Assembly: GCF_024323335.1 (NCBI RefSeq)
Contig: NC_066585.1
Span: 81,195,359 to 81,259,358 of the forward strand
Length of the DNA: 64,000 bases
Reading direction: 5' to 3'
DNA from: Lathyrus oleraceus
Lineage: Eukaryota; Streptophyta; Magnoliopsida; Fabales; Fabaceae
Below, piece by piece: positions 1-64,000 of the stretch; the stretch's first letter is position 1; each line of letters begins with the position of its first letter. The translations under genes and the position numbers were made by a program. The notes under the pieces are model-generated. The model did no database searches. It saw nothing but the letters and a program-made list of their open reading frames with translations, and had not been told where the DNA came from.

Positions 1-1910
1 TGTATGTGTATGCATGTTGGACCTATCTTGCCATATCCTTCATGAAATGATGAGATTCTATCCAAAATTCTTGAAACTTTGTGTGCTTAAAATAGACATC
101 CTTAGGGACATTTTGGTATAGAGTTTGCATTTTTCCCATTCCTGGTTGATGAGATATGATGTGATGAATGTAGGTGTGACAATTTGTGTCAGACCTTTGC
201 TTGCTTGACTTGCTGATTTTATTTGCCATGCCAACTAAATTCCAATTGATGTGATTTTTTGCATGATGATACTTCTGGATGTTAGGATCACTCATGAATG
301 TTTATGTAATTTTTGGATGCAATTTGGATTTTTTTGAGATTTTCTCTTCTGGTTGGTCTTTTGAGGACTTTTGATGAGTGTTGAACTTAGATGATTTGTG
401 AAATTCCTGATGTTTATCCTATGAGCTTGAAATTTTTCACATGTATTCTAGACACATTGAAGTTTGCCATGGATTTGGTTTGAGTCATTTATCATGTGTA
501 TATTCTGTTTTAGGCTTGTGTGAAGTTGATGCATGGAATTGTGCTTCCCTTGAGCTTGTTTTGCCTTGCCTTGACTTAGGGAATTTATTTGATATGCTTC
601 CACTTGTCCAAATGACTTTAAATTTGGTATGATGATCATTTGATGAGTGCTATTTAGCCATGATTTTTCTTGGGATTTATTGAACTATTTTTGAGTGGAT
701 ATGGATTGATTCATTCTGTTTGCTTCAATGAGCTTTGAACTTGCATGCTTTGCACTATTGATTGTGTGAAATGAAATTGGATAATGATATGAATGTGAGA
801 CCACTTGGACATTGTTCTAATTTGATTGAACTTGATTTGTGCCAATTTTCATGTTCTGTTTTGAATTATTTCTCCCTCTTTGACCCTAGGCCTTGTCCTA
901 GGGGTTTGCTTATGTTTGAGTTGTGTTTTCAGGACAAAGAGCATATGGCATTGAGGGAATTGATTCACGTTGCTTGAGTTGACTAATTGGTCAATGTTAA
1001 ACTAATCTTGAGTTTGTTTTGTAGGTGGCTTCTAAGTCATTTGAGTTGAGCTTGAGCTTTGCCTTGATGCATAGCTTGCTTGTCTGTTTGCTTGTGTACA
1101 GTTAACTGTTGGCTTTTAGTTTGTCTGTTTGACTGTTTGAGTTGTAAACTGACTGAGTTAGATTGATTTCAGGTACATTAGTTGCTATAGTTCATTGTGA
1201 ACTTGCTTTTGTTGTTGCTTGGTTGCTTAACCAACTAGGTATAATTTCTCTGACTTCATGTAGTCTGGAAGACCTGGCCTGTTACTTGGTCAGGCACCTG
1301 TCTGAAGTCCTCCTTAAGAGGCAATGCTTGTGATTGTTTATCTTTGTCCCCAAGCAGGAAAAGACCTTTGATAAGGCAATTGGCAGATACAAGAGATGTG
1401 CAATCCATCTCCTGCTATTCAGTTGAGTCATCCCTTTGCTCACACAACTGGTGTTGATGCATTGTGGATATTAACCCAAGATCTCTGTTGAGTCAGTCAT
1501 AAGTGTAGAAGGGTTCCAACTTTCTGAACCCACACTTCCTTTGTCTAAAAGCTCTCCCAGGCCAGGGATAAGAGCTGTGAGGCACACCCCTCACTTCCTA
1601 TTTCATCTGTTTCACCCTAACTCTCAATGTTAGGGTTAAGAGCTAACATCACCTGATACAGTTGGCTTGCTTTTGCAGCCTAACCCTTGTGTGAGCCCAC
1701 TTTGTCTGTATATAGTGTGTGCTATTTGTGATTGTTTGCTTTGATTGCTTGTGCTGTTTAGGTTTAGCTTGCTGCCTGTGCAAGTTAGCTAGAAACCTTA
1801 ACCTAGGACCATTGTGGAATACATGATAACTATTAGGCTCGAGTCAGTCTCCCTTCTAGTTGGTCATTTCCCAGTCTCTGGTTAGGAGAAAGTTTCTCCC
1901 CTGTTAAGGG

Positions 1911-1957
1911 GAACTACGTTGCCCTGATCCTCATACCAGATGAGGTACGTAGGCAGG
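1911..1957 (+). promoter_or_regulatory. Conserved LTR core motif, copy 1 in LTR E
   Basis: GAACTACG, then a short hairpin (CCTCAT / ATGAGG around a 5-nt loop in the sister LTR A), then TACGTAGGCA. The same order is present in every Ogre-type LTR in the window. In Ogre B the hairpin region reads TTTTTATAAGAT, so a TATA box lies there. A core-promoter or transcript-start role is inferred. Confidence 0.5.
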
Positions 1958-2064
1958 AGGTCGTACGAGATCTCTCCGGGCACCCTTTTTCTTTTTGTGT
2001 GTGTTTGCTTGACAGTTACTAGGCTCGAGTGCCTGACTCCTTAGTAACTTGTTTGTTGATGTTT

Positions 2065-2240
2065 GTTGTGTGGAGTCCGACGTAAGCCCAGCGATTGGCA
2101 GTTGGCTTCCCGAGTGTGTTTGTTGGTTCGGAATCTGATGTAAGTCCAGCGATTGGCATTCGGTTTCCATGTTTGCCGTTTTGTGTGGAGTCTGACGTAA
2201 GCCCAACGATTGGCAGTCGGTTTCCTGTGTTTGTGTTTTG
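2065..2240 (+). repeat. Three imperfect 58-bp tandem repeats in LTR E
   Basis: The word GATTGGCA recurs at 2093, 2151 and 2208, inside units of about 58 bp that contain TAAGYCCARCGATTGGCA. The same array is present in inverted orientation in LTR A at 6555-6725, so it is ancestral to this LTR family. Confidence 0.85.
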
Positions 2241-2257
2241 TTTCGGCGTGCGTGAGC

Positions 2258-2303
2258 CGAACTACGGTAGCTCTGATTCTCATTCCAGATGAGATACGTA
2301 GGC
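2258..2303 (+). promoter_or_regulatory. Conserved LTR core motif, copy 2 in LTR E
   Basis: Second copy of GAACTACG-hairpin-TACGTAGGCA about 350 bp after the first. The hairpin arms are TCTCAT and ATGAGA, against CCTCAT/ATGAGG in the first copy, so one base pair has changed on both sides. LTR A and solo LTR S also carry two copies. Confidence 0.5.
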
Positions 2304-2423
2304 ATAGGATGCGATGTCCTAGCGAGCCCTCTCCCCTCTTTCTCCACCTGTGTTGTTTCTAGTGTGTGTGTGATGTTTGTGAGCAGTTTTAGCAACCTTT
2401 TTCTTTCCTTTTGAGCGTGGATC

Positions 2424-2472
2424 CCATCGAGTACGACGAATGCGTAGGGGTGCTAATACATTCCCTTCGCAT
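2424..2472 (+). other. AGUA-hairpin / long-stem RNA module in LTR E
   Basis: Hairpin CCATCG-AGTA-CGACGA (2424-2439) has two mispairs that look like decay of the LTR A form CCGTCG/CGACGG. It is followed without a gap by ATGCG (2440-2444), which pairs with CGCAT (2468-2472). Between them lies GGTGCTAATAC...TTCCC. The same two-helix layout occurs in all seven Ogre-type LTRs of the window. Confidence 0.6.
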
Positions 2473-2570
2473 AACCGACTCCCGATCCCATTCTCTTTGG
2501 TCGCGAGACCATTTCCTTTCCAGGTTTACTTCGAGCGTTTCCTTTCCCTCTTTTGGGATAAATAACGCAC

Positions 2571-2583
2571 GGTGGCGGCTCTG
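2571..2583 (+). other. Primer-site mimic in U5 of LTR E
   Basis: GGTGGCGGCTCTG, 45 bp before the LTR end, nearly repeats the core of the real primer-binding site of this family (TGGCGACTCTGCTGGGGAC at 6145-6163, minus). Confidence 0.6.
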
Positions 2584-2628
2584 TGTTGTTTTGTTTTAGC
2601 CCGCCGGTTGTTTTTCACGGATGCGACA

Positions 2629-2955
2629 CACGCCAGCAGTTGTCTTCTTTCCAAGATCTCCTCCATCCCTGGAACCACCAAGGCCATGGTTGGAGACACC
2701 CTCCAAGTTGACACCACTGTTGGCAGCCGAAGTCCGCTCGAGCTTCTCCACTTTATCAGCAAGTGCTTTTTGCCCCACGGCAAACCCTTGCATGACATTG
2801 ATCAGTTCATTCATTTTCTCCTTCAGCTCGAGAAAATCTGCGTTGGGTAGATCCATCAGCCTTGGCGTGTTGCGTCTGGTAAAGTATCTGTGCGGACGGG
2901 TTGTGTGCAAGGGAATGACTCTACGCGCACGAGCAATGATTCCTGAAACAATCAA
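2629..2955 (-). pseudogene. gag: Ogre A gag, N-terminal fragment
   Basis: Capsid precursor of a Ty3/gypsy element, truncated by LTR E. The open frame contains an internal methionine start at about 2856 (MDLPNADFLELKEKMNEL), followed by a predicted amphipathic or coiled-coil stretch (residues LKEKMNELINVM, ALADKVEKLE) typical of Ogre Gag N-termini; Ogre C Gag also begins with such a stretch. The frame runs into LTR E after KKTTAGV, so the capsid core and zinc region are missing here. The 518 bp between gag and ORF1 (2956-3473) hold no supported gene. Confidence 0.7.
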
Positions 2956-3473
2956 GCACGTTAGAAACCGACAGCTGCAAAATAGAAGACAAGTTATTAT
3001 GGTTATTCATGAATGCAATATCTATCCATGTGAGGAACAATCTGTCTTTCGATCCTGGCTTCATCGAAACAGATAGTAATCCGGCAACAATATTCTGATA
3101 GTCATCGATTGATTTTGACATACAGATCAGAGATGTATGATTTAGCAAAGATACCACCTAACCAATGTGTGTGCTGTGTGCGTGAAGCAATGGCAAAGCA
3201 AATAAAGCTTGAAGATCAATCACTGAATGAAAATAACCACTGCATATCAAAAGTGCACCATACGTGCAAGAGTCATACATCAAATCTGATACAAATCAAA
3301 TACAATTCTCCAGAATCAGAAAGAAAATACAAGCGAGTGAATTCCGCCAACTGGCCTGACGGTAATCCAACACAAATAAGAAAGGTCTACAATGAAGGAG
3401 GCCCCACAGAAGGCTCCGCATCATCTACCATCTTGGTAAACTTCGCGGCAAACCTGAGCTCGGTGTTCTCCTG

Positions 3474-5145
3474 CTACAATCTCCCTATCTCCTTCTGGTG
3501 AATCTTCATCTGTCTGAAGTAATGATCTCTCCCAGCAAGATAGTGATCTCTCTCAGCAATGATCTTCGCTTTCTCTTCTTCCTTAATCTTCAGTTTTGCT
3601 TCCCACTCGGCGACAAGGATTCTGACTCTGTCTTCCCTCTGATCCCTCACAAGGATTTGTCTCCTCTTCTCATCTTCGATGACCTTCGAAGCTCTAGCCA
3701 ACCTCTCCTTGGTGATGTCGTGCTCCCTCGTGGATGACTCTAAAGCTTGGCTAACCTTGCCATAATAAGCGGTGTCTATCTCAAATCGCTTCACCACGAG
3801 AGCATGCCTCTTATCCTGGTCTTCTATTCTCCCTTTGATCTCCCGATTAGCCATCTGAACTCTAGCAACACTCATCTCCAACTCAGTCTTCTCTGCTTGC
3901 AGCTGATCTCTGGCTTTCTTCATCTCAAGGAACTCTTCCATGCTGACAGAAGAACGTGGCCCTTCAATCAAAGGACACCAAGGATCACCTCCAAGAAATG
4001 GTCGATGCGTGAGCTCAATCCTCTTCCTAAGCCAATCATCAAACGGAGGAAAAGACCTGTTGTTAACCTTGCCAAAAGGAACCTTGCCCTTTCTTTGAAT
4101 GTCGCGCCATTCATCAGACACTTGCCTCAACTTTGTCTGATTGCCCTCAATTGGGAAATAGAAAGACTCCTGAATCTCGCGCCCAAGAGGAGGACCCTCC
4201 ACAGCAAACCCCATTTGTCTCCTAAGAAGCACCGGGTTATAATTAATGCAACCTTGAACTCCTATAAGAGGCACATTGGGAAGACTCCCACAACTATAAA
4301 TGAAATCTCGTCCAGCCATACCATTGTGAATCCAAGCTATGTCCTTGGCCCGCAAACCCATCAGTCTGAATGACCACTTGACAGTAGGATCAAGAAAGAC
4401 AAAGGCATATCTGGAAGGCAAATACCCCATAAACCACTTGTACAACAGCTGAGCACAACATCTGATCAATTCCCCACGCCGCTTCTCGTTCCGATTATGG
4501 ACCGAGTAGTAAACATCCCCAACCAGAGTAGGAATAGGATTCCTCTGCATAAACAACCGGGTGGCATTAATGTCCACAAAGTTCCTCTGATTAGGGAACA
4601 TGATGATCCCATAGATGCTGACAGCAATCAAAGCACAAACGGTCCTCCAATTACCCACAACAGCATGCTCCTTGGCTTTAGCCTCCAAAAAACTCAGATG
4701 AAAACCGGGTAATTTTCTCTTCTCCTTCAAACCCCCCCTTGGTCACCTCTGGACTCAAATAAAGAGCACGAGAGATCTCAGCAACATCAGGCTCCCCCTT
4801 AGTGGCATAGAATGGAATCTGGTCTCTGATCTCAATACCCAGGATGCTGGCATAGTCCTCCATCAAAGGCCCCAATAAGTAATCTGGGAACACGAAGCAT
4901 CTCAAGCCCGGGTCATAGAACTGGAGAAAAGTATGGATGGCACTCCTGTCACAGTCTGTGAGCCTGAAAACTAACTTCAGAATACCACCGTAAGCCTCAA
5001 GGAACATCCCCACATGGTTAGGTGTAATCAATGCTATCATATCTCTCAGCACACCAATCTCTGGGTCGAAGAAACTGTAGACGACGTCATCTTTCAAGCC
5101 GGTCCTCATGTCTGGATCAAAGAAGTCTCTCAACCAGGATCTCAA
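3474..5145 (-). pseudogene. Ogre A ORF1 (plant-mobile-domain-like protein), frameshifted
   Basis: This is the extra Ogre ORF of unknown function between the leader and gag. The N-terminal part (5145-4678) contains FLQFYDPGLRCFVFPDYLLGP; the main part (4730-3474) contains RNFVDINATRLFMQRNPIPT and ends in a long charged coiled coil (roughly the last 150 residues, rich in E, K, R). The two parts are in different frames and overlap at a run of seven C (plus strand, 4732-4738); six would join them, so a one-base homopolymer insertion is the likely break. The protein aligns by eye with Ogre C ORF1 (44128-45234). From memory it resembles domains annotated as plant mobile domain-like or DUF7745. No ATG opens the frame at its upstream end, where a stop precedes it. 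Confidence 0.75.
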
Positions 5146-6144
5146 TCAAGAATGTCCCCTGCATATGGATAAACATGTGTTAGATGCAGATAAATGCAAA
5201 ATGTGAATGATGCTGATGCATGAATGCAATGCACTGTGCCATCCTCCAAGTCATCTGAACATCAACTGCACAGAAACCCCGGTCTCTGAACTGATCACAA
5301 CCATCTGAGGTACTGCGCAACCACAAATCCGACTTTGGGGTTCCGAAATAAACGGAACGAAAAGATACAGCACCATCATCACCAGAAGTCCTCTGAACAG
5401 ACAACTATAATACCCTCCGAACCAGCCCAGGGAATCCTGAAATAAAACGGATCCCCACTGATAAATACCACGGACAGAACTCCGGCGTCTCAGAAATAAA
5501 TCCATAAATCTGACTTATAAATAGAACTCTGATCAATAACTGAACCATTAGTCACCAACAAAGTCACCACCAGAACATGCATCCGTAAGAATCAACCCTC
5601 CCCTCACAGGTGAATTCTAATCAGGTCATCCTAAGGCGGATAATGGTCTCGACAATCGGGCAAAGATACTCAACGGGTTTGCCCTTTTGGGTGTGCCGTT
5701 GCAGCTCTCTTAAAATCGTCTAAACCAAAGATCCGGGAAAGATCAGTCACCGAAGTCAACAACTCAGATGAAGTGGCTCAACCAAAGTGGATACTCCACA
5801 AAGGAAGAGCACTCTCAAATAAACCTCGTTCGGCTTGTGGTATGTCACGTCGCCCAAAACATGTTGACCTAACATGAGAGGCAACATGAGACCACGCTAA
5901 TCCTAGGTGTATACTCGGGCCTGGGTTTTAGCCCCACTCAGAACACCCATCCCAAATCAGAGGAAGCACCTGTACAGAAGACAGCACAATGATAGTATGA
6001 TGCATGCAAACATTTATGCAAATATATACACAACATAATAATCATAAATGCAATAAATAGAGCAACACAAGCAACCTAAACTATCCTAGAGAACGCTAGG
6101 AGAGACTCGCTTAGGGAAGATGGACCAGCAAGAGGTCAACTTCT
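5146..6144 (-). other. Ogre A untranslated leader
   Basis: About 1 kb between the primer site and ORF1, without a supported gene. It contains an inverted repeat with 7-bp arms, GGGCAAA (5658-5664) and TTTGCCC (5678-5684). The tract CCCAAATCAGAG near 5951 is shared with the Ogre C leader near 45780, which shows common ancestry. Confidence 0.6.
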
Positions 6145-6163
6145 GTCCCCAGCAGAGTCGCCA
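6145..6163 (-). promoter_or_regulatory. Ogre A primer-binding site
   Basis: TGGCGACTCTGCTGGGGAC begins two bases inside the 5' LTR. It starts with TGG, as expected for pairing with a tRNA CCA end. Ogre elements are reported to use tRNA-Arg; I could not verify the tRNA. Ogre C has the homologous TGGCGACTCTGCTAGGGAG. Confidence 0.8.
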
Positions 6164-6208
6164 GCTGTCGCATCCGCGAAAAATAACCGGCGGACAAAAC
6201 AAAACAAA

Positions 6209-6221
6209 CAGAGCCGCCACC
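6209..6221 (-). other. Primer-site mimic in U5 of LTR A
   Basis: GGTGGCGGCTCTG on the minus strand, 43 bp before the LTR end and about 46-58 bp from the true primer site, whose core is TGGCGACTCTG. Confidence 0.6.
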
Positions 6222-6320
6222 GTGCGTTATTTATCCCAAAAGAGGGAAAGGAAACGCTCGAAGTAAACCTGGAAAAGACATGGTCTCGTGACCAAAGAGA
6301 GATGGGATCGGGAGTCGGTT

Positions 6321-6369
6321 ATGCGAAGGGAAGGTATTAGCACCCCTACGCATCCGTCGTACTCGACGG
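6321..6369 (-). other. AGUA-hairpin / long-stem RNA module in LTR A
   Basis: Minus strand: CCGTCG-AGTA-CGACGG (6369-6354), a perfect six-pair hairpin, directly followed by ATGCG (6353-6349) pairing with CGCAT (6325-6321) around GGGTGCTAATACC. This is the best-preserved copy in its LTR family. Confidence 0.7.
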
Positions 6370-6483
6370 GATCCACGCTCAAAAGAATAGAAGAAAGGTT
6401 GCTAAACACTGCTCACAAGCTGCACACACACCCAGGAAGGAAATACAGATGGAATAAGAGGGGAACGGGCTCGCTAGGATATC

Positions 6484-6532
6484 GCATCCTATGCCTACAT
6501 ATCTCATCTGGAATGAGAATCAGAGCTACCGT
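6484..6532 (-). promoter_or_regulatory. Conserved LTR core motif, copy 2 in LTR A
   Basis: Minus strand: GAACTACGGTAG, then TCTCAT-TCCAG-ATGAGA, then TATGTAGGCA. It is homologous to 2258-2303 in LTR E. Confidence 0.5.
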
Positions 6533-6554
6533 AGTTCGGCTCACGCACGCCGAA

Positions 6555-6725
6555 ACAAAACCAACACAGGAAACCGACTACCAATCGCTGGACTTACGTC
6601 AGACTCCACACAAACAGGCAAACATGGAAACCGAATGCCACTTGCTGGACTTACCTCAGACTCCGAACCAACAAACACACACAGGAAACCAACTGCCAAT
6701 CGCTGGACTTATGTCGGACTCCAAA
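6555..6725 (-). repeat. Three imperfect 58-bp tandem repeats in LTR A
   Basis: TGGACTTA-containing units spaced 57 and 58 bp apart (CCA of the core at 6581, 6638 and 6696). They are the inverted counterpart of the array at 2065-2240. Confidence 0.85.
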
Positions 6726-6887
6726 CACACACAAAAGGGGTTAACCGGACGCTGAGTCGTCAAAAAAGCAACAAAAAAGTTGAACAAACAGGCTAACAGG
6801 GAGTCTGGTACTCGAGCCTGCTAGCTATCAAGCAAACACACACAAAAAAGGAAAAGGGTGCCCGGAGAGATCTCGCCCAATCTCCTG

Positions 6888-6934
6888 CCTACGTACCTCA
6901 TCTGGTATGAGGATCAAGGCGACGTAGTTCCCCT
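6888..6934 (-). promoter_or_regulatory. Conserved LTR core motif, copy 1 in LTR A
   Basis: Minus strand: GAACTACGTCG, then CCTCAT-ACCAG-ATGAGG (perfect six-pair hairpin), then TACGTAGGCA. It is homologous to 1911-1957 in LTR E. Confidence 0.5.
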
Positions 6935-8214
6935 TAACAGGGAAAGAACTTCTAACCTAACCAGAGACTGGGAAATGACAAACTAGAAGGGAGCCTGACT
7001 CGAGCCTAATAGTTATCATGCAATCCACAATGGTCCTAGGTTGAGGTTTCTATCTAACTTGCACAGGGAGCAAGCTATCCTAAACAGCACAGTCAAACAA
7101 CACAAGCACAATAAATAATCACACACACTATATGCAATCAATTGGGCTCATACAAGGTTAGGCTGTGAAACACAAGCCAACTGGAATCGGGTGTAGTTAG
7201 CTCTTAACCCTAACATTGAGAGTTAGGGTGAAGCAGATGAAATGGGAAGTGAGGATAAGACCTCACAGCTCTTATCCCCGGCCTGGGAGAGCTTCAGACA
7301 AATGAAAGTGTGGGAGTTCAGAAAGTTGGAACTCTTCTCCACATATGACTGACACAACAAAGATCTTGGGTTAATATCCACAATGCATCAACACAAGGTG
7401 TGTGAGCAAAGTGGATGACACACTGAATAGCAGGAGATGGATTACACATCTCTTTTATCTGCCAATTGCCTCATAAGAGGACTTTTCCTGCTTGGCACAA
7501 AGATAAACAAACACGAGCATTGCCTCTTAAGGAGGGCTTCAGACAGGTGCCTGCCCACATAACAGGACAGGTCTTCCAGACTACATGAAGTCAAAGGAAT
7601 TATACCTCAGTGGTTAAGCAACCAAGCAAAAGCAAGTTCAAAGTGAACTTAAGCAACTTATGTACCTGAAAACAATCTAAACAAATCAGTTCAACTGTAC
7701 AGACAAACAGACAACAACTAATATCAAACAGTCAAACCCAATGAGCAAAGGCATAAGCCACAAGTCAAACTCAAATGAGTTAACAACCCTACAAAACACA
7801 CAAGGTTAGTAGTCACAAGCAAACATCAATGCTCAAATGAATGGAGCATCATGAACCATGGAACTTGAATGCTTAACCTGAAATCAAAGCTCAAACATAA
7901 GCCACAAACCACTAGGTCAAAGCCTAGGGTCAAAGATGGAGAAAAAATTCAAAACAGAAGCTGAAATTTAACATGAGTCAACTTCATTCAATCAAGAACA
8001 CACTCCAAAAGGTCCCATATCAATACCATTAACCAAAAGCATTTCATGAACCAAACATGGCAAGGTATGCAAATTGTGACCACATTGTGACATCAGAAGA
8101 AATAAATGCACATTAAATAAAAAATGATTCAAATAATCTTGGAAAAATTCATGAGTAAACAGGACATACAACATGATCATCACACAAAAAATTAGACTCA
8201 TTGGACATCATTAG

Positions 8215-8860
8215 GCATGGCAATCACATAGCATAAGTCAAGACAAGCACAACAAGCACATGTGTGACACAACTTGTCACACCAAGTTAGCATAGGCATA
8301 AAACAGAAATGGTAATTGGTAAAAACCTCAAACTAAAGCCAAAACAACATTCAACATGTCTAGAAATAGTATGCAAAAATTCAGAAGCATTGGATAAGGA
8401 ACAAGCATTTCATGATCAAATGAAGTTCAAGGCAATTTTAAAGCTCACATGTGATCAACCAGAATGAAAAATCTCAATTAAATCAGAAATGATTCAAATA
8501 ATTCCAACAAAATTCATGCTCATTCACAACATCCATAACATGCATCATACAAAAAATCAGGATAATTGGAGATCATTTGGCATGGCAAACACATCATTCA
8601 AATTGAACATCACAAGGTGTGACACAAATTGTCACACCAACTTAACATGATCATAAAACAGAAATGACACATGATAAAAATACCAAATCAACACCAAAAT
8701 GTCAAGCAATGAGTCTAGTTATAGCATGCAAAATTTCATAAGCATTGGATTAAAAATCAGCATTTCACAAATGATATAGCAAGGCAAGGTACAAAATTCA
8801 TACATGCTCACATTTCCTAGCACAAAATGAAATCCAGCCAAGCACAATTCATGGAAAAAT
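8215..8860 (-). repeat. Imperfect direct repeat of about 355 bp with GTGTGACA hairpins in LTR A
   Basis: Two related segments start with GGCATGGCAA (about 8216 and 8579). Each contains a hairpin: GTGTGACA / TGTCACAC (8262-8282, 5-nt loop) and GGTGTGACA / TGTCACACC (8616-8638, 5-nt loop). LTR E has the counterpart near 172-195 with one mispair. Confidence 0.65.
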
Positions 8861-11148
8861 GATCAAAAAATAATATACAAGATAAGGAATGCAATGCAAA
8901 AAATTGGGATGAATTTGGATGAGTTTTCTATTTTTTATGATTTTGTAAAGTTGGAAAAGAAATAAAAACATAAGTGAAGCATGCATATGATTCATGGAGG
9001 GAAAATAAGGAAAACAAAATGACATTTGAAAAAGTTGCACAGCCAGGATTCGAACTCGGTGACAATTTGAATTAAGGCGCCAGGATGCATGAAACGCAGC
9101 GTTACATTTATGATGTGGCAGTCAAAGGCGCGGTCAAACAAAGGAAGACCAATCAGAATGCTAGCATGGCACGGACATTGACCAATCATACGCGAGCCCT
9201 AATAAACACATGCAGCAACGCTTTATCGTGGCCCAAGGGATCTAAAACCGTTCCCTAAAGCCAAGTTCATCTTGTTCAACACACGTTCATGAACAGTAAC
9301 AATCTCTCAAGAACATCAAGAACGAATTCTCCAGAATTTAAAATTGAACATATCAATGTGCAGATCCTTCAACATACATATTCCACATGTTAAGAGAGAA
9401 TCGAGCATATGAACATTCATACATAAAACTTTAATCGACCCTAACTCACTCAATAATGCATGGAATTTTATGATTCGAAGCTCAACATCATCAGTGTACT
9501 TAGATCTACAACATTATAGCAAGAAAAATCAAAAATATGAGATGCGATTCATGACCTCTTGAAGACCAGATCTGAAATTGGAGGGATTCAGGCTTTATAA
9601 TGGCTTCAATACTCCTCTATAATACTTGTGCCAGTGATTGGAAGAGAAATTGAGACTTAAATGCACACGAATTTGCCAGAATCTTGATTCACCATTGTTG
9701 CTCAAGCTTGATGTATGCCTCAATGCAGCTCTGTTTCTACTAATTCCACGTGCAAATCTCCTTGATAACACTTCAAGAACCAAAATCAAGCAAGAGAAAT
9801 GGATTGAATGTGAAGAAATTTGAAGAAAATTGGAGAGAAAATTTTTGAGAAATTTGATCTAGATCTGAAATTGTGATTGTTGTTATGCTGAAACAGTTAT
9901 GATTTGGCTTTTATACCTCTCCCTAATCACTCCTTAATCATGTTTAGGCCAATGGTTAAGTGGAATTAACAAAATGTGGTGTAAGTGCAAATTGGGATTT
10001 TCACCCTATGCATGAAATGCATGGTGAAAAGTGCACGAATTGTGATTCATTTTCACTTAAAAATCTGTTTTGGAGCTAAAGGCAATGGTCAAATGCTTAA
10101 ACAATGCACCAAATTTAAACTTCAATTTTTCCCTCCAAAAATCAAGTGAAATGACAAATGTTCATATGATGATAATGCATGCCATGTAATGCAAGATTTG
10201 GAAACTAGAGGTTAAAATAAGAATGTAGCAAAAAGAGCCATCCAATTTGGAGTTTTGGTTGAGAAGTTATGCCCATTTGAAGTTCAATGTATACTTTGTC
10301 AAGTTTTGATCATATCTCCTTAACCACACATGAGAAATTGATGATCTTGGACTTTTTGAAAATGGGAGAGAAAGATCTACAACTTTCATGTTCAACAAAA
10401 TTTCATTTGAAGCTTTTTTGATGATGTAATTTGAAGTTGAAGTTAGGTTAAAACCTTTCCATTTTTGGCAATTTTGAATTATAGGTCACTTTCTATTTTT
10501 GGAAAGTTTTGACCTGACTTTAAATTCTTCATTGTTGATGTTTGAAATGTCAAATGAGACTTGTTTGAACATGAATGAAGTATTTCTAACCACTTCCCAC
10601 CTCCAAATCCAACAGTTGACCTGACAGTTGACTTTTATGGTTGACAGATGACTTGATCATGCACAGATGATTTTGAGCCTCAACCACTTGATGAAATAAC
10701 TCCAAAATGAAACCCTAGCTTATACAAGCTCAGTAAAATCACATTATGATCCCCATCTCAATAAAGACCTCATCTCCTTGAGAAACCCTGCCTATTAGAA
10801 TGCAACTGATTAGGGTTGACCATAGGTCAAAACCCTAATCCCAAGGCACATGATCAGGAATAATGAACCATGATGATGATGGTGTACCATTTCAACCAAG
10901 ATAATACCCAACCTCCTTGAGGAACCAATAAAACCCTAATTGAAGAGCAACCCTCAGATGATTGATGATCAATTCATGAGACCCTCAAGCTTGAATCTTT
11001 TAACCTCTCTATCTTTTGAGAAAGACCTAGGAGGATGACTTGTCCATTTTCACATGATATGCAATATGAAATGACTAATGTCCTACAAAATGAAATGCAA
11101 TATGCTAAGCTAGTCCCAAGAGAGGAGGGAAAATTTTGAGGTGTTACA

Positions 11149-11169
11149 ATATCCAAAATCATTATGCAG
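11149..11169 (+). other. 3' end of the Ogre B pro-RT intron with acceptor
   Basis: AATCATTATGCAG precedes exon 2, exactly as at the Ogre C acceptor (38274 side: AATCATTATGCAG). The rest of the intron was displaced by the Ogre A insertion. Confidence 0.7.
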
Positions 11170-14100
11170 ATTGATTTCTAGACCCATTGAACATAATGAC
11201 CCAACACCATCTCCCAATTTTGAATTCCCTGTATTTGAGGCAGAAGAAGATGATGTTGAAGAGATTCCTGACGAGATTACCCGGCTACTTGAGCATGAAG
11301 AGAAGATCATTCAGCCGCATCTTGAGAATCTGGAAACAGTCAACTTGGGGTCTGAAGATTGTGTGCGAGAGGTAAAGATTGGGGCACTCCTGGAAGAATC
11401 TGTTAAGAAGGAGTTGATTGAATTGCTACGAGAATACGTCGATGTCTTCGCCTGGTCGTATGAAGACATGCCCGGTCTAGATACTGATATTGTGCAACAT
11501 TTCCTGCCCCTAAAACCTGAGTGCATGCTTGTGAAGCAGAAGTTTAGAAGAACTCATCCTGATATGGCAGTGAAGATCAAAGAGGAAGTTCAGAAGCAAA
11601 TTGATACGGGGTTTCTGGTGACTTCTACATATCCTCAATGGGTGGCCAATATTGTGCCCGTGCCTAAGAAAGATGGAAAAGTTTGAATGTGTGTGGACTA
11701 TAGAGACTTGAATAAAGCTAGTCCGAAAGATGATTTCCCTCTACCACATATTGATATGTTGGTAGATAATACAGCTAAATTCAATGTCTTCTCATTTATG
11801 GATGGATTTTCCGGATATAATCAGATTAAGATGGCACCCGAGGATATGGAGAAGACAACATTCATCACACCTTGGGGAACATTCTGTTATCGAGTGATGC
11901 CCTTCGGTTTGAAGAACGCCGAAGCCACGTATCAACGAGCTATGACTACCTTGTTTCATGATATGATGCACAAGGAGATCGAGGTATACGTTGATGATAT
12001 GATTGCTAAGTCAATAACGAAAGTTGAACATGTAGAGCACCTGTTGAAACTTTTTCAGCGTTTGAGAAAGTATAAGCTTCGTCTGAATCCCAACAAGTGT
12101 ACATTTAGAGTCCGTTCTGGCAAGTTATTGGGTTTCGTTGTCAGTGAAAGAGGTATTGAGGTTGACCCTGCAAAGGTCAAAGCAGTACAGGAGATGCCTG
12201 CGCCCAAAACTGAGAAGCAAGTTGAGGTTTTCTTGGCCGCTTGAATTACATTTCCAAATTCATATCCCACATGACTACCACATGTACGCCGATATTCAAG
12301 CTCCTTTGGAAAGATCAGTCTCATGATTGGACCAAGGATTGACAAAAAGCCTTTGACAGTATTAAAGAGTATCTGTCTGAGCCTCCAATTCTGTCTCCGC
12401 CTGTGGAAGGGAGACCATTGATTATGTATCTGACAATTCTAGAAGACTCAATGGGTTGTGTCCTTGGTCAGCAGGACGAATCAGGAAAGAAAGAGTATGC
12501 TATCTACTATTTGAGTAAGAAATTTACTGATTGTGAGTCTCGATACTCAATGCTTGAGAAGACCTGCTGTGCTTTGGCTTGGGCTGCTAAGCGCTTACGC
12601 CAGTATATGATAAATCATACGACTTGGTTGATATCCAGAATGGATCCAAACAAGTATATATTCGAGAAGCCTGCTTTAACTGGGAGGATTGCCCGTTGGC
12701 AGATGTTGTTATCTAAGTATGATATTGAGTATCGAGCTCAGAAGGCTATTAAAGGTAGTATCTTGGCTGACCATTTGGCGCATCAGCCGATTGAGGATTA
12801 TCAGTCAGTTCAGTATGATTTCCCAGATGAGGAGATTCTATATTTAAAAATAAAAGATTGTGATTAGCCTACACTCGATGAAGGGCCAGAGCCTGGTTCT
12901 AGATGGAGTATGGTGTTTGATGGCGCTATGAATCAGTATGGAAATGGTATTGGGGCAGTAATCATTACTCCTCAGGGCACACATATTCCTTTTACAGCAA
13001 GACTAACTTTCAAATGCACGAATAATATGGCAGAATATGAGGCCTGTATTATGGGATTGGAGGAATGCATTGATCTCAGGATCAAGCATCTTGATGTTTA
13101 TGGTGATTCGGACCTCGTTGTTCATCAGATTAAGGGTGAATGGGAAACGAATTAGCCTGGTCTTATTCCATATAGGGATTACGCGAGGAGGATTTCAACG
13201 TTCTTTACTGAAGTTGACTTCCATCATATTCCTCGAGATGAGAATCGGATGGCAGATGCTCTTGCTACACTTGCTTCAATGATTATGGTTAAGCTGTGGA
13301 ATGAAGTCCCCAATATCACTATGATGCGCTTGGATAAACCAGCTCATGTATTTGCAGTTGAAGAAGTAAAAGATGATAAGCCATGGTATTATGACATTAA
13401 ATATTTTCTTCAGAACCATGTTTACCCACCTGGGGCATCTGCGAAAGATAGGAAGACTTTGAGGAGATTGTCAGGCAGTTTCTACCTCAATGGCGAAGTG
13501 CTTTATAAGAGAAATTTTGACATGGTCCTGCTCAGATGTGTGGATAGACACGAAGCAGACCTGTTGATGGCTGAGATCCATGAGGGTTCATTTGGTACTC
13601 ATTCCAATGGACATGCCATGGCTAGAAAAATGTTGAGAGCAGGCTACTATTGGCTGACAATGGAGTCTGACTGCTGCAAATATATGAAGAAATTCCATAA
13701 GTGTCAGATTTATGCGGATAAGATTCATATTCCTCCGACACTTCTGAATGTGATTTCATCATCATGACCTTTCTCCATGTGGGGAATTGACATAATTGGC
13801 ATGATAGAGCCGAAAGCGTCTAACGGACACAGATTCATTCTCGTAGCAATTGATTACTTCACCAAGTGGGTTGAAGCGGCGTCATATGCAAATGTGACCA
13901 GACAGCTGGTCGTGAAGTTTATCAAGAATCAACTCAAATGCCGAAATGGTGTGCCGGATAAGATCATTAGTGATAATAGATCTAACTTGAACAACAAGAT
14001 GATGAAAGAACTGTGTAGTGAGTTCAAGATAGCACATCATAATTCTTCTCCTTACAGACCTAAGATGAATGGGGCTGTTGAAGCTGCTAACAAGAATATC

Positions 14101-14631
14101 AAGAAAATTATTCAGAAGATGGTTGTCACGTATAAGGATTGGCATGAGATGCTGCCATTTGCTTTACATGGATATCGTACATCTGTCCGCACTTCAACAG
14201 GGGAAACCCCTTTCTCTCTTGTTTATGGCATGGAGGCTGTACTCCCAGTAGAGGTGGAGATCCCATCAATGAGAGTCTTGATGGAGGCCAAGTTGACTGA
14301 TGCTGAATGGGTTCAGAGTCGCTATGACCAGCTGAATTTGATTGAAGAGAAGAGATTGACTGTCATGTGCCATGGTCAGTTATATCAGCAGAGAATGAAG
14401 AAAGCTTTTGATAAGAAGGTTAAGCCTCGTGTGTTCCGAGAGGGTGACCTTGTGCTTAAGAAAGTCTTGTCTTTCGTGCCCGATTCCAGGGGCAAGTGGA
14501 CTCCAAAATATGAAGGTCCATATGTTGTTAAGAGAGCCTTTTCAGGCGGTGCTTTGATACTTACAACTATGGATGGGGAGGATTTCACTCGTCCTGTAAA
14601 CTCAGATGCAGTCAAGAAATACTTCGCCTAA
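11170..14631 (+). pseudogene. pol: Ogre B pol exon 2: RT, RNase H, archaeal-type RNase H, integrase
   Basis: Polyprotein that would reverse-transcribe and integrate the element. Reverse transcriptase spans about 11380-12230 (MCVDYRDLNKASP, catalytic YVDDMIAKS near 11980). RNase H is at 12300-12840, a second RNase H at 12900-13150 (MVFDGAMNQYGNG, NNMAEYEA, YGDSDLV), characteristic of the Tat/Ogre lineage. Integrase is at 13380-14631 (HHCC region ending KCQIY, core MWGIDIIGM, IISDN, GAVEAANKN) and ends YFA plus TAA. The frame is broken by TGA at 11684 (CGA elsewhere), a one-base loss near 12222, and TAG/TGA stops at 12865, 13153 and 13765. Relative to Ogre C the remaining frame is well preserved, including the integrase glutamate. 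Confidence 0.92.
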
Positions 14632-14647
14632 AAATAAAAATAGAATA

Positions 14648-14818
14648 GCTCGCTAAGTTGAAAACCCGAAAGGGCGGCTTAGGCAAAAATGAGCGTCTCG
14701 GTGGATTGAAAACCCGAAAGGGGCGGTCCAGGCAAAAGTTAGAGACATAAAAATACATATTTGTATCCCGCTAGGTTGATTACCTCATCCTGGGGCAATC
14801 TAGGCAAAAATTAGGGAT
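14648..14818 (+). ncRNA. Three tandem double-stem RNA modules after the Ogre B pol stop
   Basis: Each module has an outer stem, an inner stem, a C/G-rich apex and a conserved A-rich bulge GGCAAAAAUUA-like. Module 1: outer GCTC/GAGC, inner CTAAGTTG/CGGCTTAG, apex CCCGAAAGGG (a GAAA tetraloop hairpin). Module 2: outer GTCTC/GAGAC, inner TGGATTG/CGGTCCA, same apex. Module 3: outer ATCCC/GGGAT, inner CTAGGTTG/CAATCTAG, apex CCTC...GGGG. It starts 16 bases after the stop codon. The Ogre C copy (34633-34800) has compensated base changes. Function is unknown. Confidence 0.75.
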
Positions 14819-17426
14819 TTGGCAAGTAACCACATCCTGACAAGACTTTTGTTCTACAATTATCATCCGTCAAAGATTCTTGTTCATTCGTCATCAACTG
14901 AAGCTTCGAATACATCAAATTCAGAATTGGTGGAGAAACGGTCATTATGTTTAATGTAGCCCTTTTCTAATATATATCACCAATTTCAAACTTGTAAAGA
15001 TCTATGGAGTCTTGCCATTTGCAGACTACCATTCCATCAAATAAATTTGAGCCGTTATCCAATTATTTGCACTCTTATTTGTTTCTATTCAACAAATGTT
15101 TTGCATGTTTTAGTTGAGAAAATATCATTGTTTTAAACAAACAAATTTTTTCATAAATCATTTTAAAACAAAGTGAACATTCACAAAGACGAAAGGATAC
15201 TTAAGAGATCCTCAGTGCTCTCCCAAGGGTGGCATGATCTCCAACCGGGTGAGACATTTGTTCATATTCCTGGCATGACTATATTTTCTACCTCCGGAAC
15301 CCTGAGTGGTATAATTTTGAGAGGTTCACCAGTTGTTCCTTCAGCAGAGCAGTTGTTTCTTTCTTCCTCAGCAGACATGTTCTCTCTGGAAGATTCGATT
15401 TTTGGTGGTGGCTCCCCAGAATCCCTTTATCCCTCGGATAGATTCCCCAGTAGAGTGGCTTGTGTGGCAGATTCTACTGGTACATTAAACTATTTTCCCC
15501 AGCTGAGACTGATGATTCATCCCCTGCAGAGATATTATTGTCTCTGATCCCCGGCGGATTGGATACTCCCCGGTGATCCTGGTTTTCTCTCCTGAGATGT
15601 AGTACCGGGTGGTTGATTCCTGGATGCTGTGTGTGTTAGATATGTCTATTTGTCAGCATTCATCATGCATAAACCATGCATATGCATGCATAAATCATAA
15701 CATTCAGATATTCATGTTGCATTCTTTGCCATATATCGTTTGTTTGTTGTCTCCTGCTAATTGGTGATATAGATCTCCCCAAGCAGATGTGTGTGTCTGA
15801 TCTCTCCATATAGGGTCAGCTCCATAGGCAGAAAGCGTTTATCCTTTCTTCCATATTCCCCACCGAGACATGTCCTCGTGGATGATGGTTGTTTCTGTTT
15901 CCCCCCAACACATATATTGGGATGGGTTCCCCTGTGGAGTTATATCCTCACCAGGACGAGTCTTGATTCAGTTTGCCTCTTTGGTTTGTTCCTAATTTGG
16001 CCCCTCGAAGCTGTTTCCTTTGTTTCCCCGCGGTATAAATGAATAATTACTCAGTAGTTAGTAATCATTCAACTTATCCCCGGCGGAATCTGTGGTTTTC
16101 TACCCTGATACCGGTAGTTGTAAACCCTATTTTCTCCCCTTTGCAGAGTTAACCTTTGGTTCATCATAATCGATGACGGTTACTTTTCTGTGGTTTCCTA
16201 CCCAGTAACCAGTAGGTGTAATCCCCTCCTTGATGGTTATCTTCATCCAGTATTCGATGTTGATATTCCCTCTTTTACTTGGATAATTGCCCTGCGCTCG
16301 CAATTTATCCCCAGCGAGTCATCTTTAGTCTACCCTGTTGTTGTTGGTAACGATTGTTTCTCTCCTGAATTGGTCATCATTATATACCTCGTGTCGGTAT
16401 CCCGATGCCTTTTTCTTTTCGGTTGATTTATCCTTTATTAACCCAGTAACCGGTTGTGGATAATCTTCCATGCGAGTATACTATCTACGTTCTGACGGTA
16501 ATAGATAATATATCTCATGCACTCTTCGGTCGAAGCCTTTTGTTCTTCCCTAGTTGAGTAAGATTTGTATTCCCTTTGCGGAGTCGAGTGTCCATCCTAT
16601 AATCGAGTTTGCTTTTAGCCCTCTTTCGGATGATGAGTGTCTTGGGAATATTCCCCAATTCACACCTCGGTTGGTCACCTATTATATGCTCAGTAATCGG
16701 TATCCTTGGTGTTCCTCTCATTCTGCTCCCTATTATGACTTTCGTCCCCTGTGGAGTCAGATTTCCCTGAGTTGAGATATACCTTTTAGGTCTTCCTCAG
16801 ATGTTTCGGAGTTTTGATATCTCTCACCCTTATACCGGTCTTAGATATTCATTTTCTTCCCGAGCATGTTGTATCTCTGACCCTTATGTCGGTGTTCAGA
16901 TCACATGTCTCATTGAGCTTGTTACCCAGTAACCGGTAACACCTCATCTCGCTGCTCCCCCCAGGAGAGTCTTTTTAGACTTCCCCAGCGAAGTCCCTTA
17001 GTGGATCGTCCTCGTCCGGATTTTATCCGAAGTATCCGTTGTGGATAGTTTCGCTGTATTGGCATATTCCCCAATACGGGCGTCTTCGAGTTAGCTCGAG
17101 TCTTTCCATTGGTTTATCCCATCTGGAATTCTGCTCCCTAAGCTTTGAGTCGTGCCCTGCTCATGCATTTCTTTCTTATCCCCATAAGAGTCCCCAAGAT
17201 TTTGTCACATTGAATGTGGATTGTTGGTGTCTCCTGTTTTTCTTTACTCCTTTGTGGACACATATCCCCACAGAGTGTTACCATTTTGCATACATACATT
17301 TGCATCATGAGGTCTCTTAGGGACCAAAATTCGTCTCTTTGTTATTATTTAAGCCCATTCTACCTCGTCGAGACGAAGATTTTAACCTTCCCTTCTCCGG
17401 ATAGAATGACCTTAAATAGGGGCATC
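14819..17426 (+). other. Ogre B 3' UTR with hairpin minisatellite
   Basis: A 2.6-kb non-coding region between pol and the 3' LTR. From about 16085 to 16945 it holds recurring hairpins of the form stem-CAGTAACC-stem: CTACC/GGTAG (16100-16117, loop CTGATACC), CCTAC/GTAGG (16197-16216), TACC/GGTA (16385-16399), AACC/GGTT (16440-16455), GTTACC/GGTAAC (16921-16940). The 15300-16080 part has related decayed units such as CCCAA/TTGGG around 15907. Published work describes the Ogre 3' UTR as hypervariable and repeat-rich. No protein gene is supported. Confidence 0.7.
17412..17426 (+). promoter_or_regulatory. Ogre B polypurine tract
   Basis: TTAAATAGGGGCATC directly precedes the LTR start TGTAAGACC. 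Ogre C has TTAAGTAGGGGCAAC in the same place and Ogre D TTAAATAGGGTTAAC, so the position is conserved. Confidence 0.7.
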
Positions 17427-20412
17427 TGTAAGACCCCAATTTTGTCCCTAAGATCCCTCATAGCATCATAACATTGCATTGCATAGCCTCAAAGATCATT
17501 GAGCATCTTGGTCCCCTTTACCTTTGGGTGGGACTCCTTGTGAGTGGTTTGAGATCACCAGGCATGCTTGAATTGTATCATCATTGCTTTTCACATGTTA
17601 TTTACTAACCAAAAGCACAAAAATATGTCACTAACATCTCTTGTTTGTAGCTTGAGCAATCACAAAGTCCAAAGCTTCTAGAAGATCATTTGTGTAATGA
17701 CATGGTCAAGAGAAGATGAAAGCAAGCATGGTAATGGTTCCCAAGGATCTCATCCATCAAATATGCCTTCCTAGCATCTCAATTCATCACTTTGATCAAA
17801 GCAAGTCAAAGGTTGTGAGGCCTTGTTCTTCAAAGAAATCCTAATCCATCTGTGCACGACAATGCCTTGCTCATGAAGCAACCTCAGCCCATGATCAAAT
17901 ACAATCAAAGAAAGTTCTTTAACTCTTCATTTCATGCATATTTGAACTTATTTGAGTATCCTCAATCATCAATTCATCAAGATATGAGGCATGGACTTGA
18001 GAAGTTGATCAGTCAATTCATCTAACTATTTTGAAATACACTAAGACCTAACTTTTTATGTGTTGGTCAAATGGAGATTGTTCCAAAATAAAAAATGTTA
18101 TTAAGGACAATATGAACAACTTTCATGTTCATCAAAATTTTATTTGAATCTTGGAAAACCATCTTCCATTCCAATACATTATAGGTCATTTTGACTTAAA
18201 CCCTAATTTTGGGTCAACTTCCCAAGGACATAACTCACTCATTTTTTATGATTTTGAGGTGGGATCAAATGCATTGGAAATATTGAGATGTCTAATTCAA
18301 ATGTTATGTTGAACAAAATTTCAAAATCTCAAAGGAAATACATGTGATAATGCAAGACATTATAGGTCCTTTTGTGTCAAAGGCATTAAAAGTCAAAAAA
18401 GTCCAACTTCAAGTGCCCATAACTTCTTCATCAAAAATCCAAATGATGCAACATTTAAGTCCATTTTGATTGTCTTGAAAAGATCTACAACTGTTATGTT
18501 GGAGATTTTTTCATTTGAAGCTTTCATCATCAAAACAGAAGGGCTTGAAAGTTGGCCAATTTTAGAAACCTTGCCTTGACATGTTTTGCACATCACACTT
18601 TAAACTCAAATTTCATAAATTTCCCCACTCCAAATGAGTTTTTGTCCAACATAACAATTGTTCCTCATACAAAGACCTTTCCAACCATTACCCATATGCC
18701 TATGCTTGGATTTTCTAAATGGCACTTTCGAAGAGATGATTATTTAGGTACAAATGGAGAATTCACATTGAATCTTGAAATGCAAGCTATTGCAAGGCAA
18801 ATTACACGTCCAAATCAATTCATTGTGCTATCAGCTTGCAAATCCATCAGCTTTTGGGCCTCACATGCGCATGTACAGGCCCATGCATGGAGGACCCAAA
18901 GCTTCATGCACATGAGTTTCTTCTCATTTGGCATCATCTCCAGCTATAAATACCTTGCCATGCTCACTCATTTGCCACGCCAATTCAACCTGAAATGCTG
19001 CAGAAATATTTCCTTAACCACCACTAAAGAAGCAAGCTCACTTTTCTCATTTTTTTCAGATTTGAAATTCAACTTCATCTGGTTGAATTCTTAGATCTAG
19101 TGATTCTAAACCTTCATCATTTATCCCATAGAACTTCTGTTTTAGCAAGGCAAGCGAGGCATCGTGCTCAAATCAGCAGAACTCAAGCTTGCACTCCAAC
19201 TGGTAATTTCTTCAATTCTCTTCATCTATGGACCTTTTTGCTTGGATCTAATGTTTTATGAAGTCCTCACTTGAGAGGCAAGCTAGTGGTAGCTTCAATT
19301 TTGCTTTTCCTTGATCTGCATTTTTCATACCTGAATCTTCCACCTCAGATTTCTCCATTTATAGGGATCTTGAGTGTGATTCAAGGTTACAGGGGTGATG
19401 TACATCACCCCAACTTCATTTTGGTATAAGGATCGTGTATTTTCATGGAGGTTTAAAAACCTGCAAGTTTGGCCGAAATTTGCAGGCTCACCGGAGAAGA
19501 AGGTGGCTCCGGTGGCCGCCTCTCTCCAGTTTGAATGCTGACCGTTGGATGTACATCCCACGTTTTAATCTTAGCCATGCATTGTGTTTACTTTCATTAT
19601 TTCATTATGTCACGCGTGGACCAAGGCCTACCGTGGGAACGCGCTCCTGGACCATTAGATGTTGCCACGTCAATTAATGAGTTCCATCAAACGCTCCTGG
19701 TTTTTTCTAAATTTTATTTTCTGCTTTTATTTTCTTTAATTCCAATTATTTTTAAAAATCAATATCTTCTTCATTTTTAATCCAAAAATTATGGGACCAA
19801 TTGCATTATTTCCCAAATAAATTCTAGTTTCTATTTCTGATTTTTAATTTTTTTTATTTTGTCATTTGATATTTTTTGTGAATTTTCTCTTTTTTGGTTA
19901 TTTTTAATTCATTTTAAATAGTTTTAGATATTCAAAAAATGCAAAAATATTTTCCTAACCTATTTTAATGATGATGGATCTATGAAAAATATTCTCATTA
20001 ATTTTTGAATTGATTTGAGATTTATTTGAGATTTTAGTTCAATTAGGTTGTTTTTATTCATTCTTAATTGATTAAAAATAGTTTCTGACTTTTAAAAATG
20101 CTGAAATTTTTTGTCAAACTTTGTTTGACCTTGTTGAACTTAGGATAAATCACTTGGACCTTTCAAGGTTGATTTGAAGTGATTTTGAAGTTTGACCTTT
20201 CTTTAATATTTTAATTCAAGTTTATTTTTAATATTAAAAAATGCCAAAAATATTTTATTCTTTTCTTAACTTCCAATCTTCATCTCACTTCTGTTTTTGA
20301 TTATTTGACCTTGACTTTCAATGTTATTGGTCAACATATGAGGATTGGTACATGAGGTTTCATTGAATGCACTTTAATTTTGCCATTTCCATTCTCCATT
20401 ATTCATCTTCAT

Positions 20413-20436
20413 CTCCTTCTTCTTCTTCTTCTTCTT
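20413..20436 (+). repeat. TTC microsatellite
   Basis: Short run of TTC units within a pyrimidine-rich tract of the Ogre B LTR. Confidence 0.8.
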
Positions 20437-21912
20437 TTTCTTTTTGATCAATGAGTTGAAGGTTGATAAGTTAGCACTGATTAGAGGGATTTAACCTTCC
20501 TTGATTCAAATCTAATTCATCTTGATCAATTGATCAAGTGAATGGCTTTGCATTAAGGATAGGTTGTCTTTTAAATTATGCAAAAGGCTTAAACCAATAC
20601 AAGATCAATTCTCATTTTCTTTTTGGCATGGCAAGTTGTTGGGACTTGGTTCACTAATCAAGACTCCTAACTTGTGTTTGTTGCCTACATTATTATTGAC
20701 CGGCCTCATATAGTTGTGACTTCTACATAAGTCCAATTACGATTGCTTAACATAGCGCTAAATTTGCCTTATGGCACACTAACTACTAACACTAACTATT
20801 GACAACTAATATTTACTTTTATGCAATTTACTTTAATGCAATTTACTATTCTTGCACATATTATTCATTTGCTTTTCTCTTTGCTCATTTGAGCACATGT
20901 TTATGTTAATGCCATTTGCCTTTTGCTCACTTGAGCACATAATTGTGTATATATTATTGTGCTTGTGTTTTGTTTTGTTTGTTATGGACCAAAGTGCAAA
21001 GAAATTGACTTAGATTCTAGGACTTTCCCTATGCAAAAAATGGAGAATTGGACTTAGATTCTAGGACCTTCCTTATGCAAAATTGGAGTAAAAGGATCTT
21101 AATGATGATGGATTAGAAGGACTAAATCTCTAAACTCACTCTTGTCCATTCTTGTTTTACTTCATGAAACTTTTGATGTGTGTGCTTTTGTGCTAGGAGT
21201 TCCCATTTGAGCTTAATTGGAGAACCATTGCCATGTTCATCCAAGTGGAAGATACAAGATACATTGAGGATCTCTTATGAGACTTGTTTGATTGCTTATG
21301 CTTTATGGTTGTTCATTCCAAAGGATGGGAGCTACTTGGATCATCAATATGATCTCAAGAGAGGGACTCCTAGTGTGGTCTCATTTCTTATCCCTCACCT
21401 TTTTATTTTCCTTAGGATCTAGCCATTATTCTTCTTCTCTCCACTCTAACCCAAGCCAAAACCTTTTGTGCAAACATTTAACTATTGATTTCAAACATTA
21501 GAAACCTAAGCCTTATGCTTTTGATTTTCAAACTTTCCTTTCATAACACTTATTTTGAATTGAATCCTTAAGTCAATTTTGACCATTTTTGTATATACTT
21601 CTAATTGGTAAATATAACCCATTCAAACTTCTTTTTGTGGTTCCAATGGCCACTTCTTTAATCAAATTTTCCATAACCTTTAGCTATTAGGTTTGAGTTA
21701 TCCTTGTGGTAGATGTGATACTCACCTATATCCTTAGTGATGGACAATAAGTCTTCCATGCTTATTATAGGTTTAACCCCTCACTAGCATGTTGAAGCTA
21801 TCCTCACATGGTGGATTTGTGGTTTGGTTGAGTTTTCTCCCTTTGATAACAAAAGACCTTAAGGCTTTTGGACCAATCAATTCACCAATTTGTTTTTTTG
21901 AGATTTTTACCT

Positions 21913-21963
21913 CGAACTACGAGGTTTTGATCCTAATCTTTTTATAAGATGGTACGTAGGCAG
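21913..21963 (+). promoter_or_regulatory. Conserved LTR core motif with TATA box in Ogre B
   Basis: CGAACTACGAGG...GATCCTA, then ATCTT-TTTAT-AAGAT (perfect five-pair hairpin that contains TTTTTATAAG), then GGTACGTAGGCAG. The TATAA makes this the best candidate for the core promoter of the LTR. The transcription start would then lie just downstream, which would put the AGUA module in the RNA leader. Confidence 0.5.
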
Positions 21964-22089
21964 TGGGTTTATCCATTCAAACACAAAAATGTAAATAACT
22001 TATACATTCTCTTCTCATCTCTTCAATCATGTTTGCACAAACAAAATTTTCACAAAAACAACAAACCTTCACAAGTATGAAAAGGGCTC

Positions 22090-22138
22090 CCTAGGAGTAC
22101 CTAGGATGTTTTGGGTGCCTAACACCTTCCCATTGCAT
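22090..22138 (+). other. AGUA-hairpin / long-stem RNA module in Ogre B LTR
   Basis: CCTAGG-AGTA-CCTAGG (22090-22105) is perfectly paired. It is followed at once by ATG (22106-22108) pairing with CAT (22136-22138), enclosing GGTGCCTAACACC and TTCCC. The stem differs entirely from that of LTR A but keeps the loop. Confidence 0.7.
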
Positions 22139-22241
22139 AACCAACCCCCTTACCCAGATCTCTGTTTCTTTTACTAGTTTTTGTTAAAACTATTAGGTTT
22201 TTGTTCGCTTTCTAACCATTCCTTTGGATAAATAGAAGTGC

Positions 22242-22252
22242 GGTGGCGACTC
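22242..22252 (+). other. Primer-site mimic in U5 of Ogre B
   Basis: GGTGGCGACTC, 62 bp before the LTR end; it matches the start of the primer-binding site TGGCGACTCTG. Confidence 0.55.
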
Positions 22253-22314
22253 GACTTGTATGATTTACCTTGGATTTAGTCAATATCTCTAATGTTAATG
22301 AATACCCCGCTACA

Positions 22315-22747
22315 CCTACTATTGGGAGTTTTAGGATACTCCCCAATTCATCCACAGACAATGCCAGATTAGTATTAAATAAACGAAAACGCAAAGTACC
22401 ATAGTACTCTTTCTCAGTTCCATTCCACCGTTTTTCAACTTAAATTCAATGGTACTTAAAAATTCAAGAGTAATACGCGCAAAAGTTGGCGCTTCTAACT
22501 GCATGAATTCCAACATACCTAAGGTGTGGAACATTCGGTGAATTTCAGCCTGCAATCCCAATTCCTGCAAAGTGCCATCACACATGTATCTAGTGGGTAT
22601 CAGTTTTCTCTTAAGATGAGCAGTATACCTTTTTTGGTGCTCCAAGTCTTCAAACACAATATCGTGCTCATTCGGAGTCCTTCTTGCACTTTGACGTGGC
22701 CGGGATGATTCCGCCACGTTTGTGCTTCTGTCTACTCGGCGAGACAT
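22315..22747 (-). pseudogene. Athila-like post-pol ORF, N-terminal fragment
   Basis: The ATG at 22747 opens MSRRVDRSTNVAESSRPRQS, an Arg/Ser-rich N-terminus, followed by DIVFEDLEHQKRYTAHLKRK and LGMLEFMQLEAPTFARITL. A frameshift near 22430 moves the continuation (RFRLFNTNLALSVDELGSIL) to another frame, and Ogre B then interrupts it after GVAGY. The position after integrase is where Athila and Calypso elements carry an env-like ORF. I recognise no membrane segment and cannot assign a function. The spacer 22748-23512 is purine-rich near the ORF and palindrome-rich near pol. Confidence 0.6.
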
Positions 22748-23084
22748 GTTCTTACCTGCACACAAAGAAAAAAAACTTGAATTGAAAAGAGAGATTAGGG
22801 GAAAAGATTACAGTAGGAAGGTAGAGGATGGAAAATGGAGAAGCTTTTGTGAAGGTGGGTGTAGATTTGATAAAGTTTTGAGGGAAAAGGATGAAGCTTT
22901 ATGTGAAGAAAAATGGAGGTTTTTAGGTGTTTTTGAGAGAAAGAGAGATGAAGGTGAGAGAATAGGTAAGAGAAAAGGTTTATGAAGAGTGAATGAGTGA
23001 TAAAATGAAGTTAGTGGGAGAAATTTGGAGGTGGGCCCCATGTCAAACGGTAAATTTTTTTTGATAATTTTCAAACGCGCTTGC

Positions 23085-23278
23085 TGACACGGCCGTGTCA
23101 GCTGACACAGGCGACCGTGTCAGCGCTATGGTTCTCATTGACACGGGCCGTGTCCTTCTACTTTCAACCAGCTTCAGCAGGGGCTGACACGGGCACCCGT
23201 GTCAGACCCCTGGAAAACATCCTTCTCCCCTTGCTTCCTGACACGGGCCGTGTCAGCTGACATGGGCACCCGTGTCAG
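23085..23278 (-). repeat. Cluster of GACACGG palindromes downstream of Athila-like pol
   Basis: Six inverted repeats lie within 194 bp: TGACACGGCCGTGTCA (23085-23100, perfect), GCTGACAC/GTGTCAGC (23101-23124), GACACGG.CCGTGTC (23140-23154), CTGACACGGG/CCCGTGTCAG (23184-23205), CTGACACGG/CCGTGTCAG (23238-23256), and a copy with one changed base (23257-23278). Apart from them the spacer is A/T-rich, so the cluster stands out in composition. Confidence 0.85.
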
Positions 23279-23512
23279 GACCCTAATTTACTTTTTCTTT
23301 TCAGTGTTATTTCAAGCTTATGCCGGGATTCTGCTTCCGATTTTTCCAGAGACTTTTGCACACGAACTTTTGGCTCCTCTAGCAAACATTGTCCAAACCT
23401 ACAAGTTAATAACACACAACAAAACAAAGAAAATAATTAGACAAAAAAACATGGGTTGCCTCCCATGTAGCGCTTCGTTTAACGTCGCCTGGCTCGACGG
23501 TTGTTCATCTTA

Positions 23513-26258
23513 TCAGACAAGATGAACAACATCAATTTGACCAACTTCTTGCTCCACATTGTAAGGCTTTAACCTTTGGTCATTCACTTTAAAAATGTCC
23601 CCATTGGATTGATTTTTTATTTCAATTGCTCCATGGGGATATACCTTGTGTACCATAAACGGTCCCGACCATTTCAATCTCAGTTTTCCTGAGAACAACT
23701 TCATCCTCGAATTAAACAATAACACCATTTGTCCTTCCCAAAATTCCTTCCTTTGAATCCTTCTATCATGCCATTTTTTGTTTGATCTTTGTAAATTTTG
23801 GCATTTTCATATGCCCGGTTCCTAAATTCTTCTAACTCATGGAGTTGAAGGATTCAGGACTTTCCCGCTTTCGAAAGATCCAAATTAAGGAATTTTGAAG
23901 CCCACAAAGCTTTGTGTTCAAGTTCTAAAGGTAAGCGACAAGCCTTACCATACACCAACTGATAAGGAGACATACCAATTGGTGTTTTGAACGCAGTTCA
24001 GTATGCCCAAAGCGCATCATCAAGCTTACTTGCCCAATCTTTGTGAGATGAGTTAACCGTCTTCTCCAGAATTTGTTTCAGCTGCCTATTCGACACTTCA
24101 ACTTGACCACTTGTTTGCGGATGGTACGGAGTGGCTATACGATGTTTTACATTATACTTCAAGAGTAGCTTCTCCATTAGGTGATTTAAGAAATGAGTTC
24201 CCTCATCACTTATTAGAGCTCTTGGCACTCTAAACCTGACAAATATGTTTTCCTTTAGAAACTTGACTACCACTTTTGCATCATTTGTTGGTAGAGCAAC
24301 TGCTTCTACCCACTTGGATACATAATCCACTGCCACCAAAATGTAATTCTTTCCAAATGAAGGTGGAAATGGTCCCATAAAGTTGATACGCCAAACATCG
24401 AAGAGTTCAACTTCCAAATAGGGTTCTGAGGCATTTGATTTCTTTTCGAGATGTCTCCCATCCTTTGACACTTATCGCACTCTTTGATTAACTGCTGAGC
24501 ATCTTTGAAAAGTGCAGGCCAGTATAAGCCTGACTGGAGGACTTTGGTTGCGGTTCTATCACCACTAAAGTGTCCACCATAGTCAGAGTCATGGCATGCT
24601 TTCAGGACATCTCTCTGTTCTTCTTCAGGGACACATCTTCTAACCAACCCGTCTACTCCTTTATTGTACATGAATGGGTCATCCCACAAGTAAAACCTGC
24701 AATCATGCACAAACTTTTTCTTTTTGTTAGAGTCAAATTCGCTAGGGATCACCCCACCTACTAGATAGTTCGCGTAGTCTGCGAACCATGGCATTCCAAT
24801 AACGGCAAGGATGTGTTCTTCAGCAAACTCATCCTTTATTGGATGCTTTTCCTCATTCTCCTCTATAGGGGACATCCGAGAGAGGTGATCAACCATTGTA
24901 TTTTCACACCCTCTTTTGTCACGAATTTCCACATCAAACTCTTGGAGGAGTAAGATCCATCTCAATAGTCTTGGCTTAGAGTCCTGCTTAGCAAATAAAT
25001 ACTTCAAAGCAGCATGGTCAGTATAAACAATGACTCTAGAACCCAACAGATATTGCCTGAATTTATCGAAGGCATAGACCACCGCTAGCAACTCCTTCTC
25101 GGTAGTCGCATAGTTCATCTGTGCAGGGTTCAAAATATGACTAGCATAATATATGACATGCAACAGTTTATCCCTACGTTGCCCAAGAACTTCTCCCACT
25201 ATAATGTCACTCGCATCACACATGATCTCAAAAGGTAGAGACCAATCACGGGAAATGACAATTGGTGTCGTCACCAATTTATTTTTTATAGTTTCAAATG
25301 CAACGACACACTGTTTATAAAAAATAAAAGCCTTGTCCTTAACCAAAAGGGTAGTTAAAGGTTTGGCTATTTTAGAAAAGTCTCTTATGAACCTGCGGTA
25401 GAAACCCGCATGCCCTAAGAAACTTCTTATACCTTTTTCGTTTATTGGAGGGGGAAGCTTTTCTATTACCTCGATCTTGGCTTGATCCACTTCTATTCCC
25501 TTGTGGGAAATTTTGTGACCCAAGACTATGCCTTCTCACACCATGAAATGGCACTTCTCCCAGTTGAGAATCAAATTGGTCTGTTGGCATCTTTCTAAGA
25601 CAAGGGAGAGGTTAGTCAAACAATTATCAAAAGAGAAACCAAATACCGAGAAGTCATCCATGAAGACCTCCATATGCTTTTCGAGCATGTCAGCAAAAAT
25701 GGAAGTCATGCATCTTTGAAATGTGGCTGGCGCATTACATAACCCTAATGGCATTCTTCTGTAAGCAAAAATACCATAGGGGCATGTAAAAGTTGTCTTC
25801 TCTTGATCTTCTGGTGCAACCGCTATCTGATTATATCTAGAGTATCCATCGAGGAAACAATAGTTGTCATGACTAGCCAACCTTTCCAACATCTGATCAA
25901 TGAATGGTAAAGGAAAGTGATCCTTTCTTGTCGCCAAATTCAACCTTTTGTAATCGATGTAAACACGACACCCCGTGACTGTCCTTGTAGGGAGCAACTC
26001 ATTTGTCTCATTCTTTATCACGGTAGTCCCTCCTTTCTTTGGAACCGCATGAACAGGACTTACCCAAGAGCTATCGGATATGGGATAAATTAACCCCGCA
26101 TCTAATAGTTTAACAACCTTTTTCCTAACCACTTCCTTCATTGCGGGATTTAGTCTTCTTTGGGGTTGCACCACTGGTTTGTGACCATCTTCCATGAGAA
26201 TTTTATGCATACATACCGTAGGGCTAATCCCCTTCAAGTCTTCTATCGCCCATCCCAT
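23513..26258 (-). pseudogene. pol: Athila/Cyclops-like pol: RT, RNase H, integrase
   Basis: Reverse transcriptase 26258-25450 (PVVQPQRRLNPAMKEVV, VYIDYKRLN, catalytic FMDDFSVFG), RNase H 25350-24880 ([38 protein letters not shown]), integrase 24680-23513 (zinc finger with H, H and CDKCQRMG; core [32 protein letters not shown]) and a C-terminal part ending [12 protein letters not shown]. In-frame TGA at about 25533 fits CGA to TGA. The integrase is frameshifted near 24440 and interrupted by stops near 23998 and further left. The gene begins without gag or protease. Confidence 0.9.
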
Positions 26259-26262
26259 TACA

Positions 26263-27584
26263 TTTGTATTGCATTAAAATTACCATTTTTGAATGAACAA
26301 TTTTATTTGTAACTCAGCATTTAGCATCAAAGGAATCCCAACAATGCACGACCAGTTGAGGAGCTTGATCATGTGAAAGAATTCCAGTAAGGGGAAAATC
26401 ACCTCGAGAATCGGTCAATCCGAGCTGGTCACTCCAAGAGTCGTCTAGTCAGATGACAAACCCTTGCAAGACTCATACATGGGCAAGCCACCTAAAGAGA
26501 TCAGCGAGTCCAACTCTCAAAAGGTTGGTCAATCAGAAATTTACCACTCCAAGGTTTGGTTAGTCAACAACCACTGTAAGAGTCAAGCATTTGGGCAAGC
26601 CATCTCAAGGTCATAATATGGCTAGTTGCTTCCAAACTCCTTGCGAGGATTACATCTTCAAAGACCTAATACACTGGGGCAAGTCCTTTCCATACTTTCA
26701 AGCTGCTCGAGCAAAAATCCTACAATGCATCAGCAACTGGTGATTTCAAGACGAGCGTCAAAAAATCATGTTATCACCCTGTCAATTAACCTTTTTCCTT
26801 TGGGAAAAGAAGCTTTGTTGTAAAAGAATCTTCCATCCACACCACAAGGGAAGTTTGTAAACCTTAAAGTCATTGCATAAATCATTGTTATGCATTAATC
26901 ATGGCGCGTCTCTCTACCGCAAGCCAGATACATCATCATATTTATATGGCATATTCCCATAACATGAAGACTTGAAGATCAAACATCTGCAATAAAAGTC
27001 CAACCTTGCTTGGAACCTTTCAAAGTCCAATTCTTATTGGCAGGGATTGATCAGTTGTTACATTTCATGCATCATTACATGTGTGGTATACTCATACGTG
27101 TGGGGCACTACACCGGGTAATCATAACATTACATGCATAAATCAAAATGCACATAAAATCATATTCAATAATAAAAAAAACATGAACCATGTCTCATCTG
27201 CATATGAAGACAATCATTGTTACTACAGTCAACTACTTTACACTTGTCAGCAGAATCTCGACAATAGAGTCCCTGGTTGATCTCGACAGAAGATTTCTAG
27301 TTAAACCTCAGAAAAAGGTATCTTTTCTCATTGAATCTTAGCAGAAGATTCCCTGGTTAATCATGATAGTAGATTTCCTAACAGACCTCGGTAGAAGGTG
27401 TTTCCCCATAAAATCTTAGCAGTAGATTCCCTATCTAATCTCGGTAGTAGATTCCCTAATAGACCTCGGAAGTAGGTATATCTCTCTTCTTGAATCTCGG
27501 AAGTAGATTCCCAGGTTAATTTCGGTAGAAGATTTCCCAGTAGACCTTGACAGTAGGTATTTTCTTAACAAAACCTCGACAATA
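26263..27584 (+). other. Ogre D 3' UTR, left part, with 7-nt-loop hairpin array
   Basis: Non-coding sequence split from 58524 onward by the Ogre C insertion; strand is inferred from the polypurine tract and LTR at 60500. From about 27255 to the insertion, and once more after it at 58532-58550, hairpins recur every 30-40 bp with a 7-nt loop of the type YRRNARW: GAATCT-TAGCAGA-AGATTC (27333-27351), ACCT-CGGTAGA-AGGT (27385-27399), AATCT-CGGTAGT-AGATT (27437-27453), ACCT-CGGAAGT-AGGT (27463-27477), GAATCT-CGGAAGT-AGATTC (27492-27510), ACCT-CGACAAT-AGGT (27573-27587), GAGTCT-CGGCAGT-AGACTC (58532-58550). The 26263-27250 stretch has no clear repeat and no gene. Confidence 0.65.
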
Positions 27585-27589
27585 GGTAT
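27585..27589. repeat. Target site duplication of Ogre C, left (GGTAT)
   Basis: GGTAT directly precedes the LTR end and recurs at 58519-58523 on the other side. Removal of Ogre C rejoins the Ogre D UTR array. Confidence 0.9.
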
Positions 27590-27644
27590 TGTAGCGGTAA
27601 ATTCATGACCATCAAGCTATGGATAAGCTAAACGTCAATTAAAC

Positions 27645-27657
27645 CAAAGTCGCCACC
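27645..27657 (-). other. Primer-site mimic in U5 of Ogre C 3' LTR
   Basis: Minus strand GGTGGCGACTTTG, 55 bp before the LTR end; the 5' LTR copy at 46162-46174 has the less changed GGTGGCGACTCTG. Confidence 0.55.
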
Positions 27658-27770
27658 GCGCTTTTATTGTTTCCAAGGGAAAAGGGAAAAGTGCGAACAA
27701 AACCCAAAGATAAGTAGTTTTCAAATCAAAACTAATAAAATGACAGAGATTACAGGTAAGGGGGTTGGTT

Positions 27771-27818
27771 ACACAGAGGGAAGGTGTTAGCACCCAAAGT
27801 GTCCTAGGTACTCCTAGG
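27771..27818 (-). other. AGUA-hairpin / long-stem RNA module in Ogre C 3' LTR
   Basis: Minus strand CCTAGG-AGTA-CCTAGG (27818-27803), then at once ACAC (27802-27799) pairing with GTGT (27774-27771) around GGTGCTAACACC and TTCCC. GGTG-CTAA-CACC can form a further inner hairpin. Confidence 0.7.
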
Positions 27819-30800
27819 GAGCCCTTTTTTTGTGCATATGTGTTTTTGTACAAAATGATGTTTGCAATAAATGGAGTGGAGAAATGAGAAAAGAATTCAT
27901 TAATTATATTTTTGTGTTTGACAAGACCTTCGGACTTGTGCCTATGTACCAACATAAAATGAGGGATTAAAACCTCGTAGTTCGTGGTAACAATTTCAAA
28001 ATGAATGCATTACTTTTAACAAAAGTTTAAGTTTAACAAAGGCACAAAAGGCCTAAGAAGGTTTAAATGAGTGTTAGCTCTTTTTGTCTTTTGAAATTTT
28101 AAGTCAAGTATAGTTAGGTTCATTTACAAGTTTGATTAAGAAAAGATTTTAAAAATGGAATGGCATAAGACCAAAGTTTCTAATTTGCAATATGGTCTAA
28201 GTTAAAAAAAACACAAGCAAATAAGATTTTAAAAGGAGGGAGAGATTTGAAATTAAAGAAGTGGGGAAGAGATGAAGAGACTAATCCTAAGAAAAAATCA
28301 AAAGTTAAGAGTTGAAAAGATCTGACCAGTGGGATGCAATCCAATACACAAGAATGTCATATAGAAACCCAAATTTCCCTTGGACTTTAGAATCAAGCAA
28401 TATCAATACACAAATAGCAGGATGAAGAGCAAGGCATCAAATAAAGATAGCCACATCTAAGCTAAGCAACTCCATAATCTTCTTCATAATATCCCATGTA
28501 TCAGATGACTTCAGAGATAGGCATTAGTTACAAGTTCAAAGTAACAACTTCAGTAAGACCATGTAGCAAATGAGCTCAAATGGATCTTCAATATTTGCTT
28601 CAGATGAAGTTTCAATTCACAAGTACTTGGTTTCATGAAAGTTGGCATTGTCCAAGTCCTTTTGCATAGAGAGTGTTGCCTAATTCTAAGTCCAATGTCT
28701 CAGATCAAATCCAACAGTCCACACAAATGTCTTTTAAGGTTTTTGTTGTTATTATGTACATTAAGGTCAAAAGACCACAAACACAAACAAGTATATACAA
28801 TCACAATATACTCATAAGATAAGGCTCAAATGAGCAAAGTGAAAATGGAATTAAAGTAAACAAGTTAAATGGTATGAATAATGACAAATGAATAAAGACT
28901 TAAAATTAAAGTGCATAAAAGTAAATGGCTTGAAATTAAATATTAGTTGTTAGCTGATTAGAAGTTAGTATTGCTTTTGCTTTTGTTTTGTTTAAGTCAT
29001 TCTTTGGAGAACACTCAACCCACTATTCACAAGCATGGATCCTTGAACCAAGACATCTTCCAAAGGAAGGAAAAAAGGCCAAGTTTCCACATAATACCAT
29101 AAAAGAAGGGAGACTTACAATCTCACTTACTAGAATGCTATGCCTTTTTGTGTCACAAATTTAGCGTTATGTTAAGCAATCGTAATTGGACTTATGTAGA
29201 AGTCACAACTATTTGAGGTCGGGCAATAGAAATTTTAGTGTTAATGCATGTTAGAGATATGATATTATGAACCATACTCCTAAAATATACCACACTTAAA
29301 AGAATATGCAAAAGGGGTGGACCTAATCTCATCCATACTTATATGGATTTTGCAATCAACTAGCCTTAGGATATAGAGACATCATAGGTCCATGAAATAA
29401 ATGAGAAGAGAATGGGATTGAGATGAAGAGGGAAGGGAAATGGAATCAACGCAAATTGGTCAAATGAGGACTTTTATCAAATTAAGATCATTCATTTATT
29501 TTGGGAGATGAAATGTACATTTCATTAATCCCCTAATTCCAATTATTTTAACTCAATAAAGTCAAATCAACCTTGACCAAGGTCCAACAACACGAGTCAA
29601 ACTCAACAAGTCAATACCAAAAGCTCAACACAATTTATTTTGCAATTAAGCAATTAAAATTAATTAAAAAATGCATTAAATTAAATTATGGTTGGTCAAA
29701 ATCCTAAAACCACATCAAAACACCAAATAAATGGTCATGAGATTTATCATAGGTCAAATAAGGTCAAAGGACCTTGGAGAAAAAATTTCATTAATTTTGG
29801 CAGATCAAGTGGTCCTCAGCGCACATTCCATCATGGACATGAGTCAAAGCGATGCAGGGATGGTATTCAGAACCAACGCGCGAGATTAGAACATTTAAAA
29901 AGGATCACATGGCTCAGATGAACGTCAGCACACCACCGGGGCCAAAGCTCCGGTCTCCTTCTCCGGTGAGCCTCACCAGACTCGTTCACTTTCAACCATC
30001 AGCAAAATAAAAAAGAAGAACATGAGTTTAAAGTTAAAATGCTCAGGAGCTCGAATTTGACCTCAATTTCTCCTAACTCCAAGTATATTGAAAGATACAG
30101 GGAGTTGAAATTTGAGGATCATGATCTGAGTTGCTTCGATTTGACCTCAAAGCAACTCAATCTTGTTGCCTACATTGGTAGGACTTCAGACAACCGAAGA
30201 TCAGGAAGAATTATGGAGAATTGATTGAGAATTGAAGAGATGAAAAATTCTGAAAAATACCTTCAATGCAGGTCTATATGAACACGATCTTGGTTCCAAT
30301 TGCTCTTGATCTTGCTCTAGACACTTGATTGAATGGAATTGAATCAATAAATGGCACAAGACTCTTAGAGATTTGAATCTTAAAAAGTGGAGAATCAAAC
30401 TCAATTTCTAATGGAAATTCTCAAGGTTATCCTTTTAATGAGAGGGTTTGGAGCTAGGGATTCAAATCTGGCACACATGGTCCTTGATTCTAAGCATGAA
30501 GGGCTCTATTTATAGCCAAATGATTGCTGAATGCACACTTGAAGTTAAGTTCCAAAAATAGCAATGTACATTGCATGGATGCATGGGTGTGTGATAGGCC
30601 CGTGTAATCATTTCTTCAGGTCCAAAAATGAGTACAAACATCGCTGAAGTCACATTGGTAAGCCATGTAATTGTGTATGAGGAATGCAAGTTCAATTATA
30701 CCAAATGGTCATCCAAGTTCAAGCCATGCGGAAGTCACTCATACTTTGTCCAAATGGGATGAATTTGGACTTTTTGGAAATATTAGATCAAGTGGAACAA

Positions 30801-32029
30801 CTTTCATGTTGAACACTTTTTCATTTGAATCTTGGATCATGATGAATTTTGAGGTGGAAGTTGGGAAAATCAAACATGTCAAAAAAAATTCAATGTGTTG
30901 AGCCATATGTTCACTTATTCCACCTTGGCTAACTTTTTATGTGAGCTTCAAATAAGAAACTTTCCTTTATCAAAGTTGTATCTCTCTAAAATTCCTTCAA
31001 AATGGTAACAAATTTGACCTTATTTGGATTTATCATGAATGAGTTATGCATTTTTGAAGTTGAGGAAAATCACTTGTTCAATGGCATTGGTCCAAAATGA
31101 CCTATAATGTATCCTCATATCACATGCATAGAAAAGTTTAATTTGCTCATCCTACAAACCAAAAAGTTTAATTAGACATCTTGAATTTGATTGTGAAACT
31201 TGAATATATTTTATATCATAAAAATTTAGCAAGTTATGATCTTGGGAAGTTGAACTCCAAATTAGGGTTTAGACAAAATGACCTATAATCTTTAACCATA
31301 AAAAATGACTTTCCAAGCAAAACTAGCACTTGACCTCAACATGAAAGTTGTTTGGAATGTCATTTATAGTAACTTTTAGCTTGGAATTATTTTCATATGA
31401 CAAAAATTGTAGGAGATAGGGTCTAGGGACCCCAGTTTTGATCAGATGAATTCATTTGGTCAACCACCATGAACCATCTTGCTAGCTTGATATTCTCTTG
31501 ACTTTTGGGACTCATGAAGGATCGCATATGCATAAGATGATGAAATTTGAAGTATCCCTTGAAATACTTGATCAATTGGTGAAGAAGCTTGTTGAAGAAG
31601 TTACACAAGATACCCAGATGAATTAGGGTTTCCAAGGCAAACCAACTCCAAACTCTTGATGATTTTTTATCAAAACAACATGTAAAGATCATGGGGATTC
31701 ATGTATGATGCTTAGAGCCATACTAAACCAAATCTTGATTTAAATCCTTGTAATGAGGGTCTTAAACCCTAGATGTGAGCTTGATAGATCAAAGGTGAGC
31801 ACATGCCCTACCTACAAAAGAGTTAGTTTATACAAAGACATATTTTTGGTATTTAGGTTAGTAAAGATAATAAAATACAAAGTATGATACAATCAAATGG
31901 TGCTTGGTGATCTCTTCCAATGCAAACCCAATGAATGAGGGGTAAGGAGGATGCCAAGATGTGATCCCAATGACAATGCATATGATGAGATAGCATGAGG
32001 GATCTTAGGGTCAAAATTAGGGTCTTACA

Positions 32030-32046
32030 GTTGCCCCTACTTAAGA
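32030..32046 (-). promoter_or_regulatory. Ogre C polypurine tract
   Basis: Minus strand CTTAAGTAGGGGCAAC immediately before the LTR start TGTAAGACCC; homologous to that of Ogre B. Confidence 0.7.
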
Positions 32047-34632
32047 ACGTTCTAACTAAGGAGATAAAGGTTAAAATCTTCGCATTGACTCAGTACAATG
32101 GGCTTAAATAACAAGATATAGAAACAAATTTTGGTCCCTAAGAGACCTCATGATGCATATGATATGAAATGTTGAAATAATTTTTGTGGGGAAATGTTGC
32201 CACAAAGGAAAAAAATCTGGGGAGACTGAAAGTCCAACAGGAGTATAATGCATTCCATAAGGAAAACTCACTGGGGAGACAGAGACTCTGGGGAAAAAGG
32301 GTTATGCGTAGGCCAGGCTACGACTTAAAAACAACTGGGGGACTCGAGGGACTCCATGAAAACAAATCAATGGAAAAACTCAGCCGGGGAACAACAGGAA
32401 CCTCTGCAGAGGAAACGGGTAGATCAGAACAAAGCTGAAATACTTGAACCAAGCAGGAAATAACGATTTCACTAAAGAAATGCGCACTCAAACTCGACTG
32501 GGGAAGAAAAGATCTTCAACACAGGAGGAGCGGAAATCTATTATCCATTACCGATTACTGGGTAAGGAGATAACAAAATCTGACAGGGAAGACATCCGTT
32601 ACCGGTTAGGGTAAACATATCAAGGATGACTCGCTGAAGGCAACCAGGAGGTGTATTCATTACCGGTTACTGGGTAAGAATAAACTGCTGGGGAAAAGTC
32701 AAAATAGGATTTACAACTACCAATTATTGGGTAGAAAACCAAAGAGAGATAATATCTGTCACTGGTTAAAGTGAACATATCAAGGATAGACTCAAAGGAA
32801 AGAAAATTCGTCATCGGTTAGGATGAACATATCAAGGATAGACTTGCCTGGGGAATTTTATGGAGAATATCCGTCACCGGTTAGGATGAACATATCAAGG
32901 ATAAACTGCCTGAAAAAAGTATGAATTACATCTATCGAATGCTGGATAGAATACCGAAAAGAGAATATCCGTCATCGGTTAGGATGAACATATCAAGGAT
33001 AAACTCTGCAAAGGGGAAAAAGCAAGATTTACAACTACCGGTTACTGGGCAGAAGACCGTAAAGAGAAGGAAATTTGTCACCGGTTAGGATGAGCATATC
33101 AAGGATTAACTCTCTAGGGAACAAAATAGGGATTACGACTACTAGTTACTGGGTAGAATACCAAAAGGAGAGGATATCTATCACCGATTAGGATGGACAT
33201 ATCAAGGATAGACTCAAACAAGGGAAGAAAATATCTGTCATCGGTTAGGATGAACATATCAAGGATATACTTCCTAGGAGACGTGGAAACGAATCCGCTG
33301 GGGAAACACAAAGGTTGTTCTTGCCGGGTATTGGGCAAAAGTGACAAACATGAGAAGAATATTACCAGTTACTGGGTAATAGGCTCTCAGAGGACAAAAA
33401 GCATATGTCTAGGTAAGATCTAGAAAGAAAAGGTCAATTAAAGGACTCAACCCAATGAGGATATAACTCAAGGGGAGTGGTATCCAGATAATCAACTGGG
33501 GAGGAAACTGAAATAATGATCATCCACGAGGAAACAACTCAGTGGGGGAAAGGATAAAGGTTAAAGTATTTATGCTTAATGGACTGACACTCTACAGTTG
33601 AAGGAGGACAGACAAACCAAATCTGCATGGGGAAAAGTATACCGCCATAGCAGAGGATCAAAAGTGAACAATGAATCACAAAGTGCAATAATGAAATTTT
33701 AAAATTATATAAGTGTATATGTATATGTATATATGATGATTATGCTGATAAAACAATCACAAAGGATACAAGTGTCACTGGTTTGAATCATCGATACAAC
33801 CCCTAACCAATCCTCATGGGAGGGAAACAACTGTTGGAGAGAAATCAAGCAAACGTCTTGAAGGCTCAATCCTGGCCGGGTAAAGCACAATGAGAGGATC
33901 TGCTGAGGACACTGCTACAAATTATGCGGGGAATTTTAGGTCAACCCCATATCAAATGGGAGACAACCCTGCAAGGGATTAACACAATAGCTGCTCAAAG
34001 TCAGGAGTAATCCTGACGACTTACGGAGAAGCGAAATCTGTTGAAACCATGCAAACTGCCGAAACAACACGCCTATAACTTAAGGGAGGCCAACAAACTC
34101 GGCTGGGGAAACCAACAGAACTCGACTACTGAAACGCTGCCGGGGGTGAAATAGGGATTACGCCCACTGCTTGGGGAGAACCAATAATGCTCCATATTTA
34201 GGGCTTACTGCTTTTCAAACCGCTGTTGATATTCCTTTAAATGGTATCGATTGCTTAAAGTAGCTATTTTTATATATTTAAGAAAAATATGATTTTAATT
34301 TAAAATTTAATTTCAAAAAATGATCATAATAAAATTTAAATCTATTTGGCTAAACTAAACAAGAGTAGAAATAATTAGATAAAAAGCTCAACTTTATCTA
34401 ATGGAATGGTAGTCTGTAAATGAAAAGACTCCATATATCTTTACAAAAGTTGAAAAATTGTAATTTATATGGAAAAGGCTACATTGGATATAATGATCAC
34501 TAATCCTTCTACCAACTTTAGATGTCCACTGTGCTCTTGGCGACTTCATCGGGGATGGTGAATCAGAATTGACCGATTTGCTCAAGAATGTCTCCAAAAC
34601 TAAAGATCAACAAGACGCAGTTACTTGCCATA
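32047..34632 (-). other. Ogre C 3' UTR with hairpin minisatellite
   Basis: Non-coding 2.6 kb. From 32548 to 33380 (plus coordinates) hairpins recur with an 8-nt loop of the type GGTTACTG: TTACC/GGTAA (32548-32565 and 32660-32677), CTACC/GGTAG (32717-32734), TTGCC/GGCAA (about 33322-33339), ATTACC/GGTAAT (33361-33380), and decayed ones near 33037 and 33139. They alternate with GGTTAGGATGAACATATC-type units (about seven, 32760-33270). It is the reverse complement of the Ogre B class (loop CAGTAACC), as expected from orientation. A short TATATG run lies at 33711-33735. Confidence 0.7.
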
Positions 34633-34800
34633 ATCCCTAATTTTTGCATAAATTTCCCCAAGGTGGGATACTCAATTTATCGGGATAATTTTTTTGTTTT
34701 TATGTCTCTAATTTTTGCCTGGATCGCCCTTTCGGGTTTCAATCCACCGAGACGCTCATTTTTGCCTAAGCCGCCCTTTCAGATTTTTAACATAGTGAGT
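34633..34800 (-). ncRNA. Three tandem double-stem RNA modules after the Ogre C pol stop
   Basis: Counterpart of 14648-14818. Minus strand module 2: outer GTCTC/GAGAC (34753-34749 and 34708-34704), inner TGGATTG/CGATCCA, apex CCCGAAAGGG. Module 3: outer ATCCC/GGGAT (34686-34682 and 34637-34633), inner ATAAATT/AATTTAT. Module 1 has decayed (one mispair and a damaged apex). Compared with Ogre B, inner stem 3 changed on both sides from CTAGGTT/AATCTAG to ATAAATT/AATTTAT. It starts about 13 bases after the stop at 34814. Confidence 0.75.
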
Positions 34801-34813
34801 TGTTCTTTTCTTT

Positions 34814-37800
34814 TTAGGCGAAGTATTTCTTGATTGAATCTACGTTCACAGGACGGGTGAACTCTTCACCCTCCATAGTTGTAAGAATCAAAGCACCGCC
34901 TGAAAAGGCTCTCTTAACAACATATGGGCCTTCATAATTAGGAGTCCATTTGCCCCTAAAATCTGGCTTGAAAGATAGAATCTACTTGAGCACAAGGTCA
35001 CCTTCTCTAAACACACGAGGTCTGACCTTCTTGTCAAAAGCTTTCATCATTCTCTGCTGATACAACTGACCATGACACATGGCAGTTAACCTCTTCTCTT
35101 CAATCAAATTTAGCTGATCGTACCTGGTCTGACACCATTCAGCCTCAATCAACTTGGCTTCCATCAACACACGCAATGATGGGATCTCCACCTCTAATGG
35201 GAGCACAGTTTCTGTGCCATAAACAAGTGAGAAAGGGGTTGCCCCTATTGAAGTGCGGATGGATGTACGATACCCATGCAAAGCAAATGGGAGCATCTTA
35301 TGCCAATCCTTATACGTTACAACCATCTTCTGTATAATCTTCTTGATGTTCTTATTCGCAGCTTTAACAACCTCATTCATCTTAGGTCTGTAGGGAGAAG
35401 AGTTATGATGTGCAATCTTGAAGTATTTGCAAAGAGCTTCCACCATATTATTGTTCAAGTTCAATCCATTATCAGTAATGATCTTACTTGGAACACCATA
35501 ACGACATATAATTTGATTCTTGATAAACCTCACAATAACTTGGTTGGTTACATTCGCGTACGATGTCGCTTCAATCCACTTTGTGAAGTAGTCAATTGCC
35601 ACCAAAATAAAACGATGTTTGTTTGAAGCTTTGGGCTCAATCATGCCAATCATATCGATTCCCCACATAGAGAAGGGCCATGGGGAGGAAATGACGTTCA
35701 ACAGTGTGGAGGAACATGAATTTTATCTGCATAAATTTGACACTTGTGGTATTTCTTCATAAACTTGCAACAGTCAGATTCTATTATCAGCCAATAGTAA
35801 CCTGCTCTCAACATCTACTTTGCCATAGCATGTCCATTGGAATGAGTACCAAAGGAACCTTCATGGACTTCAGTCATCAACAGGTTTGTTTTGTGTCTAT
35901 CCATGCATCTGAACAGAACCATGTCGAAGTTTCTCTTATACAATACATCACCATTCAGGTAGAAATTATCGGCAAATCTTCTCAAAGTCTTCTTATCTTT
36001 CAAAGATGCCCCAGGCGGGTAAATCTGACTTTGAAGGAAACACTTGATATCAAATACCACGGCTTCTCATCTTTGGCTTTTCAACAGCAAACACATGAGT
36101 TGGCCTATCAAGACGAATCACAGTCAATTTAGGAACTTCATTCCAATACTTCACCATAATCATTGAAGCCAACGTTGCAAGAGCATCTGCCATCCGGTTT
36201 TCATCCCGAGGGATATGATGAAACTCAACCTTTGTAAATAAAGTTGAAATCCTCCTTGCATAATCTCTATATGGTATCAAACTGGGTTGATTCTTCTCCC
36301 ATTCACCTTTGATCTGATTCACGACCAAAGCTGAATCGCCATAGACATAAAGATACTTGATCCTGAGATCAATGGCCTCTTCAAGCCCCATAATGCAAAC
36401 TTCCTACTCAGCCATATTATTTGTACACTTGAAAGTCAATCTAGCTGTAAATGGAAAATGCGTGCCTTGAGAAGTAATGATCACTGCCCCAATGCCATTA
36501 CCATACTGATTAGCAGCTCCATCAAATACCATGCCCCAACGGGAACCAGGTTCTGACCCTTCTACAAGCAATGGTTCATCACAATCTTTCATTTTCAAGT
36601 ACAAAATCTCCTCATCTGGAAAATCATACTGCACTGACTAGTAATCTTCAATTGGTTGGTGAGCCAAATGGTCAGCCAAGACACTACCTTTGATTTCTTT
36701 CTAAGATCGGTATTCAATATCATACTCTGATAATAACATCTGCCAACGGGAAATCCTCCTAGTTAAAGCATGCTTCTCAAAAATATACTTGATTGGATCC
36801 ATTTTTGATATCAACCAAGTGGTATGATTTAACATATATTGACGCAGACGTTTAGCAGCCCAAGCCAATGCGCAACAAGTCTTCTCAAGCATAGAATATC
36901 GAGTCTCACAATCGGTAAACTTCTTACTGGGTTAGTAAATAGCATATTATTTCTTTCCAATCTCCTCTTGCTGGCCAAGAACACAACCCATACTCTCATC
37001 AAGCACAGTTAAATACATGATCAACGGTCTTCCTTCAACAGGCGAAGACAGAATCGGAGGCTCAAGCAGATACTCTTTGATACTATCAAAAGCTTTATGG
37101 CAGTCTTCGGTCCAATCACAAGACTGATCTTTCCGAAGAAGCTTGAATATACGCGCACATGTCGCAGTCATGTGTGAAATGAATCTTGAGATATAATTCA
37201 AGCGGTCGCGAAAACCTCTGACTTGCTTCTCAGTTTTGGACGCGTGCATCTCTTGTATTACTTTGACCTTGGCAGGATTAACTTTAATACCCTTCTTGCT
37301 GACAATAAAGCCCAATAACTTACAAGAACGAACACCAAAAGTACACTTATTGGGATTCAAGCGGAGTTTGTACTTCCTCAAACGCTGGAATAACTTCAAC
37401 AAATGCTCAACATCTTCTTCTTTATCACTTGATTTGGCAATCATATCATCAACATAGACTTCGATCTCTTTATGCATCATATCATGAAAAAGAGTAGTCA
37501 TTGCTCTCTGGTAAGTTTCATCGACATTCTTTAAACCAAAATGCATCACTCTATAACAAAATGTTCCCCGGGGTGTAATGAATGTGGTCTTCTCCATATC
37601 CTCGGGTGCCAACTTGATCTAATTATATCCGGAAAATCCGTCCATAAACGAAAAGACTTTGAATTTAGTTGTATTGTCTACCAACATATCAATGTGTGGC
37701 AGAGGGAAATTATCTTTCGGACTGGCTTTATTCAAATCTCTATAATCAACACACATGCGGACTTTTCCATCTTTCTTCGGAACAGGCACAAAGTTGTCCA

Positions 37801-38273
37801 CCCACTGCGGATACTCAGCAGTAACAAGGAAACCGACATCAATCTGCTTTTGCACTTCTTCTTTGATCTTCACTGCCATATCAAGATTAGTCCTCCTCAA
37901 CTTCTGCTTGGCTGACGGGCATTCTGGCTTCAACTGCAATCTATGCTCCACAATCTCAAAATCCAACCCAGACATGTCTTGATAGGACCAGGAAAACACA
38001 TCTGAATACTCTCGGAGAAGATCAATCAACCCCTTCTTCACTTCTGGACACAGTCAAGACCCAACCTTTACTTCCTTCACATCATCTTCGAGACCCAAGT
38101 TGACTAACTTAATCTGCTCTTTGAACGGCTGAAGGGTTTTTTTCTCGTGCTCAAGTAGACGAGACAATTCATCAGACACTTCTTCATCACTTTCTTCCTC
38201 AGCCTCAAACACAAGGAATTCAAAGTTTGGAGAAGGAGTAGGAACATTGTATTCAATGGGTTTAGAAACCAAC
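34814..38273 (-). pseudogene. pol: Ogre C pol exon 2: RT, RNase H, second RNase H, integrase
   Basis: RT about 38040-37180 (MCVDYRDLNKASP, YVDDMIAKS), RNase H to about 36640, second RNase H 36560-36290 (MVFDGAANQYGNG, YGDSALV), integrase 36060-34814 (MWGIDMIGM, IITDNG), ending KKYFA plus TAA. In-frame stops occur at 38054, 37619, 36947, 36701, about 36640, 36404, 35815 and 34982. One-base losses lie near 36075 (two close together) and 35710. Several stops are TAG where Ogre B has CAG. The third catalytic residue of integrase is lost: NGAVEAANKN in Ogre B reads NEVVKAANKN here, a Glu to Lys change. Confidence 0.92.
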
Positions 38274-38533
38274 CTGCATAATGATTTGATATTTTGATTT
38301 TAGAAAAGTGATTTGTGACCAAATATTATGGAGATGGACAAATTATATTTTAATTATGTTTTTTTTTATTACCATTTTTCAGAAAAAAGCAAAAAAGTCA
38401 AAATAAAACATCATAGATGTTGGATGAATAGAATTGAATTTTATTGATGATCAAATTTGAAAATTCCTAACAATGTTCACTTCTCCCTTAGGTATAGGAG
38501 AAGGATTTTCAAAAACAAATAAAAGCAATTACT
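38274..38533 (-). other. Ogre C intron between protease and RT
   Basis: Donor at 38533 (CTAA|GTAATTG) and acceptor at 38274 (ATTATGCAG|GTTGG). Splicing joins PVTLHHSK to LVSKPIEYN in one frame, the K codon being split AA|G. The 260-bp insert is A/T-rich and full of stops. Published Ogre studies report partial splicing of an intron at this point. Confidence 0.85.
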
Positions 38534-40378
38534 TAGAATGATGCAAAGTAACAGGAACATCAATAGCAGTCCAATTGTTGCAAGCTCTTCCATGCGTCAC
38601 AAAATTGGTGCAGTCTTCATCCTCATCACCCTCGATCACAGTAGCTAAGTGTTGTTCATTACCATGAATGAACCCTCCACTATGGAAACTGGGTTTCACA
38701 TCTTCAGCTCTAGTCTCAGACGAACCTCGTTGGAATCCCAAATCGGCTCTGCTCTGGTTCTTGGTGAGCTCTACCATTCGGCCCCGTTGTTCAGAATTAC
38801 CATCTTCAACAATCTTCTGAGCGTCTTTGAAGGAGGACATTGGTTCCCCAACTCTCTTTTCCTCAAAAATAGATAGAGCTTGGAATGGAGTTCCAATCTC
38901 ATCCTCGGTTTCTACATAAGAGAAAGACGACAGGTGGCTTACTAACAAAGCCTTCTCCCCACTGACGATAACAAGCTTTCCATCCTTGACAAACTTTAAT
39001 TTCTGATGTAGAGTTGACGTAATGGATCCTTCCTAATGTATCCATGGCCTTCCTAACAAGCAGCTATAGGCCGGGTGGATATCCATTACTTGGAAAGTAA
39101 TTTGGAAATCACTCGGACCTATCTTCATAGGAAGGTCCACCTCACCAATCACAGTCTTGCGAGAACCATCAAATGCCTTGACGATCACGCCAATGTACCT
39201 CATCGGAGCTCCTTGATATGACAATCTGGAAAGAGTTGATTTGGGAAGAACATTCAATGAAGAACCGGTATCAACCAATACGTTTGACAGAGCATCCTCC
39301 TTGCAGTTCATTGAAATGTGCAACGCTAGATTATGATTTCTACCCTTCTCAGGGAGTTCTTCATCACAAAAGCCCAGATTGTTACAGGAGGTGATGTTAG
39401 CCACAATATGATCAAACTGATCAACCGTAACATCATTCTCTACATAAGCTTGCTTCAATGCTTTTTGCAATGCTTCTCTGTGTGCTTCAGAGTTCATTAG
39501 CAGAGACAACACTGAAATCTTGGAAGGATTTTGGAGCAGCTTCTCCACCATATTAAATTCACTCTTCTTAATCAACCGAAGTACCTCATCATCATCATTA
39601 GGCTTCAAACTGCTGGATTCACCAGACTGACACTTTGGAATGCTAACTAGATCAACTGCAGGCACTTCAACACTCTTACTGACAGATACATCTTCTACAT
39701 TCTTTGGGAACACCGACCTAAAAATACGACCATTACGGGTCACCTTCGTAACATCAGCAATGCTTTCAATAGAACTTGTCGTAGGCAATGGAACCTCTTC
39801 ACCATTCTCTAACATAGTCGCATTGTACTAGTATGAGACAGCTTTATCGGATGCATACGAGACTGGACCCGCTAACTGTATTACCAACGGTGATACCGAT
39901 CTATTGTTGGCACTGTTACTGCTGCTACTATCAAACTGAATCACCACTCTCTCTAGAGTCTTAAACACAGGAACTATAACACTCACATCGTCACCCAAGT
40001 GACGGGACTGAAGAATCTGGATCATACCCTCATCCATCAACCTCTGGATGTCTCTCTTCACAACCATACAACCTCGGGGGTTATCACTGCAAATTGCACA
40101 ACCATCATGGTCATGCTCACAATCACTCACCATATAGATATCCTTGTGCATTGTTACCAAGGACCTTCTAAAGAAACAGACATCATATACTTTGAAATCC
40201 CCAGGACAACCATCCATCATATTTACAGAAGGATTACCATGAGCAGGTAATGGGTTAGCTTTGACATTCGGCGCACGGTCCTCAAAGGACACCATTCCAC
40301 TTTTGACCAACTTCTGGACTTCATATTTCAGCGGGTAACAGTTCTCGATATCATGGCCAGGAGCCCCTTGGTGAAAGG
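38534..40378 (-). pseudogene. Ogre C gag C-terminus and aspartic protease
   Basis: The part after solo LTR S resumes in gag with HQGAPGHDIENCYPLKYEVQ, a His/Cys motif typical of Ogre Gag, then acidic and serine-rich linkers. The retropepsin is at about 39390-39033: ALHISMNCKED, catalytic VLVDTGSSLNVLP, ending YSCLLGRPWIH. Downstream comes a linker to DVPVTLHHSK at the intron donor. In-frame stops at 39828 (after KAVSY) and 39030 (TAG after PWIH) break it. The catalytic DTG is intact. Confidence 0.88.
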
Positions 40379-40556
40379 TGTCGCAACCTGAAAAATACAG
40401 TGCGCGAAAAAAACAACCGGCGAAAGAAAAAGACAGAAGAGTCGCCACCGTGCGTTATTCATCCCAAAGGAGGGAAAGGAAACGCTCGAAGTAAACCTGA
40501 AAAAGGAAAGGACAAGACGGGGTCTCGCAACCAAATCTTGGGTTCGGGAGTCGGTT

Positions 40557-40605
40557 ATGCGAAGGGAAGGTATTAGCACCCCTACGCATCCATAGTACTC
40601 TACGG
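40557..40605 (-). other. AGUA-hairpin / long-stem RNA module in solo LTR S
   Basis: Minus strand CCGTAG-AGTA-CTATGG (40605-40590, one G-U pair), then at once ATGCG/CGCAT (40589-40585 and 40561-40557). Confidence 0.65.
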
Positions 40606-40691
40606 GATCCACTTTTGTGGTTTTCGTCTAAAGGGTGTGGGTTTACCTAATGTGTTTATTTACTAAAAAGGTTAAGAGAAATGACTCGCAC

Positions 40692-40862
40692 GGATGTCGC
40701 ATCCACTGCATACGTATCTCATCTGAATATGAGAATCAGAGTCTTCGTAGCTCGGCTGACCTATGGGTTGGGGGATGTGTGCTCGCTAAGACATCGCGTC
40801 TTATGCCTACGTATCTCATCTGGAATGAGAATCAGAGCAAGCCGTAGTTCGGCTAACTACGG
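40692..40862 (-). promoter_or_regulatory. Two conserved LTR core motifs in solo LTR S
   Basis: Two copies of the hairpin TCTCAT...ATGAGA next to TACGTATGCA- or TACGTAGGCA-like words and an inverted GAACTACG or GAGCTACG (40700-40755 and 40805-40860). Same duplication as in LTRs A and E. Confidence 0.5.
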
Positions 40863-41879
40863 GGTTATGGAGTGGGTTTTGGATGAACGACGTTACTACG
40901 CAATCTACCGGATGCTCGACCTTTGGAGACTTACTCACCTGTAGTAGAAGGAGTAAACGTGTGTTTAGGAGAAGAAAAATCAATGAAGGGTTAGGGTTTG
41001 GGAACGCTCATGCAAAAGGGTAATGAGGATAAGACCTCATAGCTCTTAACCCTGGACAAAGGAACCTGCATAAAGTAAACACAAAAATATTGCCTCCTAT
41101 CGAGGTCTTCCAGCTAGGAAAGCAGTAAAATGCGGGAAAAATGTAAAAGTACCACACGGATAAAGATCCGAAGTAACAACAATTAAAGGAACGATAAACC
41201 CTGAGATCCTTCCAAGCTAACATCATCAAAGAAAGTGGGTCAGTACAGGTAATCGGAATGAACCTCCAGGGGGTATCCCACAAATAAAGTGGGAAACCAC
41301 GCAAGTTATCCCTGCAAACGTCATGTGAGCCCTCACAAAAAAAAACTCAACAAACAGGTTAGAGAAACAAAATAGGGTAACCAAGAGTTGGCCCTAAATC
41401 AAAATGTAACCACATGAATAATTCCATCAAAATTCACAAAAAGCTCACAAAAAGCAAACAAGGGTAGGAGGCCTAAACCTCTTGTCAAACACATGCATCA
41501 AAAGGGTATCAAATTCACCCATAATACCTCATACATTTAGAGCATTCAAATTAAAGGCATAAAGATGATGGATATAGGGCAAACCTGATTGGAGAGCTTG
41601 ATTGAAATTGAGTTGCACCCGTGAGGTTTACAAAACAATCTTTAGGGTTTATGTGAGGCAGAGGTGATTTTGTGCAGTTGAGTTTCCTTCAGGGTTTGGA
41701 GGCTGCTCTGAACTCTATTAGTTCTTCTCTCACTATCTTTTTCCTCAGGATTTTGTTCCAAGGAAACCTCAGAGTATTTTGCTTCTCCCCCTTTTTCTCA
41801 AGTGAAGCATTGGTATTTATAGACTGAATTCCATGGCTTTGTGGGCTCAAATGAGAGAGACCCAAATCCAAAAAAATGT

Positions 41880-41972
41880 GTTATATTTTATTTATTTATT
41901 TAATTAATTTTATTTATTTATTTATTTTTAAAAAAAAATCGTTTTTTTTTTTTCGTTTTTTTTTTTTAAGAA
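41880..41972. repeat. Low-complexity TTTA and poly-A/poly-T tract
   Basis: Runs of ATTT units followed by A and T homopolymers close to the start of LTR S. Confidence 0.85.
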
Positions 41973-42001
41973 AAATGAAGGGTAAATTTTGGGGTATTAC
42001 A

Positions 42002-43427
42002 AAAGGCACAGTGAAGCTCTGGCTTGTACCACTATGGAAGTGGTTCAGGAATCTGTGGAGGATTTCTCGGTTGCAAAAGGTTCTTGAGAACCAATGATGG
42101 ATACCATTCAGCATAAGACATAGGAATCGGGTCAAAAGAGACCTTCTTCCTCTCGAAATTTTGTTGTTGCTGGTGATTGTTGGTATTGTTGTTGTTTTAG
42201 TTGTTGGTTCTTTGCGGTGGCTGTTGTTGACGTTATTGTTGAACAGGCATTTATTGGTTGTTTGAAAATACTGGAATAACAGATGATACTTGATGATGGT
42301 ATTGACGGGGTTGTGGACTTCTTCTAACATGAGGCCTCCTCTGCCTCCCAATGGACACTGCATTAGTCTCGCCTTCTTTCTTTCTGGCAAACCCACTGTC
42401 GTACTTCTTGCTGGACGAAACCTCCTATCTAGATAACTGTCCCTCTCGGACACCTTCTTCTAGTCTCATCCCCATGTTTGCCATTTTGGTAAAATCACTA
42501 GGGGCACTGGCAATCATGCGCTCATAGTAAAATGAGCTCAGGGTCTTGAGAAAAATCTTAGTCATCTCCTTTTCTTCCAAAGGAAGGGTAATCTGAGCGG
42601 CAAGCTCTCTCCATCGTTGAGCGTATTCCTTAAACGTCTCTTTATCCTTCTGAGATAATAACCTCAATTATTCCCTATCCGGCGCCATACCCATATTATA
42701 CTTGTACTGCTTCACGAAAGCCTCACCCAAACCATTGAACGTGCAGAGACTCGCACTATCCAAACCCATGTACCACCTCAGAGCGGCACCAGTCAGACTG
42801 TCTTGGATATTAATCAATCAGTAACTAATCATTATCAGTTTGCGTCGACATCTTTCTAGCATACATGACGAGATGAATGAGTGGACATGTGATTCCCTTA
42901 TACTTTTCAAAGTCAGGAACTTTGAACTTCATCGAGATTTTGACATTAGGAACCAAGCAAAGTTCCACGGCACTCTTACTGAATAAGTATTTTCCCCTCA
43001 GGGTCTTCAACTCCTTTCGCAGCTCAAGGAATTGGTCTTTCATTTCATCCATCTTCTCATAGACATCCGGACCCTCAGACGGCTCGGAATGGTATATGGT
43101 ATCCTTAACACGAGGCAGAGTGTGAACAACCGGTGGTGTAACAGACATGACCGGGTTAGATGTCGGCATGGAAGCAAAAGTAGGCGCGAACCCTTCAGGC
43201 ATAAAGTTGGGCGGCATTCCCCACGGGAATCCGTCAGGCATGGCAGGAGCGAAATGAGCGGCAGGCACGGTTGAAGAAACAACCTCTGATATGACCGTCC
43301 TCTGAGGAGGAGGAGTTGCAGGCGTTGAGGAAGATTGACTTTGAGCAACTAGGACTGACTCCATTATGGCAGTCAGACGGGCAATATCGTCCTTCAAGTC
43401 TCTATTCTCTTGCTCTAGATGTTCCAT
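42002..43427 (-). pseudogene. gag: Ogre C gag, N-terminal and capsid part
   Basis: The ATG at 43427 opens MEHLEQENRDLKDDIARLTA, a coiled coil, then a Pro/Met-rich linker (MPDGFPWGMPPNFMPEGF) and the capsid region (LVPNVKISMKFKVPDFEKYK, RLLSQKDKETFKEYAQRWRE). It ends SLVLKNLLQPRNPPQIPEPL and WYKPELHCAF at the solo LTR. A frameshift near 42820 and stops at about 42668, 42425 and further left (several CAA or CAG to TAA or TAG) disable it. The coiled-coil start agrees with Ogre A gag. The spacer 43428-43737 holds no gene. Confidence 0.85.
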
Positions 43428-43737
43428 GATTCTTGGATGATTGGTGTGGGTATTGTATCGATGAGTCAGCTTGGCTGAAGCACATAAGAAGAACCAATAA
43501 GACATCTGGTGAAAGAAAACCTGTATGCAAATGATGCATGAAATGCAATGCTTGATTGTTTTTATTTTCAAGGAACGTACTACTTTATTTGCAAATATAT
43601 AATAATAACAATTGCACAATTTGATTGACCATAAAATCTCTTTTATTTATATAATTTGAAAGGATTACACTGAGTACAATTCAGAAACCAAAAATACAAA
43701 ATACAAGAGAAAAGGAAACTAGTCATCCTAAGGATCC

Positions 43738-45234
43738 CTAACAACAATGTCAGATGATCGGGCCGTAGGCACGTACTTCCTTCGGATGCGTCGGATCTCG
43801 GACTCAAAAGAAGTCTTCATCTGAGTCTTCTCGAGGACAAGATGATCAACAATCTTCTTCCAAGCAACGGAAGGTTAAGGCATACTAGAGGAAGATGAAA
43901 CCTCTGGCTCTCTCTGTCTCTTCATTACTCGGTCTTCAAGAAGCTCAATAAGTGCATCTTTGTCCTTAGACTCAAGCTGCAACTCCTCATGCTTTCTGCT
44001 CAAAGCATGGAAACGCTCTTCTCACATATCCTTCTCTTGCTTCATCTTGGCAAGTGCGTCATCCAACTCCTCTACATCTTGGTTAGGGAGAGTTAACGGC
44101 TCAACCACAACCATAGACATAGGTATCTCACAAGCATAAGGGCATCCTCAATTCCAAATCTCTCTTCTTGACCCAAAGAGTGTAAGCTTTCAAAGCTACA
44201 CAGTTACGCGGACCAAGCTCGGATCTTCCTTTCCTATGCACATTATGCCAAGCATGCACAATCCTCTGCTTCAAATGTTGTGGATCTTTACCCTCTTGAT
44301 AGAAAAGATCTTCTAACAAAGTGTTATGAGGTTTGTCTCTCAAGGGGAACCCAAGTTGACGACGAGCCAAAGCAGAGTTGTAGTTGATTCCTTCTTGTGT
44401 ACCAATGAGAGGCACATTAGAGAATTCACCACAACTATCAATAATCTCAAGGCTACTCAATGAAGTGTCATACCAAACTATATCATTATTAGTGAGAGAC
44501 ATAAGTCTCTGAGACCACCTTAGACATTGTTTGTTCTCCACAAAAGCAGGTGTCTAAGGCAAGTGTGAAATAAACTACTTGTACAGAAGAGGAACACAAC
44601 ACACAATCGTTCCACCACCTTTAGAATTCCTTAAATGCAAAGAAAAGTACATATCACCCAACAAAGTAGGCACATGATACCCAATCAAGAAAATTTTAAT
44701 GGCGTTAACATCAACAAAACCGTCAATGTTAGGGAATAAGGCTAAACCATAGATGAGAAACACAAAGATAGCTTTAAAAGCATCCACACTACCGGCTTGA
44801 GCAAATACAGTAGCTTCCTTAATGAGGAATTCATAAGTCAGCCCAAACATTCCTCCTTTCTTCACCCAATGAGCCTCTATCTCATACTTCTTCAAGTGAA
44901 GAGCTTCAGCTATGATGTGAGATCTAGGAATCTCCTCCAATCCATTAAAAGGCACTTTGTTAGAAACAGGTATTCCCAAGAGAATGGAATACTCATCTAA
45001 CGTAGGCACAAGCTGATAATCAGGAAAAATGAAGCAATGGTAGAGAGGATCATAAAACTGAAGCAACACACTCAAGAGTTCTTCAACCACATCAGTAGAT
45101 AAAATAGACAAAAGCTTCCCACGACATTGCTTGAAGTCCAAGGGATCTAATACAAAAGATGACAACTTCCTTAAATCTTTCAAGTCAGGACATCTGAAAC
45201 TGTACTTCTTAGTGTTCCTTTGTCCATAATCCAT
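43738..45234 (-). pseudogene. Ogre C ORF1 (plant-mobile-domain-like protein), with stops
   Basis: ATG at 45234 (MDYGQRNTKKYSFRCPDLKD). The region FLQFYDPLYHCFIFPDYQLVP-like (short form LLQFYDPLYHCFIF) and FVDVNAIKIFLIGYHVPTLL match Ogre A ORF1. In-frame TAG after LLYK (44575) and another 7 codons on, where Ogre A has LLYKWFMGYLPS, show loss. A further stop follows 44128; open sequence encoding a charged coiled coil (EERFHALSRKHEELQLESKD) continues to about 43738. It precedes gag as in all Ogre elements. Function unknown. Confidence 0.75.
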
Positions 45235-46078
45235 GGTCTGAAAATATTTGCAAATAAGACCTCAGTTTCTTGAAAAAAAATCGTGTGATGAATGTTATGA
45301 TGCGCATGAATGCATGAATGCAACAATCACAAATAAGAGATCACACACAAGGAAAACAAAGGTCAAGGAATGAATCAAGTCATTGCCAAGATCAATCATC
45401 CATTTTTATGGATTATGGTTTTCACCTTATCAACACCCAAGTTCCATTGATATTGACAAGACTTGATTGGATCAACCAAGAATCAAGGGTTTGTTGTGAG
45501 TCACGAGCATGGAGTCTGGTTAAGAACCACCCCAAAGGAGTGTACTAAGGATAAAACCTATAGATCATGTTCTAAAAAGTCCCTAGAGTCTTAATTCCAT
45601 CTATCGGATATTATAGGTTAGGATGACTGACTCATCAACCCATAATATTCTCAAGAGAAACTCGTCTGAGTGTAGTATCGCGTAACAACTGTTATCAAGT
45701 CTACACTTGGACAGTCTCCGCACTACGTCCTAAATAGGAAAAGAGGGGTTAAATGTTATACGGTCCTCAGCTTCTCGGACCCCAAATCAGAGAAAGTAAT
45801 GCCTAACCACAAATAACTTGTGTGACATCAATAGCTTCAAAAGGGTCTCCACTGAGTAGATGGGTCTCAAGCCAACTTGTTAAGGACTACCTCACACAAG
45901 TCGAACATGACTATACCATCCTCCTATCTTAATTGCACTCAAGTTCGGGTTAGAACTTATCTCACCACTCAGAGATCACCAAGCACCACAAGCAGATAAA
46001 ATCACACAAACAAATATACATACATCAAATATACAATTATATACACATAAAAAAGTAGGCTAAACCCACTAGAGACTA
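45235..46078 (-). other. Ogre C untranslated leader
   Basis: About 840 bp between primer site and ORF1, no gene. It contains an inverted repeat GGTCC / GGACC (45762-45766 and 45777-45781) just before the tract CCCAAATCAGAG shared with the Ogre A leader. Confidence 0.6.
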
Positions 46079-46097
46079 CTCCCTAGCAGAGTCGCCA
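46079..46097 (-). promoter_or_regulatory. Ogre C primer-binding site
   Basis: Minus strand TGGCGACTCTGCTAGGGAG, 9 bases inside the LTR end. It differs from the Ogre A site only near its end. Confidence 0.75.
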
Positions 46098-46106
46098 CTT
46101 AATTTT

Positions 46107-49100
46107 TGTAGCGGTAAATTCATGACCATCAAGCTATGGATAAGCTAAACGTCAATTAAACCAGAGTCGCCACCGCATTTTTATTGTTTCCAAGGGAAAA
46201 GGGAAAAGCACGAACAAAACCCAAAGATAAGAAGTTTTCAAATCAAAACTAATAAAATGCATGGGATTACAGGTAAGGGGGTTGGTTACACAGAGGGAAG
46301 GTGTTAGCACCCAAAGTATCTTAGGTACTCCTAGGGAGCCCTTTTTTGTGTGCATATGTGTTTTTATACAAAATGATGTTTGCAACAAATGGAGTGGAGG
46401 GATGAGAAAATAATTCATTAATTATATTTTTGTGTTTGACAAGACCTTCAGACTTGTGCCTACGTACCAACATAAAATGAGGGATCAAAACCTCGTAGTT
46501 CGTGGTAACAATTTCAAAATGAATGCATTGCTTTTAACAAAAGTTTAAGTTTGACAAAGGCATAAAATGCCTAAAAAGGTTTGAATGAGTGTTAGTTCTT
46601 TTTGTCTTTTGAAATTTTAAGTCAAGTATAGTTAGGTTCATTTACAAGTTTAATTAAGAAAAGATTTAAAAAATGTAATGGCATAAGGCCAAAGTTTCTA
46701 ATTTCCAATATGGTCTAAGTTAAAAAAAACACAAGCAACAAAGATTTTAAAAGGAGGGAGAGATTTGAAATTAAAGAAGTGGGGAAGAGATGAAAAGACT
46801 AATCCTAAGCAAAAATTAAAAGTTAAGAGTTGAAAAGATCTGACCAATGGGATGCAATCCAATAGACAAGAATGTTATATAGAAACCCAAATTTCCCTTA
46901 GACTTTAGAATCAAGCAATATCAATACACAAATAGCAGGATGAAGAGCAAAGCATCAAATAAAGATGGCCACATCCAAGCTAAGCAACTCCATAATCTTC
47001 TTCATAATCTCCCATGTATTAGATGACTTCAGAGATAGGCATTAGGTATAGGTTCAAAGTAACAGCTTCAATAAGACCATGTAGCAAATGAACTCAAATG
47101 GATCTTCAATATTTGCTTCAGATAAAGTTTCAATTCACAAGCACTTGGTTTCATGAAAGTTGGCATTGGTCAAGTCCTTTTGCATAGGGAGTGTTGCCTA
47201 ATTCTAAGTCCAATGTCTCAGATCAAATCCAACAGTTCACACAAATTTCTTTTAAGGTTTTTGTTGTTATTATGTACATTAAGGTCAAAAGACCACAAAC
47301 ACAAACAAGTATATACAATCACAAGATTAGGCTCAAATGAGCAAAGTGAAAATGGCATTAAAGTAAACAAGTTAAATGGTATGAATAATGGAAAATGAAT
47401 AAAGACTTAAAATTAAAATGCATAAAAGTAAATGACTTAAAATTAAATGTTTGTTGTTAACTGATTAGAAGTTAGTATTGTTTTTGCTTTTGTTTTGTTT
47501 AAGTCATTCTTTGGATAACACTCAACCCACTATTCACAAGCATGGATCCTTGAACCAAGACATCTTCTAAAGGAAGGAAAAAATGCCAAGTTTCCACACA
47601 ATACCATGAAAGAGGGGAGACTTACAATCTCACTTACTAGAATGTTATGCCTTTTTGTATCACAAATTTAGCGCTATGTTAAGCAATCGTAATTGGACTT
47701 ATGTAGAAGTCACAGCTATTTGAGGTCGGGCAATAGAAATTTTAGTGTTAATGCGTGTTAGAGATATTATATCATGAACCATACTCCTAAAACATACCAC
47801 ACTTAAAAGAATATGAAAAAAGGGTGGACCTAATCTCATCCACACTTATGTTGATTTTGCAATCAACTAGCCTTAGGATTAGAGACATCATAGGTCCATG
47901 AAATGAGTGAGAAGAGAATGGGATTGAGATGAAGAGGGAGAGGAAATGGAATCAACACAAATTGGTCAAAGAAGTAGTTTTATCAAATTAAAATCATTCA
48001 TTCATTTTGGGAGATGAAATGTACATTTCATCAATCCCCTAAATCCAATGATTTTAACTCAACAAAGTCAAATTAACCTTGACCAAGGTCCAACAACACA
48101 AGTCAAACTCAACAAGTCAATACCAAAAGCTCAACACAATTTATTTTGCAATTAAATAATTAAAATCAATTAAAAAATGCATTAAATTAAATTATGGTTG
48201 GTCAAAATCCTAAAACCTTATCAAAACACCAAATAAATGGCCATGAGATTTATCATAGGTCAAACTAGGTCAAAGGATCTTGGAGAATTTTTTTTATTAA
48301 TTTTGGAAACTTAAAACTATTTTTAAACAATTAAAAATATTCACAAAAACAATTAAATCATGAGAAATATTAATAATGATCCAAAAAATAATTTTAATTC
48401 AGAAAATGAAAGAGGAATTTATTTAAATTTTTTTGGTGAAACTCTCATATTTTTGGATCAATATTAAAATTAATATGAATTTTATTAAAAATAAACCACT
48501 TTATCTCCCTAATTAATTGAGGTGGCAGATCAAGTGGTCCTCAGCGCGCATTCCATCATGAACATGAGTCAAAGCGTTGCATGGATGGTATTCAGAACCA
48601 ATGCGCGAGATTAGAACATTTAAAAAAGATCATATGGCTCAGATGAACGTTAGCACACCACCAGAGCCAAAGCTCCGGTCTCCTTCTCCGATGAGCCTCA
48701 CCGGACTGGTTCACTTTCAACCATCACCAAAATAAAAAAGAAGGACATGAATTTAAAGTAAAAATGCTCAGGAGCTCGAATTTGACCTCAATTTCTCCTA
48801 ACTTCAAGTATATTGAAAGATACAAGAAGTTGAAATTTGAGGATCATGATCTGAGGTACTTCGATTTGACCTCAATGCAACTCAATCTTGTTGCCTACAT
48901 TGGTAGGACTTCAAACAACCAAAGATCAAGAAGAATTATGAAGAATTGAGTGAGAATCGAAGAAATGAAAAATTCTGAAAAATACTTTTAATGCAGGTCT
49001 GTATGAACACGGTCTTGCTTCCAATTGCTCTTGATCTTGCTTTGGACAGTTGATGGAATGGAATTAAATCAACAAAAGGCACAAGACTCTTGGATATTTG

Positions 49101-49672
49101 AGTCTCAAAACAGTGGAGATTCAAACTCAATTTCCAAATGGGATTAATTTGGACTTTTTGGAAAGGTTAGATCAAGAGGAACAACTTTCATGTTGAACAT
49201 TTTTTCATTTGAAGCTTGGATCATGATGAATTTTGAGGTGGAAATTGGGAAAATCAAACATGTCAAAAAAAATTCTAAGTGTTTATCCATATGTTCACTT
49301 ATTCCACCCTGGATAACTTTTTATGTGAGCTTCAAATGAGAAAAGTTTCTTCATAAAAGTTGTATCTCTCTCAAAGTCCTTCAAAATGTATCCTCATATC
49401 ACATGCATAGAAAAGTTGAATTTGCTCATCCTATAAACATCAAAGTTGAAGTATACATCTTTAATTTGATTGTTAAACTTGAATATATTTCATCTCATAA
49501 AAATTGAGCAAGTTATGGTCTTGTAAAGTTGACCTCCAAATTAGGGTTTAGACAAAATGACATATAATCTTTCACCATAAAAAATGACTTTCCAAGCAAA
49601 ACTAGCTCTTGACCTCAACATGAAAGTTGTTTGGAATGTCATTTATAGTAACTTTTAGCTTGGAATCATTTT
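46107..49672 (-). repeat. Ogre C 5' LTR, inner part (before element G)
   Basis: Begins (minus-strand end) ACCGCTACA at 46107 and aligns with 27590-31400 of the 3' LTR. It contains the AGUA module (46288-46335; stem CCTAGG/CCTAAG, second helix ATAC/GTGT with a G-U pair) and the primer-site mimic GGTGGCGACTCTG (46162-46174). It is interrupted after the duplicated ATTTT by element G. Confidence 0.92.
49668..49672. repeat. Target site duplication of element G, left (ATTTT)
   Basis: ATTTT recurs at 57877-57881. The 3' LTR of Ogre C has the uninterrupted sequence TTGGAATTATTTTCATATGA at 31385 onward, which confirms the empty site. Confidence 0.9.
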
Positions 49673-50891
49673 TGAAATTCTGGTATTAGATATGAGATGT
49701 CGAATGTAATGTCACGACACTAATATCTGAATTACACTAACAGAAGAAAGATATAGAAAGGTAAAGCAAAAGACACAAGCAATTGTTAACCCAGTTCGGT
49801 GCAACTCACCTACGTTTGGGGGCTACCAAGCCAGGAAGGAAATTCACTAAAATAGAATCAGTTCAAAGACTCTCCGTACACTTCAACAAGTTACAGTCTT
49901 TCTCACTTAATCTCTACCTGTGCAATTTCTACCTAAGCACTCTTAGATATGAGAACCCACCCACTTCCCTACAATCACACCTGTGATCTTAAACAACAAT
50001 CCCTTGAGAAAAGAAAAAACTTTTCAATAACACACTCTTGATTTTACTTCACAACTTCAATCAAGAAGACACACTCTTGATCTTGCTTCACAACTTTGAT
50101 CAAGAAGACACACACTTGATCTTGCTTCACAGATTTGATCAAGTAGACACACACTCTTGCTTAACAGCTTTAGAGTGACAAATTACAACCACAAATCAGT
50201 CCAATTCAATCATCAAAAGATGACTTGAATGGCTTATAAGTCTTACGACTAAACAGACACAAACCCTAGCTCTCTCACTATATTTCGCTCAGTATTGGTT
50301 GTGTGTTAAAACAGGTTTTCTAAGTCCCTTTTTATAGAAGCTTTCAGCTGGGCTTGGACATCTTGAAAATCCTAAATCTATTTTCCAATCAAATCTTTTT
50401 ATAACAGCTGGTTAGATCTCCTTGGAAAATAAGTAAATCAGGTTGTAATCCATGATTGAATGCGCCAGCTAATCAGATCTTCAATCATACATAGATTGCC
50501 ATTAATTGTGCAATCACAAAACACCAGACATTCACATTGAATGTTCTGTGTACAGAATGTCATGACATCGGGTCTGACATCCTGGAAAAATCCTGCATAA
50601 ATCAATAATTCCTTTTATAACTTCCAGCAGGTACAACCATATCAGATGCCATGACCTTGTGTATGACATCTTGAAACAATCCTGCATGAACATCTCTTTC
50701 ATTTAAGCTCCAGCAGGTACATCCCATATCAGATGCCATGACCTTGTGTATGACATTCTGAAACAATCCTGCATGAACATGTTCTTGAACTCCAACAGAT
50801 ACATAGGATATCTTATGTTAAGACATCACACATAACATCTTGTGAACACTCTTTGTTTTACCAAAATTGCTGCCAATATTAAGAATCAACA
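49673..50891 (-). repeat. Element G 3' LTR, 1219 bp
   Basis: Minus strand begins TGTTGATTCTTAATATTGGC and ends CCAGAATTTCA. It contains 3.5 tandem units of 41 bp (50029-50170; ACACTCTTGATCTTGCTTCA type) and three units of about 90 bp (50531-50800; ATGCCATGACCTTGTGTATG type). Confidence 0.93.
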
Positions 50892-50905
50892 AACTCCCCA
50901 TTTGG
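50892..50905 (-). promoter_or_regulatory. Element G polypurine tract
   Basis: Minus strand CAAATGGGGAGTT next to the 3' LTR start TGTTGATTC. Confidence 0.7.
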
Positions 50906-51853
50906 CAAATTTTGGCTAAAACATATATCTGTCCTTTTTGTTCACAAGGTAAACTATCAGCAGTTAAACAACATAGTAGTAGTTTAAACAGCAGCAGAAG
51001 CAACACAATTACTAGCTAGTTACTAGTAATACACACATGCACAAAGGTACTTCTCCTCCCCCTAAATTTGTGCAACAAAAACAGAATTACTAGTTATGGA
51101 TGCAACTAGTAAGACACAGAAATGCACAAGGGTACTCCTTCTCCCCCTAAATCTGTGCACACATCAAACATCTTTCATGAATATCACAGCTACTGTAACC
51201 ACAACACCTGTACCAGCCAGAATGTCATTCAGACATCTGCTTCAACATCAACACCTGTGCACCATATCAGACATCCTCTTTGACATCTGTAAACAGAACA
51301 ACATTCTGTTTTAACACCTGTGCACTTCCTTCAATAATAGTTGTCCTTCAGTTCAGCTACATACAACTCACCACTCCACAACTGCTTCCACATTCCACAT
51401 TAACACTTCTCCCCCTTTTTAGTCAAAATTGACCAAAGGTGACCAATTAGACAAAATAAATGTCAATTAGTCTATCAGAGAATGTCAGGACAGATGTTAT
51501 AACATTAAACATGTTAAAACATAACAGTTAAGCAGTACAAACCATCATTATACACAGCTGTGATAGCTGAGATAATGAACAAATCCAAGGAAGTCATTAA
51601 GAGCCCAAAATATTACAAACAAGCATCAATAAGGGCTGCCACAAATTACACATTTTTCAAAAAAAACAATAAAACTTCAGCATCCATACAGCAACAGCAG
51701 AACAGCTTCCCAAAAAAAACAGTCACAACAGTCTTCACAGCACACCTCACACCATCTTCAGTGTTCAACACACAAAGGGGGGAACCATCAATTAGAGGAA
51801 GAAGTATCACCTTCACCTTCAGAGCCTTCAGAGCTTTCAGAGCTGCCACTGGA
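50906..51853 (-). other. Element G 3' untranslated region
   Basis: No gene. It contains two similar tracts GCACAAATTTAGGGGGAG (about 51055) and TGCACAGATTTAGGGGGAG (about 51143), each a G-rich purine run and possibly an accessory polypurine tract, and two smaller T/A-rich stretches. Confidence 0.6.
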
Positions 51854-53577
51854 TTAAGCATTTGATCTCTCACTTGAAGTATTTGCATCTGAGTCTTTGG
51901 TCTCACCAGCCTTCTCCACCTCTTCCTTCTCTAGGCCATGAATAAGAGCCTCCAAGGCCTCTTTTCTTGCTTTGGCAACCCTAATACCATTCTCCAGTTC
52001 TTTGCAGGTTTCCTTCAACTGATCAATTAAACTCCCTTGAGATGCAGGCTCTTTTCTGGCAGATGTCTTGACAACATCATTGACATGACTTCCCTCAAAC
52101 AGTTTATCATGAATGGATAGTGGGGGCTTTCTTCTGCTTGGAATGTCATTTGCATTGAGTATGCCTGGTTGTTGACTCAAGATGATACCACAAATAATAG
52201 ATGGGAAGGCAATGGGCAGCTTCACAGCATTTGTGTAGGCATGTCTGATAATTTGGTCAAACATAAACTTTCCAAAATCATAGTTAATCCTGGTTCCAAT
52301 TGCATGAATGACTCTTCCAAGACTGATGGAGATGGTAGAGATATGATTAGTAGGCATCCAATTAGCTGAACCAATCCTGTGCAAGATGGCATATTTGACA
52401 GTTAGCTTGCTAGCTGAAAGGTGATTCCTACTAGGCCATTCCTTAACTTGGCCAGCTGTAATGATCCTACAGACCTCATTGTCTGTAGTCTCCAGATCTA
52501 TTCCTCCATCAGTTCGTCTCCCTAGGAACTTTTTGATGATGGTTGGTGAGAATCTCACACACCTACCTCTTACAAAAACTTTGCAAAATTCCCTGCTGCT
52601 TCTTTCAGAAATCTCCTCAGGGATATTTACAACAAATTCTTTCACCAACCCCTGATAGCATTGGGGCAGAGCAACCACAGTCTTTATCAATCCAGCATTC
52701 TTGATTAAATCCATGACTTCCTTTACTTCAACAACCTCTTTTCCCAACTCTCTCTCAACCGCTACCCTCCTCTGAATGACAAACTTCCATTTAGCAGCAC
52801 CGTCTTCTAAGTGAAAAGAGATGTTGTCTAAATGAACAGCTGCAGCTTTTCCTGGACACTTCTTAACAGCCTGCCTTTTTGCAGGGGAGAAGTCTGGAAC
52901 ATCATCTTCGACATCCTCATCAGAGTCAGAACTCTTACTTTCTTTCCTCTTCTTAATCTCAACCTTGCTCCATGATTTGGAGGGTCTTACACCAGCAGTC
53001 TTCTTCCTAGTCTTGGATGCCATCATTTCAGCCACAATTTTTTCTTTCCTGGTCTTCAATTTCCTAGCAGCACTTGGTTTCACATGGTGAACCAAGGTGT
53101 CATCCTCTTCCTATGATCTTTCTTCCTCCAAATCAATATTATCCTCAGCAGTATCAGGAGACATGCTAGCTGGTTTCTTGCTAGGTAAATTTTTTCCAAG
53201 AGAACATAATCCCTCAGCAGCTACTTCCTTTTCTGTCTTAGATGAGTCATCATCTTTCTCAGCTTGGGTTTCCACCTCAGGAGAGGGGTCCCTTCTGGAC
53301 AGAGGGGTAAAAATATCCTTGACTCCATGTTCTTCATTCAGAATCCTAGTAACTAGGTTTCTTATGGTGCGATCAGTAAAGTGCATGTCCTCTTTATCAG
53401 GAGATTTTTCAAGAATGTTACCTTGCTTAGTTCCAGCCATGGAAGAGGGGCCTGGGACGTCACCTGGTATCATGCACAGAGGAGTCACGTCCATCAAATC
53501 TTCATCTAGAAACTCCATGGAGGGAGTTCTTGTATGAAAGGGTTTTGAGCTAGATGATAATGGATGTTGAGACATGT
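51854..53577 (-). pseudogene. Element G env-like ORF with one in-frame stop
   Basis: The N-terminal part (MSQHPLSSSSKPFHTRTPS, from about 53577) is an acidic, Ser/Pro-rich region in frame with the pol remnant. After a single TAG at 53113-53111 the frame stays open to 51854: a basic and acidic linker, then the domain AVERELGKEVVEVKEVMDLI, VNIPEEISERSS, VRGRCVRFSPTIIKKFLG, and a C-terminal coiled coil (IDQLKETCKELENGIRVAKA). From memory this is the family catalogued as putative plant transposon protein (PF20167), the env-like protein of SIRE1-type elements. No signal peptide or membrane anchor is obvious. The stop may be recent, as the rest is open. Confidence 0.8.
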
Positions 53578-54898
53578 TGTTGAACTTTTGAGGAAAATTT
53601 ATTTGCCCTAGCAGAGGTTCTTTGAGTAGTTTGATGAAGATGGAAAGAGTTGTGTTCAGGTAGAGCGTGCAAATGGAATAGATACTATTTCCAATACTAG
53701 GTAATGATTCATTATTAATGTGGCTCTTTCTTTTAATTAGGAAGACAATATTTTTGTTACCTTTTCCACTCCACATTAATTGCCATATTTTCTCAAGAAT
53801 CCAAGTCCCTAATTTCCCCCTTTCATATTCAAGTTGGATATCATCCAAATCCCTTGCAGCCTTGTCAGGTAGTTGCATTTCATGTTGTAGAACTATGAAT
53901 TTGTTTTCCACATATTTTCTAATTGAGTGATGACAGCAAATGATGTACTTGGTCCAGTTGTGCTGAATATGATTTTTGGACATAGTTGCACCATACAGGT
54001 TGTCATAATACAATGTCATGACATCGTGTGTGACATTGTATACAATTATCAGTAGTTTCATCCAACCTAGTTGAGAACTGCTGCTTTCATCTGATATACT
54101 TTCATCATCACCATCATTTTTGTCTTTCACATGTGTAGGATCAGGAGTCTTATCACTCTTCATCTCAATCTTCCCCACGTTGTTCTTGGCACACATAGCC
54201 CCTTGTGGCTCAGTTCCAACAAAGTTCTCTCCAATATCAGACTGCATATAACTAGTCACATGTCCACCTATTTGATCTAACCTCTCAGCCATTTGGGCCA
54301 TCATGACCTTTTCTCCCTTGAGAGTAAGGTTAAGTCTGAGCTTCTGGTGTGACATCCTTGTTTGACATTTCCCACAGGCTTGGCTTTCATTACTCTTGAG
54401 GGTTCTTCTAGCAGCTGTACTTATCTTCATCCCTTCCTTTTTGTCATAGGTACACTTTGAGGAATGATGCAATTTAGAGATCCACATGTAACAATTGTCT
54501 TTGGTCCTGATTCCTTTCATAATCACTTCACTATCTTTGTTAGAAATTAGGCATTCAGTTTTGGTGAAGTTAACATTCAGACCTTGATCACATAGTTGAC
54601 TGATGCTTATTAGATTTGAAGTCAAGCCCTTAACAAGTAGAACCTTGTCAAGTTCAGGAACTCCAGGACAATCAAGCTTGCATATCCCCTTTATTTCACC
54701 CTTTGCTCCATCACCAAAAGTTACATGGCTTATGATATGAGGGTGAAGATCAGTTATCAGGTCTATGTTTCCAGTCATGTGTCTAGAACATCCACTATCA
54801 AGATACCACTCTTCTTTGGCTAAGATTCTAAAGGGAATGTGAGCTATTAGACTTGCAACATTAGTCTTAGGAACCCATTGCTTCTTGTTGATAGGCAT
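53578..54898 (-). pseudogene. Element G protease and collapsed pol remnant
   Basis: Starting at the ATG at 54898 the frame encodes the copia protease (WYLDSGCSRHMTGNIDL, catalytic DSG) and the pre-integrase region (KGLTSNLISISQLCDQGLNV). Then come short shreds: an integrase zinc-finger end (CGKCQTRMSHQKLR), an SDIGENFVGTEPQ linker, and the last part of RNase H (TLYYDNLYGATMSKNHIQHN, TKYIICCHHSIRKYVENK, ERGKLG). The integrase core and the whole RT are missing. Remarkably there is no stop across the fusion, which reads on into the env-like ORF for 595 codons in total. Confidence 0.85.
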
Positions 54899-56591
54899 GT
54901 GCTGTTGATAGTGAGTCTGTTGATGAACAGGGATAGGGTAACCATATAGCTTATAGCAGAAAGGCTTTAGGTGACCAAATTTCCCACAGTAATGGCATCT
55001 CCATCTTTGGTGTTTCCTTTTCTGCTATCTTCTCCTCTGATGTTGTGACATCTCAGGACTGCTCTTACTATTGCTGCATTTAGGTTTGGCTTGAGGTTTG
55101 TAACTAGTGTAACTGATATCAACCTTGGATTTTTTATATCCTATTCCAGATTTGTCTCCTGTGATTAGTCCAGTTTGGAGAATCTTGTCTAAGAAGTCAG
55201 ATCCATTATTTAACATCCTTACATACTTGGTCATCTCTTCTAGTTTTGAGTTCAAAAACAAAGCTTCTGTTTTTAACTTGGAGATGGTTTCCACATGTTC
55301 AGCCTTTTCATTCTCAAGCTGTACTATCTTCTGGCTTTCAACTTGTTGACTTTCATCTAGCTTGACCTTCAGAGCCACTGCTTCTGTTTTTAATTTGGAG
55401 ATGGTTTCCAATTGTTCTACCTTCTCTTTCTCAAGTTGAGTTATCCCCTTCTTCTGGTTTTCGACCTGTTTACACAGCTCTACACTTTTGTGGCACATCT
55501 TTCTGTAGGTAGAGGCCAACTCTTCAAAGGTCATTTCTTCATCACTTGAGTCTCCATCAGAACCCCATTTTCCTGTTAGTGCAGTCACCAGATTTGCAAC
55601 CTCCTTTGTATCACTCTCATCAGACCAAGTGGCAGTAAGACTCATCTTCTGCTTCTTGAGATATGTTCCACATTCAGTTCTAATGTGTCCATACCCATCA
55701 CATTCATAGCACTTTACTTCTTTTCCTTCTTTGGGCTTTTCATCTGACCTTGCTCTTCTTTCATTGATGATGTCAGATGTGATGTTCTTGACATTTGCCT
55801 TGGATCTTACATCCATCTTTTTTAACAATCTGTTGAACTGTCTCCCCAGCATTGTAACTTCATTGGCCAAATCTTCATCAACATCCTGACTATTTTCCTC
55901 TTTTGTGTTTGATATGAAGGCAATGCTTTTGGTTTTCTTCTCAGAACCATCATTTAATCCCATTTCAAAGGTTTGGAGGGAACCAATTAGCTCATCAACC
56001 CTCATGTTGGAAATGTCTTGAGACTCTTCTATGGCAGTCACCTTCATTGCAAATCTCTTAGGGAGTGACCTAAGTATTTTCCTTACCAGTTTTTCATCTG
56101 TCATCTTTTCTCCCAGGGCTCCTGAGGCGTTAGCAATTTCCAGGATACTCATGTGAAATTCATGAATGTTTTCATCTTCTTTCATCCTTAAGTTTTCAAA
56201 CTTGGAGGTGAGCAGCTGAAGTCTAGACATCTTTACCCTAGAGGTTCCTTCATGAGTGGTCTTGAGAATGTCCCAAGCATCTTTGGCCACTTCACAACTG
56301 TTTACCACCCTAAAAATGTTCTTGTCTACCCCCATTGAATATTGCATTCAATGCTTTAGAATTTCCAAGAGCTAGATCATCTTCCTCCTTGGACCATTGT
56401 TCTTCAGGCTTCTTCTCAGTGGTGGCTTCTCCTTCTTTAGTAATGACAGGATGCACCCAGCCTGTTAACACAGCTTTCCAAGCCTTGTTATCAAGAGATT
56501 TTAGAAAGGCTATCATTCGAGGTTTAAAATAGTCATAGTTTGAACCATCCAAGATTGGTGGTCTAGGAACAGATCCTCCATCTCTCTCCAT
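54899..56591 (-). pseudogene. gag: Element G gag with two zinc knuckles
   Basis: ATG at 56591 (MERDGGSVPRPPILDGSNYD), copia Gag core (WDILKTTHEGTSRVKMSRLQ, FENLRMKEDENIHEFHMSIL), first CCHC knuckle CYECDGYGHIRTEC, coiled coil with two repeated segments (ETISKLKTEA), then a second knuckle CHYCGKFGHLKPFC just before the protease. A one-base change in a G run near 56335 shifts the frame, and a TAG at 55027-55025 separates gag from the second knuckle and protease, which are in the same frame. Confidence 0.9.
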
Positions 56592-56644
56592 TGTACTAGA
56601 AAGTATTGTCCCTAGATCTCACCAGAACCAAAGCAGGATGCCTC

Positions 56645-56655
56645 CTCTGATACCA
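56645..56655 (-). promoter_or_regulatory. Element G primer-binding site
   Basis: Minus strand TGGTATCAGAG, the standard copia site complementary to initiator Met-tRNA, two bases from the 5' LTR and 54 bases before the gag ATG. Confidence 0.9.
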
Positions 56656-56657
56656 AT

Positions 56658-57876
56658 TTAAATTCTAGTATCAGATATGAGATGTCGAATGTAATGTCAC
56701 GACACTAATATCTGAATTACACTAACAGAAGAAAGATATAGAAAGGTAAAGCAAAAGACACAAGCAATTGTTAACCCAGTTCGGTGCAACTCACCTACGT
56801 CTGGGGGCTACCAAGCCAGGAAGGAAATTCACTAAAATAGAATCAGTTCAAAGACTCTCCGTACACTTCAACAAGTTACAGTCTTTCTCACCTAATCTCT
56901 ACCTGTGCAATTTCTACCTAAGCACTCTTAGATATGAGAACCCACCCACTTCCCTACAATCACACCTGTGATCTTAAACAACAATCCCTTGAGAAAAGAA
57001 AACACTTTTCAATAACACACTCTTGATTTTACTTCACAGTTTCAATCAAGAAGACACACTCTTGATCTTGCTTCACAGCTTTGATTAAGAAGACACACAC
57101 TTGATCTTGCTTCACAGCTTTGATCAAGTAGACACACACTCTTGCTTAACAGCTTTAGAGTGACAAATTACAACCATAAATCAGTCCAATTCAATCATCA
57201 AAAGATGACTTGAATGGCTTACAAGTCTTACGACTAAACAGACACAAACCCTGGATCTCTCACTATATTTCGCTCAGTATCGGTTGTGTGTTAAAACAGG
57301 TTTTCTAAGTCCCTTTTTATCGAAGCTTTCAGTTGGGCCTAGACATCTTGAAAACCCTAAATCTATTTTCCAATCAAATCTTTTTATAACATCTGGTTAG
57401 ATCTCCTTGGAAAATAAGTAAATCAGGATGTAACCCATGATTGAATGCGCCAGCTAATCAGATCTTCAATCATACATAGATTGCCATTCATTGTGCAATC
57501 ACAAAACACCAAACATTCACACTGAATGTTCTGTGTACAGGATGTCATGACATCGGGTCTGACATCCTGGAAAAATCCTGCATAAATCAATAATTCCTTT
57601 TATAACTTCCAGCAGGTACAACCATATCAGATGCCATGACCTTGTGTATGATATCTTGAAACAATCCTGCATGAACATGTCTTTCATTTAAGCTCCAGCA
57701 GGTACATCCCATATCAGATGCCATGACCTTGTGTATGACATTCTGAAACAATCCTGCATGAACATGTTCTTGAACTCCAGCAGGTACATAGGATATCTTA
57801 TGTTAAGACATCACACATAACATCTTATGAACACTCTTTGTTTTACCAAAATTGCTGCCAATATTAAGAATCAATA
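56658..57876 (-). repeat. Element G 5' LTR, 1219 bp
   Basis: Same length and near identity to 49673-50891, including the 41-bp and 90-bp tandem units. Its terminal dinucleotides have each lost one base of the TG/CA consensus (TA at 57876 side, AA at 56658 side on the minus strand). Confidence 0.93.
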
Positions 57877-57881
57877 ATTTT

Positions 57882-58518
57882 CGTATGACAAAAAGTGTAG
57901 GAGATAGGGTCTAGGGACCCCCAGTTTTGATCAGATGAATTCCTCTGGTCAACCACCATGAACCATCTTGCTAGATTTATATTCTATTGAATTTTAGGAC
58001 TCATGGAGGATCAAATATAAATAATATGATGAAATTTTAAGTATCCCTTGAAATATTTGATCAATTGGTGAAGAAGCTTGTCGAAGAAGTTACACATGAT
58101 ACCCAGATGAATTAGGGTTTCCAAGGCAAACCAACTCTAAACTCTTGATGATTTTTGATCAAAATAACATGTGAAAATCATGGGGATTCATATATGATGC
58201 TTAGATCCATAGTAAACCAAATCTTGATTGAACTCCTTGCACTGAGGGTCTTAAACCCTAGATGTGAGCTTGATAGATCAAAGGTGAGCACATGCCCTAC
58301 CTACAAAAGAGTTAGTTTATACAAAGACATATTTTTGGTATTTTGGTTAGTAAAGATGATAAAATACAAAGTAGGATACAATCAAATGGTGCTTGGTGAT
58401 CTCTCCCAATGCAAACCCAATGAATGAGGGGTAAGGAGGATGCCAAGATGTGATCCCAATGCCAATGCATATGATGAGATAGCATGAGGGATCTTAGGGT
58501 CAAAATTGGGGTCTTACA
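57882..58518 (-). repeat. Ogre C 5' LTR, outer part
   Basis: Continues the 5' LTR after element G and its second ATTTT (57877-57881), aligned with 31395-32029 of the 3' LTR, to the LTR start TGTAAGACCCCAATTTTG at 58518. Followed by the second GGTAT. Confidence 0.92.
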
Positions 58519-58523
58519 GGTAT
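58519..58523. repeat. Target site duplication of Ogre C, right (GGTAT)
   Basis: Pairs with 27585-27589. Confidence 0.9.
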
Positions 58524-60499
58524 CTCCTAGTGAGTCTCGGCAGTAGACTCCCTAGTGAGTTTTCTTTTGAATCTTCCCCAAGGAACCTCGACAGTAATCT
58601 TCCATGTTGGAACTTCTTTAGAGGATTATTCTCGAAGAACATGCAAGCAGTCAGAGTAGTTGACCACTTCTCTCCCCAGTGATTTCACCTTGAATTTTCA
58701 TTCACGAGTAAAGGCATCTCGCCAAACCACATTTCATATCATTTCATGAATGCCAACATTTGCATATCATGATCATTCATACATCATGCATAGAAGCAAA
58801 TTTAAATCATTGCATAACCAAAGATTTCTTCACGCTCATCTTGCATTGACCCAGGTCTTGTTGTTGATTGTTATCCCTTGACCCCAAGTCCAGTAGTTAC
58901 TGATATCATTTGAATTCCAGTTGTCACTGGCACCTTTTGTCAAATCCTATTTGTTGTTGGTAGTCAAATTTTGTTCGCACCAGCGTGTATCCTCTCAAAT
59001 CCAGTTGTAACTTGTACCTGTCTTCAAAGTCCAATTGTCATTGGCACCCAAAGTTCAGTTGTCACTGACACCATTTTCCAAGCCTGGTTGTTACCATTTT
59101 TACTTTCGAAGTCCAATTGTTATTGGCACTTTATTTTGAAATCCAATTGTAATTGGTACCCTAAGTCCGGTTGTCACTTGCGTCTTTTGTTCAGTCTGAT
59201 TGTTATCAGCGTATGTCTTTCAAATCCAGTTGTAACTGGTATCTCTTTAAAGTCTGGTTGTCACCAACATCTTTTGTAAAGTCCAGTTGCAAATGGAATC
59301 CTATTTTAAAATCCATTTGTAAATGGTATCTTAAGTCTGGTTGTTATACACATTTGTTTGCAAGTCCAATTGTTATTGGCGTTACTTGTTAAGTCCAGTT
59401 GTAACTGGCACTCATATTTTAAAATCCAGTTGTCACTAGTATCCTTTTAAGTCTAGTTGTATCTCGATTTTTATTTAAAATCCAATTGTAATTGGTATCT
59501 TAAGTCTAATTGTCACCAGCACCCTTGAACTCTAGTTGTAACTAGCACCAATCTGTTTGAAGCTGGTTGTAACCAATGCTTACGGTCTAAGTCCAACTGT
59601 GGTTGGAACCTACAGGGAGTTTTATACCCTGCTTTCCCTGATATTTCCTAGAAAGTCATGTATGACTCTTTATCCTAAGGAATTTCCAAATTTGTGGATG
59701 TCATTCTTGTTAGAAGACTCTGACTTTTGTGTGGATGTTTTCTTGTTAAAAAACTCTCGAATTTTATCTTGGACGATTTCTTTGTGAAGAATCTCCATGT
59801 TGTTTTTCTATACGGAGGAATTTCTTGTAAGAAAACTCCTGGATTTGTCCTAACTTGAATTCTTTGTCTTGAATCCCCAAAGTCTTTGTTTGGATGTTTT
59901 TCTTGTCGGAAAACTCCCGCATGTTGCTTTGAGTGATTTTCTTTATAAAGAATCTCCATGTTTCTTTATGTGGATTCTTTTCTTGTGAGAGAGCTCAGAG
60001 TTTTGTCTTATTTGTATATTCCCTATTAGGGATTGCCTTGTTTTTTGATTGGATGCTTTTCTTGTTGAAAAGCTCTAGATCTTTGTGTAGGATGTATTTC
60101 TTGTCAAAAATCTCCTACTTTTGCAGTTTCTGGTATTCTAAAGTGTTGTTTGTCAAATTTCACTTTGAATACTCCCCAGTGTGTGTCTGATTCTCCAGCA
60201 GGATTGTCATCCCCAACGAGTTTTTTACCCTCATTGTTGTTTCTTGTGGGATACCAGTATCTTGGTGTCCATAATCCCCACATATCTGTTTGTCTTACAT
60301 AACATGTCCTGTTAGGGTTCTCCATATCCCTAGCAGATCAAAAATAAATCCAAAAGAGAGTCTCGCATCCATGCATATCATCTCATATCATGACATTTTC
60401 ATTTTCAGGATCAAAATTTGGGTTTTCTTAGTATTTAATTATATCCCACTATGATCATATGAAGAGTGTTCTGCTTCATATTCTCTTTTTGGAGATACT
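58524..60499 (+). other. Ogre D 3' UTR, right part, with UGUN-tetraloop hairpin array
   Basis: After the last 7-nt-loop hairpin (58532-58550) comes a plain stretch, then from 58891 to about 60115 some 30 short hairpins, mostly 5-bp stems around a TGTN loop. Examples: CCAGT-TGTC-ACTGG (58917), CCAAT-TGTC-ATTGG (59031), TCAGT-TGTC-ACTGA (59055), CTGAT-TGTT-ATCAG (59196), CCATT-TGTA-AATGG (59313), CTAGT-TGTA-ACTAG (59532), CCAAC-TGTG-GTTGG (59593), AGTCA-TGTA-TGACT (59654), TTTCT-TGTA-AGAAA (59821), GCTTTTC-TTGTT-GAAAAGC (60055). Spacing is 25-45 bp. No protein gene is supported. 60170-60499 has no repeat or gene. Confidence 0.75.
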
Positions 60500-60513
60500 T
60501 AAATAGGGTTAAC
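60500..60513 (+). promoter_or_regulatory. Ogre D polypurine tract
   Basis: TAAATAGGGTTAAC before the LTR start, aligned with TAAATAGGGGCATC of Ogre B. Confidence 0.6.
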
Positions 60514-61965
60514 CGTCACACTTCAATTTTGACCCTGAATCACCGATTCAATACATTCATCATAGTTATTGCATCTCTGTATAGCATAACATGCATCCCA
60601 TACCGTATAGTGCCTAGATTATCATTCGAAATAAACTTTCAGATCTACAGACAGACTGGTTGAGTCAATTGTCAAATATGTGTCAAAACAACGGGCGAAA
60701 AATTTCAAAATCAGGCTTGCAGACATTGGTTTTGTTAATTTACGTTCCGCGTAGTTTAACCTGTTGTGCTCGATTTATTTTTTGGCTAATTTTTTGATAA
60801 CATTTTGGTTCATCTGAGTGTTTTAACCGGACATTTTCCATTTCAAAATATGACAAAAACCTGTATGTTTCTGAGAGGTTTATTTTACACTAATCATTGT
60901 GGTGCAATCGTTTTAATTTTGAGCATTTTTGCGCCCGATTTTTATTCATTTTTTATATGTTTATTTTTGTTTTCTAGTCAAAACGATCATGATAATTATT
61001 TAGAATTAATCGAGTTTTTAGTTTGATTTTTGGTTATTTTGTTTATATTAATTTAATTATTGAAGTACATTTAAAAAAATATAGAAAATAATAATATAAA
61101 TGTTTTTTTAATAAAAAAAATATGTACATCTCCCTTTATTCGCTGCCAGCTAGTGCCAAATGGGGATTTTGAAATTCTGATATTTTTCTCTCCACATGGG
61201 ATGCGTGTTGGATTTTGATTACCATTGGTTTTACTCAGAATTTTAAGTTGACCTCATAGTTGTTGACAACTATTGTAAAGGGGGAGAGAACAACAAATTG
61301 TGAGGGAGATACTAGTGGGGATCGAGGAAATTTCAGGATTTTGGGGGTTTTGCTCATGTAAAGAATTTTTTCTGGTTTTTAAATACCAAACCCCTTCTTC
61401 ATCATGGAATTTCTTCCACTCTTCCATCGCCATTACACACACCATCCCCACCGCCCTTCTTCGACAACCTCACCAACGACAACCCTCTTCCATTCCAGTC
61501 TCTAACCCACACACTGTAAACCCCCTGCTACTTCGAATAACAACGTTGTCCGCCTCCTGCAAACCGCCTTCACAACTCCTTATTCCATGCTAACAACTTC
61601 CTCACTCACATGACCAAAACTTAGAACCGTGTTTGCTTGCTTCCAAATACCAACTTGTGTTTTTTTTTCTTTTTCTTTCTTTTGACAACTTTGTGTATGA
61701 TATGGGAATGTTATAAACAAGTCGTTTTGATGAACGCAATGAGGATGTGTTGCTTCAATATCAATTCAATTTGAATTTCTTCTATATGAAGTAAACTATG
61801 ATTGGATATGTGCTTCATGTGTTTTGTTTACTTTATTGGTTTTGCTTGATATGTAAAAAAAATGTCATGTTAGAAATTGGTTTTGATCTATTCATATTGC
61901 TATTGTTGTTGTTCCATTATTTTGTTTTATATATATTATTAGTTGTATTAAGTTTACAAGTAAGA

Positions 61966-62024
61966 GAACCTGGTGGAGTGGTAGATCCTTTGGCTCCCAA
62001 CCACCAGGTCCTCGGTTCAAACAA
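61966..62024 (+). repeat. tRNA-Gly(CCC)-like segment, possible SINE head
   Basis: GGTGGAGTGGTAGA resembles a Pol III A box and D arm. TGG-CTCCCAA-CCA has the layout of an anticodon loop with U33 and anticodon CCC. GGTTCAAAC resembles a B box. The acceptor stem does not close and the T stem is damaged, so this is not a functional tRNA gene; a SINE head inside the LTR is the likeliest reading, but I cannot place its 3' end. Confidence 0.4.
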
Positions 62025-62395
62025 GGTGCGCCCTCATTCTTGCTATTTTATGTTTTTTATCCATCTTATCATGCATTATATAACATATATTTACCATTGT
62101 ATATATAGGACAACAATAAGACTACGGGGGGAATGGTTGAAGATTAACTCCTCCCTCCCCCATGTCTTGGATTTAATCCTTTGTTGCCATTTTTTCGCAT
62201 TATTTTTCCATTATTTTTCACCCTTATAATTTTGCTTTCTTTCACATTTTTTTAACCATCCAAAGGTCGTTTTCTTTCTTATTTTTTGATGCCTACTTCT
62301 TATTTGTGACACTATCCTTATAATTTAATTGTTGTTTTTATTTTTTCCACTTATTTTGCCCCGATTACGGCCGTTGCAAAAGTGCCCTGTGAACG

Positions 62396-63239
62396 TTTTA
62401 AAAATGTGATACTTGTTGGATGTTTTCTAGGTTTCTTTGATTTTTTTCATGGTTAAGCATCGGTCTTTGATCCATGGATTTGACACTTTCTATGTCGTTA
62501 TTCCACCAATTATTTTATCGATATATTTATGGTATTTCGTCGCGTTTTGACTTGTCGCATACGACATTTTCATTGTTGTCAATATGAGCAAACCAACATT
62601 GAGCACATTACTTAGGGTTTTGCTTGCACCTCTCAATTTCATTTTTCCTTGCACATCCTTGCATTATGTGACATTGATTCGCATCCTCGCATCCTGATTT
62701 TAATCCGTGAACGCTTCGATTTTACTTCTTTCGATTTAATTTTTGAATGTTTTGTAAATATACTTTGTGTTGCTATTTTCTTCACATGGCTTACTCTTGG
62801 GCCTTCTTACAATGATACCATCATCTTGCACCCACACTTGTTCATTGTTATTTGTTGATTGTACCTGATTTAATCATTTCATTATCATGAATCCCGATTC
62901 GACAAAATGTATCTCCATTCCAATGACGTGTAATCATTTTACCGCTTTTATTTCTTTGTTTGCTTGTTTGTTTAGTTAGTTACTAACACAAGAATAAAAT
63001 CAATCATTTCTTACAAAAGATTTTAAAAAATGCGATACTTGTTGGATGTTTGCTAGGTTTCTTTGATTTTTTTCATGGTTAAGCATCAGACATTGATCCA
63101 TGGATTCAAAACTTCCATGTCGTTATTCCACCAATTATTTTATCGATATATTGGTGGTATTTCGTCACGTTTTGACTCTTCTCATACGACATTTCCATTG
63201 TTGTCAATATGCACAAATTGACTTTGAGCACATTACTAA
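62396..63239 (+). repeat. Direct repeat of about 218 bp inside the Ogre D LTR
   Basis: Copies at 62396-62613 and 63021-63239 share GATACTTGTTGGATGTTT, CCACCAATTATTTTATCG and CATTGTTGTCAATATG, with 407 bp of single-copy sequence between them. Confidence 0.9.
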
Positions 63240-63463
63240 AGGTATTTTGTTTCAAGACGATACAAAATAATGTTTCGTCCACTTGAGCGTGTGAGTAAGC
63301 TTGCGACGTTGCCCATAGATGTTGATTTGTAAATCCATTCGGTCGTGATGCAAACGTTCATCTCTCCATTTGTTTTGGGTAGTCCAACAATATTTTTGTC
63401 GATTGACACAAAATAGCTTTTATTAAAATCGATCAACAAACAAACATTTTCTACCCGGAACTA

Positions 63464-63510
63464 CGTAATCCTTGAGTTCTCTATTGCCCCTGGAGATACG
63501 TAAGAGCGGG
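63464..63510 (+). promoter_or_regulatory. Conserved LTR core motif in Ogre D
   Basis: GGAACTACGTAATCC, TCTC...GAGA, then TACGTAAGAGC: the same order as in the other Ogre LTRs, more diverged. Confidence 0.45.
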
Positions 63511-63678
63511 ATTTATAAATCTTGTCAGGCCCATCAATAAAAAACTTAGGTTTAGTCCCTTTCATTGCAAAAATCCTAAAATCATTTTCTCTTTCCTATT
63601 CTTTTTTCCCTCTTAATAACTTGAGAAGTCTAATATTTATAAGCTAACACTAATGCACACAACTGACCTAATGGTTCC

Positions 63679-63725
63679 TGTTGAGTACAACAAACGTGAG
63701 GGGTGCTAATACATTTCCCTTGCGT
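63679..63725 (+). other. AGUA-hairpin / long-stem RNA module in Ogre D LTR
   Basis: TGTTG-AGTA-CAACA (63679-63692, perfect) and, two bases on (AA at 63693-63694 shared), ACG (63694-63696) pairing with CGT (63723-63725) around GGGTGCTAATAC...TTCCC. Its stem differs completely from those of A, B, C and S. Confidence 0.65.
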
Positions 63726-63831
63726 AATCGACTCCCAAACCTTGACTTGGTTGCGACGACCAATATCATTATTGTTCTCTTATGGGTTTTATCGATATTT
63801 CCCCTTTCATTTTTAGGAATAAATAAAGTTC

Positions 63832-63844
63832 GGTGGCGGCTCTG
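63832..63844 (+). other. Primer-site mimic in U5 of Ogre D
   Basis: GGTGGCGGCTCTG, 69 bp before the inferred LTR end. Confidence 0.55.
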
Positions 63845-63913
63845 TTTAGTCCATCCTACAAGCGTGCGATTACGCTCTGCTAAGTCGTGTTCTCATTTTG
63901 TTGAAGTGCAACA

Positions 63914-64000
63914 AGAAGCAAGATGACTTCCATGATCTATGGAGTAAGTATAAATGAGAAAATAGGCATTGGTTATGTTCCACCAAATAACTCTATGTTC
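63914..64000 (+). other. Flank right of Ogre D, unassigned
   Basis: 87 bases open in one plus-strand frame that includes INEKIGIGYVPPNNSM. It could be part of another element's polyprotein; too short to assign. Confidence 0.25.

Follow-up and report, generated by a model that had tools for sequence, protein, structure and literature searches.

Covarying arms and a near-constant TGTN loop in a tandem array of small hairpins in the 3' UTR of an Ogre-type retrotransposon of Lathyrus oleraceus

Ogre elements are a main cause of genome size in the pea and vetch tribe. The 3' UTRs of Ogre/Tat elements carry hypervariable tandem repeats and are a source of satellites, as set out in the sections of PMC7004042, PMC6317226 and PMC11963269 that deal with this region. 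A preliminary description of a 64-kb stretch of the Lathyrus oleraceus genome (C7:81195359-81259358; the whole stretch analysed, hereafter the window) placed in such a 3' UTR an array of short hairpins whose arms differ from unit to unit and nevertheless remain complementary, and left open selection for the hairpin or template switching within it. The question raised by this locus is what keeps the arms paired when their sequences change.

The window consists of nested plant LTR retrotransposon DNA, in which three elements are designated Ogre-type, an assumption made from their anatomy (long LTRs, matches to RT, RNase H and integrase, a DUF7745 frame) rather than by comparison with a reference Ogre. 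The features on which the analysis draws are the following.

~17427-22314 (+): 3' LTR of the plus-strand Ogre-type element
27025-27043 (+): lone unit of the array A type, CCAAT TCTT ATTGG, belonging to the host 3' UTR and separated from array A by N2
27265-27562 (+): array C, a 78-bp tandem repeat in which hairpins are not evident, in the host 3' UTR left of N2
27590-58518 (-): N2, a nested Ogre-type element with a copia element inside its right LTR, splitting the host 3' UTR
~27590-32029 and 46107-58518 (-): LTRs of N2, the right one broken by the copia element
58890-59606 (+): array A, 26 units of 5-bp arm, TGTN tetraloop and 5-bp arm
59654-59667 (+): single hairpin AGTCA TGTA TGACT, between arrays A and B
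59697-60114 (+): array B, 11 T-rich units of the GGATGnTTTTCT TGTn AnAAAnCTC type, with weaker and mixed support
60408-60513 (+): end of the host 3' UTR with the polypurine tract, alignable with its counterparts in N2 and the plus-strand element
60514-63920, ends approximate (+): host 3' LTR, its start and end alignable with the LTRs of N2 and of the plus-strand element

The target duplication of N2, GGTAT, is found on both of its flanks (27585-27589 and 58519-58523), and the flanking DNA therefore represents one older element, the host, of which the 3' UTR and 3' LTR lie in the window and pol and the 5' part outside it. The portion of the host 3' UTR to the right of N2 spans 58519 to about 60513. 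The stretch 60408-60565 matches the polypurine tract/LTR boundary in both other Ogre-type elements of the window. Since the polypurine tract and the LTR start, near 60514, align with these two elements, the arrays sit in a 3' UTR in sense orientation; this bears out the location given in the preliminary description, with "Ogre-type" understood as an attribution by anatomy. N2 has LTRs of ~4.4 kb, matches to RT, RNase H and integrase, and a DUF7745 frame (44575-45261) which we take to be ORF1. A Pfam search of its eight frames of at least 150 aa found no gag family and no zinc knuckle. The pol regions of N2 and the plus-strand element are ~80% identical, and as relatives the two count as one independent case, not two.

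Several other features of the window were recorded. An Athila/Tat-like pol piece with a match to ATHILA (PF03078; 22331-26402, minus strand) lies between the plus-strand element and the host 3' UTR, and an inverted repeat (7-2628 and 6166-8804, 78% identical) surrounds a DUF7745 reading frame (3474-4742, minus strand). The copia-type element N1 has a reading frame (51854-53110, minus strand) with a match to Transposase_32 (PF20167). Within the host 3' LTR there are a direct repeat (62396-62621 and 63022-63246, 88%) and a tRNA- or SINE-like stretch (61965-62030) with A-box and B-box like motifs, where ARAGORN called no tRNA.

Array A is a contiguous, gapless series of units of the pattern AART-arm-TGTN-arm, with a loop-to-loop distance of 20-34 nt. 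The loops begin at the following positions, all on the plus strand.

First 13: 58895, 58922, 58952, 58986, 59006, 59036, 59060, 59089, 59118, 59148, 59172, 59201, 59231
Last 13: 59259, 59288, 59318, 59342, 59371, 59400, 59431, 59458, 59487, 59511, 59537, 59568, 59598

Thirteen of the 26 units pair over 5 bp and a further four over exactly 4 bp from the loop. The preliminary description had listed 24 units at 58891-59606, a count that is raised here to 26 at 58890-59606; its figure of 17 paired units holds, and every arm pair that it named is present. The constant TGTN loop which it reported is found in 24 of the 26 units, with A, C or T as the variable base after TGT, and the inverse loop, NACA, in none. 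When the window was scanned for hairpins that share a loop and differ in their perfect arms, excluding arms built from only one or two kinds of base, TGT at 58922-59659 ranked top (7 arm types in 13 hairpins), against a maximum of 3 on the plus strand of 40 shuffled windows. All 25 window matches of a model of array A (E up to 3) fall within the host 3' UTR, all 25 being training units, and the stem-loop set is clustered there rather than dispersed, as judged from matches in the window, outside which the remainder of the host element lies. A search of 58520-60520 against Rfam returned no family. Its one weak match, at 23.8 of 90 bits, is to the model of the mir-2686 precursor; it falls well short of the threshold and covers one array B hairpin (59934-59981).

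Covariation was assessed on 27 units, comprising the 26 of array A and the lone unit at 27025-27043, with identical rows merged and G.U accepted as a pair. Double changes after which the two bases still pair occupy 1, 7, 5, 9 and 2 cells at the five stem positions, so that each position has at least one, as had been claimed at the outset. Paired cells make up 86.7% of the total, compared with 73.5% after shuffling, and there are 24 double-change cells against 7.6 in shuffled units (0/500) and 4-8 when the partner column is slid; compensation thus exceeds that of shuffled repeats, the yardstick named in the preliminary description. When 3' arms were swapped between units, the summed hairpin energy rose from -50.3 kcal/mol with a unit's own arms to -19.6 kcal/mol (0/20000 swaps reached the former). 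A tree-aware null, in which substitutions were scattered over the branches of a tree of the units in 2000 simulations, gave a mean of 3.5 and a maximum of 15 double-change cells versus the 23 observed (0/2000), and with four units removed the comparison stands at 20 versus 2.6. By mutual information over 28 columns, four stem pairs rank 2, 4, 7 and 18 of 378 and the outermost ranks 89, in a run in which the register of one unit was off. Pairwise identity between units is 0.93 for TGT, 0.60 for the arms and 0.50 for the flanks. Double changes preserve the complementarity of a unit's two arms, the loop and a few flanking bases are near constant, and pairing takes place within the units. The covarying pair of rank 1 is an R..Y combination at -7/+9 (58888-59606), outside the 5-bp stem, which reads G..C or A..T in 683 of the 898 units at other places described below; it could lengthen the stem by a sixth pair, leaving a T bulged, or could, through linkage, be the mark of two subfamilies. 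An interpretation of the units as binding sites for a DNA-binding dimer was dismissed by argument, since the two half-sites vary jointly and in many ways.

A search of the 3.795-Gb assembly revealed related arrays in at least 39 further places, with an identity of 67-90% by piece; this is a lower bound, as it derives from the best 40 of 4184 candidates, which scored as 82 pieces and were merged by eye into 39 places plus the window. Units at the 39 places were chosen with a matrix blind to the arms and trained on the window units, and merging of identical rows left 898 distinct units, of which up to ~8% may be chance matches since the matrix found 79 matches in shuffled sequence against 966 in real sequence. 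Among these units 3519 of 4490 stem cells are paired, versus 2671 (sd 26, maximum 2748 in 300 rounds) after arm swaps, and 297 units are perfect versus 108. Double-change cells number 717, compared with 305 (sd 12, maximum 338) in 200 column-shuffled sets and 132-300 with slid partners, and when one random unit was drawn per place its own arms were better than swapped arms in 300/300 draws. By corrected mutual information four stem pairs of the arm-blind set rank 2, 3, 9 and 11 of 378, the outermost falling outside the top 14. A matrix search blind to the loop instead found TGTN in 695 of 913 units, identical rows merged, and an inverted loop in 0/913. In aligned copies the ratio of compensated changes to single breaks climbs with divergence, from 0.06 (one copy pair) through 0.13 and 0.16 to 0.25, versus 0.00-0.04 in the slid-partner control.

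That a few old arm types were simply spread by copying, with no pairing force at work, is very improbable. The 297 perfect units do comprise only 16 arm types, two of which account for 211 of them, as such a history would have it; the tree-aware nulls, the slid controls, the comparison of aligned copies and the hairpin families with other loops all contradict it. The repeats of the host 3' UTR are family-specific and differ between copies, as seen at the 39 places and from the other loops in N2. Relatives were also sought with the 18-mer pattern in IMG/VR and in prokaryote genomes, where 34 and 107 stretches, respectively, were obtained and rejected as chance, because there was one match per row (34/34, and in the 80 listed of the 107) and the loci examined contained no clustered TGT hairpins. 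A comparison of the N2 integrase with viral contigs found no relative.

Array B behaves like array A, though more weakly. The preliminary description had continued the array with T-rich stems to about 60115; the units are present, while their covariation within the window is mixed. Swapping of arms of 9 nt gave values as good as the observed one in 39/20000 trials for the 11 units, and in 4/20000 when two units outside the array were added, compared with 1300/20000 for 7-nt arms. Ten double-change cells were counted against 5.8 expected (10/500, identical rows merged), with no excess of pair types, and seven perfect hairpins against 3.0, the shuffle maximum being 11. Elsewhere 123 distinct anchored units of this type, identical rows merged, occur at 26 other places, a few of them being array A units or chance matches. 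Their mean energy is -2.19, versus -1.25 after swapping (30 swaps, lowest -1.45), and pairing is above independence at pairs 2-5 from the loop, and not at pairs 1 and 6-8.

Hairpins with loops of a different kind are found in the 3' UTRs of N2 and of the plus-strand element.

32546-33381 (-): second family, CAGTAACC-type octaloop, in the N2 3' UTR
32546-32567, 32658-32679, 32715-32736, 32930-32951, 33033-33054, 33137-33158 and 33360-33381 (-): its 22-nt units in N2
33319-33340 (-): an extra match of the octaloop model in N2
16045-16941 (+): second family, octaloop, in the plus-strand Ogre-type element
16045-16066, 16098-16119, 16196-16217, 16241-16262, 16437-16458, 16684-16705 and 16920-16941 (+): its units in that element
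32598-33254 (-): third family, eight CTAACC hexaloop hairpins, in the N2 3' UTR
16160-16177 (+): a ninth CTAACC hairpin, in the plus-strand element

The 14 octaloop units score at least 6.5 bits, with at most 3.1 bits on the plus strand in three other stretches of the window, under a model whose seeds were drawn from those same 14 units. Their stems are paired in 95.7% of cells (identical rows merged), and 11 double-change cells are observed versus 2.4 after shuffling and 1.9 in tree simulations (1/2000). The octaloop model also matched 26069-26090 on the minus strand (15.2 bits), outside any 3' UTR. In the scan for shared loops with different arms the CTAACC hexaloop, in its other-strand reading, comes second after TGT on the plus strand; its nine units (seven distinct) have 2 double changes versus 0.3 (9/500), and pair types are not in excess. 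For the N2 family, the best 40 of 11847 candidates were scored and yielded 40 places, 39 of them besides the window and again a lower bound. In the 40 aligned sequences double changes are at most weakly above the tree null (28 versus 16.4; 65/1000), whereas paired cells exceed it (3/1000). A full alignment of the 3' UTRs of N2 and the plus-strand element (28 compensated and 84 single changes) was set aside on account of 30 positions at which both bases had changed and were unpaired, at 47% divergence.

The alternative that bears most directly on these observations is neutral copying between arms, in which template switching during reverse transcription or replication repairs the two halves of an inverted repeat against each other and the hairpin is functionless. 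A mechanism that makes and corrects stems with Watson-Crick pairing is published (PMC8794818, in the part that concerns hairpin formation), and copying of this kind would produce the lack of G.U preference seen in the TGTN family, where the other copies contain 306 G.T cells (0.45 of expectation) and 316 A.C cells (0.48) and the best-paired copies, the window among them, 66 G.U and 80 A.C. In the N2 family, moreover, conservation of the loops (0.854) does not exceed that of other columns (0.859), with stems at 0.892. Against copying, chance hairpins of like size are barely compensated, with 1 compensated versus 37 single changes in four comparisons of LTR pairs and 2 versus 74 in pol, where 2.5 were expected. 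Inversion of the loop, a by-product of one form of the mechanism, is absent from the 913 units, and the near constancy of TGT beside poorly conserved flanks is left unexplained. Of the two explanations originally proposed both remain, selection being favoured because the loop is conserved and chance hairpins are almost uncompensated, and neutral copying is a serious if less probable contender. Were the arms copied without selection, the arrays would be an exceptionally clear example, from nature, of a retroelement corrected by template switching.

The strand and the nucleic acid in which pairing operates were addressed through wobble pairs and folding. In the N2 family, changes from paired states on inner branches lead to 15 G.U and 8 A.C, an asymmetry that points modestly to sense RNA, whereas terminal branches, where changes are mostly decay after insertion, have 62 G.U and 85 A.C. 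The mismatch cells shared within this family (175 G.U versus 57 A.C) stem from 12 pair positions for G.U and 10 for A.C, and the ratio of 175:57 is therefore inflated by inheritance. As a whole, array A does not fold exceptionally as sense RNA (z -1.25, with 4/20 shuffles as low), while its antisense fold has a z of -4.43 (20 shuffles); the stems are short and weak, and to judge from these folds one unit of array A may pair with another. For the stretch that holds array B, the fold is exceptional on both strands (z -4.15 and -5.43, with 100 shuffles each). The relevant paired form could instead be DNA, either cDNA while single-stranded or a cruciform, to which integrase, reverse transcriptase or a host protein would bind. 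Such a form would agree with wobble pairs free of strand bias in the TGTN family and with antisense hairpins at least as stable as sense ones (-57.6 versus -50.3 kcal/mol for 5-nt arms, RNA parameters); it is improbable in view of the fixed orientation of the loop, never inverted in the 913 units, and of the modest sense G.U excess on the inner branches of the N2 family. Pairing probably acts in RNA, although a pure RNA reading is opposed by the TGTN family being without G.U preference and by the ordinary sense fold of array A.

The explanation preferred here, with a probability of somewhat under one half, is that selection has maintained a repeated stem-loop, which probably acts in the sense RNA and perhaps serves as a docking signal for Gag or ORF1. 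Part of the host 3' UTR is a tandem array of small stem-loops, and their structure would have been preserved by selection while the elements were active, most likely in the sense genomic RNA. The structure may have been kept because a candidate protein reads the loop on its stem, which would leave the stem sequence free and make pairing necessary, and multiple copies would confer avidity for that reader. Gag or ORF1 encoded by the element itself is the most plausible candidate, with packaging, dimerisation or transport of the RNA as its putative role. The loop would be particular to each element family, and tandem duplication, known in such 3' UTRs, would generate and turn over the copies. Covarying stems together with a kept loop supply a testable reason for retention of the region, namely a structural signal. 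A more far-reaching proposal, which is rather unlikely on the present sequence comparisons, is that Ogre 3' UTRs are arrays of stem-loops by which the genomic RNA carries a family-specific address label, with the loop as the word, the stem as its holder and copy number as avidity for Gag or ORF1. If this were true, switching of the loop (TGTN, CAGTAACC, CTAACC) would decide RNA uptake per particle, and satellites derived from 3' UTRs of this kind would be the fossils of hairpin arrays.

As in the Ogre/Tat 3' UTR repeats described in the relevant sections of PMC7004042 and PMC6317226, the arrays lie directly before the polypurine tract and 3' LTR, putatively between these and pol, and are tandem repeats that vary between families; they differ from those descriptions in that the units of array A are stem-loops with covarying arms, and the terms hairpin, palindrom and secondary structure have 0 occurrences in the main text of PMC7004042. 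The minisatellites of the soybean element GmOgre/Gmr9 occupy the same Ogre region as five interleaved repeat families, but nearly 75% of its repeat A copies match their consensus exactly and structure is undiscussed in the pertinent part of PMC3305785. Repeats in this region are known, and covarying stem-loops appear unreported among the literature matches listed for Ogre and LTR retrotransposons, which is not proof of absence, as the founding 2009 paper lies outside that scope. Hairpins made by template switching share compensatory stem changes with the arrays, and 4-nt loops are common among them in the portion of PMC8794818 concerned; here, by contrast, none of 913 loops is inverted and compensation is largely confined to the array hairpins. 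The packaging signals of hepatitis B virus, as presented in the corresponding part of PMC7612645, consist likewise of several stem-loops with a common loop motif (-RGAG-), although there they are dispersed over the genome and have measured effects on assembly, whereas the array in pea is a cluster in the 3' UTR recognised from its sequence. Array A has one trait of such packaging signals: several stem-loops that present a common loop motif on variable, paired stems.
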